In this document: piece by piece, positions 1-64,000 of the stretch
How positions within the stretch are numbered: position 1 is the first letter of the stretch
Layout of the letters: each line of letters starts with the position of its first letter
Source of the DNA: Diadophis punctatus similis
Taxonomy: Eukaryota > Chordata > Lepidosauria > Squamata > Dipsadidae
NCBI GenBank assembly: GCA_023053685.1
Contig: JALIGW010000061.1
Span: 886,001 to 950,000, forward strand
Direction: 5' to 3'
DNA: 64,000 bases
Translations under genes and position numbers: made by a program
Notes under the pieces: generated by a model
Told to the model about the DNA's origin: nothing
What the model saw: the letters and a program-made list of their open reading frames with translations, nothing else
Databases searched by the model: none

Positions 1-2
1 AT

Positions 3-143
3 CCACGAAAGAGACCAAAAACAAGATGGATCAACAATATCAGCAAGTGTTGCGCGCCCAACTGGCAAAGGAAAGCTCAGGATCGTATTGGTTGGAAACA
101 TGTGGAAGAGGCCTTCATCCTGCAGTGGATAGATAATGGCTAG
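3..143 (+). pseudogene. 3' end of a LINE ORF2 (C-terminal tail only)
   Basis: The third frame reads RPKTRWINNI, then NWQRKAQDR and EEAFILQWIDNG, and ends at TAG 141-143. This arrangement (K/R-P-x-T-R-W near the end, then W-x5-AQDR) is the usual extreme C terminus of several reptile non-LTR retrotransposon polymerases. The catalytic part lies outside the window, so the clade (RTE-like or other) cannot be fixed. No start codon is expected; the fragment enters from the left edge. Confidence 0.5.
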
Positions 144-159
144 AATGATAATGAGGATG

Positions 160-288
160 GTGATGACAATGAGGATGCTGCAATGGTCATAAAGTGTGAA
201 AAATGGTCATAACTCACTCTTTTTAGTGCCATTGTAACTTCAAAGGGTCACTAAATGAATGGTTTAAGTTGAGAATTACCTGTACCAT
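160..288 (+). repeat. Fragment of a common squamate dispersed repeat
   Basis: The block contains gctgcaatggtcataa, a second ggtcataa, gtgccattgtaac, ggtcactaaatgaatgg and a degraded version of the usual ending (gagaattacctgta). These landmarks occur in this order in a very abundant squamate interspersed repeat known to me by sight; I cannot name it. Only the 3' part is present, directly after the LINE tail. Confidence 0.5.
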
Positions 289-1065
289 GACACTGTGATG
301 GGATACCATTGACTTTTTTACAAGTACACATAATGATGCCATAATTCATGCACAGGGCCATGTCATGGGCTAAGGAAGAAGACCCCATTAGAGTTTAGTT
401 CTGAAAAAAGTGTTCTTACTGCAGCCTTAATAAAGTAAGTGGCTGTAGTAAGCAAGTCAGTAGAAGAAAAGGTTTATGCTGCAATTAAGCCCTGCATTTA
501 GTCTGCAAACACATCTGAAACTACTTCCGGCAGCATCCTCATCTTTGACAGTAAGAGGAACTTTTAGCTCCCCTACAGACTCTCCACAGTTTAAGGCTTA
601 GAGTACTTTCTAAGCCAGAAGAACCCCCACCCTCCGGGATAGGGGGAGGCTTTTGAAATCGACCCCTTTGCTCCCCTGGGAAGCCGGGCGCTCTCAGACT
701 GCTTCCTGAAGAAAAAGTGAGTCCCTGGCTGTGGCGGGGCAACCAAGCAAGTTCACTGTGGAAGAATCAGCCTTTCTAAGGGACAATAAAAGGTGCCACC
801 GCTTCTTAGGCACTAGTTGTGTTTTTTTTGCATATTTACCTTTCATGTTGAAAGAGGCTTTCTCTAGTTGCAGCCTGTTCTTTCCTTTTTTTGTGTGAAA
901 TTTCCATCATTTTTGAGGCTTTGTGATTCAAGATGGCGAGGGGAGGAGCTGAGATAGCCGAGCCGGAATAAGAAGCCTGATACAATCTGAAACTAAAGCA
1001 TGTGGAAACTACTTCTGAGACCATTTTTGTAATTTTTAGCCTAAACCTTTCAGTGAATTATATAT
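289..1065. other. Unassigned sequence left of the L1 fragment
   Basis: No gene or repeat family is recognised. There are short open frames (for example on the minus strand at 539-742 and 836-1024), but none has domain-like content. With 32,337-32,720 this is the nearest thing in the window to unique host sequence and probably represents the original target of the L1 insertion. Confidence 0.4.
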
Positions 1066-1195
1066 GTATATAGATAGATAGATGGATGGATGGATGGATG
1101 GATGGATGGATGGATGGATATGGATATGGATATGGATATGGATATGGATATGGATATGGATATGGATATGGATATGGATATGGATATAGATATAT
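1066..1195. repeat. Compound microsatellite (GATA, GGAT, GGATAT) at the L1 3' end
   Basis: Runs of gata, then ggat, then about fifteen copies of the hexamer ggatat. It abuts the 3' end of the minus-strand L1, so it probably grew from or replaced the poly(A) tail of that element. Confidence 0.85.
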
Positions 1196-1487
1196 TTAAA
1201 GTTTTTTATTTACAATACAATTTAAAAAGAAAAACATTGGACATGACGTAACATTCCAGTTTAAACATTTCCGTCACGTTATTCCTTCTCATAAATACAA
1301 TTCTTTATCTCTATATAAATATATACAAACTTTACATACAATACTAAATCCATTTTTTCTTATTTGCTAACATAAGAATATATACATTTCCAACTTGTCA
1401 CTGATTCATAATCCCAACAGTCCTCCTCGATTCCCACCAATGGTACAGTTTATCCCAGATTTCAAAGTATTCTGATTCATTCTTATC
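1196..1487 (-). pseudogene. L1 fragment, part 4: ORF2 C terminus and 3' UTR
   Basis: On the minus strand the segment starts inside codons reading DKNESEYFEIWDKLYHWW and runs to a TGA at 1408-1406, the last residues of an L1 ORF2 protein, followed by about 200 bases of AT-rich 3' UTR. The other L1 copies here end with the same pattern (DKxxS-E/D-F/Y-x3-W-x3-Y-x-W). The upstream codons lie at 9,930-10,070, beyond the solo LTR; removing the LTR and one ttatc copy joins the frame exactly. Confidence 0.8.
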
Positions 1488-1499
1488 TGTTGTGGCTTG

Positions 1500-1764
1500 C
1501 CCGCGTCCCGCGCAGCTGGTAGCGGATCCGGAGGTTCAAGAGCCGACCGTGGCACGGCACTATCATCCTGTGTACCTGGCACCTGAGTCTGACAGCGAGG
1601 AGGACTCAGTGCCAGAGGAGGAAGACCAGCCAGGGCCTTCTGCACCTTCTCAGCTGGTGCTGAGTGAGTCATCAGAAGAGGAGGAGCCTCTGCTGGATGC
1701 TAGGGCACACAGAGCAGCTAGCAGGCAGGAATGGTTCTACAGACGGAGGTCTCCTCTCATGTAG
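1500..1764 (+). CDS. Coding-like acidic segment inside the LTR
   Basis: An open frame inside the LTR gives an acidic, Pro/Ser-rich peptide containing LAPESDSEEDSVPEEEDQPG, PSAPSQ and EEEPLLDARAHRAASRQEW. The second LTR copy (minus strand, about 27,570-27,840) encodes a clearly related peptide (LAPETAGDEDSVPEQDDLPG, then EEPMLDARARRAARRQDW), and the length difference is a multiple of three. That pattern suggests the master LTR coded for protein here. No known domain is recognised, and the frame has no convincing start context. It could equally be the 3' end of an internal gene overlapping the 3' LTR. Confidence 0.4.
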
Positions 1765-1937
1765 AGCTGAGGGCTACTTGGCCATGCCCTCAGGCTACTT
1801 AAGGCTTGGAGCATGCAGTAGTAGTTGCTGGAAGCAACAACGGTGATTTATGGCACTCAATATTTTTTTGCATCAGTGTTCCTGCTCTGAATCCTGTATT
1901 TTGGACTCCTTTGATATTTGGTTCTGGGATTCCAGCC

Positions 1938-1951
1938 AACTCTAGTGAGTA
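1938..1951. repeat. Target site duplication of the complete LINE (left copy)
   Basis: aactctagtgagta occurs here and again at 9,684-9,697, bracketing the LINE inside the LTR. A perfect 14-bp duplication indicates endonuclease-primed insertion. Confidence 0.9.
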
Positions 1952-2128
1952 GTTACAGTACATTTATTGAATAGCCCAAAGGCCTTTTCAAAAAAAGAAA
2001 AACAGAACAAACAGGTACAGAAACAACCATACAAAAATATATATGGTACATGACATCAAAATTCAACGATATTAAAATTCAATAACTAAATTTCTAAAAC
2101 TAGATAACCCAAATAAAATATCTCGTCT

Positions 2129-5100
2129 CTAACTCAGCTCATCTTTCTTACAATCAATGAAATTATTTTCAATGTAGCTGGCTCGTATTGCTGTCATCCT
2201 ATTAAGATAGCGAGTGATAGTCCTTACCAGGGGAGGAGAGTCTGCCTTCAATAGAAATGTTAATTTATGCCTTACATTCCAGTGGGAAAAATTATTTATA
2301 ATTGGGGACAGGTATTGTTTTCCTACTTCCTCATACATCCTACATTCAAATATTATATGCGCCGTATCCTCGACAACATTTGCCCCACATATACATGTTC
2401 TTTCATCATACGGGATTTTCCGATACCGGCCAAATTTAACATTAGTATCTAAAAGTTCAAATCTAAACTTGACAAATAATTCTCTCTCCACTGATGGCAT
2501 TTCTAGGAGTAAATATTTTTCCAGGGTGAAAGTTGTTTTAACTGCTGTCAGAAGCTTAAGGGAATGATTAGTTGAAAAAGTTGCCATGTCCATTTGCCCA
2601 TGTATATCTTTAATCCATTGTTTAACTTGCTCCAATGTGTCGCACAACGGAAACCCTATGCCATATCGATTCAATATATCTGACAACCGAGTTAACCAGA
2701 AATACCTTTGAGGGTTTAAGGTCTGCTGTTCCTCTAGGCAGATTTTAGGAAGTCTACTGGCTTCCATCTGAGTCATTTTTAGCCAGTAGGCTACCGCCCT
2801 AGTGATTGTATAGGTATACAGTGAAAAATGTCCCAATTCAGCTCTGACAGCTGCTGCGGAAGTGGAATTATTTACCCCCAGCATCCTCCTTAACAAATTA
2901 TTTTGAGTTCTCTCCAATATGGGGGCCTCTGAAAGACCCCAGATTTCAGCACCATAGAGCATAATCAGGACAAGTTTAGCCTGAAAGACTTTACGAATTG
3001 GTAAAATCGAGGTTGGTTGGATACGTTTACTTAATTTAGATACAAGGCTTGCCCCAGTTCTGACCTTTTGAGAGAGGTATTGATGGTGTAGAGTCCAACC
3101 ACCTGCACTGGAAAAAACAATTCCAAGATAGGTATATTGAGTAACTTGTTCAATCTTTGAATCATTAATATGCCAGTTATGCTTTTTATTCTTATTGCCA
3201 AAGACTAAAACTTTTGATTTAGTTACATTTATAGTCAAATGATTTGTAATACAATAACATGAGAGCTTGGCGAGAAGTCTCCTCATCCCTATTTGGGTTC
3301 TAGAAAACAACACTAAATCATCAGCATACATTAATACATTAATAAATCTAGCTCCTATTTGGGGGCTGTGCGTTAAAAGATCTTCCAGGAGGACTGGAAT
3401 ATCATTTATATAAAGGTTAAAAAGAGTAGGGCCCAGTAGGCAGCCCTGCCTCACTCCCCTAGTTGTCGGTATGCTATTTGTTGAAGCCCCATTTGCTGCA
3501 TATCTAACTCTAATTGCCGTATTAGTATAGAGAATCCTGATCAACAAAATAAGTCTGGGATCCATCCCCATGACTTGTAATTTCCTCCACAGATGGTTCC
3601 TATCAATGGAATCGAATGCAGCAGTAAAATCAATAAAGGCGGTATACAACTTTTTTCCCTGGCTCTTGTATTTATTAATTAAATGGGAAAGGACGAAACA
3701 ATTGTCAATGGTAGACCTACCCGCTCTAAAACCTGCCTGCTCATTTGCCAGAATTTCCTTATCCAAGCACCAGTCTTCAATTTTATTTAGCAGATGCTTC
3801 GTGTACATTTTTGAAATTATATTGAGAAGGCTGATGGGTCGATAGTTAGATGGGGCGGCTCTGTCACCTTTCTTGAAAATTGGAAATACTATTGCTAATC
3901 TCCACCCTTCCGGGATTATCCCTACTTTATCGATATAAGTAAACAGTGCTACCAGCACCTGTACCCAGAAATCAATGTTGGACCTAAAGAGTTCGGGAGG
4001 CAGCAAGTCCTCTCCAGGGGCCTTCCCGGTCTTTAAAGATTGAATTATATGTTTAACTTCGGTAAAGGTAACTGGTGTCCATTCTGGACATTTCCTTAGT
4101 TCCTGCTGGAGAATATCCAGATACAGGACATTCGTTGTATTGTTACCATCAAACAAAGCAAGATAGTGCTTCTCCCATTTTACAGCTGATATATCAGTGT
4201 CCATGAATGGGGAACTTTGTTTTAATATACCAGCTATCTTATGCCAAAAGATCAAAGGGAATTGGGATTTTGCTGCCATTTCTACCTCTTTCCATATCCT
4301 GGTGTTATAGCATCTTTTCTTATTTTCCAGGAGTGATTTGTATGCTCTCCTAAGTTGAACCATGTTTGAATAATCACCATCCTGTCTGGACCAATTAACT
4401 TTCCTAACTGCAGCTCTTAGATTTGTCCTTAACCTATGACAGTCAACAGCGAACCAGTTTCTAGAGATCCCATCTACTTTGCTATCATTCTGTGTCATTA
4501 AGTTCTTAAGAGTAGAAGTTAGTTCTATATAAGCTGGTATTGGGGTGTTATCTCCGGGCTTAGATTGGGAAATTTCCCTTGTTAGCTGTCTGGCTTCTAC
4601 TGAGCCCAGATAAGTGGTCACAGATTCGACATCAAGTCTATGCCAATATAGCCTTTTATAGTTATAAACCCGGGCATTTACTAAGGTGTCAATTTCCTGT
4701 CTTGAATGAGGCCTAACTTCTGAGGAGACTGAAACCATAGCTGTGATGGGAAAGTGGTCACTTTCCTCTCTAAATATAGCTCTTACGTCTGAAAAATGGT
4801 GTACTAAACTAGAGGAAGTGCAAAAATAATCAATAGAGGTTGATGTTTTGTTGGACGAGAAAGTATAGGGATATATGTACCCATCACTCAAGCCACTAAG
4901 TACTTGCATATCATTCATAAATAGCAGAGAAATTAACCTCTGAGCATATTTATTGGCTCTCTTGTCCATTGAGGACCAGGTGAACTCATTATAAAGGTAT
5001 CCGGTTGGTACCAGGCCTCGCTTAACATAGCTCTTCATTGAGGGGCCTAGTCTTGCGTTAATATCTCCGGCTAATATAACTTTTGCTTGGGGAAAGCATC

Positions 5101-5554
5101 CCTTTAAGGTAGCTAATACTGTATCTAATTCATCCCACAAATCCCTTCCCAAAAGGTGGAATGAAAAAGGAGCTATATATACATTAATTACGATTAAGTC
5201 CATCCCCCTGAAGGAAAATCTAATAGGCAGAATATATTGGAATTGAGGGTCTAAAGAAATTTCTTCACCCTTCCATCCCGTGTCCCTTTTGACCATTGTG
5301 GTTAGGCCCCCAATTGCCCTCCCTCTTAAATTGATTTTGCCTGCCGGTTTATGCCATGAGGCAAAGCCCGGTAAGCTGATCTGTGGATCATTTGTAGTGA
5401 GCCAGGTTTCTTGAAGGAGGATGAGATGATGTTTTGAGATCAGTTTTATAAAATCCATCCGATTTGCAATGCCTTTCCAGCCAGCTATATTCCAGGACAG
5501 TAGGGAAAGGCTAGGGGTATGAGAGACCCTGGTTATAGGCCATTTGTTGTCTAG
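2129..5554 (-). CDS. LINE ORF2: endonuclease-reverse transcriptase, 1,141 codons
   Basis: The protein nicks target DNA and primes reverse transcription of its own RNA. The open frame follows ORF1's TGA directly. LSWNIAGWKG (APE motif I, catalytic Asn) comes before the first ATG at 5,458, so initiation at that ATG would lose a catalytic residue. Other motifs, in order: LLQETWL, AGDINARLG, SDHFPI (endonuclease); NYRPISLLN, AGFRAGRSTIDN, FIDFTAAFDSI, GVRQGCLLGPTLFNLYIND, YADDLVLFS and YTYLGIVFSS (RT palm and thumb); then CICGANVVEDTAHIIFEC, a C-terminal Cys-Cys-His-Cys motif. No frameshift or stop is seen over 3.4 kb. It is probably expressed by stop readthrough or reinitiation from ORF1 (see findings). 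Confidence 0.9.
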   Translation of the reverse strand, partial: LDNKWPITRVSHTPSLSLLSWNIAGWKGIANRMDFIKLISKHHLILLQETWLTTNDPQISLPGFASWHKPAGKINLRGRAIGGLTTMVKRDTGWKGEEISLDPQFQYILPIRFSFRGMDLIVINVYIAPFSFHLLGRDLWDELDTVLATLKGCFPQAKVILAGDINARLGPSMKSYVKRGLVPTGYLYNEFTWSSMDKRANKYAQRLISLLFMNDMQVLSGLSDGYIYPYTFSSNKTSTSIDYFCTSSSLVHHFSDVRAIFREESDHFPITAMVSVSSEVRPHSRQEIDTLVNARVYNYKRLYWHRLDVESVTTYLGSVEARQLTREISQSKPGDNTPIPAYIELTSTLKNLMTQNDSKVDGISRNWFAVDCHRLRTNLRAAVRKVNWSRQDGDYSNMVQLRRAYKSLLENKKRCYNTRIWKEVEMAAKSQFPLIFWHKIAGILKQSSPFMDTDISAVKWEKHYLALFDGNNTTNVLYLDILQQELRKCPEWTPVTFTEVKHIIQSLKTGKAPGEDLLPPELFRSNIDFWVQVLVALFTYIDKVGIIPEGWRLAIVFPIFKKGDRAAPSNYRPISLLNIISKMYTKHLLNKIEDWCLDKEILANEQAGFRAGRSTIDNCFVLSHLINKYKSQGKKLYTAFIDFTAAFDSIDRNHLWRKLQVMGMDPRLILLIRILYTNTAIRVRYAANGASTNSIPTTRGVRQGCLLGPTLFNLYINDIPVLLEDLLTHSPQIGARFINVLMYADDLVLFSRTQIGMRRLLAKLSCYCITNHLTINVTKSKVLVFGNKNKKHNWHINDSKIEQVTQYTYLGIVFSSAGGWTLHHQYLSQKVRTGASLVSKLSKRIQPTSILPIRKVFQAKLVLIMLYGAEIWGLSEAPILERTQNNLLRRMLGVNNSTSAAAVRAELGHFSLYTYTITRAVAYWLKMTQMEASRLPKICLEEQQTLNPQRYFWLTRLSDILNRYGIGFPLCDTLEQVKQWIKDIHGQMDMATFSTNHSLKLLTAVKTTFTLEKYLLLEMPSVERELFVKFRFELLDTNVKFGRYRKIPYDERTCICGANVVEDTAHIIFECRMYEEVGKQYLSPIINNFSHWNVRHKLTFLLKADSPPLVRTITRYLNRMTAIRASYIENNFIDCKKDELS

Positions 5555-5626
5555 TCAGTCGCCCCGGGGCACTACTCCTTGTGTATCCGGAGATACTACC
5601 GTCACCTTCTCCGGAGTGCCAATGGA
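5555..5626 (-). CDS. LINE ORF1, C-terminal 23 codons (cut off by the hAT)
   Basis: These codons (ending VVPRGD then TGA) continue ORF1 from 8,018 once the hAT and one gtcaaaag copy are removed: the frame passes directly from VTFD to SIGTPEKV. The stop TGA (5,557-5,555) is followed immediately by CTAG in the frame of ORF2. The full protein would be 468 residues. Confidence 0.8.
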   Translation of the reverse strand, partial: SIGTPEKVTVVSPDTQGVVPRGD

Positions 5627-5634
5627 GTCAAAAG
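5627..5634. repeat. hAT target site duplication, left copy
   Basis: gtcaaaag here and at 8,018-8,025. An 8-bp duplication is the hAT superfamily signature. Confidence 0.92.
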
Positions 5635-5721
5635 TAAGGTGACCAGACGTCCCGATTTTGGCGGGACAGTCCCGGTTTTGGCCCATTTGTCCCGCGTCCC
5701 GCTTCGTTTTGAAAAAGTCCC

Positions 5722-6205
5722 GCCGCCAGCACTCTCCTCTTCTCCTAACGCCCTTGTTGCTATCGGCGGCCGCTGGCTTGAGAGGCGGAGCGGGCTGCTT
5801 GCCTCCCTTTGTTTCCTTCCTGCGCTGCTGTCGCTCGCTCACTTGCTCTGGAAATGGAGCCAGACGAAGGTTCCTCCCCGTGCGAGATGCCTCTCAGCCG
5901 TGCGCTCCCTCGGCGAAAATGGGAGGATGGGGTGCTTTGACTTGCCCTCCCCTCCTTTTTCTCGGGTGAAGGAAAGAGAGTGCTAGCAGCTGCGGTCGCG
6001 CCGAGGGAGCGCGCGGCTGAGAGGCATCTCGCGCGGGGAGGAACCTTCGTCTGGCTCCGCTTCCAGAGCGAGAGCAGCGCAGCCACAGCGGGAAGGGAAG
6101 CGAAGGAAAGGGAGGCAAGCAGCCCGCTCTGCCACTCAAACCAGCAGCCGCCGGTAGCAACAAGGGTGTTAGAAGGAGGAGCGCCGCCGCCGCCGCCAGC
6201 ACTCT
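5722..6205. repeat. GC-rich palindrome (arms about 180-210 bp) within the hAT
   Basis: The left arm (about 5,722-5,900) holds agcactctcctcttctcc, ggcttgagaggcggagcggg and ggagccagacgaaggttcc. The right arm (about 5,995-6,205) holds their near-perfect complements in reverse order, around a spacer of about 90 bases. Transcripts would fold into a long hairpin. Open frames on both strands here are by-products of the low stop-codon density. Confidence 0.8.
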
Positions 6206-6689
6206 CCACTTGACAGTATATCTCAATTGATATTCCGACAACCTCAGATCCTTCCTTCCTTTCTCCCTGGTTTTATTTATGCGTACACACACACAAACAC
6301 ACACACAGGCGTGTGCATTTAAAAGGATCCTCTCCAGGAGTTGCCCCATGGATAAAACATGGAGCCTTGCAATTATCAGCTCACGGAGGCTTCCTTGGCT
6401 TGACAGCTAATATGGCTTTTGGAGAGGAGCCCAAAACAACGGTTAAAAATTAAGCAATAATGGTCTGTGATAATATCGTAGTTTTATAGCAAACCTGGAG
6501 TTTGTGTTTCCACCATGGCAGAGTGATATAACGAGCTCACCTCCTCCCCACACTGAGATGCAGGAGTGTGCAAGGGTTCTTGGAAATGGTTTCCAGGAAA
6601 ACTACGGGCAGCCTCTTTGGATATGGACCGCCCTTTTGAAGAGGGGATGTGTTAAAAAGATGGGAGGATGCTTGAATGGAATTGAAATA

Positions 6690-7395
6690 GGAATAGGAAT
6701 AGGAATAGGAATAGAATAGAATAGAATAGAATAGAATAGAATAGAATAGAATAGAATAGAATAGAATAGAATAGAATAGAATAGAATAGAATAGAATAGA
6801 ATAGAATAGAATAGAATAGAATAGAATAGAATAGGAATATTGGAATGAAGAATGGAATGGGAATGAGAATAGAATAGAATAGAATTGGAATATTGGAATG
6901 AAGAATGGAATGGGAATGAGAATAGAATAGAATAGAATAGAATAGAATAGAATAGAATAGAATAGAATAGAATAGAATAGGAATATTGGAATGAAGAATG
7001 GAATGGGAATGGGAATGGGAATGAGAATAGAATAGAATAGAATAGAATAGAATAGGAATATTGGAATGAAGAATGGAATGGGAATGAGAATAGAATAGAA
7101 TAGAATAGAATAGAATAGAATAGAATAGAATAGAATAGAAATAGAATAGAATAGAATAGAATAGAATAGAATAGAATAGAATAGAATAGAATAGAATAGG
7201 AATATTGGAATGAAGAATGGAATGGGAATGGGAATGGGAATAGAATAGAATAGAATAGAATAGAATAGAATAGAATAGAATAGAATAGAATAGAATAGAA
7301 TAGAATAGAATAGAATAGGAATATTGGAATGAAGAAGGGAATGGGAATGGGAATAGAACAGAATAGAACAGAACAGAACAGAACAGAATAGAATT
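6690..7395. repeat. (GAATA)n array with higher-order units
   Basis: About 700 bases of the pentamer gaata, broken every 100-200 bases by variant blocks (ggaatattggaatgaagaat followed by ggaatggg units). The variant blocks recur at least six times, so the array expanded by segmental unit duplication as well as slippage. The long serine/tyrosine/leucine frames across it are artefacts of the repeat. Confidence 0.95.
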
Positions 7396-7451
7396 CTTTA
7401 TTGGCCAAGTGTGATTGGACACACAAGGAATTTGTCTTGGTGCATATGCAT
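7396..7451 (-). mobile_element. 3' end of a Snake1-like CR1/L3 LINE
   Basis: The sequence tctttattggccaagtgtg, attggacacacaagg and aatttgtcttggtgcatatg next to (GAATA)n is the familiar 3' terminus of snake CR1/L3 elements that seed AATAG microsatellites. Only about 55 bases of the element remain. It lies just before the transposase remnant. The family name is from memory. Confidence 0.6.
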
Positions 7452-7799
7452 AAGGAAAAGGTTAAATCTCGGGCATCAGCAAAAATCACAATAGAGAACA
7501 AATGGTTAGAAATATTTCATCATTTTGAAACAAACCATGTTCCATACAATAATGCACTAAAAATTGTGGAATTCACGCTGTCCTTACCAGGAACTAATGC
7601 TGCGACTGAACGCGTTTTTTCTACGGTAAATAAAGTGTGGACATCAGAAAAATCACAATTAAATGTTGAGACTTTGAAAGCCATTTTATGTCTGAAATAT
7701 AATTTAACAAATTCTTGTGAAAAATTTCATGACCTTTTAAATGACGACAGCAATCTACTAAAAAAAATTCATTCAAATGAGAAATATGCCAAAGAATAA
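7452..7799 (+). pseudogene. hAT transposase C-terminal dimerisation segment
   Basis: The open frame contains KWLEIFHHFE, IVEFTLSLPGTNAATERVFS, TVNKVWTSEKSQL and ETLKAILCLKYN, then a TAA. LPGTNAATERVFS-x5-W is the conserved C-terminal core of hAT transposases (hAT dimerisation family). The catalytic RNase H-like core and any BED zinc finger are missing; the frame begins in the upstream LINE tail, so the ATG at 7,401 is not the real start. Orientation is left to right, consistent with being this element's own gene with its 5' part lost. Confidence 0.8.
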
Positions 7800-8014
7800 A
7801 ATAATACTATACATACTTTTTTTAATGTATTATATTTGTAAATTGTACTTAGGTTGAAATTAAAAAAATATATATTGCAATACTATTTTTGCATTCTATG
7901 AAAATTATTGTTGGTCTATATAGACCAAATTTTTAATCAGGAACCCACCCCCCGTCAGGAACCCCCCCCCCGGTCAATGGTGTCCCTCTTTACCAATGTT
8001 AAAATCTGGTCACC

Positions 8015-9352
8015 TTAGTCAAAAGTAACCTCTGATTGTTGCGGAAATGTCTCACCCATTCTTAAGGAAGACAAAACAGGTGAAGGCAGTTGCATGCCTG
8101 GGGGAGGGTGAACTTCTGCCACTACATTCATGGTCTTTACTTCCTTGAAAGGTCTTTTTCCTTCCATTCTATCCCGCTGGACGGATTTCACAGCTTTAGG
8201 TCTTGTCTGAGCGTGCTTTTCCCGTTCTTCCAGATTGGACAGCCTTCCTGTTGAACTGCATGCTTCTGCTAGCGGAGATCTTAACAAGTCAAATTCAGTC
8301 AACTTCGACCTTTTCTTCTTTGGAGACAAGGAAACCAGTTCACTGATTATAACATCCTCGGGCTTATCAGTACTTGCCTTCGTAGATGGGATCTCCCTGG
8401 TCTGGTCTGCCTCCATAGTTTCTCCAGATTGTAAAGGAGAGACTCTGAAGGTAGTAGAGTGATTCCTGGATACCATTTTTGATGTTTGGATGAGTCCTTG
8501 TAAAAGCGGCTTAATAGGCCCACTCGAGAAGACTCTTGTAGGAATGACTTCAAATCTGAGCAGGGATCCTTTTCTTTTCATTACCGCATTCGGAATAGTA
8601 TTGCTGTCAAAATGCAGTATTAATCGAACACAATTGCTATGCTGAGGACGTTTTTTGTATCTGCGTAGATCTATTAATAAAGGATCAGATTTCAATAACT
8701 GTGCAATTGACAGAATTATCCTTTCCTTTGAAGTCCATTGTCCTCTGTTGCATGGGATTTTCCTTATCCTTAAAGCAATTTGTTGCTTTAACAACCTTCT
8801 CCCTTGATGATGAGGGTTGACATCGCTACTTGCAATGCTTTGTTGTTTGGATTGAGATCTAGAACCCTTCCTCTCTCTCCGCACATCAGGAAGATATACA
8901 GTCTCACTTTCCTTAGCTGCAGGGTGAGGGTTATTTAAAAATTGAAAAATCCTCTCAATGTCTCTTTTGATCGATGTCAGTAAGTCATATATTGAATCTA
9001 CTGTCTGCGCAGTTAACATGCTCTGAACACAGACCATCTCTTTGAGGTCTGAATATGTCGGAACTTCTCTTAAACAGCCAGAAGCAGGAGAGGGGGTAGA
9101 GCTCGACAAATCACCCATTCTAGCAGGCGAGTCCAAATCTAAAATCCGGGAAGAAGACTCCCTTTCTGTTTCTCCCTCTCCCAATGATACAGACGACGAG
9201 AACAAAGTTCGAAGTTCGAATTGGGGTTCTGAATTGCGCCTCTCCATAAAGTTGTCCAATTTAAGCTGTTTAAGAGGCTTAGAGCAATTACATTCTGTCA
9301 TAGATTTTGGGGAGAGAGAGCAAGACCTCTGCCTCTTACTTTTCCCCACCAT
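8015..9352 (-). CDS. LINE ORF1, N-terminal 445 codons (interrupted by the hAT)
   Basis: This is probably the RNA-binding/chaperone protein of the LINE, judged by position upstream of ORF2. The start ATG (9,352) gives MVGKSKRQRS, a basic N terminus. A Ser-rich region follows, then a helix-rich stretch (SIYDLLTSIKRDIERIFQFL, possible oligomerisation), a basic linker (RRERKGSRSQSK) and a central RLILHFDSN, LLRFEVIPTRVF region. I see no CCHC knuckle and no L1-type RRM signature, so the class of ORF1 is not recognised. The TAA at 8,017-8,015 belongs to the hAT TIR; the native end is at 5,555. Confidence 0.75.
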   Translation of the reverse strand: MVGKSKRQRSCSLSPKSMTECNCSKPLKQLKLDNFMERRNSEPQFELRTLFSSSVSLGEGETERESSSRILDLDSPARMGDLSSSTPSPASGCLREVPTYSDLKEMVCVQSMLTAQTVDSIYDLLTSIKRDIERIFQFLNNPHPAAKESETVYLPDVRRERKGSRSQSKQQSIASSDVNPHHQGRRLLKQQIALRIRKIPCNRGQWTSKERIILSIAQLLKSDPLLIDLRRYKKRPQHSNCVRLILHFDSNTIPNAVMKRKGSLLRFEVIPTRVFSSGPIKPLLQGLIQTSKMVSRNHSTTFRVSPLQSGETMEADQTREIPSTKASTDKPEDVIISELVSLSPKKKRSKLTEFDLLRSPLAEACSSTGRLSNLEEREKHAQTRPKAVKSVQRDRMEGKRPFKEVKTMNVVAEVHPPPGMQLPSPVLSSLRMGETFPQQSEVTFD

Positions 9353-9683
9353 TGTAGTAAATAATTAGTCCAATATCTCTCAGCGAAGTCAAATATCACT
9401 ACAATTTATCCTCCCTCGGCAATCGCAGCTAAAGTAGGCCTCAATGATGATCTCAGCCAAGGCACCATGGAAGTAAAAACCAATCTCCTTTCCAAACAAC
9501 GGTTTATCTTCTACTCCCACTCCTTTGCTATCTTCTGTTTTCAGATTTGTTTAATTTGTTTAAATTATTTCACTGGGGAAATATGTGGGAGAAAGAAACT
9601 AAAAAGCTGATAGAGTTTCATTAAAAGCAGGCCTACCGGGAGCGTCTGCCTCCTGCGACTTCCTCCTTCGACTCCCCGACCAA
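9353..9683 (-). promoter_or_regulatory. 5' UTR / internal promoter region of the complete LINE
   Basis: 331 bases between the right TSD and the ORF1 start. Full-length LINEs carry an internal promoter here, but I recognise no specific motif. It contains the complement of agccaaggcaccatggaagt and otherwise AT-rich sequence. Confidence 0.4.
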
Positions 9684-9929
9684 AACTCTAGTGAGTAAAA
9701 GATAAGCATGGAGTAATTGCCTGTTTGTTTTGGACATTGAACTCTGGCTAAAAGCTCACGAAGAGAATATTGAACTTTATTCATCAAGACTCTCTTTCTG
9801 TTTGTTCCTGGACTTTAAACCCTGACTTTTTACTAAGCATCTTTATTAGTAAAAACCCCTTTATTTCTTTAGCAAACAGTTGTGTGTGTGTCCTTTCTGG
9901 GGGTTCCTGTGCTGGGACACAACATTATC

Positions 9930-10070
9930 TTTCAATTCCATAGTAAGCCTGTCCATTTCAGCACAAGACAGTATTTTATGTAATATCTCTTCCTCTGAGG
10001 GGGTTTCTTTGTTCTTCCATTTTTGTGCAAAAGCCAATCTAGCAGCAGTCAAAATATGCAACATTAAGTA
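9930..10070 (-). pseudogene. L1 fragment, part 3 (ORF2 C-terminal region)
   Basis: Minus-strand codons read YLMLHILTAARLAFAQKWKN, ETPSEEEILHKILSCAEMD and RLTMELKD. The same block in other copies here reads ILHITTAARIIYAQIWK and CAELSRM. The frame joins rightward to 11,065 once the TA-flanked insert is removed, and leftward to 1,487 once the solo LTR is removed. Confidence 0.85.
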
Positions 10071-10194
10071 CCGTATTTTTCGGAGTATAAGAAGCACCTT
10101 TTTGCCCCCAAAAAGAGGGTGGAAATGTCGGTGCGTCTTATACACCGAATACAGCCATTTTTTGGCCTCCCGAAGCCTCGACCCGCATCCCATT

Positions 10195-10600
10195 TTTGCA
10201 AAAAATGGCCCATTTTTTGCAAAAACGGGGGTGTTTTTGCCTTCCCCCACCCCCTAGGAGCGCTCTGCAGGCTTCCCAAACCCTCTGCATGCCCTGTTTT
10301 TGCAAAAAAAATGAGCGAAAAATGGGCCGTTTTTTTGCAAAAATTGGGGGGGTTGCCTTCCCCCACCCCCTAGGAGTGCGCTGCAGGCTTCCCAAACCCT
10401 CTGCATGCCCTGTTTTTGCAAGAAAACAAGTGAAAAATGGGCCATTTTTTGCAAAGATGGGGGTGTTTTTGCCTTCCCCCACCCCCTAGGAGTGCTCTGC
10501 AGGCTTTCCAAACCCTCTGCATGCCCTGTTTTTGCAAAACAAATGAGCAAAAAACGGGCCATTTTTTGCAAAAACAAGAGTGTTTTTGCCTTCTAATTAC
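10195..10600. repeat. Tandem repeat, period about 116 bp, 3.5 units
   Basis: Each unit contains cttcccccaccccctagg, tctgcaggctt, cctctgcatgccctgttttt and gggccattttttgcaaa. The overlapping glycine/phenylalanine-rich frames on both strands are repeat artefacts. Confidence 0.9.
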
Positions 10601-10819
10601 CCCATCTAGCATGACTGGAGGAGGAATTCTGGGAGTTGAAGTCCACTAGTCTTAAAGCTGTCAAGTTTGAAGACCCCTGGGTTAGGGGTTAGGGGTGCAA
10701 GGGTCTTCAAACTTGGCAAGTTTAAGACTTGTGGACTTCAATTCCCATTCCTGAGCTATCATGACTGGAGGAGGAATTCTAGGAGTTGAAGTCCACAAGT
10801 CTTAAAGCTGTCAAGTTTG

Positions 10820-10926
10820 AAGTTTGTAAAAAGTGTACATGGTTGTAAAAAGTGTACATGATTGTAAAAAGTGTACATGGTTGTAAAAAGTATACATGGT
10901 TGTAAAAAGTATACATGGTTGTAAAA
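10820..10926. repeat. 19-bp tandem repeat (ttgtaaaaagtgtacatgg), about 5 units
   Basis: Five near-identical copies follow one another, with gtgtac changing to gtatac in the last two. The preceding 200 bases hold two inverted copies of a block with gggagttgaagtccac and cttaaagctgtcaagtttga, a common reptile repeat motif. Confidence 0.85.
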
Positions 10927-11064
10927 TTATTCTGCTACACTGGTATTTTATTAAATAATATATTACTACACCATTTGGTTCAGAATACTTTTTTCCTTGT
11001 TTTCCTCCTCTAAAATCTAGGTGCGTCTTATACTCCGGTGCGTCTTATACTCAGAAAAATACGA

Positions 11065-11724
11065 TATATTGTTCCCTTATCATATTTATATATAATTATA
11101 CCCAATAAGAAAAGTTTGGGTTTTAACTCTATCTTTAACATTAATATTTCTTCCAACCATTTTTTTTTATCGTATTCCAAAATTCATAGGCTTTCGGACA
11201 TTCCCACCACATGTGGTAGTAAGTCCCTGGTGTTATTTTGCATTTTCAACACATTGGTGAGAGATTTGGGCTCATTTTAGCTAACCTTATGGGTGGGAAA
11301 TGCCATCTGTAGAACATCTTATAAAGATTTTCCTTGTATGTAGTGGCTAGGGTGAGTTTTCTATTTCTTTCCCATAGTTCCTGCCAAACATGTAAACCAA
11401 TGCTGTAGCCAAAATTCCTACTCCACATTAGCATAGTTTCCTTGTTCTTCATACATCGCCTGTTCCAGAAGGTAGTGGTACATTTTTAAAAATAATTTTA
11501 TCTTCTGTTCCTAATAATATTTTATCTAATCCTGTCAACTCTGTTTTTATGCCCCAATCTTTTTTGTCTTTCCTATATCGTGATTGCAATTGAAGATATG
11601 CCCACCATTCCAGTTCTATACCTTCTTCCTGAAGATTTTTCCTTGACTTCAATTCTCCTCTTTTGTCTAGTATGTCTTTATATGTTATTACTTTTCCTAA
11701 TTGTATGAACTTTGGATGTATGTA
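11065..11724 (-). pseudogene. L1 fragment, part 2 (ORF2 C-terminal third)
   Basis: Minus-strand codons run from IHPKFIQLGKVITYKDIL and EEGIELEWWAYLQLQSRY, via NFGYSIGLHVWQELWERNRK and YKMFYRWHFPPIRLAKMSP, to the YYHMWWECPKAYEFW block. Each matches the L1 at 45,772-46,765 (KYKELINEQG; GGINLDWWTYTQ; MFYRWHLPPTRIAK). There are small frameshifts near 11,450. The upstream codons lie at 31,561-32,336. Confidence 0.85.
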
Positions 11725-11845
11725 CCGTGTTTCCCCGAAAATAAGACAGGGGCTTATATTTTTTACCCCCAAAAAATGCCCCTGGCCTTATTTTCGGGGA
11801 GTGGCTTATTATTTTTGGGGTGCAGGCAGGGTGGGGCACGAGACG

Positions 11846-11961
11846 CACCACTTACTGGAGTTTGGCAGCTCCGTGGTCTCTCGGCTAGTCTGTTTAGGGA
11901 AAAAACCTTGCAAACAGACAAGCCGAGAGACCACGGAGCTGCAAAACTCCAGTAAGTGGTG
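11846..11961. repeat. Palindrome P1 (arms about 50 bp)
   Basis: caccacttactggagttt through ctagtctgttt is mirrored by aaacagacaag through actccagtaagtggtg around a 15-base loop. Confidence 0.9.
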
Positions 11962-12000
11962 TATCTCTCTTGGCAGGGCGGGCGTGGCAAGGCGGGGCGC

Positions 12001-12200
12001 GCGTCCTACCAGACACTTGTCCCGGTACCTCGGTCGCGTTCCTACGGTGTTCTCTCCAGGGCAGCCCGTTCTAAAAGAGAACGTGTTGCGAGTTCGAGAC
12101 GTTTGAACTCGCGAGACATTCTCTTTTAGAACGGGCTGCCGTGGAGAGAACACCATTAAGAATGCGACCGAGGTACCGGGACAAGTCCCAGGTAGGACGC
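12001..12200. repeat. Palindrome P2 (arms about 95 bp)
   Basis: The arms carry cttgtcccggtacctcggt, gtgttctctcc and cagcccgttctaaaagagaa, with their complements in reverse order. The centre is near 12,097. Confidence 0.9.
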
Positions 12201-12247
12201 ACGTCTTGTGCTGGGGCCTGGCAGGGCGGGCTGGGCGGGGTGGGGTG

Positions 12248-12410
12248 CGCGTCCTACCTGGGACTTGTCCCGGTACCTCGGTCCCGTTCCTATGGTGTTC
12301 TCTCCAGGGCAGCCCGTTCTAAAAGAGAACGTCGCACGAGTTCGAGAAGTTTGAACTCGCGAGACGTTCTCTTTTAGAACGGGCTGCCGTGGAGAGAACA
12401 CCATTAAGAA
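12248..12410. repeat. Palindrome P3, left part (completed at 13,288-13,328)
   Basis: Near-identical to P2, so P2 and P3 are also a direct tandem duplication with a period of about 245 bp. The last 40 bases of its right arm were displaced by the CR1 insertion and lie at 13,288-13,328. Confidence 0.85.
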
Positions 12411-12438
12411 CATTGAACATTGGGCGCTATCAAACAAA

Positions 12439-13137
12439 ATGAAATTCAATGGTGATAAAAGTAAGGTTCTACATTTAGGCAAGAAAAACAAAATGCACAG
12501 GTACAGTATATGTGGTACCTTGCTCAACAGTACTAACTGTGAGAGGGATCTTGGAGTCCTAGTGGACAACCATTTAAATATGAGCCAGCAGTGTGCAGCA
12601 GCTGCCAAAAAAGCCAACACAGTTCTAGGCTGCATTAACAGAGGGATAGAATCAAGATCACGCGAAGTGTTAATACCACTTTATAATGCCTTGGTAAGGC
12701 CACACTTGGAATACTGCATACAGTTTTGGTCGCCACGATGTAAAAAGGATGTTGAGACTCTAGAAAGAGTGCAGAGAAGAGCAACAAAAATGATTAGGGG
12801 ACTGGAGGCTAAAACATATGAAGAATGGTTGCAGGAACTGGGTATGTCTAGTTTAATGAAAAGAAGGACCAGGGGTGACATGATAGCAGTGTTCCAATAT
12901 CTCAGGGGTCGCCACAAAGAAGAGGGAGTCAAACTTTTCTCCAAGGCACCCGGGGGTAGAACAAGAAGCAATGGGTGGAAACTAATCAAGGAGAGAAGCA
13001 ACTTAGAACTAAGGAGAAATTTCCTGACAGTTAGAACAATTAATCAGTGGAACAGCTTACCTCCAGAAGTTGTGAATGCTCCAACACTAGACATTTTTAA
13101 GAAGATGTTGGATAACCATCTGTCTGAAGTAGTGTAG
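12439..13137 (+). pseudogene. CR1 ORF2 C-terminal region
   Basis: About 230 codons downstream of the RT active site: LHLGKKNKMHRYSICGTLLN, NCERDLGVLVDNHLNMSQQC, RPHLEYCIQFWSPRCKKDVE, RVQRRATKMIRGLE and NSLPPEVVNAP, ending LSEVV. These are the CR1 thumb and C-terminal domain. The YADD/FADD site is missing because of 5' truncation, so the fragment cannot act. Confidence 0.9.
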
Positions 13138-13194
13138 GGTTTCCTGCGTAAGCAGGGGGTTGGACTAGAAGACCTCCAAGGTCCCTTCCAACTC

Positions 13195-13279
<85 letters not shown>
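13195..13279. repeat. (TTG)n(TTA)n tail of CR1
   Basis: Pure TTG followed by pure TTA trinucleotides at the CR1 3' end; poly-leucine and poly-asparagine frames over it are artefacts. Confidence 0.95.
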
Positions 13280-13284
<5 letters not shown>

Positions 13285-13320
13285 GAACGCGACCGAGGTA
13301 CCAGGACAAGTCTCAGGTAG

Positions 13321-13583
13321 GATGCGCGTCTCATGCTGGGGCTTGGCAGGGAGGGCGGGGCGCGCGTCCTCCTCCCCGCCGCTTCTGGATTTGGAAGCCG
13401 AAGAGCTGAAGTTTGGGGGAAAGAAAAAGACTTCTGCTTTCCTTCCGTGCAATCAAAAGCAGAAGCAACAGAAGTCTTTCTTTCCCCCAAACTTCGGCTC
13501 TTCGGCTTCCAAATCCAGAAGTGGCGGGGAGGAGGACGCGCACCCTGCCCACCCTGCCAAGCCCCAGCGTGAGACGCGCGTCC
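13321..13583. repeat. Palindrome P4 (arms about 120 bp)
   Basis: Arms include gatgcgcgtctcatgctggg, cttctggatttggaagccga and gtttgggggaaag, mirrored to 13,583, with a short loop near 13,450. Confidence 0.88.
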
Positions 13584-13670
13584 TAGATGCTCGTCCAGAG
13601 CGGCTGCTTTCCAGGCTGGATTTGGAAGCCGAAGAGCCGAAGTTACAGGAGACTGGCTCGCCTGCTCTGG

Positions 13671-13890
13671 GTTCATCGCAGGCAGAATTCAAAATGCTGC
13701 CGAAGGAGTTTGGGGGTTTTGGGCAGGGGATGGGGTGGGGCGGGACGTGACGCGGCACGAGTGAGGAAGGCGGCGGCAACTTCCTTGTCGCCGCCGCCTT
13801 CCTCACTCGTGCCCCGCCCCATCCCCCGCCCGAAATCCCCAAACTCCTTCGGCAGCGTTTTGAAGGGATGTGTTTTGCCTGCGATGAAGG
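13671..13890. repeat. Palindrome P5 (arms about 105 bp)
   Basis: Arms include tgctgccgaaggagtttggg, gatggggtggggcggg and gcacgagtgaggaaggcggc; the loop near 13,772 is only a few bases long. Such a short loop makes an extremely stable stem. Confidence 0.88.
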
Positions 13891-13913
13891 GACCAATGTT
13901 TGCCTCCTATTCT

Positions 13914-14061
13914 TCGCAGGCAGAAGCATGTTTTAAAATGCTGCCGAAGGCAACCCATAGCAGGCGAGCCAGTCCAGCAAGTGAGGGAGGCAGCGGCAAG
14001 AGGCGGAGCCGAAATGGACGGCGACAAGGAAGTTTGCTTCTCAAGCCCTGCGCTCATCTGG
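13914..14061. repeat. Palindrome P6, left arm (partner at 31,165-31,312)
   Basis: The arm includes ggcagaagcatgttttaaaa, gctgccgaaggca and caagtgagggaggcagcgg; the partner 17 kb away carries their complements. Copia 1 occupies the former loop. Confidence 0.85.
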
Positions 14062-14069
14062 CCTCTGCC

Positions 14070-14432
14070 TGTTGAAACGTAAAAAAGTTCCGCAGCCCCC
14101 CTTTCTGGAGAGGCTGTAAATTAGAGGTAAATGAACCGTGTATTCTCATGGCTGCTAACTCTTAAAAAAATAATCCCGAGGTATAAATGCTAATAAACAT
14201 TTTTATTATAAAAGTACAAAAGATATTGATTACATCTTACCGGACAGAAAAATATGTCAGCCGGACAAAGGAAAGAAAGTAAGAGAACAATGGAATACTA
14301 ATGATATGCGCAGTAGCTCATACATCACAAGGTAGTAAATCACAAGACACTTTGAGATAAGAAGTCTCTGACTACCGTAGTATTCAGAGTCGATGCTCAG
14401 CTCAGCTGGCAAACACAAATAATGTAGTGACA
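14070..14432 (-). repeat. Copia 1 3' LTR
   Basis: Starts TGTTGAAACG and ends GTAGTGACA on the plus strand. The purine-rich tract on the minus strand next to it (AAGAAGGGG, 14,434-14,444) is the likely plus-strand primer. Confidence 0.9.
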
Positions 14433-14549
14433 AACCCCTTCTTCGTCAGTTGAGCGGACATTAGGTAATCAATGAAGGCACATCATCTCACACAAATACT
14501 CGTGCTGAGCTGCTGGAAGCGGTTTGTTGAGCATATCAGCAATCTGGTC

Positions 14550-15425
14550 TCATGTAGGCACATACTGTAATTTTACAAAACCTCGTTTCACTAATTGTTT
14601 AATATTCTTATAACGAATGTCAATGTGTCTGGACCTGGAACCTGTGAAATGCGATTCAGAAATATAAACCACCGATTCGTTGTCTTCCATCACTGTGATT
14701 GGTCGGATCGGGTGTGTCCAGATATCTGTGACTAAATCATCAAACCAAGTTAGAGAATTACATGCATCAGAAACACAAGCATATTCAGCTTCAGTAGATG
14801 AACAAGAAACAAAATTCTGTTTACGCACTTGCCAGTAAACAGGACATCCATTTAAGAACATCATATAACCTGAAGTACTTTTACGTGATTTCTTATCACT
14901 TGCCCAATCAGAATCAGCATAATAACATAATTCTACATGATTAGTATGTGTTGGTTCTAACAATAACTTCATATGTTTAGTGTGTTTTAGATATTTCAAT
15001 AATTTCTTAACACATGTCCAATGAAACTGTTTTGCCTTACCTACATGTCGTGACAAGATTAACAGTAAGTGCAATGTCGGGTCTGGTCCAACTACTAATA
15101 TATAACAGTGACCCAATAACTGAACGATAAAGTGTCTGATCCTCGAATTCAGGACCGGATTCATGTGTCAAGTTGTGAAAATCTGTTTGCATAGGTATGC
15201 GTCCTGTGTTAGCATCTTTCATGTTGCAATGATGCAAAAGTTGTTCAATTTTATCCTCTTGTGAAAGACTGAACCCCTTCTGTGTTTTTGCAATCTGAAC
15301 ACCTAAATACGTGTTAATGTGACCTAAAGATTTCAGTGTAAAATACCTCTGTAAGCCTTTAGTAAACCTCTCACTCTTTTGCTTATTTGGACCAATATAA
15401 ACAATATCATCAACATAAACAAGAA
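14550..15425 (-). pseudogene. Copia 1 RNase H and RT C terminus
   Basis: RNase H motifs: YADSDWASDKKSRKSTSGYM, FLNGCPVYWQVRKQ, SCSSTEAEYACVSDA, MEDNESVVYISESHFTGSRS and RHIDIRYKNIKQLV. Upstream, in other frames, come the RT site YVDDIVYIGPN (about 15,380-15,410) and YLGVQIAKTQKGFSLSQE. Frameshifts near 15,060 and 15,430 separate three pieces. A stop within the tail (about 14,550) also removes the last residues. Confidence 0.9.
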
Positions 15426-16634
15426 TTATCTCTCATGTGTCATCAGATCTTTTTGTAAACACTCATTCATCAGTGTCAGATTAATAAAGCCCATTGAATT
15501 TAGTTTGTCAGTAAGACATAAATACCACATTAAACCAGACTGTTTCAGACCATAAAGACTTTTGTGCAGAAACCAGGTATCCCCTTCTTGCTGTTGAAAT
15601 CCTGGAGGACCTTTAACGTAGATCTCCTCATCCAGGTCAGCATTTAGATAAGTCGTGTCAACATCGAACTGGAAAGCTTCTAAACCAAGAATAGTAGCAG
15701 TAGCTAAAGCAATTTTTACGCTTTCAGTCCTTACTGTGGGTGAGTAAGTATTTGTGTAGTCCTCAGGATATCTTTGAGCGAAACCCTGAGCTACAAGTCT
15801 GGCTTTGTACAATGACTCACCATTCAGCTTCTTTTTGATTCTGTAGACCCATCGAGTGCCGATGACTTTTTTGTTTGCTGGAGGTTTTGCAGGCGTAAAC
15901 ACCTTAAGTTTATTTAGACTGTCCATTTCAGCCTGCATTGCATCATACCACTTCTCCTGCTCTGAATCATGAAGATGTTTGATTTGTGTGAATGTATCAG
16001 GAGGAAGTGTAACATTACAAATCAAAGGCAAGGGTGCTTTTGTTAGTTGCCACGAATACCTCTGTGGAGGAATCCCTTTTGTGGCCCTCTTGGAACGCCT
16101 CGGAACAGTTGTCCAATCGTCTTCTGTGTCGTCCTCGTCGTCATCCTCGTCGCTAGCATCAGCATCCGCGGATTGCGAAGACTGAACATCAGGTTGGGAA
16201 GAACTAGTGGATGGAACATCTGCCTGTGAATCTCGGTCATCAGGCTGCGCGGCATCAGCAGCAGCATCTCTAGGAAAATAAACTCCAGGATCATTGGAAT
16301 GAATCCTGGACCAGTCAGCATCTTCTTCAAAATTGGCAGATTGAGAAATCACTATTACATGATTAGAGTCAATGAATTTGCTCCATTTTGAATTGTCATC
16401 AATACCCATAAATCTCAGCCTCTTTGCTACTGGACCTGCTTTTCTTCTTTGAGCTAAGGGAATGTTCACCATAGCGTATGAACCAAAAATATGGAGATTC
16501 TTGAGGTCTGGTTTGTGACCATACAACATGAAGAAAGGAGTCTGATTTATTACACTACTCCATGTGCGGTTGACAATGTAATTTGCATACTTAATAGCTT
16601 CACCCCAGTATGGATTACTAAGGTTGGCGTCTTC
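15426..16634 (-). pseudogene. Copia 1 integrase C terminus and RT N-terminal half
   Basis: Codons include WGEAIKYANYIVN and MLYGHKPDLKNLHIFGSYAM (integrase C-terminal part), an acidic linker (DASDEDDDEDDTEDDW), then RT: MDSLNKLKVFTPAKPPANKK, VIGTRWVYRIKKKLNGE, YKARLVAQGFAQRYPEDYTN, FQFDVDTTYLNADLDEEIYV and LYGLKQSGLMWY. A frameshift near 15,430 precedes the YVDD codons. The integrase is cut at 16,635 by copia 2. Confidence 0.9.
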
Positions 16635-16639
16635 TAGGA

Positions 16640-16974
16640 TGTCACGATGTGAATATTGCCAGTTGTGCAGATCTACTTTTTCTTGTATTTATGGTCATGC
16701 AGACATGTGATATATTTTACTACGCATGCGTGCATTCCAGGAGTTTTTGTTAACTCCCATTCCTTCTTTCTCTTTCTCCATTTTCTGCTGAAGGCAGACG
16801 TGATTTTCATTAGCCGATAAGATGTAGCTTATTAAGGATCTATTTTATTACTTTTGTACTGAAATAAATATTTTGTTAATTAGATTTGAATCTCGGTTTT
16901 ATTTTCTAATGAGAATGACTTCAAAAGAAGCAAGATCCACAGATCGCCTCTACGGGGGAATGCCCCCCCTAACA
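16640..16974 (+). repeat. Copia 2 5' LTR
   Basis: TGTCACGATG to CCCTAACA. It contains the paired-purine-free AT-rich stretch with aataaa near 16,862, a possible polyadenylation signal. Confidence 0.92.
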
Positions 16975-16990
16975 TGGTATCAGAGATGGC
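16975..16990 (+). other. Copia 2 primer binding site
   Basis: tggtatcagagatggc lies directly after the LTR, the classic Ty1/copia site related to the 3' end of initiator tRNA-Met, with two differences from the perfect sites of copia 1 and 3. Confidence 0.8.
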
Positions 16991-17068
16991 TGTAAAATTT
17001 ATAGCTTTCTTTGAAGGTCTTCTTGCGTTTTAGGACAGTTAGCTAATTAGAGTGATTTATAACTAGCC

Positions 17069-17764
17069 ATGTCCTCCACGAACGGAGATAAGCTGGAAAC
17101 AGAAAAAAATCTTCAGCATGAAGCCCTGGAAACAGAAGCAACCTCTTTTGCAGACAACTCTAATCTGCAAGAAATGACACCACCTCTTTTTGGGACTCAA
17201 ACAGAAGATATTGCCGGGGCATCTTCACAAGCGGAACAGGATTTATTTACAGAGGTTAGTAAAAGTTACCCAACCACATCGTTCGTCCCTGGGGGAAATT
17301 CTACACGTTTAGGAGCTATTCCAAAAATCTCTCAAGCTAATGCCCCACAAGATGAGGAGGCATCCTTCTATAGGCAGCAAATTGCCAGCCCACAAACGTC
17401 TTCCATAGGGCAGACAAGTGCTTAAAGAGAAATAAATTTAACTTATGGCCAGACGCTGCAGAGGCAGCAAGCTCAGATTAAGCATTTGCAAAAAGAATTA
17501 CAGGAGGCTAGACTGTATGCATTTTTCTGTGTTGAAAAGCAAGATGTCCACCCGCCTTCAGGCATTCCAGAGCGGGGCCATGATCCCCCCTCCTTTCCTT
17601 CTTTAAACAACTTAGAACAACGCCCTTGGATGGGCGCGTCACAATTACGTGGGCTGGAACTTTTTCATGAAAGGGACTTTGCATTTCCCAAAAGTAATGC
17701 TGCACTGCCATCTAGTGGCGACAAAAGGGTTTTTTTTTCTCCAAGTAATTCAGGAACAGAATGA
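17069..17764 (+). pseudogene. Copia 2 gag, N-terminal part
   Basis: ATG 17,069 opens 118 codons (MSSTNGDKLETEKNLQ). A TAA ends the frame at 17,425, after which the same frame continues open to 17,764 (QLRGLELFHERDFAFPKSNA). It corresponds to the start of copia 3 gag (EQRDFPKSNVAVPSSG). A frameshift near 17,740 moves coding into the next frame. Confidence 0.75.
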
Positions 17765-20700
17765 AACTTTGCATAAACAGAATGAATCCTTGCATAAACA
17801 GAATGAAAGTTTAAATGAACAATTAAAAATATTGCAGGCTCAGAACAGAATGACTCACTTGAGGCTTGATACATTAATGCTTCGTCCATCATTAGCTGCA
17901 CAACCTTTACAGGCACAAATTGTCCCGCCTGCCCAACCTATGCAAGCACAAATTGTGCATCCACCGCAAGCTGGACCACCTCCTACTCCAGCACCAGGGG
18001 CCCAACCTGTGCCTGCTCAAGGGCCACCACCAGCTGTGGCAGCCCAACTTTTGCCTGCTCCAACACCACCACCTATTGCTGCCCCTCAGCAACAGCCAAT
18101 CCAGGCAGCTCCGCCTGCTCAGGCCCAAGCCTTGCCACAAGTGATTTCACAGGCCACACCAGTGCAGGCCACGCCTCACTTACAACTGCCATCTAGACGA
18201 TCCTACGAACGAACCTACGCACCAAGGGTACTAAGATGCCAATATTGCGACCGTGTGGGCCATACAAGCAGAGATTGTATTCAATTGCAACGCACTCAAG
18301 TTCCTGTCCAGCCCAGAGGAACAGACTACAGACGCCAGTACCAGCCCAGAGGAACAAACTACAGACGCCAGTACCAGCCCAGAGGAACAGCACCCAGAGG
18401 CAGCAGAGGCAGAGGACAGCGCCGACCCGGTCCCAGGCGTGATTTCCCACCTCCATACACCATGCTAGCAATCACCCATGATACACAGCCAAAACAATAC
18501 GACCGGTCTCTTTTGTGGACTCTCGATAGTGGAGCGGCTGTTCACATTACTTACAGAAAAGAACTTTTCAAAGAGCTACATGAGCCTGAACCAGAATATC
18601 GTGAACTGTACGCATTTGGTGGCCACCCCTTCAAAGTTGAAGGAAAAGGGACTGTTTTTATTGAAGAGTTAGGTACCCTAGTACCTGATGTTTATTATAT
18701 TCCTACAGCTAATTGTAATTTGCTTAGTCAGAATCATTTATCTGCTGTTTTACATTTTTATGTCCTTCATTTAGGTAACGCCAGTTATATTTTTAAAGAT
18801 GGTCATATTATTGCTGACACAATTGTGATTGGTCAGGTCTACTATTTGAGGCCAAAGGCAGAACCTCAAATTCAGGCAAGTATAAAAATCTCAATAGAGA
18901 ATATCACAGGCCCAGAGAGAGATACCCCAGAGAGAGATCCTGTGAATACTCCAAAGGCTCCTAAAGCCACAAAGCAACAGGTAATCAAACCCAAGGTTCC
19001 TCATGATAATGTTAATGCTGCAACCTCACTTACAGGTTTTCGTTTACATGACAGGTGTATACATAGATGGCACAGAAGATTAGGGCATCCCAGTTTTGAG
19101 GTTCTTAAAAAGATGCCATTTTTCGCACAAGGTTCGAATTTCAAAGGATGTAAGGTACATTTGGATTGTGCTGTTTGCAAAAAGGCAAAATCGAGGGCAG
19201 CAGCCGTTCCAAAACATGCTATATGTAAGTCAACACGCATTTTTGATTTGGTTCATACTGATATTGTGGGCCCTTATGGTCCAACTATTGGCGGTAAAAA
19301 GTATTTCTTAACTATTGTTGATAATCATTCTAGATATGGTTATGCCTTTCTTATGAAAGAAAAATCTGAAACCTTTCAGACCTTTAGAGATTTTGCAGTC
19401 CAAATCTACAATCAACACGGAGTGAGGATCCGGAGAATCCAGAGTGATCGTGGTGCCGAGTTCACGTCTCAGCGTTTCCAGGATTGGATGCGACGAAACG
19501 GTATCCTACACCAAACATCTGCCCCTTTCACGCCGGCTCACAACGGAGTGGCAGAGAGACGACAGGGGGTCCTCCAAACCATGATGCGCTGCCTCCTAGA
19601 AGATGCCAATCTCAAACACTCATTTTGGGGCGAAGCAGTTAAGTATGCAAATTACATTGTCAATCATACATGGAGCAGTGTCATTGACCAAACACCCTTC
19701 TACATGTTATATGGCTGCCAGCCAGATCTTAGACACTTACACATTTTTGGTTCATATGCCATGGTCAATATTCCATTGGCCCAAAGAAGAAAAGGTGGCC
19801 CAGTAGCAAAGAGACTGAGATATATGGGTGTTGATAGCAATTCTAAATGGGGAAGATTCATTGACCGTCACAATACGATAACAAGTTCTAATTCAGCTAA
19901 TTTTGAAGAAGATACAGATTGGTCCAGGATACATTCTAATGACCCTGGAGTTTATTTCCCTAGAACTGAAATTGTTGATACAGTGCAACCAGATGACCAA
20001 CGTTCATCACCTGATATCCCATCCTACCACGCCGTGGATGCTGAAGCTAGTGACGCTGATGGAGATGTGGACAACAAGAAAGACGACTGGACAATCGTCC
20101 CGAGACGTTCCAAGAGAACTACAAAAGGTATTCCACCAAAGAGATACACAATGCAATTGACAAACACACCATCGCCATTGATCTGTAATGTTACACTCCC
20201 ACCAGAGAACTTTTCACAAATTAAATATCTTTCTGAAGATGAACAACAAAAATGGTATGAAGCCATGCAAGTTGAGATGGACAGTTTGCAGAAACTCAAA
20301 GTATACACATCTGCAACACCTCCAACACACAAAAAAGTCATTGGCACAAGATGGGTCTACAAAATCAAACAAAAGCCAGATGGTGAATTATTATACAAAG
20401 CAAGACTTGTCGCACAGGGTTTCGCACAAAGCTATCCTGAAAATTACACAAACACTTACTCACCTACAGTGCGAACTGAAAGTGTGAAAATTGCTCTAAC
20501 CACTGCTTCTATCCTTGGACTTGAAGTTTTCCAATTTGATGTTGAAACAGCTTATCTACATGCTGATCTAGATGAAGAAATCTACGTCAGGTCCGCTCCC
20601 GGCTTCCGGGACCAAGAAGAGGATACCTGGTTCCTAAACAAGAGTCTCTATAGTCTGAAACAATCAGGTCTGATGTGGTACACATGTCTAAAAGACAAAC

Positions 20701-21737
20701 TAAATTTAATGGGCTTTATTAAGTCCGACACTGATGAATGCGTGTTCACAAAAAGGTATGGAAATATTAATGAAATTGTTCTTGTTTATGTTGATGACAT
20801 TGTTTACATTGGTCCAAACAAACACATGAGTGAGAATTTTGTTAAAGGTTTGCAAAAATACTTCACATTGAAATCATTAGGACACATCAATGAATATTTA
20901 GGAGTCCACATTGAAAAGACACAGAAGGGGTTTAGCCTTTCACAAGAAGCTAAGATAGATCAACTTTTGCATCATTGCAACATGACAGATGCAACGCCTA
21001 CACAAACACCTATGCAAACTGATTTTCACAATTTGAAGGATGCATACAGTCCTGAGTTCAAGGATCAAACACTTTATCGTTCAGTAATTGGTTCACTACT
21101 TTACATTAGTGGATGGACTAGACCAGACATAGCACTTAGTGTTAATTTACTTCCAAGACATGTAGGCAAAGCAACAGAGTTTCACTGGTCATGTATTAAG
21201 AAGTTATTGAGATACTTGATACACACAAAACACTTCAAATTGAAGCTAGAACCAGAACATACAGATTTTGCTGACATGTATTGTTATGCAGATGCAGATT
21301 GGGCAAGTGATAAGGAGTCAAGAAAAAGCACATCAGGTTACATAGTGTTCCTGAATGGATGTCCAGTTTACTGGAACGTAAGAAAACAAAGTTTTATTTC
21401 CTGCTCATCAACTGAAGCAGAGTATGCATGTGTGTCTGATGCGTGTAACTTTTTAACGTGGTTCGATTCCTTAGTTACAGATATCTGGACGAAGCCAGAA
21501 AAACCGATCACTGTGATGGAAGATAATTAATCAGTAGTTTACATTTCCAGGACTCACTTCACAGGTTCAAGGTCCAGACACATTGACATTCGTTACAAGA
21601 ATGTTAGAGAGTCAGTAAGACAAGGTCTCATAAAGTTAGAATATGTGCCAACAAAATATCAGATAGCTGACATTCTGAACAAACCATTACCTATTGCTCA
21701 GCATAATTACCTCAGATATTTACTGTGTGTTGAGTGA
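17740..21737 (+). CDS. Copia 2 gag-pol polyprotein (protease, integrase, RT, RNase H)
   Basis: The open frame runs to a TAA at 21,528-21,530. In order: a Gln/Asn coiled segment, a Pro/Gln/Ala-rich linker (about 17,900-18,190), zinc knuckle CQYCDRVGHTSRDC, protease LLWTLDSGAAVH, integrase HRWHRRLGHPSF with CAVCKKAK (HHCC), DIVGPYGPTIGGKKYF, IQSDRGAEFTS and TPAHNGVAERRQG; then RT with YVDDIVYIG and RNase H YADADWASDKESRKSTSGYI. The gag core found in copia 3 between linker and knuckle is deleted. The TAA replaces a Gln codon in EDNxSVVYIS; coding homology continues to TGA 21,735-21,737. Confidence 0.9.
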
Positions 21738-21760
21738 CACATTATATTAGCCCAACTGAC

Positions 21761-21770
21761 AAAGAAGGGG
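21761..21770 (+). other. Copia 2 polypurine tract
   Basis: aaagaagggg directly before the 3' LTR, where plus-strand DNA synthesis starts. Confidence 0.75.
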
Positions 21771-22105
21771 TGTCACGATGTGAATATTGCCAGTTGTGCA
21801 GATCTACTGTTTCTTGTATTTATGGTCAAGCAGACATGTGATATATTTTACTACGCATGCGTGCATTCCAGGAGTTTTTGTTAACTCCCATTCCTTCTTT
21901 CTCTTTCTGCATTTTCTGCCGAAGGCAGACGTGATTTTCATTAGCCAATAAGATGTAGCTTATTAAGGATCTATTTTATTACTTTTGTACTGAAATAAAT
22001 ATTTTGTTAATTAGATTTGAATCTCGGTTTTATTTTCTAATGAGAATGACTTCAAAAGAAGCAAGATCCACAGATCGCCTCTACGGGGGAATGCCCCCCT
22101 TAACA
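21771..22105 (+). repeat. Copia 2 3' LTR
   Basis: Near-identical to 16,640-16,974; single-base differences include ctacttt/ctactgt and agccgat/agccaat. Confidence 0.92.
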
Positions 22106-23630
22106 TAGGAGACAACACATCATGGTTTGCAGGACCCCTTGCCGTCGCTCTGAAACTCCGTTATGAGCAGGTGTGTAAGGGGCTGAGGTCTGATGCAGAA
22201 TTCCATTCCTACGCATCCAGTCCTGGAAACGCTGAGGCATGAATTCAGCACCTCGATCACTTTGAATTCTGGTGATGCTCACTCCGTGTTGTTTATAAAC
22301 GAGGACGGCAAAGTCTTTAAAGATCTGAAAGGTCTCTGATTTTTCTTTCATAGGATATCCATATCCATATCTAGAATAATTATCAACAATTGTTAGAAAA
22401 TATTTTCTGCCACCAAGTGTTGGCTGTTTGAATGGACCTACTATGTCAGTGTGTACCAATTCAAATATGCGTGTTGACAGGCATGTAGCGTGTTTTGGAA
22501 TGGCTGCTGCTTTGGATTTGGCCTTTTTGCAGACGGCACAATCCAAAAACACCTTACACCCCTTTAGATCCAAACCTTTTGCGAACTCTGGCATTTTCCA
22601 AAGAACACGGAAACTGGCATGTCCCAATCTTCTATGCCACTTATGGATACACCTGTAATGCAAAGGATTACCAGTTAGTGAATTTTCAACATCAACAGTA
22701 GTATGAGGAACCTCAGGCTTGCTCTGAGCAACCTGTTTCACAATTTTCCCTTTGTTGGCTTTAGGAGCCTTTGGAGCCTTTGGAGTAGCAACAGGATCTC
22801 TCACTGGGACATCTCTCTCTGGGCCTGTGCTCTCCTTTGGAGTTTGAATACTTGCCTGTGCTTGCGTTTTAGGCTTTGGCTTTAAGTAATAAACACCACC
22901 AATTAACATGGTTTCAGCAACAATATCTCCATCTTTAAATATATAACTTGCTTTCTCAAGGTGGTGAACCTGGAACTTTAATACTCTAGACAAGTGAGCC
23001 TGACTAAGCAAGCTGCTATTTGGTATGTAATAAACATCAGGAATGTATGCATCGAGCTCTTCAATGTAAACAGTTCCTTTTCCTCTGACCTGACAAGGAT
23101 GATTGGAAAAAGAATACAGTTCACGAAGTTCAGTTTCAGGATTGTGCATCTCTGTGAACAATTCTTTTCTAAAAGTCACATGCAAAGCTGCACCACTGTC
23201 CAAAGTCCACAAAAGTTGTCTGTCGTATTCAGGACACGGTTGTGGATCATTGGTTAAAGCCAATGTTGCGAGTGGAGCTTGTGGATCACGCCTGGGACCA
23301 CGACGGCCTTGTCTTCCACCTCTGCCTCTGCCTCCTCTGGAATCTGTTCCTCTGGGCTGGTACTGGACGGGAGCTGAAAGTCGTTGGGGACAATCCCGGG
23401 TGGCATGTCCCACACGATTACAGACGTAGCATCTTGGCATCCTTGGAATGTAGGCTCTTCCTCAGAAGGTGCGCCTCGCTGGAACTCTTGATGCGGGTGG
23501 TCCTCTCAAATGTGGCATGGCAAGCATGAATGCTTCTTCTTCTGTTAAAATTCTGCATACATGATCCACTGTGCATTGAGCAATTGGCACTTGATTAATC
23601 TTTGTAATGGCATCTTTCCATACATAATTC
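22106..23630 (-). pseudogene. Copia 1 zinc knuckle, protease and integrase
   Basis: Minus-strand order: ALPxLRGPP, then CYVCNRVGHATRDC (CCHC knuckle), an RG-rich stretch (RGGRGRGGRQGRRGPRR), protease LLWTLDSGAALHV, then integrase HKWHRRLGHASF with CAVCKKAKSKAAA, VHTDIVGPFKQP, IQSDRGAEFMPQRFQDWMRR and TPAHNGVSERRQG. It ends where copia 2 inserted and resumes at 16,634. The 446-codon frame (22,100-23,440) is intact; upstream gag codons are in another frame. Confidence 0.9.
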
Positions 23631-23636
23631 AATGAG

Positions 23637-24200
<564 letters not shown>

Positions 24201-25050
24201 TCATCAATAACATAGCCTCTTTCGCCCAAATCCTTCCTCATTCCTTTCATCTTAGTTAAATGTTCTCCAATATATTCACCAGTCTTTAATTTTGAACCAT
24301 GAAAATCAGACAAAAGCAAACATGTAGATTCAATTGAAACAGCCCGGTAGCATGTTTCCAATTGGGCCCAAATTTGTTGGGCAGTTGCATCAGGTGGAAA
24401 TGTAACCTGTAATTCAGTGTCCATAGACATCAATAATGTTGTGCTTGCTTTAGTATCAAAATCTCTTATGGCAGGAGACCATGGCTGGGCAGGAGGGTTA
24501 AAAACCATGGAATGGGTACCTTCTCTTCGAAGTAATAGACCAGTCTCACTGACCCATGCTTGATAATTCTGTCCTGAACGCTTTAATTTTGAATCACCAG
24601 CCAGTGGAACAATAGAAGGTGTCTGTTGAGGAATGTACACCTGAGGTACTGGCTGTGGAGGTAAAGGCGCTTGTGCAGGCACTTGTGGTTGCAGCTGGGG
24701 TTTCTGTACGTGAACCTGTGGTTGTTGTACTGTGTGTGTCACTGGTGCATGAGCTGCTATATGACTCTGGCCTGCTGCAGTAACAGGCACCTGCCTTTGC
24801 TGCATTAAGCGGTGACCTGCCCCATCTACGTTAGGAATTTGGCTAAAATAGTCATCTACACCACCAGGGGATGCTAATGATTGAGCCTATGGAGACACGT
24901 GTGGCATTGCAGCCTGCAGACTTTCTTGGGTTAATGAAAAGGTTGAAAAACCTCTCTGTAAAGTTTCAAAATGTTTCTGCAATTCTGTGGAATGCATTAT
25001 TGATTTTTTGCCAGCAGATGGTGCTGCAACATTAGTTTCAGGCATTGCAT
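24201..25050 (-). pseudogene. Copia 1 gag core and proline-rich linker
   Basis: The core contains KLKRSGQNYQAWVSETGLLL, RREGTHSMVFNPPAQPWSPA, IWAQLETCYRAVSIESTCLL and HLTKMKGMRKDLGERGY, the Ty1/copia gag (UBN2-type) pattern. It is preceded by a Gln/Pro/Val-rich linker (24,600-24,790) and, after a stop at about 24,886, by FYAMPETNVAAPSAGKKS. The same order occurs in copia 3, with a longer Pro/Ala linker there. Confidence 0.85.
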
Positions 25051-25067
25051 AAAACCTTTCTCCTCTT

Positions 25068-25457
25068 GGAAAAACAACATCCAAAAAATATACAATATTT
25101 AATACTACATATTACAACTGCGGCAAGAATAACATATGCACAATATTGGAAAGACAATCAAATCCCACCAGAAAATATACTAATGGACAAAATATATAGA
25201 TGTGCCGAAATGGACATGCTGACTATTCAACTCAAAGGACAATGCGACTCAGAATACTACAAAACATGGACTAGATGGTACAACTGGACTAAAAAAAAGA
25301 GGAAAGACTGTGTGACAACGTGAGAAGAAAACAAAGACAGAAAAGATTGTAAATTTATGATTTAATGTGCATAATTGAGATATAACAAATGTTGTAAAAA
25401 CGGGTGTAGATCTGTATCAAAATATTCAGATGTTTAATGAAGAAAAATAATAAAAAA

Positions 25458-25487
<30 letters not shown>
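25068..25487 (+). mobile_element. Short L1 insertion with poly(A) tail
   Basis: A 5'-truncated L1 of 420 bases: ORF2 C terminus (ILHITTAARITYAQYWKDNQ, CAEMDMLTIQLKGQCDSEYY, KTWTRWYNWTKKK), 3' UTR, and an uninterrupted A tract of nearly 30. A perfect 17-bp TSD aaaacctttctcctctt lies at 25,051-25,067 and 25,488-25,504. The long tail and perfect TSD mark it as recent. It lies in copia 1 gag. Confidence 0.95.
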
Positions 25488-25496
<9 letters not shown>

Positions 25497-25504
25497 CTCC
25501 TCTT

Positions 25505-25784
25505 TCAGAACTCAGTGAAGGGACATCACGAGACATAGGAAGTGACGTGTATCCCTCCTGAGGGTGTGGCTGTGGCCTCGAGGGAGAAGTAATGGAGGCT
25601 GTGCTGTGCCCATCTGGCTGAAGCTTAGAAAAAACCTCTTTCGCTTTTTGCAGTTCACTTTCCATAAAAGTAATTTTCTCATGATAACTCCGTATTACAG
25701 CATTCCATGCAGATTCTGCAGGGTTTACTGGAGAAGGCATTTGCTCTCTCTCTCTGAGAATATCATCTCTCTCTCTCTCTAAGG
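25505..25784 (-). pseudogene. Copia 1 gag, second N-terminal segment
   Basis: Codons include NAVIRSYHEKITFMESELQK and AKEVFSKLQPDGHS, a coiled-coil-like stretch, preceded by a run of LERERDDILREREQ. It continues at 30,353 once the hAT is removed. Confidence 0.75.
25777..25784. repeat. SPIN-like hAT target duplication, left copy
   Basis: ctctaagg here and at 30,345-30,352: a perfect 8-bp TSD. Confidence 0.92.
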
Positions 25785-26516
25785 CAGTGGTTCCCAACCT
25801 GGGGGTCGGGACCCCTTTGGGGGTCGAACGACCATTTCCCAGGGGTCGCCCTGGCATCCTCAGCTCCCCCCCACTGCCACAAGCCTGGCCATATTAGCTC
25901 AACTCGCCCAAGCCCTCCGATTGGTCGGGAGAGGTGCCATTCGGTGAGAGGTGTTTGTGACGCCTGGTGGCTGAGCTAAGGGGCGGGGCGTCGCAAGATT
26001 GCGCGCTGGAGAGTACAAGGCGTTGCTTAAGACATCTGTGGCCGCCCCTGTCTCCTGCTCACAGCGGCAGTTTCTTCCCGCTGGTGTCGAAGGGAAAGGG
26101 AGTCATGGGAGGAAACGGCCAGCCAACGACCACTTAAGTTTCACAGCGCACGATGGCGGGAAGGAGGACAGCTGGGTCGGAATCGTCTGTCTGCCCTCTC
26201 GCCCTCGGCTGGCGCGGAGACCCAGCAAACAAAGAGGCAAACAGGGAGGGAGGGAAGTGTTGTGACCCAGCACCGCAACCCCCAGAAACACACACACACA
26301 ATCGTTGGGAGGCAAACAAAAAGGTTCCTTTTACTAATAAAGTTTCTTAGCAAAACTCAGAGGTGTTAGAAGTCCAAAACAACACAAACGGAAAGTCTCA
26401 AGGAATAAGGTTCTTTGGGTTACTTGAGGGTTAAATAGCACACAGACAAAAGTTCAAAGCAAGACTCATTAATTCTTCTCTTATCTGAACAGATAAGAGA
26501 TCATGACAACTGCCCC

Positions 26517-27389
26517 TCCTTGTTCCTTGAGGGAGAAAAACTGACTCCCTCGGACCGGGTCCGCAACTTGGGGGTCCTCCTAGATCCACAGCTAAAATTG
26601 GACCATCATCTTTCTGCTGTGGCTAGGGGGGCCTTTGCACAGGTTCGCCTGGTGCACCAGTTGCGGCCATATTTGGAGAAGGAGGCTCTACTCACGGTCA
26701 CTCATGCCCTTGTCACCTCTCGTTTGGACTACTGCAATGCGCTCTACATGGGGCTACCCTTGAAGAGTATCCGGAGACTTCAGTTGGTGCAAAATGCGGC
26801 TGCGCGTGCTGTGGTGGGTGTGCCAAGGTACACCCACGTGACATCGATACTCCGCCAGCTGCATTGGTTGCCCATCGGTCTCCGGGTCCAATTCAAGGTG
26901 TTGATCACCATCTTTAAAGCCCTTCATGGCTTAGGACCAGGTTATCTACGGGACCGCATTCTGCCTCATACTTCCCTCCGACCGGTTAGGGCCCACAGAG
27001 TTGGCCTCCTCCAGGTCCCGTCGGCCAAGCAATGCCGGCTGGCGGGCCCAAGGGGGAGAGCCTTCTCTGTGGCTGGCCCCGCTCTCTGGAACCAACTTCC
27101 ACCAGAGACCCGAACTATCCCCACTCTGCTGGCCTTCCGAAAAGCCGTTAAGACATGGCTCTTCCTGCAGGCGGGGGGTAGAGCTTAATTCACTCGAGCT
27201 CACCCCCCAAGTATGTATGATGTTGAATGGTTGTTGACTTCTTATATTGTGTTTTAATTTTTATATTGTTTTAATTACTATTTTAGATTTTGGTTGTTCT
27301 TGTATTTTTCACTGATGTACGCCGCCCTGAGTCCTTAGGGAGTTGGGCGGCATATAAGAATTCCAAAATAAATAAATAAATAAATAACA
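26517..27389 (+). mobile_element. 5'-truncated L2 LINE within the solo LTR
   Basis: Starts at codons EGEKLTPSDRVRNLGVLLDP and ends with the L2 3' terminus (gccgccctgagtccttaggg, gagttgggcggcatataag) and (AAAT)n. It lacks the RT active site. L2 copies at 34,621, 46,766, 50,008 and 59,104 are close relatives. Confidence 0.9.
26520..27188 (+). pseudogene. L2 RT C-terminal region
   Basis: 222 open codons: HQLRPYLEKEALLTVTHALV, RLDYCNALYMGLPLKSIRRL, QLHWLPIGLRVQFKVL, GPGYLRDRILPHTSLRPVR and AFSVAGPALWNQLPPETRTI. These are the thumb and C-terminal domain of L2/Maui-like polymerases. Confidence 0.9.
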
Positions 27390-27569
27390 ACTTGGCTGGC
27401 TTCCCGGAATAAAGCTGGCAGAAGCTGGTGTCTTCGATAAGATTCCCAAACAAACGTAGAACTGAAACTCTGGATATGCCGTGGTCATTGATTCGTTGTT
27501 CTCAGCAGTGAGCACTAATTACCCCGGCCTAATATAGGCACTGAAGGGCGTGGCCCAATTAGCCCTCAC

Positions 27570-27842
27570 TGCTTCCTCCGATTGGACCGATGCTTACTCA
27601 GCCAATCCTGTCTTCTGGCTGCTCTGCGAGCTCTGGCATCCAGCATGGGTTCTTCATCTCCTGATGAAGCACTCTGCTGCGCAGGTGCAGAAGGTCCTGG
27701 GAGATCGTCCTGCTCTGGCACCGAGTCCTCATCACCAGCCGTCTCTGGTGCCAGGCACATGGGCTGGTACTGCTGCACCATGAGCGGCTCCACGTCCTCC
27801 GGATCCTCCAGACTCGGCGCCGGACGCGGCCAAGGCACAACA
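27570..27842 (-). CDS. Acidic coding-like segment of the second LTR
   Basis: Reads LAPETAGDEDSVPEQDDLPG, PSAPAQ, EEPMLDARARRAARRQDW. See the partner at 1,500-1,764. The upstream ATG at 27,913 lies outside the LTR in hAT sequence, so it is not the native start. Confidence 0.4.
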
Positions 27843-28463
27843 GGAAGAGAGAGACTAAGAGATATTAGCGCAGGGCTAGCCTGATCATACAGCCTCGGTG
27901 CTGAGGGCGCCACCGCCGGGGGCAGGAGGAGCTAAGCCGGAGGGAACTGGAGAAGGAGGTGGTGCCGGAGCATGGTCCATCGCCGCCGCCCTGCTCCATA
28001 TGATCAGGCTAGCCCTGTGCTAATATCTCTCAGTCTCTCTCTTCCCTCCCTCCCTGTTTGCCTCTTTCTTCACTGGCTCTCTGCGCCAGCCGAGGGCGAG
28101 AGGGCAGACAGACGAGCCCGACCCGGCTGTCCTCCTTCCCGCCGTCATGCGCTGTTAAACTTAAGTGGTTGTTGGCTGGCCGTTCCCCCCGTGACTCCCT
28201 TTCCCTTCGACACCAGCGGGAAGAAATTGCTGCTGCGAGCCCCAGCCGGCCCGGTTTGCGAGTCCCGTCTGTAGTCGGAGATGTGGGACGTGGCAAGCGA
28301 GGAGACGGGGATGCTGGAGGGGGTAGCAGGGAGTGTCTGGGCGGGAGGATTTAATAAAATATAAAATATAGTTCTTAAAGCAGAAGACATATAAACCCAA
28401 GGGGACAAATGGGTGTAAGGAAGGAGAGAGTTTGACGCTTCTCATGAATCAAATTTGCAAAGA

Positions 28464-28643
28464 ATGAAGGAGGAACAGAAGAGTTTGAAGGAATTGTCCT
28501 CCAGCCACAAAGGGGAATCTTTGAAAAGGCGGCTGGGCGAGGGGACCATAAGTGCCTTGTTGGACGTCTCACTGCAGGACCCGCGGCTGCGCTACGAGCT
28601 CATCCAGCGCATCGGCTCCAGCACTTACGGCAATGTTTACAAG
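28464..28643 (+). pseudogene. MAP4K2: MAP4K2-like first-exon fragment captured by the hAT
   Basis: The frame reads [20 protein letters not shown] followed by [10 protein letters not shown], then AAG|GTGCGC at 28,643/28,644, a good splice donor. MAP4K2 (germinal centre kinase, a MAP kinase kinase kinase kinase acting upstream of JNK) begins with almost the same residues, including DVSLQDP, and its exon stops near this Lys. The expected initiator position is ATA (28,548). The Gly-rich loop GxGxxG reads G-S-S-T-Y-G, so the second glycine is lost. The remaining kinase exons are absent. The in-frame ATG at 28,464 lies in former 5' UTR. This is a captured, decayed fragment and not a working kinase gene. 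Confidence 0.75.
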
Positions 28644-29189
28644 GTGCGCAACGGCGCGCCCGGGGTGCATGGCCGGCTTTGGAGAGGGTCCCCCCAGGCG
28701 TGCTTGGGGAGGGAAAGGCGCCACCACTGGGGCGGAGAGGAGCCGCAGAGGTGGCCGAGTGAGCAGGAAGGAAGGCAGAAGGATCCCGAGCCGCCGAAGC
28801 CCCGCCTTGCAAGCCCGCTCGGGCTCTTCCTCCGCCGCAGATAAGGACGGCCGGCAACACGATGCAGCTGCCGGTCTCCAGGAGGGAGGAGAGAGAGCAG
28901 GGGGAGGGGGTTTCTAATCGGGGGTCCCTATGACTGGCAGCAGAGGGCGCCTTTTGGAGAAGGCAAGGCGAGGGTGGGCTGGCTGGCTGGCTGGTTCCCC
29001 GGACAAGGTCGGCTCTGTGGGGCAGGCTGGCTTTGCTACAAGTGTAGGCAGGGCGGGCAGGACCCCCCCCCCCCCGCTCGCTCCGCTTTCCTGGAGTGAC
29101 TGAATAACCACAATGCGCTTATTTGTCCGGGTTGCCAGAGAGTTTGGCATGCACAGATCTTGCGGTGCTGAGGGCTAGGAGAGGGAAGA
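28644..29189. other. Probable captured intron 1 of the MAP4K2-like gene
   Basis: GC-rich sequence follows the splice donor without any further exon-like frame. It is inferred to be intronic because it directly follows GTGCGC and carries no coding pattern. How far the host cargo extends toward 30,100 is unknown. Confidence 0.4.
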
Positions 29190-29405
29190 AGAGAAAAGGG
29201 AAGGAAGGAAGGAAGGAAGGAAGGAAGGAAGGAAGGAAGGAAGGAAGGAAGACCAGAAATGGAAGGAAGGAAGGAAGGAAGGAAGGAAAGGAGAGGAAGG
29301 AGAGGAAGAAGAAGAATGTTAGGTGGGAGGGTGATAGGAAGGAAGCAAGGAAGAGAAAAAAGTGAGAGAGAGAAAGAAAAGAAAGAAAGAAAGAAAGAAG
29401 GAAAG

Positions 29406-29467
<62 letters not shown>

Positions 29468-29620
29468 GGAGGTTGGGAGGGAGGAAGGGAGGAAGAGAAA
29501 AAAGCGAGAGAGAGGGAAAGAAAAAAAGAAAGAAAGAAAGAAGAGGAAGGTTGGGAGGAAGGAAGGAAGGAAGAGAAAAAAGTGAGAGGGAAAGAAAATA
29601 AGAAAGTAAGAAAGAAAAAG
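29190..29620. repeat. (GGAA)n / (GAAA)n microsatellite block
   Basis: Long ggaa runs, then gaaa runs, with imperfect duplicates of aggttgggagggagg and agagaaaaaag. Charged frames over it are artefacts. Confidence 0.95.
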
Positions 29621-29927
29621 AGCCTTGCAAATTAAAATCGTTGTCTTTGCAGGGGTTTTGGGAAGGGTGGGTGAGCAGGCCCCACGGGGGAGGAAGGAAT
29701 ATGGGGCTGTTTTAAGAAGAAAGAGCTTAAAAGAGGAAATTGGCTTTGGGGATCCTGGCAATGTTTTTGGACCAATGGGTTTTTTTGCCCCCCGTTTGCC
29801 TCCTGAAACTTTGGAGTCCTGGGAGAAAGCTACTAAACAGGTATTACTTTGCTGGAAGCTTATCTGATTTCTAGTTTTTCGACACTGCAGGCCACAATTT
29901 CTCAACCTCAACAACTTGAATATACCT

Positions 29928-29992
29928 GGACTTCAACTCCCAAAATTCCCTAGCCAGCTTTGCTTTGAATTCTGGGAGTTGAAGTCCAGGCA
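29928..29992. repeat. Small foldback repeat (MITE-like)
   Basis: tggacttcaactcccaaaat is mirrored by attctgggagttgaagtcca around a loop of about 20 bases. The same motif occurs at 10,625 and 10,775. Confidence 0.7.
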
Positions 29993-30352
29993 CCTTAAAA
30001 GTTGCTGAGATTGAGAAATATTGCTGTACACTTGTTGGTTATCAAGTCTAAATACAGAAGTAGACTTGTGGAAGATGATATTCCTTGTGCTCTTGCAAAG
30101 ACTGGCCTGAGAATTTCTGATCTGGCATAATTACATATTGTTTTTGTGATTAATCGCTATGCTTTAATTATGTTCAATTTGTAACAATGAAAATACATCC
30201 TGCATATTATTTACATTACGATTCATAACAGTAGCAAAATTACAGTTATGAAGTAGCAACGAAAATAATTTTATGGTTGGGGGTCACCACAATATGAGGA
30301 ACTATATTAAGGGGTCGCGGCATTAGAAAGGTTGGGAACCACTGCTCTAAGG

Positions 30353-30659
30353 GAATAAACTGCTCGGCCATTAATGAACCTTTTGGCCTGGCACCAAATC
30401 TTTCATATTCCTGGGCCCCTGTAGCAATTAACTGGGTGCTCGGAGAAACATTCGTCACTGACCTCAATATGTCTTCTCCGGGACAGGCTTCTCCTCCCAT
30501 GGCACCTTCCTCTGATCTGCTTGCAGATGGTGATTGAAGAACGGAAAACCTGTTTGGCTGGGTCCCTTTGCCTTCATCGTCAGAGAGAGAAATCAGATTT
30601 ATGTTCTCTTCAACGGACTGTGCTGGTTTGGGTTTCCTCCACCCTTTCTTCTTCGGCAT
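30353..30659 (-). pseudogene. Copia 1 gag, N terminus
   Basis: Start ATG 30,659 gives MPKKKGWRKPKPAQSVEENI, NLISLSDDEGKGTQPN and later FGARPKGSLMAEQFIPLE, where the hAT interrupts it. The Lys-rich start is typical of nucleic-acid-binding gag termini. About 100 bases of leader separate it from the primer site. Confidence 0.75.
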
Positions 30660-30765
30660 ATTGTCAGCAATTAATCAGCGTTCCTCGGTGGCTGTTAATG
30701 CACTGTTTCTAATTGCCTATATGCTTATCAGTTTGAGTAACAGCCAAGAAAAAAATCAAACCAAA

Positions 30766-30776
30766 CTCTGCTACCA
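30766..30776 (-). other. Copia 1 primer binding site
   Basis: The minus strand reads TGGTAGCAGAG next to the 5' LTR: an 11-base match to the 3' end of vertebrate initiator tRNA-Met. Confidence 0.75.
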
Positions 30777-30778
30777 TA

Positions 30779-31141
30779 TGTTGAAACGTAAAAAAGTTCC
30801 GCAGCCCCCCTTTCTGGAGAGGCTGTAAATTAGAGGTAAATGAACCGTGTATTCTCATGGCTGCTAACTCTTAAAAAAAAAAACCCGAGGTATAAATGCT
30901 AATAAACACTTTTATTATAAAAGTACAAAAGATATTGATTACATCTTACCGGACAGAAAAATATGTCAGCCGGACAAAGGAAAGAAAGTAAGAGAACAAT
31001 GGAATACTAATGATATGCGCAGTAGCTCATACATCACAAGGTAGTAAATCACAAGACACTTTGAGATAAGAAGTCTCTGACTACCGTAGTATTCAGAGTC
31101 GATGCTCAGCTCAGCTGGCAAACACAAATAACGTAGTGACA
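30779..31141 (-). repeat. Copia 1 5' LTR
   Basis: Matches 14,070-14,432 with about 4 differences (for example ataatcccg/aaaaacccg, aacattttt/aacactttt, aatgtag/acgtag). Confidence 0.9.
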
Positions 31142-31164
31142 CTGTCTACGTCAGTTTGAAACGC

Positions 31165-31312
31165 CCAGATGAGCACAGGGCTTGAGAAGCAAACTTCCTT
31201 GTCGCCGTCCCTTTCGGCTCCACCTCTTGCTGCCGCCTCCCTCACTTGCTGGACTGGCTCGCCTGCTCTGGGCTGCCTTCGGCAGTGTTTTAAAACGCGC
31301 TTCTGCCTGCGC
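31165..31312. repeat. Palindrome P6, right arm
   Basis: Complement of 13,914-14,061; a GC-rich segment (31,313-31,430) and the right TIR follow. Confidence 0.85.
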
Positions 31313-31560
31313 GGAGGCAGGGATCGATGCTCGCCCCCTCTTCCTCGCGGGCAGAAGCGTGTTTTAAATTGCCGTAGGCAGAGCCCAGAGGAGCCGAGCT
31401 AGTCCGCCGCAAAAAGAGCGGCTCCCGGCATGTCCCCCCCCTTTCCCCGGAAGTAGTTGGGGTGGCTTATTTTGGGGGCAGGGCTTATTTTAATGCATGT
31501 CCCGAAAAGCCCTGTGAGGCTTATTATAGGGACATGACTTATTTTCAGGGAAACACGGTA

Positions 31561-32336
31561 CATTTCCAATGTTGATATCCAATTCGGAATTTGCATATAA
31601 TTATGTTGCTTAATTTTGACCCAAACATCTATTAGCGCTCATCTGATATAGTGCTTCCGGATGTACTGGTGAACCTTGTGTTTCTCTTCCCAGAGTATGG
31701 CGTGCCACCCTATCTGCATATCATGGCCTTCCAATCTTAGTAATCTCCTATTTTTTAATTGTATCCAGTCCCGCACCTATGTTAATATTGCTGCTTGATA
31801 GTATTTTTCCCAGTCCGGGAGACCAAATCCTCCCCTCTCCTTAGAATCCTGTAATAATTTTAATTTAATCCTCACTTTTTTCCCTTGCCAAATGAATTTT
31901 AGTATAGTCTTGTTTAAATTTCGGAAAAATTCCTTGTCTAATTTAATCGGTATGCATTGAAATAGGAATAGTATTTTGGGTAGCACATTCATTTTAATTA
32001 CTGCGATTCTTCCCATAAAGAAAGCTGTAAATTTGTTCACCTGTCCAAGTCAATTTTAATCTGCTCAATTAATTTATCGTAGTTGTCTCCTTTAAGTGTG
32101 GCACACCTTGCTCTTAATTGAATCCCTAGATATCTTATTTTCTTTATAGTCTGAATATTTAATCTCTCCACTAATTCATTTTCCTATGCTTTGGTCATAT
32201 TCTTAACTAACATTTTAGTTTTTTCTCTATTTATCTTTAGACCTGCCACTTCACCATATTCACCCAGTACTTCCATCAGCCTTGCCCCTGATTGTAAGGG
32301 CTCTTCAATTATAAAAACCAGGTCATTTTATATTAT
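31561..32336 (-). pseudogene. L1 fragment, part 1 (ORF2 after the RT active site)
   Basis: The copy starts at 32,336 with NDLVFIIEEPLQSGARLMEV and GEYGEVAGLKINREKTKM, the region just after FADD in L1, then FFMGRIAVIKMNVLPKILFL, ILKFIWQGKKVRIKLKLLQ and RGGFGLPDWEKYYQAA, down to IPNWISTLEMY. The 5' truncation is typical of L1. A few stops are present. Frames connect leftward across all three large inserts. Confidence 0.9.
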
Positions 32337-32719
32337 TAGCTGACTCAACTGATTTGGCTTTCAGAGTTTAAACAAAAACTTTTTGTTTGAAGTGTGGAGA
32401 TTGCTGTGAAGGGGGGTGAACAGTTTCATTTTAAACAACTTTTGATTGGTCATTTGTGGTCACATGCTGTAAAGTTCTGATTTTTTTCTTTTATTTCCTC
32501 TGAGGTTTTTTCACATAATAGTGCTGATTCATCACAAGAGGGAGCCAAAAGACTATAATATTGCTGACTTTTTTTAAAAAAATACTCTTAGTCTTGGTAA
32601 ATCCAGTGAAATATAGGTTTCAAGCCTGTAAATCTGTAATTTATAAATATAAAATTTAATTTTTTTCAATTTCAAACCCAAAGAAATGGCCACTAGGAAG
32701 AAGACAGAGAAATAATGGG
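32337..32719. other. Unassigned AT-rich sequence
   Basis: Between the L1 truncation point and the CR1. I see no repeat family or coding pattern; probably host sequence. Confidence 0.4.
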
Positions 32720-32749
32720 TCAAAATTAAAAGGGGGGAATGACATTGCC

Positions 32750-33314
32750 ATAGGTCTATACTATAGGCCACCCAACCAAACAGAGGAAGTAGACGAACTT
32801 TTTGCTAGTCAGCTAACTAAGGTATGTAGGAAGCACATCACAATAGTAATGGGGGATTTTAACTACCCTGACATCAACTGGGAGACAAACTCTGCACCAA
32901 GTGGAAGATCCAACAGGTTCCTAACAAACCTAGCAGACAACTTTGTTACCCAAAAAGTAGAGAAGGGAACAAGGGGATCAGCCATATTGGACTTAATTCT
33001 CACTAACAGAGATGAAATGATAGAAGGTGTTGAAGCTACAGGAACCTTGGGGGCAAGTGATCATGCAATATTGGAATTCAACATTATGCAAGCACAAGCA
33101 GTAGAACAAAATCAAACTAGAGTCTTGGACTTTAAGAGAGCTAATTTCAATAAACTTAGAGAGAGTTTGGCAAGGATTCCATGGACGAGAATCCTCAAGG
33201 GGAAAACAACTCAAGAAGCTTGGGAAATTTTGAAAAGTGAGATTATAAAAGCCCAGTCTAGCACAATACCAATGAAGAAGAAAAATAATAGGTCTCAAAA
33301 GAAACCAGCATGGC
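32750..33314 (+). pseudogene. CR1 ORF2: endonuclease C-terminal part
   Basis: IVMGDFNYPDINW (catalytic GDFN), a Ser/Asn-rich loop, LDLILTNRDEMIEGVEATGT and LGASDHAILEF (catalytic SDH), then the linker to KKPAW, where copia 3 inserted. Confidence 0.9.
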
Positions 33315-33653
33315 TGACAGATAAGAATAACTCTCATTAGAGGCGAAATAGATCTTTTCCTGGAACTCTGACATTATAAAAGAAACCGCAGTTTAAAGTT
33401 CTAAAGTAGAAAATATTTATTTTGGTACAAAAACAATAAATTCTCATTAAATACTCATTAATCACATCTTAGCTATAAAAACAGGTTTTGCTCCTTACAG
33501 AAGCTGAAAAAGAAGGAAGGATCAAAGAAAGGAATGTACACATGCGTACTAGGAACATATTAATCACATGCTCAGGAATAAACCATTATGTTTGATAGGG
33601 ATGCATCTCCCTGCATATACATATAACAGGCAATATAAAATCACTGCCTGACA
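33315..33653 (-). repeat. Copia 3 3' LTR
   Basis: TGACAGATAAG to TGCCTGACA. The minus strand beside it holds the purine tract GACAAAGAAGGGG (33,654-33,666). Confidence 0.93.
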
Positions 33654-33687
33654 CCCCTTCTTTGTCTGTTGGATGGATATGCTTATA

Positions 33688-34620
33688 TCACTCTACACAC
33701 ATCAAATATGTTAAAGCTTCATGTCTTGCTGCAGGCAATGGCTTGTTCAGGATGTCAGCTATCTGATATTCTGTTGGCACATATTCTAACTTAATGAAAC
33801 CTTGTCTTACTAAATCTCTAACATTTTTATAACGAATGTCAATGTGTCTGGACCTAGAACCTGTGAAACGTGTTTCTGAAATGTAAACAACAGATTGATT
33901 ATCTTCCATCATGGTGATTGGCTTCTTCGGTTTGGTCCAGATATCTGTAACTAAAGAATAGAACCACGTTAACTGATTACTAGCGTCAGAAATACACGCA
34001 TATTCCGCCTCGGTTGAAGAACAGGAAACAAAACTCTGTTTTCTCACGTTCCAATGAACGAGGCATCCATTCAGGTACATTATGAAACCTGATGTGCTTT
34101 GTCTTGATTCCTTATCGCTTGCCCAGTCAGCATCTGCATAACAATACAAGTCAGCAAAATCAGAATGTGTAGGTTCTAGCTTTAATTTCATGTGTTGAGT
34201 GTATTTTAGGTATCTCAGTAACTTCTTAATACATGACCAGTGGAATTCTGTGGCTTTGCTTACATGTCGTGACAACAAATTGACACTAAGTGCTATGTCT
34301 GGTTTAGTCCAACCACTAATGTATAGTAGTGAACAAATTACTGAGCGGTAAAGTGTTTGATCCTTGAACTCAGGACTTTGTTCATCTTTCAGATTACAAA
34401 AATCTGTTTGCATAGGAGTGTATGTCCGTGTAGCATCTTGCATGTTGCAATAGTGTAGGAGTTGTTCTATCTTGGCTTGTTTGTAGAGGCTAAACCCCTT
34501 CTGTGTCTTTTCAATCTGTACACCTAAATAATCATTGATGTGACCTAGTGACTTCAATGTGAAGAATCTCTTCAGACCTGAAACAAAAATTTCACTCATG
34601 TGTTTGTTAGGACCAATGTA
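33688..34620 (-). pseudogene. Copia 3 RT C terminus and RNase H
   Basis: Continues from YVD at 35,964 after the L2: IGPNKHMSEIFVSGLKRFFT, SLGHINDYLGVQIEKTQKGF, LLYISGWTKPDIALSVNLLS; RNase H YADADWASDKESRQSTSGFI, SCSSTEAEYACISDASN, TGSRSRHIDIRYKNV and NKPLPAARHEALTYLMCVE at the stop. All blocks are open in one frame. Confidence 0.92.
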
Positions 34621-35963
34621 ATGTAATTTAATTTAATTTAATTTAATAGATTTGTATGCCGCCCAACTCCCGGGGGACTCTGGGCGGCTCACAACATGTC
34701 AAATCTATTACAGGTATAAAAACATATAACAATTTAAAAATATAAAAATTAAAAAACATCCAACATTCATAACCGGGGGGGAGACCCAAATATAGTCTAC
34801 TTGGTCTCACTTTCACCCCGCCTGCCGGAAGAGCCAGGTTTTTATTGCTTTACGGAAGGCCAGCAGGGTGGGGATGGCCCTGATCTCTGGAGGGAGTTGG
34901 TTCCATAGGGAGGGAGCTCCCACAGAGAAGGCTCTCCCCCTCGGTCCCGCCAACCGGCATTGCTTGGTCGATGGGACCTGGAGGAGACCAACTCTGTGGG
35001 ACCTAACTGGTCGTAGGGAGGTATGCGGCAGGATGCGGTCCCGAAGGTACCCTGGCCCTGAGCCATGTAGGGCTTTAAAGGTCAAAACCAACACCTTAAA
35101 TTGGGTCCGGAGACTAATGGGCAGCCAATGCAGCTGGCGGAGAATGGGTGTTACGTGGGTGTATCTAGGCACACCCACCACAGCTCGCGCAACTGCATTT
35201 TGCACCAGTTGCAGTCTCCGGATACTCTTCAAGGGTAGCCCCATGTAGAGCGCATTGCAGTAATCCAGCCGTGAGGTGATAAGGGCGTGAGTGACTGTGA
35301 GAAGTGCCTCCTTCTCCAAGTAGGGTCGCAATTGGTGCACAAGACGTACCTGTGCAAAGGTCCCCCTAGCCACAGCTGAAAGATGTCGCTCCAATTTTAG
35401 CTGTGGGTCTAGGAGGACACCCAAATTGCGGACCCGTTCTGAGGGAGTTAATTTCTCTCCCCCAAGAACCAAGGAGGGGCAATTGACAGAATCCTTGGGA
35501 GGCAATATCCATAGCCACTCGGTCTTGTCTGGGTTGAGTTTTAGCCGGTTCCTCCCCATCCAGACCCTAACATCGTCCAGGCAGCGGCACATTGCGTCAA
35601 CGGCTTCCCTGAATTGAGACGGGGTGGAGATGTACAACTGGGTATCATCAGCATACTGCTGATACCTCACCCCGTGTCGTCGGATGATCTCACCCAGTGG
35701 TTTCATGTAGATGTTAAACAGGATGGGCAAGAGGACCGAGCCCTGTGGCACCCCACAAAGTAGGGGCCTAGGGCTAGACATCTGCCCCCCTGTCAACACC
35801 GACTGCGTCCTATCAGAGAGGTAGGAGGAGAACCACTGTAGAACAGTGCCGCCCACTCCCACCTCGCCGAGACGACGCAGAAGGATACCATGGTCAATGG
35901 TATTGAAAGCCGCTGAGAGGTCAAGTAGCACCAGGATGGAGGAGTGACCACCATCCCGGGCTC
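34621..35963 (-). mobile_element. L2 LINE inserted at the copia 3 YVDD site
   Basis: The plus strand begins with aatttaatttaattt and the L2 3' end complement (tatgccgcccaactccc). The minus-strand frame (35,931-34,813) includes the L2 RT: LLDLSAAFNTIDHGILLRRL, GVPQGSVLLPILFNIYMKPL, YADDTQLYISTPSQFREAVD, MGRNRLKLNPDKTEWLW and WNQLPPEIRAIPTLLAFRKA. It splits the copia codons between YVD and D. Confidence 0.93.
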
Positions 35964-35964
35964 A

Positions 35965-37169
35965 TCTACATAAACAAGAACAATTTCATATGCATTCCCA
36001 AACCTTTTTGTAAACACGCATTCATCAGTTTCGGACTTAATAAAGCCCATTGAATTTAGTTTGTCTTTGAGACAGTTATACCACATCAAACCTGATTGTT
36101 TCAGACCATAAAGACTTTTGTTGAGAATCCACGTGTCCCCTTCTCGGCCACGGAGGTCATCACGGAATCCGGGGGCGCACTTCACGTAGATTTCTTCATC
36201 TAGGTCTGCATGTAGATAGGCAGTTTCAACATCAAATTGGAAAACTTCAAGTCCAAGAATGGAAGCTGTAGTTAAGGCTATTTTCACACTTTCAGTCCGC
36301 ACTGTAGGTGAGTAAGTGTTTGTGTAAACATCAGGATAACTTTGTGCGAAACCTTGTGCTACTAGTCTTGCTTTGTATAATGGTTCACCATCTGGTTTTT
36401 GTTTGATTTTGTACACCCATTGTGTGCCAATGACTTTCTTGTTTTTAGGAAGTGCTGCAGGTGTAAATACGTTAAGAGTCTGGAGACTGTCCATCTCAAC
36501 TTGCATGGCAGTGTGCCATTTATCTTGTTCATCTTGTGAAAGATATTTGATTTGAGCATAAGTCTCTGGTGGAAGTGTAACGTTACAGACCAATGGTGGT
36601 GGTCTGTTTGTGCAATGCAGTGTGTATTTCTTTGGAGGAATACCTTTTGTAGTTCTCTTGGAACGTCTTGGAGCGGTTGTCCAATCTTCTTCATCTTCCT
36701 CATCTCCATCATTGTCACTAGCATGAGCGTCCGCGGCAGGTGAAGATGGAATGTTAGATGAGTCATCTCTGGGAAAATAAACTCCAGGATCATTAGAATG
36801 TATTTTGGACCAATCTGAATCTTCTTCAAAGTTAGCAGAATTAGAAACTGTAATCATATTGTTAGAGTCAATGAATTTTCCCCACTTCGAATTGTCATCA
36901 ATGCCCATATATCTCAGTCTCTTAGCAATTTGACCACCTTTTCTTCTTAGCGCTAATGGAATGTTCACCATTGCATATGAACCAAAGATGTGTAGATTAG
37001 AAAGATCTGGCTGGTAGCCGTGCAGCATATAGAAAGGTGTTTGGTCAATCACACTACTCCAAGTGCGATTAACAAGGTAGTTTGCATACTTAACTGCTTC
37101 TCCCCAAAATGAATGTTTCAGATTAGCATCTTCTAGGAGGCAGCGCATCATGATTTGGAGAACCCCTTG
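35965..37169 (-). pseudogene. Copia 3 integrase C terminus and RT
   Basis: MMRCLLEDANLKHSFWGEAV, MLHGYQPDLSNLHIFGSYAM, an acidic linker, KVIGTQWVYKIKQKPDGEPL, QFDVETAYLHADLDEEIYV and LYGLKQSGLMWYNC, ending LVYVD at the L2. It is in the same frame as the upstream ORF, separated by one TGA at about 37,168. Confidence 0.93.
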
Positions 37170-40100
37170 TCATCTCTCTGCCACTCCGTTGTGAGCTGGC
37201 GTTGAAGGGGCGGATGTTTGGTGAATAATACCGCTTCTGCGCATCCAATCTTGGAAATGTTGTGACATGAACTCAGAACCACGATCACTCTGGATTCTGC
37301 AGATCTTCACCCCATGTTGATTGTAAGCCTGTATTGCAAAGTTTTTAAAGATCTGAAACGTTTCAGATTTTTCTCTCATAGGAAAGACATAACCATATCT
37401 AGAATGATTATCAACAATAGTTAAGAAATACTTTTTACCGCCAATAGTTGGGCCATAAGGACCCACAATATCAGTCTGAACCAAATCAAAAATGTGTGTT
37501 GACTTACGTATAGCATGTTTTGGAATGGCTGCTGCCTTTGATTTTGCCTTTTTGCAAACAGCACAATCCAAATGTACCTTACATCCTTTGAAATTCAAAC
37601 CTTGGGCAAACAATGGCATCCGTTTAAGGACGTCAAAACTGGCATGTCCCATCCTCCTGTGCCATTTATGTATGCAGTTGTAATGTAAGGGTCGGCCTGT
37701 GAGAGAATTAACAAAGTTAACATTTGAATTATTAACCTTAGGTTTGTTTTTAGGAGTCTGTGAGGCAATCACAGGATCTCTCTCTTGGATAGCTCTCTCT
37801 GGGCCTGCATTGCCATTAATGGAAGGTATTATACTTGCTTGTTTTTGAGGCTCAGGTTTTGGCCTTAAGTAGAAGACTCCACCAATCACAATTGTGTCTG
37901 CAACAATCATACTATTCTTAACAATGTAGCTTGCGTTCTTAAAATGATGAATCTGAAAATCTAAAATATTGATTAAATGGGTATAACTAAGCAAATTAAA
38001 AGCTGCAGCAGGAACATAATAAACATCTGGAACCAGTGTATCTAACTCTTCAATGTAAACAGTCCCTTTTCCTTCGACTTTGCAAGGACATTCAGTGAAT
38101 GTATAAAGTTCACGAAGTTCTGGTTCTGGTGCATGCATTTCTTTGAAAAGGTGCTTTTGGTAAGTAATGCTAATTGAGGCACCTGAGTCCAAAGTCCACA
38201 ATAAATGTCTATCATATTGCTGACAGGGTTGGACAGCTTGTGTGATGGCAAGAGTGGCATATGGGCCAAATGGGTCGCGCCTTGGACCTGGGCGATGTTG
38301 GCTGCCACTTCTGCTTCTGCTGCCTCTGAAGACTGTTCCTCTGGGCAGGGATGCACTTCTCCTGTAGTCTGTTCCTCTGGGCTGGACAGGAACTTGAGTG
38401 TGTTGCAATTGAATACAATCTCTACTGGTGTGACCTACACGATCACAATATTGGCAACGTAGCAATCTTGGAGTGTATTCCCTCTCTGGGGGTCTTCTAG
38501 TTGGAAGACGTGTTGCAGCTAGGGGGCGCTGCAAGTGAGGTGATGCAAGTGCAATATCTTCATATTCTGTTAAAATTCTGCAAACATTGTCAACAGTTCT
38601 TTGAGCAAAAGGTACATGATTGATTTGTGTGATGGCCTCTCTCCATGTGTAATTTAAGGAATTGGTAATAATACTGACCATTTGATTATCGTCCATTGGA
38701 TAGCCACGTTCTGCGAGGTCTTTCCTCATGCGTTTCATCTTTGTTAAATGTGCCCCCATGCTGTCTGTAGGTTTAATTCTAGTTCCATGAAATTGTGACA
38801 AAAGCAGGTTAGTAGATTCAGCTGAAACTGGCCGAAAACAACGTTCTAATTGAGCCCATATTTCTTGGGCAGTTGCATTTGGAACAAAGGTTTGCTGCAT
38901 TTCGATCTCCATCGACATCAGTATACTGGTAGACGCCTTTATATCTAATAATCTGATGGCATCTGACCAGGGCTGCTCAGGTGGGTCAAATACCATGTCG
39001 TGCGTGCCCTCACGACGAAGCAAAATAGTCATTTCACTGACCCAGGCTTTATAATTCTGTCCTGATGGCTTTAATTTTGAGTGGCCAGTTAATGGGGCAA
39101 CTGGTGCCTGGTAAGGTGTAGCAACAGCTTGAATTGGCTGTAAAGGCGGGGCGCCTAATGGGGCCTGCGCAGGTGCGGCCTGAGGAATTGCCTGTGGACC
39201 CACTTGGGGCAGAAGAGGAGGCGGCAAAGGAGCCTGCATTGGAGCAGGTGGTGGTGCCTGGGCTGGCTGTTGTACAGCAGCTGGTGCAGCAGCAGGGGCC
39301 GGCTGCATAGGAGCAGGCGGTGGAGAGATTGGCACTAGCTGGGCCACAGTTGGGGCAGGCGTAGGAGCTTGCATTGGAATAAGCAATTGTCCCATTTGGG
39401 GTTGCTGTTGGGCAGTTGGAACAGCAGGGGCTGGAGCAATTCCAGCTTGCGAAGCAGCTTGAGTCTGCTGCATAATTTGTGCAGCCATAGGAACGGGTGG
39501 TGCACTTTGTGCCTGTATTGTTTGTGCAGGTTGAAGAAATTGTTGTTGGGCTATAGGTTGAGGTGGAACAAACTGTAATCCAGAACCTCCAGTTGGCATA
39601 GGTTGTCTTTTGCCAGACATCAGGAGATCTAGCCTTTCCAATAGAGTTTTAAACATGATTTCTGTTTTATCTATATTTTGTCCACTAGATGGCACTGCAA
39701 CATTACTTTTAGGAAAGTCTCTTTGTTCATAAAATCTCTGATCAGAACCAGCCCCTATTGACGTATAGTCATATGTCCCTTCTGGCAAATGAAAGGTAAC
39801 GCCCATTTTGGGGTGGGACTTTAATGTTGGAGAGACCGGAAAAGATGACCCAGGAAAAGTTTCTGGAATGTAAGAAGGCTGGCAGACATCTTGTTTTTCA
39901 TATAGGCGTTGGCTTTCTAGTAACTGCTTCCTTAAGTATTTAATTTCTCTGTCTTTACTAGCAAGAAGGTCTTTGTGGCGTGCATCAATAAATTTTTCTG
40001 TGGCTGATACGGTACTCGAGGGTGCTCCCTCAGAAAAACTTTCAAGTAATTGGGGCTGAAGTGGCTCATAATGAGTAATCTTTGGAATGGCCCCCGTTTG

Positions 40101-40382
40101 AACAGCCGCCATTTGAGTTGAACTAGCGCCCGGGAAAAAGGGAGTGCTTTTGACTTCGACTGACCTTTGAAAATCTTGTTCCTGTTGCAAAGCCTCTGCC
40201 ACTGTGATTGATTGCGTTGGTGAAGATGGCGCCGGAGAAGTTTGCAGAGATGCGAGAGGGGTCTGTCTCAGAGTAGTGATTAAAAGCGGGGATGAGACAG
40301 GCAAATAAGTTGCTTCTGGTTTCTCTGTTTCTTGAATTGGCTGGTCAAGGAGAAGTAAAATTTCTTTCTCCGGAGAAGACAT
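37170..40382 (-). CDS. Copia 3 gag, protease and integrase (1,070 codons)
   Basis: ATG 40,382 (MSSPEKEILL). Order: N-terminal region with a coiled segment (RHKDLLASKDREIKYLRKQL), a Pro/Gln/Ala-rich linker of about 190 residues, gag core (LKPSGQNYKAWVSEMTILL; IWAQLERCFRPVSAESTNLL; MKRMRKDLAERGY), knuckle CQYCDRVGHTSRDC, protease LLWTLDSGASISI, integrase HKWHRRMGHASF, CAVCKKAKSKAAA, QTDIVGPYGP, IQSDRGSEFMS and TPAHNGVAER. The stop that follows is TGA where copia 2 has CGA: a single CpG-type transition. It encodes the capsid and the integration enzymes. Confidence 0.95.
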   Translation of the reverse strand: MSSPEKEILLLLDQPIQETEKPEATYLPVSSPLLITTLRQTPLASLQTSPAPSSPTQSITVAEALQQEQDFQRSVEVKSTPFFPGASSTQMAAVQTGAIPKITHYEPLQPQLLESFSEGAPSSTVSATEKFIDARHKDLLASKDREIKYLRKQLLESQRLYEKQDVCQPSYIPETFPGSSFPVSPTLKSHPKMGVTFHLPEGTYDYTSIGAGSDQRFYEQRDFPKSNVAVPSSGQNIDKTEIMFKTLLERLDLLMSGKRQPMPTGGSGLQFVPPQPIAQQQFLQPAQTIQAQSAPPVPMAAQIMQQTQAASQAGIAPAPAVPTAQQQPQMGQLLIPMQAPTPAPTVAQLVPISPPPAPMQPAPAAAPAAVQQPAQAPPPAPMQAPLPPPLLPQVGPQAIPQAAPAQAPLGAPPLQPIQAVATPYQAPVAPLTGHSKLKPSGQNYKAWVSEMTILLRREGTHDMVFDPPEQPWSDAIRLLDIKASTSILMSMEIEMQQTFVPNATAQEIWAQLERCFRPVSAESTNLLLSQFHGTRIKPTDSMGAHLTKMKRMRKDLAERGYPMDDNQMVSIITNSLNYTWREAITQINHVPFAQRTVDNVCRILTEYEDIALASPHLQRPLAATRLPTRRPPEREYTPRLLRCQYCDRVGHTSRDCIQLQHTQVPVQPRGTDYRRSASLPRGTVFRGSRSRSGSQHRPGPRRDPFGPYATLAITQAVQPCQQYDRHLLWTLDSGASISITYQKHLFKEMHAPEPELRELYTFTECPCKVEGKGTVYIEELDTLVPDVYYVPAAAFNLLSYTHLINILDFQIHHFKNASYIVKNSMIVADTIVIGGVFYLRPKPEPQKQASIIPSINGNAGPERAIQERDPVIASQTPKNKPKVNNSNVNFVNSLTGRPLHYNCIHKWHRRMGHASFDVLKRMPLFAQGLNFKGCKVHLDCAVCKKAKSKAAAIPKHAIRKSTHIFDLVQTDIVGPYGPTIGGKKYFLTIVDNHSRYGYVFPMREKSETFQIFKNFAIQAYNQHGVKICRIQSDRGSEFMSQHFQDWMRRSGIIHQTSAPSTPAHNGVAER

Positions 40383-40478
40383 TTTAGTAGATTTATGGAG
40401 TTTTCACTTCAAAACAGCCAAAAACATTGTTATCTATCTGACTGAGCTAAACGCAATAAACCTGTCAGAATTAATTAA

Positions 40479-40503
40479 GATCCAGAACCATCCTCTGCTA
40501 CCA
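40479..40503 (-). other. Copia 3 primer binding site
   Basis: The minus strand starts TGGTAGCAGAGGATGGTT directly at the LTR: 18 bases complementary to the 3' end of vertebrate initiator tRNA-Met including CCA. Confidence 0.9.
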
Positions 40504-40842
40504 TGACAGATAAGAATAACTCTCATCAGAGGCGAAATAGATCTTTTCCTGGAACTCTGACATTATAAAAGAAACCGCAGTTTAAAGTTCTAAAGTAGAA
40601 AATATTTATTTCAGTACAAAAACAATAAATTCTCATTAAATACTCATTAATCACATCTTAGCTATAAAAACAGGTCTTGCTCCTTACAGAAGCTGAAAAA
40701 GAAGGAAGGATCAAAGAAAGGAATGTACACATGCGTACTAGGAACATATTAATCACGTGCTCAGGGATAAACCAATATATTTGATAGGGATGCATCTCCC
40801 TGCATATACATATAACAGGCACTATAAAATCACTGCCTGACA
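40504..40842 (-). repeat. Copia 3 5' LTR
   Basis: Pairs with 33,315-33,653; aligns without gaps. Confidence 0.93.
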
Positions 40843-40849
40843 ATGGCTG

Positions 40850-42737
40850 CATAAATAACTCTCTGACAAATTGAAAGTCAAAAAGGACAAGTATAAAAAG
40901 TGGAAAGGGGGGGGAAATAACTAAGCCAGAATACCAGCAAATAGCCCAAGCCTGTAAAGATGAAGTGAGGAAAGCTAAGGCTCACAATGAACAAAGGCTT
41001 GCGACTAAAGTAAAAAGTAACAAAAAAAGCTTCTTCCAACATATAAAAACAAGAAAAAAGTCAAGGAAACAATTGGTCCATTGCAGGGAGAAAGTGGCAA
41101 GAAGGTGACAAGCAACAGGGAGAAAGCAGAGCTACTTGACTTGTTTTTTGCATTTGTCTTTACACAAAGGGAAAAAACAGTCCAACCTATTAAAAACAGC
41201 ATCACAAAAAACATATTAGGAACACAAGTTAAAATAGGGAAGAAAATGGTAAGTGAACACCTGTCTACCCTAGACGAGTTCAAATCACCAGGACTGGATG
41301 GATTACACACAAAGGTTCTGAAGGAACTGGCAGACGAGATCTCAGAACCACTGAACTATATCTTTCAAAGATCCTGGAGCACCGGGGAACTGCCAGAGGA
41401 CTGGAAAAGAGCTGATGTACTTCCCATCTTCAAAAAAAGGTGAAAAAATAGATCCAGGAAACTATAGACCTATCAGCCTGACCTCAATACCAAGGAAGAT
41501 TCTGGAAAAGATAATCAAGCAACGAATCAATGAACACCTAGAAGCAAACAAAGTAATAACCAAAAGCCAACATGGGTTTGTCAAAAACAGATCATGCCAG
41601 ACTAATCTTATTGCATTCTTTGACAAAGTGACAAAATTAGTGGACCAGGGGAATGCTGTGGATATAGTTTACTTGGACTTCAGTAAGGCATATGATAAAG
41701 TAGACCATAACTTACTACTAGATAAAGTAGAAAAATGTGGGTTAGACAGCAACACCACCAGATGGATTCAAAACTGGCTGACCAACCGCACTCAACATGT
41801 AGTGCTCAATGGAACTGCATCTACATGGAGGGAAGTATGCAGTGGAGTACCCCAAGGCTCTGTTTTAGGCCCAGTACTCTTCAACATCTTCATCAATGAC
41901 TTGGACGAGGGGATAGATGGGGAACTCATCAAATTTGCAGATGACACCAAAGTGGCAGGAATAGCCAACTCTCCAGAAGATAGGCTCAAGATACAGAAGG
42001 ATCTTGACAGACTTGAACATTGGGCGCTATCTAACAAAATGAAATTCAATTGTGAAAAAAATAAGGTTCTACATCTAGGCAAGAAAAACAAAATACACAG
42101 GTACAGTATATGTGGTACCTTGCTCAACAGTAGTAACTGTGAGAGGGATCTTGGAGTCCTAGTGGACAACCATTTAAATATGAGCCAGCAGTGTGCAGCA
42201 GCTGCCAAAAAAGCCAACACAGTTCTAGGCTGCATTAACAGAGGGATAGAATCAAGATCACGCGAAGTGTTAATACCACTTTATAATGCCTTGGTAAGGC
42301 CACACTTGGAATACTGCATTCAGTTTTGGTCGCCACGATGTAGAAAGGATGTTGAGACACTGGAAAGAGTGCAGAGAAGAGCAACAAAGATGATTAGGGG
42401 ACTGGAGGCTAAAACATATGAAGAACGGTTGCAGGAACTGGGTATGTCTAGTTTAATGAAAAGAAGGATCAGGGGAGACATGATAGCAGTGTTCCAATAT
42501 CTCAGGGGTTGCCACAAAGAAGAGGGAGCCAAACTATTCTCCAAAGCACCTGAGGGCAGAACAAGAAGCAATGGGTGGAAACTAAACAAGGAGAGAAGCA
42601 ACTTAGAACTAAGGAGAAATTTCCTGACAGTTAGAACAATTAATCCATGGAACAGCTTGCCTCCAGAAGTTGTGAATGCTCCAACACTGGAAGTTTTTAA
42701 GAAGATGTTGGACAACCATTTGTCTGAAGTAGTGTAG
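40850..42737 (+). pseudogene. CR1 ORF2: RT and C-terminal domain
   Basis: After the copia: LSDKLKVKKDKYKKWK, then (frame of 41,081) MVSEHLSTLDEFKSPGLDGL, then (frame of 41,415) GNYRPISLTSIPRKILEKII, HGFVKNRSCQTNLIAFFDKV, VYLDFSKAYDKVDHNLLLDK, GVPQGSVLGPVLFNIFINDL, KFADDTKVAG (catalytic ADD), DLGVLVDNHLNMSQQC and RVQRRATKMIRGLE. The RT is otherwise intact; two single-base frameshifts break it. Confidence 0.92.
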
Positions 42738-42794
42738 GGTTTCCTGCCAAAGCAGGGGGTTGGACTAGAAGACCTCCAAGGTCCCTTCCAACTC

Positions 42795-43107
<313 letters not shown>

Positions 43108-43583
43108 TTTTAAATGGTCACCCCTTGTATGTTTCGGTTCGGGTGGCAAAAGGGTGCGTGCGCAATAGCGTGCGTACGCGTCCCCACATCCATAATGCAA
43201 TGCCCTCCCCCGTGCATGCGCACACCTCCCCGCTGCCCCCACGCATGCGCACAACCCCCCATGCTGCCCCCCCCACGCATGCGCACAGGCCTCACTGAAG
43301 TCTCTGGACTTCCGGTAGGCCCGTTGGGCTGTTTTTCACTCTCCCCAGGGTTCAGGAAAGCCTCCTGAATTCTGGGGATGGCGAAAAATGGCCCAACGGG
43401 CCAATCGGAAGTTCGGAAACGAAACGGAAGTGGAGCTGCCCTACTACTTACCTTCAGATAGCTGCAGCCAGGCCTCCCACACCTCGGCCCATTTCTTCTG
43501 CAGCCGGTAAAGCTTTCCTGAAGGCCTCTGTAGCCGATAACAGAGCTCCAGATCGATCCGGAGCTCTGTTATCAGCTGCAGAG
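43108..43583. other. GC-rich segment with repeated GCATGCGCA and a hairpin
   Basis: Contains four to five copies of catgcgca (43,200-43,285) and a perfect hairpin with arms around cgataacagagctcc and ggagctctgttatc (43,525-43,582). No coding pattern is recognised. It ends at the L1 poly(T). Confidence 0.6.
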
Positions 43584-44166
43584 ACCTTTCCTTTAAAAAA
43601 AATTTTTTTTATTAAATATACAAAACTATACAGCAATACAACACTGACATACACAACAACAAATAAACATTTGGGGCTTTTCTGTTTAGCCCCTAACTCC
43701 AATAAGCTATCCTCGGAGCTTTACATAATTTTAGTTACATTTTTTTACCATAATAAATAACTATATCCGTATTATCTATATAGCCTTTTAAATCTATAGT
43801 TAATATATAGTTAAGTTTTTACTTAACACGGTATATATATATAAATATACCGTGTTACATTTATTCCATAGGTACCAATATGAATTTTCTCACACTAATA
43901 TCTTATATTATTCAGAGTTGACAGATATACATCATATTTTATGCATTCCTTCTTTTTCTTAACCAATCATAAAATTTGTTCCATATTATATAAAAATCTG
44001 ATTCTTGTTTATCCTTTAATTCCTTTGTTAATTTGTCCATCTCAGCACAGTCCATTATCTTTCTAATTATGTTCTCCTCTGTAGGTGTTTCACTGTTTTT
44101 ACAGAACTGCACGTATATAATCCTAGCTGCCGTTAGAATGTGAATAGTAATGTATTGGGTATCTTT

Positions 44167-45771
44167 TTTTAAAAAATAGTCTTTATTAATTATGTTAAAA
44201 AGACAAACAAACATACAAACAAACAAACATAAAAACATGTATAAACATATGTATATATAAAGTATCAAATATCTTTGAGTATAGAAAACATTGAACATAC
44301 ATGTCAACCATCTCGTCGACACTATCCTTTTACAGCCTAGTGATACAAAAACATGTTTATTCTTTATAGTTATTATTTACATCATTATCTTTCTTATATC
44401 TTCCAATATTTTCCTTATTCTTTTCTTTTGTTATATTATGTTCAGTCTATTATCATTACAATAAAACAATTTTTCCTTTTTCAACAATGGTTCTTTTGTT
44501 CAGCTTGATTAATATTTTCAAACCTTGTAAAATTGTATACCCGTATTTTTCGGAGTATAAGACGCACCTTAGTTTTTGGGGAGGAAAATAGGGGAAAACA
44601 ATCTGCCTACCAGGTATTCATCTGGCTAGCATCCTTAGTCTGGTCAGCTTCAGCACATTATTTTATCCCCTGGTTAGGACTTAAAAAAACCTTCTTCTGA
44701 GAGAGTAACAATGAAAGAGCATGCAAGCCAGTAAGAGCTGGGAAGATCGTTAGCACCTGGTATGGGTAAAAAAAAAATTATTCTGAGCAGCTTCAGCACA
44801 TTATTTTATCTCCTGGTTAGGACTTAAAAAAACCTTCTTCTGAGAGAGTAACAATGAAAGAGCCTGCAAGCCAGTAAGAGCTGGGAAGATCGTTAGCACC
44901 TGGTTAGGGCTAGAAAAAAACTTCTTTGGAGCAAGTAGAGCAATGAAAAAAAAACCTGCAAAGACTTAGGGCTGGAAAAACATTCTTCTGAGAGAGTAAC
45001 AATGAAAGAGCCTGCAAGCCAGTAAGAGCTGGGAAGATCGTTAGCACCTGGTTAGGGCTGGAAAAAACCTTCTTTGGAGCAAGTAGAGCAATGAAAAAAA
45101 AACCCTGCAAAGACTTAGGGCTGGAAAAACATTCTTTGGAGAGAGTAACAATGAAAACGCCTGCAAGGTAAGAGCTGGGAAGATCTGTTAGCACCTAGTT
45201 AGGGCTGGAAAAAAAAGCTACATTCGAAGTATAAGACGCACCCACATTTTCAGCCACTTTTAGGGAGGAAAAAGGTGCGTCTTATACTCCAAAAAATACG
45301 GTATATTCTGATAATTTGTTCCGGTCTTTGCGAAAAAGTAGACATTTGTTATTATTTATACTGTCTAAGATAATGACACATAATTATAGCAATTTTTGAT
45401 ACTTGTTTTGGTTAAGCCAATTATACCACCTGTCCCAAGTTTTATAGAATTCAGAGTCATCTTTGTCTTGCATTTCCAATGACATCCTACTAAGTTCTGC
45501 GCACTCAAATACTTTATTAACAAGATTTAACGTAGTTGGGATTTGTTCGGTTTTCCAAATTTGCGCATATATAATTCTTGCAGCTGTTGTAATGTGTAGA
45601 ATTATATATCTGTCTTCATTTGTCATTTTTTCTCTGAAAATACCTAATAAGAAAAGCTCCGACTTTATGGGGATCGTTTTTGAGGTTATTTGTTCAAGGC
45701 AGTTTTTGATCTTAATCCAAAAGTTCTTCGCTTTGGGGCAGGTCCACCATAGATGGTAGTATGTTCCTATT
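44167..45771 (-). mobile_element. L1-b nested in L1-a (17-bp TSD)
   Basis: Flanked by atgtattgggtatcttt (44,150-44,166; 45,772-45,788). It contains poly(T), 3' UTR and ORF2 C terminus (YYHLWWTCPKAKNFWIKIKN, ILHITTAARIIYAQIWKTEQ, CAELSRMSLEMQDKDDSEFY, KTWDRWYNWLNQNK). Its 3' UTR was hit by a TIR element (44,541-45,301). By chance it fuses in frame to L1-a, giving a 428-codon frame (46,670-45,384) with an apparent duplicated domain. Confidence 0.92.
44541..45301. mobile_element. Second CCGTATTTTTCGG TIR element
   Basis: Ends CCGTATTTTTCGGAGTATAA and its near-complement, with TA at both sides (one extra C at the left). The interior (44,640-45,215) holds three to four tandem units with gagagagtaacaatgaaaga, gcaagccagtaagagctggg and agatcgttagcacctgg. 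No transposase. Confidence 0.85.
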
Positions 45772-46765
45772 ATGTATTGGGTATCTTTATTAACTCTTGG
45801 TTCAATGATGCCTAACAAGAAAAACTCGGGTTTATTAGAAAATTCTTCCTGGGTTATTTCTTTAATCCACTTCCCTATAATGGCCCAATAACTCTTAGCT
45901 TTCTTACAAGTCCACCAGGTATGATAGTATGTACCTATTTCTTTTTTGCTTTTCCAACATAAGGCAGATGAATTCTGCAAAATCTTTGCAATTCTTGTCG
46001 GTGGAAGGTGCCACCTATAAAACATCTTGCACTGGTTCTCCTTGAAGGCCACTGACATTGTCATCCGCCAATTTGTCATCCAAATTTTTTCCCATTTATC
46101 TAAATCTATCGAATATCCAAAGTGTTTGGCCCGTCTCAGCATTGGTTCTTTTACTATCTCCTCTTCTAATTTATATTTTATTAAAAATTTATAAATTTTT
46201 CCAATCAAATTATCTTCCGGTCCCAGAAATGTCCTGTCAAAGTTGCTATATTCCTTCTGAAAACCATATGTCTTATTGTCTTTGTAGAACTTTGCTTGGA
46301 CTTGGGTATATGTCCACCAGTCTAAATTTATACCTCCTTCTGACAATTCATCTCTACACTTCAAATTTCCCTGTTCATTGATTAATTCTTTATATTTTAT
46401 AGCTCTATCATAAGACATCAAACTGTGATGTTTAAGGGCTTCAACGGGATAATACCAAATTGGAATTTTTGAATAGTGTTGTCTTTTAATTTGTAACCAA
46501 ATTTGAAGGAGTGAATTTCTTAATAGATGTTTTTTGAAATAAGTATGTACTTTATATTTATCATCCCAGATATATGCATGCCATCCCAGATGAAGGTCAT
46601 GCCCTTCAATCATCAAGGTTCTACTGTTTTTAAGCTGTATCCATTCTCTAATCCAAGATAAACCTGCCAAATAATAATATAATTGCCAATTTGGGACACC
46701 CAGTCCACCTCTTTCTTTAACAACTTGAAGTGAATTTTGCCTTATTCTCGGTTTTTTCCCTTGAG

Positions 46766-47505
46766 AGACATTGTTTGGTTGACGGGACCTGGAGGAGACC
46801 CACTCTGTGGGACCTCACCGGTAGAAGGGAAGTATGAGGTAGGATGCGGTCCCGGAGGTAACCTGGTCCTAAGCCATGTAGGGCTTTAAAGATGATGATC
46901 AACACCTTGAATTGTACCCGGAGACCAATGGGCAGCCAATGCAGCTGGCGGAGTATGGGTGTTACATGGGTGTATCTTGAGACACCCACCACAGCACGCG
47001 CAGCCACATTTTGCACCAGTTGAAGTCTCCGAATACTCTTCAAGGGTAGCCCCATGTAGAGCGCATTACAGTAGTCCAATTGGGAGGTGATAAGGGCATA
47101 AGTGACCGTGAGTAGAGCCTCCTTCTCCAAGTATGGTCGCAATTGGTGCACCAGGCAAACCTGTGCAAAAGCTCCCCTAGCCACAGCTGTAAGATGTTGG
47201 TCTAATTTTAGCTGTGGGTCTAGGAGAACTCCCAAATTGCGAACCCATTCCGAGGGAGTTAATTTTTCTCCCTCAAGAACCAAGGAAGGACAGTCGACAT
47301 GGTCCTTAGGGGGCAATATCCAGAGCCACTCAGTCTTGTCGGGGTTGAGCTTGAGCCTGTTTCTCCCCATCCAGATCCTGACATCGTCTAGGCATCGACA
47401 CATTACATCAACTGCCTCCCTGAATTGAGACGGGGTGGTGATGTACAGCTGGGTGTCGTCAGCGTACTGTTGAAAACTCACACCATGTCTACGGATGATC
47501 TCCCC
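46766..47505 (-). pseudogene. L2 RT fragment lacking its 3' end
   Basis: FQQYADDTQLYITTPSQFRE, MGRNRLKLNPDKTEWLW, GVLLDPQLKLDQHLTAVARG and RVGLLQVPSTKQC, then a switch to L1 sequence at 46,765. It is cut at 47,505 against copia 4. Confidence 0.88.
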
Positions 47506-47513
47506 TTAACATT

Positions 47514-47527
47514 GGTTATGGGCCCAG
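47514..47527 (+). other. Copia 4 primer binding site (half-tRNA type)
   Basis: ggttatgggcccag is exactly complementary to the anticodon stem-loop region of vertebrate initiator tRNA-Met (CUGGGCCCAUAACC), the mode known from Drosophila copia, where a cleaved tRNA half primes. Confidence 0.8.
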
Positions 47528-47615
47528 TGCCAGAGCAGTAGCCAGTGCCAGAGCAGTAGCCAGTGCCAGAGCAGTTGCCAGTGCCAGAGCAGTAGCCAGG
47601 GCCAGAACAGTAACC
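47525..47615 (+). repeat. 18-bp tandem repeat in the copia 4 leader
   Basis: cagtgccagagcagtagc repeated about five times, the last copies diverged. It avoids an ATG between primer site and gag. Confidence 0.9.
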
Positions 47616-47722
47616 ATATCTATACGTGGTGTGTTGTTGGCAAGATATTGAGTTCTAATTATTCCACTGAAGTGACGTGTAAGAACTAATAATGGCACAA
47701 GGAAGGTCTTACATATTTATCG

Positions 47723-48202
47723 ATGATAAAACAGCTTGATGGTACAAACTACGTATCCTGGTCTACAAAATGCAAAATGCTATTGAGAAATGAGGGACTG
47801 TGGAACATAGTAAATAATCCTCCTGATATATCGACTTTGGATCCTGCTGCTGATGATGATGCAAAGAAGATTGAAGATTTCAACCGCGACAACGAGAGAG
47901 CTTTGAGTATAATCATTCTAACACTGAAAGATCAGCAACTTGTCCATGTTAGGCAAGAAGAATTGGCTGCTAGGTGTTGGAATATATTACAACAGATTTA
48001 TGTGCGTGATAGTGTTGGAGCACATATCCATCTTACTCGTAAACTGTTTAGAGCTCGTTTGTCCAAGGGAGGAAGTATGTTAGCTCATATAGAAGATATG
48101 AAGAAAACATTACAGGAGCTTCATGAAAAGGAGTTGATATTTTCAGAGCTACATCAAGTATGTATTATTTTGTCCTCGTTAGATGAAAGCTACGACGACT
48201 AG
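47723..48202 (+). CDS. Copia 4 gag core
   Basis: 159 codons: IKQLDGTNYVSWSTKCKMLL, NEGLWNIVNNPPDIS, CWNILQQIYVRDSVGAHIHL, LSKGGSMLAHIEDMKKTLQE, the Ty1/copia gag (UBN2-type) pattern. A TAG breaks the frame after LSSLDESYDD; homology continues (SFEVLPREELTLTGITGRLL) to about 48,350. It forms the particle shell. Confidence 0.88.
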   Translation: MIKQLDGTNYVSWSTKCKMLLRNEGLWNIVNNPPDISTLDPAADDDAKKIEDFNRDNERALSIIILTLKDQQLVHVRQEELAARCWNILQQIYVRDSVGAHIHLTRKLFRARLSKGGSMLAHIEDMKKTLQELHEKELIFSELHQVCIILSSLDESYDD

Positions 48203-48369
48203 GTATCTTCCTTTGAGGTGTTACCCAGAGAAGAACTAACATTAACTGGCATAACAGGGAGATTGCTTGAAGATTCAAGACGACGAGAGGACAGAAGGGT
48301 AATGAGATCAGGAGTGCAGAAGCATAAAGATGAAGAAAGAAGATCTTCAGATGCATATTATGTTAAAAA

Positions 48370-48723
48370 TGTTATAATTGCGTGTCTAAAGGACATATAG
48401 CTCGTTATTGTAGAAAAATTAACAAACAGAATGTGGGATTTGTCATGCATACAGTTAAAGAAAAAGCAAGGAATGATAAATGGGTAATAGATAGTGGAGC
48501 TACCCAATGTATCACTAACGATAGGAAATTGTTTGTAAAAATGTTCAAAAGCAGACAATATGTAGCTTTGGCTAATGGATGGAGAATGAGAGCTAATGGA
48601 GAAAGGAAAGCTCATTGTGTGGGAATTAATGAAATATTGCCTATGTTATATATGCCAAAACTAACTTATAATTTACTTTCTGTTAATGTGTTAGTGAAGG
48701 CTGGCTACACTGTAACTTTTAGA
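48370..48723 (+). pseudogene. Copia 4 zinc knuckle and protease
   Basis: CYNCVSKGHIARYC (CX2CX4HX4C) at 48,370-48,411, then WVIDSGATQCITND (aspartic protease DSGA) and LPMLYMPKLTYNLLSVNVLV. It lies in a different frame from gag because of a frameshift near 48,360. It is cut at 48,724 by a dispersed repeat. Confidence 0.88.
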
Positions 48724-48836
48724 AGTAGCACTTAGACTTATATATCGCTTCATAGTGCTTTACAGCCCTCTCTAAGTGGTTTACAGAGTCAGCATATTGC
48801 CCCCAACAATCTGGGTCCTCATTTTACTTGTAATAC
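48724..48836 (+). repeat. Dispersed squamate repeat inserted in copia 4
   Basis: cttcatagtgctttacagcc, ctctctaagtggtttacaga and gcccccaacaatctgggtcc are a very common squamate interspersed motif set. The family name is not certain. Confidence 0.65.
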
Positions 48837-49977
48837 TTGTCTGATAGAAAAACAGGGCAAAGTGATTACAGTGAAATCAGAAGGTGGTTTATTTGTGCTA
48901 CATAACAAGCAAGGCAATACAGCCAATACTGTATATGATAATAAGAAACCACATAATAATTGTATTCATCTATTACATAGAAGGATGGGACATTTAAATT
49001 ATAAATTATTGAAAAGAACAGCAGAGTTGGCTAATGGAATAAGATTACAGCCATGTTCCAAGTATGTAGAATGTAAAGTGTGTAATCAGGAGAAGAGCAA
49101 AGTAACTCCTGCTAATAGAATTAATGGGTTTAAGACTACAAAACCTCTAGAAGCTGTATTTGTTGATTTGATTGGGCCAAAGACACCTAGTATGGGAGGA
49201 GCCCGTTATATTTTGAACATAGTAGATCATTATTCCAGATTTGGTTTTTGTTATTTATTGAAAACTAAAACAGAAACTTATGATTGTTTTTCGAGCTGGT
49301 TAAATATGGTTGATAGGAAACAGAACAGGAAAGTTATAAGTGTGATCACTGATAATGGTACTGAATTTACAAACCATAGATTTGTTAACTTGTTAAGACA
49401 TGCGGGAATAGAACATAGAAAGTCAGCACCTTACTGACTTCAACATAACGCCTATGTAGAACGAAGAGGCCAAACGTTACAAGCAATGGTGAGAACGATG
49501 TTGAATGATTCTGGTTTACCAAACATGTTATGGGGTGAAGCTGTTATGTGTGCCACTCACATAATTAACAATGCTGTCAATGCTACAACAGGTGAAATTC
49601 CATTCACGAGATGGTACAACAGAAAACCTGAACTTAGTTACCTTCATACTTTTGGAACCCCTGCATGGGTTCATATACCATCAGAATTAAGAAGAAAAGG
49701 TCAGCATAGAGCCCGATTACTGTATTTTGTAGGTTATGATAGAAACCATAGATCGTACAGATTCTGGGATAAAGGCACTAGGAATAACTATAGAAGTGCT
49801 AGTGCTAAGTTTCTGGAAAATACAGGTTGGAGCAATGTAGAGCAGGAAGAGAAGAAAGATAGTATTGTAATTGAAACTCCTCTATTCAGTGATAATACTA
49901 CTAGGAGATATATAGATAAGAATATTATTAAAGAGGAAGAAATATTGGAGGAGGAATCTTCATTAGAAGAAGAATAA
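48837..49977 (+). pseudogene. Copia 4 integrase
   Basis: HLLHRRMGHLNYKLL with CKVCNQEKSK (HHCC zinc site), VFVDLIGPKTPSMGGARYIL and VITDNGTEFTNHRF (catalytic Asp residues), then an in-frame TGA at 49,435-49,437 (SAPY* before QHNAYVERRGQT), and RTMLNDSGLPNMLWGEAVMC, LHTFGTPAWVHIPSELRRKG. It ends at TAA 49,975-49,977 in an acidic linker. Confidence 0.9.
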
Positions 49978-50195
49978 CCTTCGATAGGGGAGATTAAAAC
50001 AGAATTGGATTTATTTATTTATTTTATTTGGCAGTTTTTCTATGCTGCCCTACTCCCTCAGGACTCAGGGCGGTGTACAACATTTTATGAAAACTCCAAA
50101 CAAATAATTAAAAAACAATTTTTAAAAACAGTTTAAAAAACATATAAACAACATACATACATGGGGGAGACATCAGATATAAAGTCGTCTCAGAC

Positions 50196-51757
50196 TCACC
50201 CCGCCTGCAGGAAGAGCCATGTCTTAATGACTTTTCGGAAGGCCAGCAGGGTGGGGATAATTCGGATCTCTGGGGGCAGTTGGTTCCAGAGAGCAGGGGC
50301 CCCTACCGAGAAGGCCCTCCTCCTAGGCCCCGCCAGTTGACACTGTTTGGCTGACGGGACCTGGAGGAGACCCACTCTGTGGGACCTGACCGGTCGAAGG
50401 GAAGAATGAGGCAGAATGCGGTCCCGGAGATAGCCTGGTCCTAAGCCATGTAGGGCTTTAAAGATGATGATCAGCACCTTGAATTGTACCCAGAGACTAA
50501 TGGGCAACCAATGCAGCTGGCGGAGTATAGGTGTTACGTGGGTGTACCTTGAAACACCCACCACAGCACGCGCAGCTGCATTTTGCACCAGTTGAAGTCT
50601 CCGAATGCTCTTCAAGGGCAGCCCCATGTAGAGCGCATTGCAGTAGTCCAATTGAGAGGTGACAAGGGCATGAGTGACCGAGAGTAGAGCCTCCTTCTCC
50701 AAGTATGGTCACAATTGGTGCACCAGGCGAACCTGTGCAAAAGCCCCCCTAGCCACAGCTGCAAGGTGTTGGTCTCATTTTAGCTGTGGATCTAGGAGAA
50801 CTCCCAAATTGCGAACCTGTTCCGAGGGAGTTAATTTTTCTCCCTCAAGAACCAAGGAGGGACAATCGACATGGTCCTTAGGAGGCAATATCCAGAGCCA
50901 CTCAGTCTTGTCGGGGTTGAGTCTGAGTCTGTTTCTCCCCATCCAGATCCTAACGTCGTCCAGGCACCGGCACATCACATCAACCGCCTCCCTGAATTGA
51001 GACGGGGTGGTGATGTACAGCTGGGTGTCATCAGCGTACTGTTGGAAACTCACGCCGTGTCTGCGGATGATCTCCCCCAGCGGTTTCATGTAAATGTTAA
51101 ACAGGATGGGAGAGAGGACCGAACCCTGAGGCACCCCGCATGACAGGACAATCTCTGCCCTCCTGTTAACACCGACAGCATCCTATCGGCGAGATAAGAG
51201 GAGAACCACCGCAAAACGGTGCCTCCCACTCCCAACTCGCCGAGACGATGCAGAAGGATACCATGGTCAATGGTATTGAAAGCCGCTGAGAGGTCAAGTA
51301 GCACCAGGATGGAGGAATTTCCACCATCCCGGGCTCGCCAGAGATCATCCATCAGGGCGACCAAGGCAGTTTCTGTACTGAAGCCACACCTGAAACCCAA
51401 CTGATAGGAGTCTAGATGATCCGTTTCCTCCAATAGTCACAGAAGCTGAGCAGCCACCACCTTCTCAACAACTTTCCCTAAAAAAGGTAAGTTGGAGACC
51501 GGACGAAAGTTCTTCAAGTCCGCTGGGTCCAGGGAGGGATTCTTCAGGAGGGGTCTCACCACCGCAACTTTTAACGGCTGCGGTACGGATCCTTCCGTCA
51601 AAGAAGCGATGACCACCGCCTGGATCCAGCTGCGTGCCACCTCCCTGCTGGCCGAAACCAGCCAGGAGGGGCACGGGTCCAATAAACAGGTGGAAGCACT
51701 CATCGCACCCACGGCTATGTCCACATCTTCAGGAGAAACAGGCCAAACTCCTCCCAC
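50196..51757 (-). pseudogene. L2 reverse transcriptase (broken frame)
   Basis: Pieces in three frames: VVRPLLKNPSLDPADLKNFR with PVSNLPFLGKVVEKVVAAQL; LGFRCGFSTETALVALMDDL and LLDLSAAFNTIDHGILLHRL; PQGSVLSPILFNIYMKPLGE and QYADDTQLYITTPSQ; then SQLDYCNALYMGLPLKSIRR and WNQLPPEIRIIPTLLAFRK. At least three frameshifts or stops disable it, including the region near 51,150 at the GVPQG motif. Confidence 0.9.
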
Positions 51758-53154
51758 AATGGTGGACTAAGACTTGCCCCTGTCACCTCAATGGACTCTG
51801 CCCAGCCGGAGTCCAGTTTCGACCGGATCTGAGCGACTTTATCTGACAGAAACTGCGCGAATTCCTCAGCTCTACCTTGCAAGTGTTCCTCGCTCCCCCC
51901 TTTGGCAAGGAGGGAGCGGGTCACCCTAAACAAGGTGGCTGGGCAAGAATCTGCGGACGCAATAAGAGCGGAAAAATGAGATCGTTTTGCCGCCCTTATC
52001 GCCACTAAATAAGACTTGATGTAGGTTCTTAATAGTGTTCGATCAGACTCGGTTTTACTGGCTCTCCAGCGGCGCTCCAGACGCCTCTTTTGGCGTTTCA
52101 TCTCCCGGAGCTCCTCGGTAAACCAGGGGGCTTTCCGGGATCCACTGCCGCGGAGAGGTCGCAAAGGCACAATCCGGTCTAATGCCGCTGATGCTGCGGT
52201 GTTCCAAGCAGCCACCAGGGAATCAGCCGAATTGTGTACCAGGGTTTCAGGTATTTCCCCAAGTTCCCTCTGGAATCCTTCTGGCTCCATTAGGCGCCTG
52301 GGGCGGAACCACCTAGTCGGTCCCGCCTCCCTGCGGGGGAGGAATGGGGCTGCGAAATCCAACCTCAGTAGGAAATGATCTGACCATGACAGCTGGGTGG
52401 TGACTATGTCCCCTATCTTCAGATCATCTCTCCACTGCCCCGAAAGAAACACTAGGTTGAGCGTGTGGCCTCCCTCATGAGTCGGACCCTGGATTACTTG
52501 GGTCAGGTCCATGGTTGTCATGGAATCCATGAACTCCTGGGCTACCCCAGAAGTTTCGCCAGCCGAAGGCAGGTTGAATTCCCCCAGCACCATAAGCCTA
52601 GGGAACTCAACTGCCAAGCCGGCTACTGCCTCGAGCAGCTCAGGCAGGGCCTTACTAACGTAGCTGGGAGGCAGGTACGCTAGGAAAAGGCCCACCTGAA
52701 CCCCTAAGTCCAACTTCAGAAGGAGCGTCTCACACCCAACAATCTCCGGGGCAGGGATCCTACGAGGATGCAGATTTTGGCTCGTTATCATTGCCACTCC
52801 TCCCCCCCTTCCCTGGGGTCGTGAATGATGCTGCACTGAGAACCCGTCTGGGCATATCTCGGAGAGAGCTACTCCCCCCTCCTGGCCCATCCAGGTCTCA
52901 GTTATACACACCAGGTCTGCCCCCTCTTCTGTGATTAGATCACGTATCAGGGGGGCTTTGTTGGCAATTGACCTGGCGTTAAGCAGCAACATCTTGAGCC
53001 CAGGGCCCTGAAAACCCTGGTTGCCAGGTACTTGGGTTGAGCAAGATGGAACCACATCGGAGGGGCTGGAACAAGGGATCGCTTGTAAGCAGCGAGGTCT
53101 TATTCCCCGAGAGCGGCCCGCCCCTCTGCTCCTGCCATATCTGCCTCTTCCCAT
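51715..53154 (-). CDS. L2 endonuclease domain and linker (479 codons)
   Basis: ATG 53,154; LLLNARSIANKAPLIRDLIT (APE motif I Asn), LVCITETWM (Glu), LMVLGEFNLPSAG (GDFN in active copies, here GEFN, so the catalytic Asp is changed to Glu), LSWSDHFLLRLDF (SDH). Then a basic linker (KRQKRRLERRWRASKTESDR). It nicks DNA for target-primed transcription. The frame reads into the RT with a shift near 51,750. Confidence 0.85.
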   Translation of the reverse strand: MGRGRYGRSRGAGRSRGIRPRCLQAIPCSSPSDVVPSCSTQVPGNQGFQGPGLKMLLLNARSIANKAPLIRDLITEEGADLVCITETWMGQEGGVALSEICPDGFSVQHHSRPQGRGGGVAMITSQNLHPRRIPAPEIVGCETLLLKLDLGVQVGLFLAYLPPSYVSKALPELLEAVAGLAVEFPRLMVLGEFNLPSAGETSGVAQEFMDSMTTMDLTQVIQGPTHEGGHTLNLVFLSGQWRDDLKIGDIVTTQLSWSDHFLLRLDFAAPFLPRREAGPTRWFRPRRLMEPEGFQRELGEIPETLVHNSADSLVAAWNTAASAALDRIVPLRPLRGSGSRKAPWFTEELREMKRQKRRLERRWRASKTESDRTLLRTYIKSYLVAIRAAKRSHFSALIASADSCPATLFRVTRSLLAKGGSEEHLQGRAEEFAQFLSDKVAQIRSKLDSGWAESIEVTGASLSPPLWEEFGLFLLKMWT

Positions 53155-53725
53155 TATGACAGAGATGTTCCGGCTCTCGTCCCTATCAGAGACCCCCTTC
53201 CCCCCTCCCCGCTGGTCTCCCTCCCTCCCTGCAGGCCATACATACCATTCTCACAAGATAGGGTAACTGAGCCCTGCCCCCCCCCCACTTCTGTTTCCAC
53301 ACTCAGCGGGGGGGAACAGAATCCCAGTCCCTAGCTCTTCCATTACTTCCCATTCATTCTAAATACTCAGACACCCATCTCACTCATCCCCATACTCAAT
53401 CACACCCATACCACACCTCAGAGGAGGAGAATACAATTTAAAAATTTAAAAAGAAGGCAGGCTCATCAAGGTAAGGGTGTGCTGGGGAGGCAGGTTCCCT
53501 GGTTCGACTCAGCCTCCCAGTTGTTCTGTAGTCCAGGGGTGGCAAAAAACCTCCCTTACTCTGATGATTTTGGGAGTCTGAAGTCCTACACCCCTCGGTT
53601 TGCGATCGACTTCTATCCGAGGGGGGGTACCACATCTTCGCCTTAATTACTGTGGTCATTAAAGCGACCTGGGACATCCACGGGGGCAGAGGTGGTGTTG
53701 AGCAAGGCATCCAGGATAGTTATAA
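53155..53725 (-). promoter_or_regulatory. Presumed L2 5' UTR
   Basis: Pyrimidine-rich on the plus strand (cccccttcccccctccccgc) and free of other repeats. No promoter motif can be assigned. Confidence 0.35.
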
Positions 53726-53839
53726 TCGCCACAGGTTTAAAAAAGTCTCTGGATGTATACTGGCGGCAGTGATATCTCTAACTTCTCACGCTCACTGTCT
53801 TCCCCCCTCCCCCCTCCATGTCTTCTATGTAGAATGGTG

Positions 53840-54412
53840 ACAAACGATGCTTTGTCAGTGACGGGTGCTGACATCAGACGCCAGCCTGTTTGGATGTGGC
53901 ACCCACCTCAACGCCAAGGTAGCTCAGGGTTGTTGGTCACAGCAAGATCTTCTCAACGACATCAATTGGCTGGATCTGAGGGCAGCTCACCTGGCGCTCT
54001 GCCATTTCCACCAGGATCTCACAGACCAGCACGTTCTTTTGTTGACAGGCAATGTCACAGCAAAGGCGCATGTGAACAGGCAAGGGGGCACACACTCCAG
54101 AGTGTTGATGCGTGAAGCACAGAACATTTGCACCTGGGCAGAGACTCACCTGCGCTCCTTGCGGGCGGACCACATATCGGGGGTATCCAACACCCAGACG
54201 GACTGGTTGAGGAGGACAATGCTCGACTAGTCCAAATGGCAACTCCACCCAGCTCTCTTCTGCCAGATCGTGGAGAGATTCGTCCGTCCGTCTTTGGACT
54301 TGTTCGCCAGCCTTCAAAATGCGCAACTTCCACAATTTTTTCCCGTTTCTGCAATCCAGCAGCAGAGGGGACCAATGCCCTATGACTATCTTACTATCTT
54401 GGCTGGCGGAAC
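53840..54412 (+). pseudogene. DIRS-type retrotransposon RNase H fragment
   Basis: SDASLFGCGTHLNAKVAQGC, LNDINWLDLRAAHLALCHF, HVLLLTGNVTAKAHVNRQGG, LREAQNICTWAETHLRSLRA and HISGVSNTQTDWLRR, then after a frameshift SLDLFASLQNAQLPQFF. This is the RNase H and following region of DIRS-like elements, which integrate with a tyrosine recombinase. RT, methyltransferase-like and recombinase genes are absent. Active copies have GWGAH and TDN where this has GCGTH and TGN. Confidence 0.75.
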
Positions 54413-54990
54413 TCTTTTTTTTTTAAATTCAAAAAGTTTTATTAGTACAAAGTAGAAATATTTTTCTCTTTTTCTCCCCCCCTCCCCCTTCACCCCCTCC
54501 CCCTCCCCCCTCTCACCCCCCCCGACTTCCCAAAGAAAGCACAGGGCATAATATTCCATAAAATAAATTTCAAATATACTAACAGATTCTTAATTTCCAC
54601 ATTTCTTTGAATCTTTAACACCTTGTTGCTCAAAACCTTTTAAGCATAATCTAAAAATCAAGCATATTGTTAAACAAACATCATTTCAATATCTCAGGCT
54701 GATAATTTACTCCACAAGTTATCTTTCCTTTATATAAAATTTATATAATCTTTAAAGTATAATAATAAAAGAAAAAAGAAAAAAAGGAAAAAATCCATTT
54801 CATTCAGTTACAACCATCAACATCATTTCCTCAATATTAAGTAAAACTTCCTTCTTCCGACAATACCTCTTCAGCATGCATAATAATTTAAAATATTCTA
54901 ACAAATTGTTAATTCCGGTATTTCTATATTTCTTTAACCCCTTATAACTCAGAAATTTTTAAACATAATCTAAGAGTCAAACACATTTTT
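54413..54990 (-). mobile_element. HAL1-like 3' UTR fragment (copy A')
   Basis: poly(T) then gttttattagtacaaag, a C-rich tract (54,475-54,525), cttcccaaagaaagcacagg and gcataatatt: the 3' UTR of the ORF1-only L1 family, as in copies A and B. It carries no coding sequence. Confidence 0.75.
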
Positions 54991-55036
54991 TTTATTGAAA
55001 AGTTTTTTAAAAAATGTGTTTGACTCTTAGATTATG
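54951..55036. repeat. Small palindrome between HAL1 copies A' and A
   Basis: aaacataatctaagagtcaa followed by acacatttttt is mirrored by aaatgtgtttgactcttag and attatgttt. The centre reads tttattgaaaagttttt, an L1 3'-end-like stub. Confidence 0.85.
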
Positions 55037-55044
55037 TTTAAAAA

Positions 55045-57692
55045 AAATTTTTTTTTCCAAAGAGTTTTATTAGTACAAAATTACATAGATAATAGCTAAA
55101 CATTAAATAGAAAGTACAAACATTTTTTTTAATTTTTCTCCCCCCTAACCCACCCCCTCCCCTCCCCCCCTCCCCCCCGGACTTCCCAGAGAGAGTACAG
55201 GGCATAATATCAATAAAATAAATTTAAATTAAATTAAAAAAATTTGACTTCCACCTTATTTTTTTAAAACTTCAACTCCAAATTGTACACTAATAAAAAT
55301 TCCTTCCTCCTCCTTTCAATCATCTACCCTTCACAACATTTCTTCACTGTTAACTAAGAATTAAATGATTATTACATAAATGATGACTAAGTATTAAATA
55401 CAAAAACCTTAAACTTCATCATAAAATCAATCAGTATATAAATAACATACTATTACTATATATCAGATTATAAGCACTAATTCCAAACTTTAAATAACCT
55501 TCCTCCCAAAAAAAAATGTTAAATCTAATTGTAATATTTTATAACTGGATAGATAACAATTCCAAATCTTTCTCACAATTAAATAAAACTTAAATTGATA
55601 TTACACAAAAAATAACTAAATAATAATACAAAAACCTTAAACTTCATCATAAATTCTACCACTCTATTAGTAACATAATGTTACTATGTATTAAATTATT
55701 AGGTTCAAAAAAGTTCTAAATCTTTAAAAAGAATTAATAATACTTTGAATAAGCCCCCCCAAAAAAACAAAAGAAAAAAAAGAATGCAAGAAGTAAAGAA
55801 AAGAAAAAAAAATTAAGGAAAGAAGGGAAAAAGAAAAGTACAGTCATAATGGCAACCATCTGTCCAATAAACTTCAACACTGCATCTTGTTGTATCTTGA
55901 TGATGGTTGCATCTTTTTGTAACTTGATAATTTTGTAGTTGTCAGCTCGCCTCCCATCTGACCCCGATCTTCCATCTCCTTTTCCACACTGTAGACATCT
56001 GTCTGGCTCTGCCAATCATTTAAATTTTGTAAATCTGTTTCGATTTGAAGAGGAAGGGATGGCTTTCCCTCCTCCTCCTCTTTTGTTTTCATACATCTTT
56101 CCTCTGGAATCTTGGATATATCAGCCTTTAAGACGTTGACATAAAATTCAGTAGCTTTCTTTGTTGTATTAAGCCGATATCTTTTTCCCAGAAATTTCAC
56201 TGCAACTCCTGTTGGTGCTTCCCATTTGTAATGTAAATTTAACCTTTTAAATTCATCAATCAGAAAGGTATAATCTTTTCTGGCTTTGAGCATTTTAGAG
56301 GGAATTTCTTTCCATATCATCAGTTCCTGGCCATTCACCTGCAGATTATTCTTAAACGTCGCCTGTATAATCCTATTCCGTAAGGCTCTTGTAGTAAAGT
56401 ATATTACAATATCCCTTGGTAGGTGTTTTTGTTTTGCATACCAGGAGTTGATTCTATATATTTTATCAATTTGCCTGGCTAGTTCTTCTTTAGACAGTCC
56501 AGACACCTGCTCCAAAGCTTCCACCATCCTTCCTTTCAAATCTTCATATAATCCTTCTTTCAACCCCCTGACCCTTATGGCAAATTCCATGGATCTGAAT
56601 TGCGTCATTAACACCTCTGTTTCAAAATTTGCAATGTCATTTTGTATTTTATCTATGTATTCTACTGAAGTTGTCAAAACTTGTTTGTTTTCTTCAATGC
56701 GGTTTGCCAAAACTTCAATATTTGTTTCTAGACCTTTACATACCTCCAACACATCATTTCTAATTTGTTGGTCAATATTCTTTAAAGCAGCCTGCATTTT
56801 ATTATCTATTTCACTAATTTTTTGGTTAAATTCAACAATAAGTTCATCTTTCATAATCTTTAAGGTACTTATTAAATTTTCAGGTGTTAAAGACTTTGGG
56901 GGTGTTAACTCAGTGGTAAGTTGCATTTTAGAAATATAACCAGATGAATAATCCATTCTTTTATTCAAAACAATCTTTCCAGATTTTGAAGCCATTTTAG
57001 TATTTCCAGTGGTGAACAAAGAAAAAGCCAAGCCTCTAGTTAAAGTTCTTTTAAATTTCTTTTAAAATTCTTTCAAATTCCAAAGCCAGATAGAATTTTA
57101 TTTTTAAAAAATTGTCAGTTATTATTTAATCCAGAATCGGGAGACAGAGAGAGTAAAGCCAACTTTCAAAATCAAAAATTTCCATAAGAAAAAAAGCTGC
57201 TAGGGAAACGAAAGTTACTTTCACTTCTCCTCCCACTTTCTCCGATCGCCATGTTGTAGCCTAATAACTGTTACTTAGTTTCTTCCGAAGTGAAAATCAG
57301 CAGTGGAGTTGAAAGAAAAAAAAATCTGTACTTGCCCTTTAAAATCCTGTCTCTCTCTGTCTGCTTGTTTAAACAATTAAGTAGTTGTAATCCCATTCAC
57401 GAAGCAGCGGGTGGTCACGGCATCTTGCTCCGCAAAAGCGGAGGTTTCCAAGTCCCCGGAGCAAGAGACAGGCTGGCTGGGGAGCCCTCACCTTTCGCGC
57501 CCCTGGCTGACACTTGGGGCACTAGGGGGGGCTCTACCCCACCTGTCCGGCTCTCATCTCTCCCCTTTGCCCGGGGCAGAGACTTTCAAGCCGCCAGACA
57601 GCTGTTCTGGCGGCTTTAACGGGGAAAAGGAAAGGCGCTCAACGAGGAGCGTCCGCGATGCAGCGATCCGGAACCGGAAGCCCCCCCAAAAT
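55045..57692 (-). mobile_element. HAL1-like element, copy A (ORF1-only L1)
   Basis: 3' UTR (55,045-55,873), an ORF1 of 385 codons, and a 5' UTR of about 660 bases to 57,692. No ORF2 is found between ORF1 and the 3' end, although the same family order is kept in copy B. It depends on ORF2 of other L1s. Confidence 0.85.
55874..57031 (-). CDS. L1-type ORF1 protein, copy A
   Basis: 385 codons; ATG 57,031, though the second Met (MASKSGK, 13 residues on) may be the native start. Domains: a long coiled coil (KISEIDNKMQAALKNIDQQI to NRIEENKQVLTTSVEYIDKI, residues about 75-150), RRM-like FAIRVRGLKEGLYEDLKGRM, and C-terminal domain RDIVIYFTTRALRNRIIQAT with KDYTFLIDEFKRLNLHYKW and FLGKRYRLNTTKKATEFYVN. 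This is the trimeric RNA chaperone of L1. The tail (EKEMEDRGQMGGE) is acidic. The full frame is open, suggesting recent purifying selection. Confidence 0.9.
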   Translation of the reverse strand: MAFSLFTTGNTKMASKSGKIVLNKRMDYSSGYISKMQLTTELTPPKSLTPENLISTLKIMKDELIVEFNQKISEIDNKMQAALKNIDQQIRNDVLEVCKGLETNIEVLANRIEENKQVLTTSVEYIDKIQNDIANFETEVLMTQFRSMEFAIRVRGLKEGLYEDLKGRMVEALEQVSGLSKEELARQIDKIYRINSWYAKQKHLPRDIVIYFTTRALRNRIIQATFKNNLQVNGQELMIWKEIPSKMLKARKDYTFLIDEFKRLNLHYKWEAPTGVAVKFLGKRYRLNTTKKATEFYVNVLKADISKIPEERCMKTKEEEEGKPSLPLQIETDLQNLNDWQSQTDVYSVEKEMEDRGQMGGELTTTKLSSYKKMQPSSRYNKMQC

Positions 57693-57718
57693 TTTTTTTT
57701 ATTGAAAAGTTTTAAAAG
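57693..57718 (-). other. L1 3'-end stub at the centre of a large palindrome
   Basis: tttttttttattgaaaagtt and ttaaaagtac lie between the mirrored 5' ends (gatccggaaccggaagccc / gggcttccggttccgg). They match the last 30 bases plus poly(A) of the same L1 family in minus orientation (compare 61,848-61,875). Confidence 0.7.
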
Positions 57719-58375
57719 TACGGGCTTCCGGTTCCGGTTCGCTGCATCGCGGATGCTCCCCATTGAGCGCCTTTCCATTTCCCCGTTAAAGCCGCCATAA
57801 CAGCTGTCTGACGGCTTGAAAGTCTCTGCCCCGGGCAAAGGGGAGAGATGAGAGCCGGACAGGTGGGGTAGAGCCCCCCCTAGTGCCCCAGGTGCCAGCC
57901 AGGGGCGCGAAAGGTGAGGGCTCCCCAGCCAGCCTGTCTCTTGCTCCGGGGACTTGGAAACCTCCGCTTTTGTGGAGCAAGATGCCGTGACCACCGCTGC
58001 TTCGTGAATGGGATTACAACTACTTAATTGATTAAACAAGCAGACAGAGAGAGACAGGATTTTAAAAGGGCAAGTACAGAATTTTTTTCTCTTTCAACTC
58101 CACTGCTGACTTTCACTTCGGAAGAAACTAAGTAACAGTTAATAGGCTACAATATGGCGATCGGAGAAAGTGGGAGGAGAAGTGAAAGTAACTTTCGTTT
58201 CCCTAGCGGCTTTTTTTCTTATGGAAATTTTTGACTTTGAAAGTTGGCTTTACTCTCTCTGTCTCCCGATTTTGGATTAAATAATAACTGACAATTTTTT
58301 AAAAAATAAAAGTCTATCTGGCTTTGGAATTTAAAAGAAATTTAAAAGAAATTTAAAAGAATTTCAACTAGAGGC

Positions 58376-59103
58376 TTGGCTTTTTCTTTGTTCTCCACTG
58401 GAAATACTAAAATGGCTTCAAAATTTGGAAAGACTGTTTTGAATAAAAGAATGGACTATTCATCTGGTTATATTTCTAAAATGCAACTTACCACTGAGTT
58501 AACACCCCCAAAGTCTTTAACACCTGAAAATTTAATAAGTACCTTAAAGATCATGAAAAATGAACTGACTGCTGAATTTAACCAAAAAATCAATGAAATA
58601 GATAATAAAATGCAGGCTGCTTTAAAGAATATTGACCAACAAATTAGGAATGATGTGTTGGAGGTATGCGAAGGTCTAGCAACAAATATTGAAGTTTTGG
58701 CAAACCGCATTGAAGAAAATAAACAAGTTTTGACAACTTCAGTAGAATACATAGATAAAATACAAAATGACATTGCAAATTTTGAAACAGAGGTGTTAAT
58801 GACGCAATTCAGATCCATGGAATTTGCCATAAGGGTCAGGGGGTTGAAAGAAGGATTATATGAAGATTTGAAAGGAAGGATGGTGGAAGCTTTGGAGCAG
58901 GTGTCTGGACTGTCTAAAGAAGAACTAGCCAGGCAAATTGATAAAATATATAGAATCAACTCCTGGTATGCAAAACAAAAACACCTACCAAGGGACATTG
59001 TAATATACTTTACTACAAGAGCCTTACGGAATAGGATTATACAGGCGACGTTTAAGAATAACCTTCAGGTGAATGGCCAGGAACTAATGATATGGAAAGA
59101 AAT
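58376..59103 (+). pseudogene. Copy B ORF1, N-terminal 243 codons
   Basis: From MAFSLFSTGNTKMASKFG through the coiled coil to LQVNGQELMIWKEI, where L2 begins. The open frame continues without a stop into the L2 RT (to 60,316), giving a 646-codon chimeric frame. Confidence 0.9.
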
Positions 59104-60510
59104 ACGCGGGTACAGTACAGAAACTGCCTTGGTCGCTCTGATAGATGATCTCTGGCGGGCCCGGGATGGGGGAAACTCCTCTATCCTGGTGCTACTTGAC
59201 CTCTCAGCGGCTTTCGATACCATCGACCATGGTATCCTTCTGCATCGTCTCGGTGAGTTGGGAGTGGGAGGCACCGTTTTACGGTGGTTCTCCTCTTATC
59301 TCGCCGATTGGATGCAGTCGGTGTTAACAGGAGGGCAGAGATCCTCCCCTAGGCCCCTGTTATGCGGGGTGCCTCAGGGGTCGGTTCTCTCGCCCATCCT
59401 ATTTAACATTTACATGAAACCGCTGGGTGAGATCATCCGCAAACATGGGGTGCGTTTCCACCAGTACGCTGATGACACCCAGCTGTACATCACCACCCCG
59501 TCTGACTTCAGTGTGGCAGTTGATGTAATGTGCCGGTGCCTGGACGACGTTAGGATCTGGATGGGGAGGAACAGACTCAGACTCAACCCCGACAAGACTG
59601 AGTGGCTTTGGGTATTGCCTCCTAAGGACTACGACAACTGTCCCTCCTTGGTTTTAGAGGGAACGAAACTGATTCCCTCGGACCAGGTCCACAACTTGGG
59701 GGTCCTCCTAGATCCACAGCTAAAATTGGAGCATCATCTTACTGCTGTGGCTAGGGGGGCCTTTGCACAGGTTCACCTTGTGCACCAGTTGCGGCCATAC
59801 TTGGAGAAGGAGGCTCTACTCACGGTCACTCACGCCCTTGTCACCTCCCGTTTGGACTACTGCAATGTGCTCTACATGGGGCTACCCTTGAAGAGTATCC
59901 GGAGACTCCAACTGGTACAAAATGCGGCTGCGCGTACTGTGGTGGGTGTACCAAGGTACACCCACGTGACACCTATACTCCGCCAGCTGCATTGGTTACC
60001 CATTTGTCTCCGGGTCCAATTCAAGGTGTTGATCACCATCTTTAAAGCCCTTCATGGCTTAGGGCCAGGTTATCTCCGGGACCGCATTCTGCCTCATACT
60101 TCCCTTCGACCAGTTAGGGCCCACAGAGTTGGCCTCCTCCAGCTCCCGTCAACCAAGCAATGCCGGCTGGCGGGTCCTAGGGGGAGGGCCTTCTCTGTGG
60201 CAGGCCCCGCGCTCTGGAACCAACTTCCTCCAGAGACCCGAACCACCCCCACCCTGCTGGCCTTCCGAAAAGCCGTTAAGACGTGGCTTTTCCTGCAGGC
60301 AGGGGGCAGAGCTTAACTCCAGCTGAACTCTCCCCCGGGTATGCTTGGTTGTTGCATGGTTGTTTTTATATTGCATTTTTAATTTTTATATTATGTTTTT
60401 AAATTTTGTTTATTGGTTTCTTGTATTTTCCTATGCTGTACGCCGCCCTGAGTCCTTCGGGAGTTGGGCGGCATATAAGAAAGCCGAATAAATAAATAAA
60501 TAAATAAATA
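59104..60510 (+). mobile_element. L2 LINE inserted in copy B ORF1
   Basis: The RT frame is intact: YSTETALVALIDDLWRARDG, VLLDLSAAFDTIDHGILLHR, GVPQGSVLSPILFNIYMKPL, YADDTQLYITTPSDFSVAVD, LRLNPDKTEWLWVLPPKDYD, VNRPLWNQ-type end LWNQLPPETRTTPTLLAFRK; then the 3' terminus and (AAAT)n. 5'-truncated: the endonuclease is absent. Confidence 0.93.
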
Positions 60511-60943
60511 AATTCCCTCTAAAATGCTCAAAGCCAGAAAAGATTATACCTTTCTGATTGATTAATTTAAAAGGCTAAACTTACAATATAAATGGGAAGC
60601 ACCAACAGGAGTCGCAGTGAAATTTCTGGGAAAAAGATATCGGCTTAATACGACAAAGAAAGCTACTGAATTTTATGCCAATGTCTTAAAGGCTGATATA
60701 TCCAAGATTCCAGAGGAAAGATGTATGAAAACAAAAGAGGAGGAGGAGGGAAAGCCATCCCTTCCTGTTCAAATCGAAACAGATTTACAGAATTCAAGTG
60801 ATTGGCAGAGCCAGACAGATGTCTACAGTGTGGAAAAGGAGATGGAAGATCGGGGTCAGATGGGAGGCGAGCTGACAAATACAAAATTATCAAGTTACAA
60901 AAAGATGCAACCATCATCAAGATACCACAAGATGCAGCGTTGA
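60511..60943 (+). pseudogene. Copy B ORF1, C-terminal part
   Basis: attccctctaaaatgc resumes exactly where copy A would continue (PSKMLKARKDYTF), with a stop near 60,565, then KFLGKRYRLNTTKKATEFYA to the end at 60,943. Confidence 0.88.
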
Positions 60944-61849
60944 AGTTTATTGGACAGATGGTTGCTAATATGACTGTACTTTTCTTTTTCCCTTCTTTCC
61001 TTAATTTTCTTTCTTTACTTCTTGCATTCTTTTTTTCTTTTCTTTTTTTTCTAACCTATTATTATTACTAATACCTTTTAAAGATTTAGAATCTTTTTTG
61101 AAGCTAATAATTTGATATATAGTAATATTATGCTATTAATATAGTGGTTGATTTCATGATGAAGTTTAAGATTTTTGTATTTTATATTTAGTTATTATTG
61201 GTGTAATATTTATTTAAGTTTTATTTAATTTTGAGAAAGAGTTGGAATTTTTATCTAAAATTATTAAGTTATAAAATATCATAATTTGTTTGAAAAGAAG
61301 GCTTATTTAAAGTTTGGAGTTAGTGCTGAATTTACAGGATAGGTTGTATTCCCTTTTTTTCTTTTCTTTTTTTTTAGCTTTTATATATATATATATATAT
61401 TTATTATTATTATTATCATTATTAATAATATTTTTTAGAGATTTAGAATTTCTCTGAAGTTAATAATCTGATATATAGTAATGTTATGCTATTTATATAG
61501 TGGTTGACTTTATGATGAAGTTTAAGGGTTTTGCATTAAACACTTGATTATTGCCTATGTAATATTCATTTAAGTTCTATTTAATAGTGAAGAAATGCTT
61601 TGCAGGATAGATGACGGAAAGGAGGAGGAAGGAATTTTTATGTGTACAATTCGGAGTTGAAATTTTTAAACAATAAGGTGGAAATTTTTTTTTTTAAAAC
61701 TTAATTTAAATTTATCTTATTGATATTATGCCCTGCATTCTCTCTGGGAAGTCCGGGGGTGGGGAGGGGGTGGGTGGGTTAGGGTTAGGGGGGTAGGGGG
61801 GAGAAAAATAAAAAATGTTTGTACTTTGTACTATTAAAACTTTTTGAAT
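60944..61849 (+). other. Copy B 3' UTR, no ORF2
   Basis: AT-rich, with two partial tandem copies of a block containing gatatatagtaatattatgc and gttgatttcatgatgaag, and a G-rich tract (61,755-61,800) typical of L1 3' UTRs. No RT motif in any frame. Confidence 0.75.
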
Positions 61850-61946
61850 AAAAAAAAAGTTTTAAAAGTACAAAGTACATACATTTTTGTCTTTTCTCCC
61901 CCCCTTTCCACCCTCCACCCTACCCCCCCTACTCACCCTCCCCCCC
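61850..61946 (-). mobile_element. HAL1-like 3' end fragment (copy C), cut by the retroviral LTR
   Basis: gttttaaaagtacaaagtac and the C-rich tract (61,895-61,946) match the family 3' UTR in minus orientation, tail to tail with copy B. Confidence 0.75.
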
Positions 61947-62356
61947 TGTGGGATTAATTTGGGAACAAAGTACTTTACTTCAGCCTGTAATGGTTAATTA
62001 TTAGGACAATGGCACTAAGCAGGACAGGAAAAGCATGATGTGACTCATCTCATCTGAAATCTGCTGACCCCAGTGCCTACGTGACCTGAAAGCTTACGTG
62101 ACATTATCCACAAGATACCTAAAGGATGTGTATTCAGGAATAGATTAACAATCCACAAGATACCTGAGGATGTGTACTCAGGAGTAGACTAACAATATGA
62201 CCATATATGGTATATACCCACCCCTTACTAACTTTGTCATGAGAATGTAACTGGATATGGGATGAATTGTAATAAAAGGGGGTTACAGAAGAGATTCTGG
62301 GCTCCTGTCCCGAGGTACCTGTTTGCGTGTCTCATTTCTCATGGGAGACCACCACA
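61947..62356 (+). repeat. 5' LTR of an endogenous retrovirus
   Basis: TGTGGGATTA to ACCACCACA, 410 bp, with tatatggtatata (possible TATA region near 62,205) and aataaa at 62,271-62,276. The 3' LTR lies outside the window, so age cannot be read. Confidence 0.85.
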
Positions 62357-62358
62357 TT

Positions 62359-62376
62359 TGGTGACCCCTCGATGTG
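62359..62376 (+). other. Retroviral primer binding site
   Basis: tggtgacccctcgatgtg two bases after the LTR. It begins with TGG as required for pairing to tRNA CCA. A tRNA-Arg-type primer is the nearest I recall, but this is uncertain. Confidence 0.65.
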
Positions 62377-62471
62377 ATTCCTCATGGGAATACGTCCCTG
62401 CCGACCCTCTACTTATTGCCTGGAATAGGCACGGTGCACCCGACGACGTCGCTGGCGACTGACTCTTTCTC

Positions 62472-62477
62472 GTAAGT
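62472..62477 (+). other. Probable major splice donor in the retroviral leader
   Basis: cGTAAGT just before the gag ATG at 62,478. Confidence 0.5.
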
Positions 62478-63442
62478 ATGGGGGGTGGAACGTCTACAGC
62501 TCAGAACTTTCACGTGGAAGAGCTGAGACAATTGGGCAGGAAAAATACCTTTCCCCTCAAGAACAAAAATTTACCCAATCCTTTTCTAAAAGTGAGGCTT
62601 ACATTATGATTCAGACTCATGCTGACCCGCCTCACCAGCTTTTATTAGATCCCCCACCTTATCAGATTCCCTCGGTCATGTTGACTACCCCATTACCTTC
62701 AGTCGTGCGTTCTTTTTCACCCACGGCTCCCAAAACCCCTGTTTTTTCTGCTTCCAACCCTGCTCCTGTTTTGCAATCTGGCCTTATTCGCGGGGCATAC
62801 CAAAAGGCTTTAAAATCCGGCACTTTGGATGCTTCTGCTTCCTTATCTATTGTTCCTCCACAGGAGGCATTCAGCGTAGACAGGGCAGAATTTAAGGAAC
62901 AGCAAAATGGGATAAAACTTGGAAAGAGTCTCCAAGTTTTATCTCATGAGTCTTTTCCAGTAGTAAAAAATACTGGTCTGATTCAAAAAATGCAAGAAGA
63001 AAGATTAGAAAAGAATCATGAAATTGTTCAAATGCTTGCTGTAGATGTTAAAATTGACCTTCCTGCACCAAATTTGCAAGCTTCTTCTGAATGTGCCTTT
63101 GAGGATTTTCAGAAAGCTGATAAGCCGGCACACACCTTTTCAAGCATTCAGCAGAAACCTAATCAAGAATACACTGATTGCGTTAACAAAAAAGCTGCTT
63201 CTGAATGCAGGAAAATCTTAGCATTAGGAAAAAATCCTGAAATGGCTGAAATGGTTAAAATTTGGCAAGCTATACGTTCATCTGGCCATCAAAATAATTT
63301 GCTAATTGCAGCCATGAGACAAAGTAACAAAGCCCAAGGGAATTGTTGCAATTGTGGTAACCAGAAATGTTTTAAGGAAAAGTGCAGAGCGCCTGGCAAA
63401 GGTGTTGATTCTCATACAGGTTTCATACTTGGAATAACTTAA
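62478..63442 (+). pseudogene. Endogenous retrovirus gag, frameshifted and internally deleted
   Basis: ATG 62,478 is followed by MGGGTS, a myristoylation-type matrix start, in a frame that closes after 42 codons. A second open frame (62,606-63,442, 278 codons) has a Pro-rich segment, then IQQKPNQEY, the major homology region of a capsid C-terminal domain, and one degenerate zinc knuckle (CCNCGNQKCFKEKC, His missing). The stretch expected for the capsid N-terminal domain is absent. It resembles betaretrovirus-like (class II) gag. In a retrovirus the protein builds the particle; here it cannot be made whole. Confidence 0.75.
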
Positions 63443-64000
63443 ATTGAATTTTTATCTGGTTTAGTCTTCTCTCAGAGAGAAGTCTTTTCTCAGAGAGAGA
63501 AAAATTTAGCTACAAGAAAATTTTTTGTATCTAGGACATAAGATATCTCAATCTTATGCTGCATCAGTTATTCCACAATTATTATGTTAATTCAGTTACA
63601 ATTGTTGGGAACTATTAATTGGGTAGCCCCCCTTTTTTTAAATTATCCACTTTTTTGTTAAATTCATTATTTACATTATTAACTAAAGTTAAACTTTCTA
63701 TGATCTTATCTCATCCCTCAGAAAGCTAGTCAAAGTTTAAAGTAGCTGATGGGATTACATTCAATTTACCTATTAACTTTGCTTTCCTTTTGCAACAGTA
63801 AGTTTACTTCTGTTTGCAGATTTTAATTTTTGTGATTTTTTTCCATGAAATTATGTTCCTTTATTTTTCCTCATAAATATTTTCATAGATATTTTCCAAA
63901 ATGCCAGGTTTTACACAACACTGTGTGGTGTTGTAGGCGCTGTGTTTACCAGCACCTACTGGAAGCATTGGCTGTGTTGTCCTTGCAACAAATTTATTTT
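63443..64000 (+). other. Post-gag sequence without recognisable protease or pol
   Basis: Protease-polymerase should follow gag, but this AT-rich stretch has frequent stops on all frames and no motif is recognised. It may be a deleted or non-homologous internal region. Confidence 0.5.

Follow-up and report, generated by a model that had tools for sequence, protein, structure and literature searches.

A composite Buster-type hAT element that lies within a copia-type element and appears to carry a captured MAP4K2 first coding exon

Background

When a DNA transposon is found to enclose part of a host gene, did it take up that DNA and then move with it, or was the DNA filled in after the transposon had landed? 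This question is raised by positions 25785-30344 of the 64-kb stretch of DNA analysed here (the window), for which the original prediction proposed that a SPIN-like hAT transposon had captured the first exon of MAP4K2 with its splice donor and flanking DNA, and had then moved in trans into a copia-type element. Animal hAT elements in which, as in the present one, TIRs and a TSD enclose gene-derived non-transposon DNA have been published as Pack-TIRs, and the survey of Tan et al. (2021, PMC8277862) reports 370 Pack-TIRs in 100 animal genomes, including 208 hAT elements. The American alligator has 38 Pack-TIRs of any superfamily in that survey, so capture in an amniote, which the original prediction regarded as notable by itself, has precedents; only four multicopy Pack-TIRs are reported there. 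In this paper, we have examined the ends, the interior and the relative age of the element, and have weighed the ways in which it could have arisen.

Results and discussion

Ends, target site and host element

The element is 4,560 bases long, and its boundaries and surroundings are as follows.

25785..30344, + strand: composite nonautonomous Buster-type hAT element, with 16-nt TIRs, a perfect 8-bp TSD and, at the empty site, an uninterrupted copia frame
25777..25784, no strand: left TSD copy, CTCTAAGG, fitting nnnTAnnn
30345..30352, no strand: right TSD copy, CTCTAAGG, the same letters as the left copy
25785..25800, + strand: left TIR, CAGTGGTTCCCAACCT
30329..30344, - strand: right TIR, identical to the left TIR in inverted orientation at 16/16 nt
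14070..31141, - strand: copia 1, the host element, which contains further insertions; its LTRs are at 14070-14432 and 30779-31141

The two ends are identical, inverted, over their first 16 nt and diverge further in, and the TSD copies flank them exactly, as the original prediction had described. Inverted repeats of 16 nt with identical 8-bp flanks occur at four places across the 64-kb window, this one included, and the other three all lie within a single large palindrome near 56.6-58.8 kb, where the flanks are self-complementary; none appeared in 30 first-order Markov simulations. Excision of the element together with one copy of its TSD leaves the minus-strand gag frame of copia 1 open throughout the resulting empty site, which bears out the proposed insertion inside copia 1. 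The window contains three copia-type elements, namely copia 1, copia 3 (16637-22106), which is nested in copia 1, and a third at 33315-40842 with LTRs 2.7% apart (9/339).

Family assignment

Both copies of the TSD have a central TA and match nnnTAnnn, which is the TSD consensus quoted for TcBuster in PMC3499496, where SPIN is placed in the Buster family. Furthermore, a remnant of a transposase gene is found close to the right end.

30032..30127, + strand: C-terminal tail of a Buster/ZBED5-like hAT transposase, 32 codons, matched by P0121 and P0122 in tblastn

The 40 C-terminal residues of a read-through frame, used as the query of a protein search (four candidates, E <=10), returned two matches, P0121 (E 2e-4) and P0122 (E 9e-4), the latter being a zinc finger BED domain-containing protein 5-like protein of Clavelina lepadiformis and the former its close relative. 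In the reverse direction, tblastn of P0121 on the window gave E 6e-9 at 30032-30127, with 28/33 columns identical (85%), and P0122 gave E 1.8e-8 at the same place, with 27/33 columns; neither protein had any other significant match in the window. P0122 scores above the PF05699 cut-off and P0121 just below it (21.3 vs 21.4 bits), and the 32-aa tail alone has no Pfam or PDB match. Exact-pattern scans of genome contigs and viral contigs with the right-end sequence returned zero matches.

Two features, the match of its TSD to nnnTAnnn and the resemblance of its transposase tail to ZBED5, are shared by the element with SPIN and other Buster-group hATs and assign it on sequence grounds to the Buster-type hATs; it differs from them in that its interior is mostly foreign DNA. 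SPIN elements have spread in squamates, and we take the end sequences of 25785-30344 to resemble SPIN. The label 'SPIN-like' in the original prediction therefore stands at the Buster-type level, and SPIN proper is a putative assignment, suggested by the end sequences.

Organisation of the interior

From left to right, the element consists of an end region, GC-rich DNA, an inverted duplication, the MAP4K2 piece, GGAA/AGAA repeats, a palindromic repeat, the transposase tail and the right end. The GC-rich DNA and the inverted duplication occupy 25853-28240, ahead of the MAP4K2 piece when read from the left end. The parts other than the exon are listed here.

26057..26257, + strand: inverted duplication, outer part of the left arm, which resumes at 27848-27889 beyond the solo LTR
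26258..27842, + strand: solo LTR (TGTTG...CAACA) with a 5-bp TSD, GGAAG, inserted in the left arm
27848..27889, + strand: inverted duplication, inner part of the left arm
27999..28240, - strand: inverted duplication, right arm, differing from the left arm at 19/242 sites
28644..29888, + strand: probable flanking (intron 1) DNA, so placed by position, with observed GGAA/AGAA simple repeats
29897..30019, no strand: palindromic repeat

Once the solo LTR and one copy of GGAAG are removed, an alignment of the two arms spans 242 sites and needs a single gap column, and past the arms the inverted repeat fades, the best local scores there being just 18 and 20. The solo LTR itself measures 1.6 kb; its ends are similar to 9924-9772 and 1734-1487 of the window, and within it lies a fragment of a non-LTR retrotransposon (about 26494-27389), presumably CR1/L2-like, that is similar to four other places in the window. 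The inverted duplication, the solo LTR, the palindromic repeat and the transposase tail, as well as the ATA start codon described below, are absent from the original prediction.

Two further candidates in the interior were rejected. By eye, a further piece of transposase sequence had seemed to lie left of the palindromic repeat, yet in a six-frame ungapped scan that site ranked far from the top. The open frames of the GC-rich 25853-28240 were listed for a second captured exon, and none looked exon-like by eye. In Rfam, no family reached its gathering score on 25000-31200.

The MAP4K2 exon

Between the inverted duplication and the simple repeats lies the piece of host-gene DNA.

28548..28643, + strand: captured MAP4K2 first coding exon, 32 codons, with M1I, R5L, G25S and D29N relative to Thamnophis
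28641..28649, + strand: exon end and putative splice donor, AAG/GTGCGC, where protein similarity falls away

By tblastn in the window, residues 1-39 of Thamnophis MAP4K2 match with E 8.7e-12. The translation of 28548-28643 is identical to residues 1-32 of Thamnophis elegans MAP4K2 at 28/32 positions, the best value among 122 fetched proteins, followed by nine squamate sequences at 27/32, and the ranking by identity runs from snake to lizards. All 122 proteins were scored, among them P0066 and P0068, which have one extra N-terminal residue, and the partial sequences P0089, P0090 and P0092. The N-termini of squamate MAP4K2 proteins have V, I or L at one position, followed by QRIGSGTYGDVYK with small variations, and a PDB search with a 29-aa exon query placed MAP4K1 chains first (best E 5e-4). 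The MAP4K2 call, which had been made from the motif DVSLQDP, thus holds in the alignment, by which the homology of the exon to MAP4K2 is real.

The similarity falls off past residue 32, where the DNA reads AAG/GTGCGC at 28641-28649, as the predicted first-exon-like frame had it. We take exon 1 of MAP4K genes to end at this break, which fits a first exon with a putative donor. Other MAP4K2 exons were not found by tblastn in the 64-kb window (next match E 0.24), which extends from the exon by about 28 kb leftwards and about 35 kb rightwards. The exon frame matched zero Pfam families, and a protein search with the 126-aa frame at 28464-28844 yielded 15 candidates, none at E <=1, a search of low power for a 32-codon exon; both outcomes are expected because the exon is so short.

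Judged by its substitutions, the exon is decayed. At residue 1, ATA replaces the native ATG (M1I), and G25S hits the second glycine of the kinase GxGxxG loop, turning it into serine; together, M1I, R5L, G25S and D29N require at least five nucleotide changes. Among the 75 of 122 fetched proteins that fit the start pattern, G25 and D29 are each conserved in 75/75 and M1 in 71/75. R5 is demanded by this pattern and hence was not counted; it is kept in 79/82 proteins under a looser start pattern. An in-frame ATG is present upstream of the exon, at 28464. Since the start codon is gone, the exon is now most likely a decaying passenger and no working part of a gene. Moreover, copia transcripts would carry it antisense, because the exon is on the + strand and copia 1 on the - strand. 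The original suggestion of a mobile exon that could be exonised is weakened by both points.

Relative age and origin of the composite

We consider it likely that MAP4K2 DNA was taken up by a nonautonomous Buster-group hAT, SPIN-like in the sense given above, which subsequently moved in trans into copia 1. The transposase gene of this element would have been lost almost entirely, and the acquired genomic DNA would comprise the first coding exon of MAP4K2, the donor and some flanking sequence; the sequences left and right of the exon may have arrived together with it. Template switching during repair, replication or fork stalling is the likely route of this uptake, since it would explain both the inverted duplication and the adjoining foreign DNA; combined with movement by transposase supplied in trans, it corresponds to FoSTeST, an idea published for multicopy Pack-TIRs (PMC8277862). 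Finally, a transposase acting in trans would have carried the composite into copia 1, producing the 8-bp duplication.

It is, on the other hand, conceivable though rather unlikely that the composite never moved, and that a plain hAT element in copia 1 suffered a later break which was repaired with MAP4K2 DNA. Gap filling of this kind, without transposition, explains most single-copy Pack-TIRs and is the main route proposed for them in animals (PMC8277862). However, 56.9% of the unique Pack-TIRs in the same survey lie within 15 kb of their parent, and no other MAP4K2 exon was found in the window. Furthermore, both the arms and the exon look older than copia 1. The arms of the inverted duplication differ at 19/242 sites (7.9%; 10/204 outside CpG), and the LTRs of copia 1 at 4/363 (1.1%; 3/343 outside CpG), the latter in agreement with the difference of about 1% given in the original prediction (Fisher p 3e-5; 0.006 outside CpG). 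The value of 1.1% is noisy, because copia 3, which is nested in copia 1 and hence younger, has LTRs 2.1% apart (7/339); with the LTRs of both elements pooled, the arms still stand out (Fisher p 1e-5; 0.003 outside CpG). The duplication would thus be older than the copia insertion if it was exact at the start, but the arms could also derive from two sequences that already differed. As for the exon, at least five changes in its 96 nt compare with 0.53 expected since the insertion of copia 1 (P 0.0002); P rises to 0.0125 if the LTR divergence is taken at its upper limit, and a threefold CpG rate on top of that brings it to 0.38, so this way of dating is soft. Taken together, these comparisons support, without proving, an assembly of the composite before it landed in copia 1, and indirectly they favour the movement as a unit in trans that had originally been proposed.

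The hAT ends need not derive from one copy, because the left side consists of an end region only and the right side includes the transposase tail, and this asymmetry would suit a macrotransposon, in which two truncated hAT copies flanked exon 1 within the MAP4K2 gene and the outer ends mobilised all that lay between. In a scan for the TIR allowing <=3 mismatches, however, the only third match was at 16190, outside the element, and no TIR copy was found in the interior of 25785-30344. The element is therefore not a pair of complete hAT copies flanking the exon, which excludes the simple form of the macrotransposon, and we regard the form with truncated copies as quite improbable. That the 32-codon match is due to chance or to another kinase, with nothing captured, is suggested by the empty Pfam and protein searches but has a negligible probability in the face of the tblastn E of 8.7e-12, the 28/32 identities, the snake-then-lizard order and the first rank of MAP4K1 in PDB.

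The preferred course of events, capture followed by movement in trans, could in principle extend beyond this one insertion: a recently active multicopy SPIN-type family of squamates might ferry the MAP4K2 first exon around the genome along with the donor and CpG-rich flank, possibly between species if it is truly SPIN. We think such a family doubtful. The 64-kb window contains one copy of the composite.

Comparison with known systems

With TIRs and a TSD around DNA derived from a host gene, 25785-30344 has the features by which Pack-TIRs are recognised, and the parent of its captured DNA has been identified at the protein level as squamate MAP4K2. As animal hATs with captured gene DNA have been published, among them the frog element hAT-N8_XT with a captured 5' UTR (PMC8277862), the element joins a known class; it is a good fresh example of a kind of capture already described in animals, and the phenomenon itself is not new. 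Compared with the Pack-TIRs presented in the survey (PMC8277862), it is distinguished by a coding first exon with a putative donor, by its Buster-type hAT ends and by its nested position in a copia element. For Ssk-FB4 of Drosophila (PMC8277862), the parent is known, several copies exist and a protein is produced, whereas the present element has a decayed single exon and one known copy. The words lizard, Anolis and reptile are absent from the main text of the survey, and in the open-licence PMC literature we found no report of a squamate coding exon in a Buster-type hAT, nor of this case under gene capture by hATs in reptiles or MAP4K2 in repeats.

What the locus adds is a composite apparently older than the recent copia element that encloses it, which would be evidence that, in an amniote, the movement of captured exons depended on transposition. 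In addition, thanks to the copia insertion the landing site can be dated and the empty site is precisely defined, which allows a comparison with relatives.

Other features of the window

A second hAT element is located at 5635-8017, with the TIR TAAGGTGACCAGA and the TSD GTCAAAAG, and encodes a hAT dimerisation tail at 7401-7799 (PF05699, E 1.7e-9). Just inside its left end is a GC-rich (0.63) inverted repeat with arms at 5739-5915 and 5999-6178. A layout with a GC-rich hairpin is thus common to 2/2 elements of the window that have a TIR >=10 nt and a perfect non-palindromic 8-bp TSD; the sequences of the two hairpins are unlike each other. The large palindrome mentioned above extends over 56304-59103, is 95.9% self-complementary over 2.8 kb and contains head-to-head copies of a LINE-like ORF; outside it, inverted similarity is also seen between 55473-56311 and 61327-60506. 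Finally, the ORF at 62606-63442 has, by eye, the look of a retroviral gag-type sequence with a zinc knuckle.
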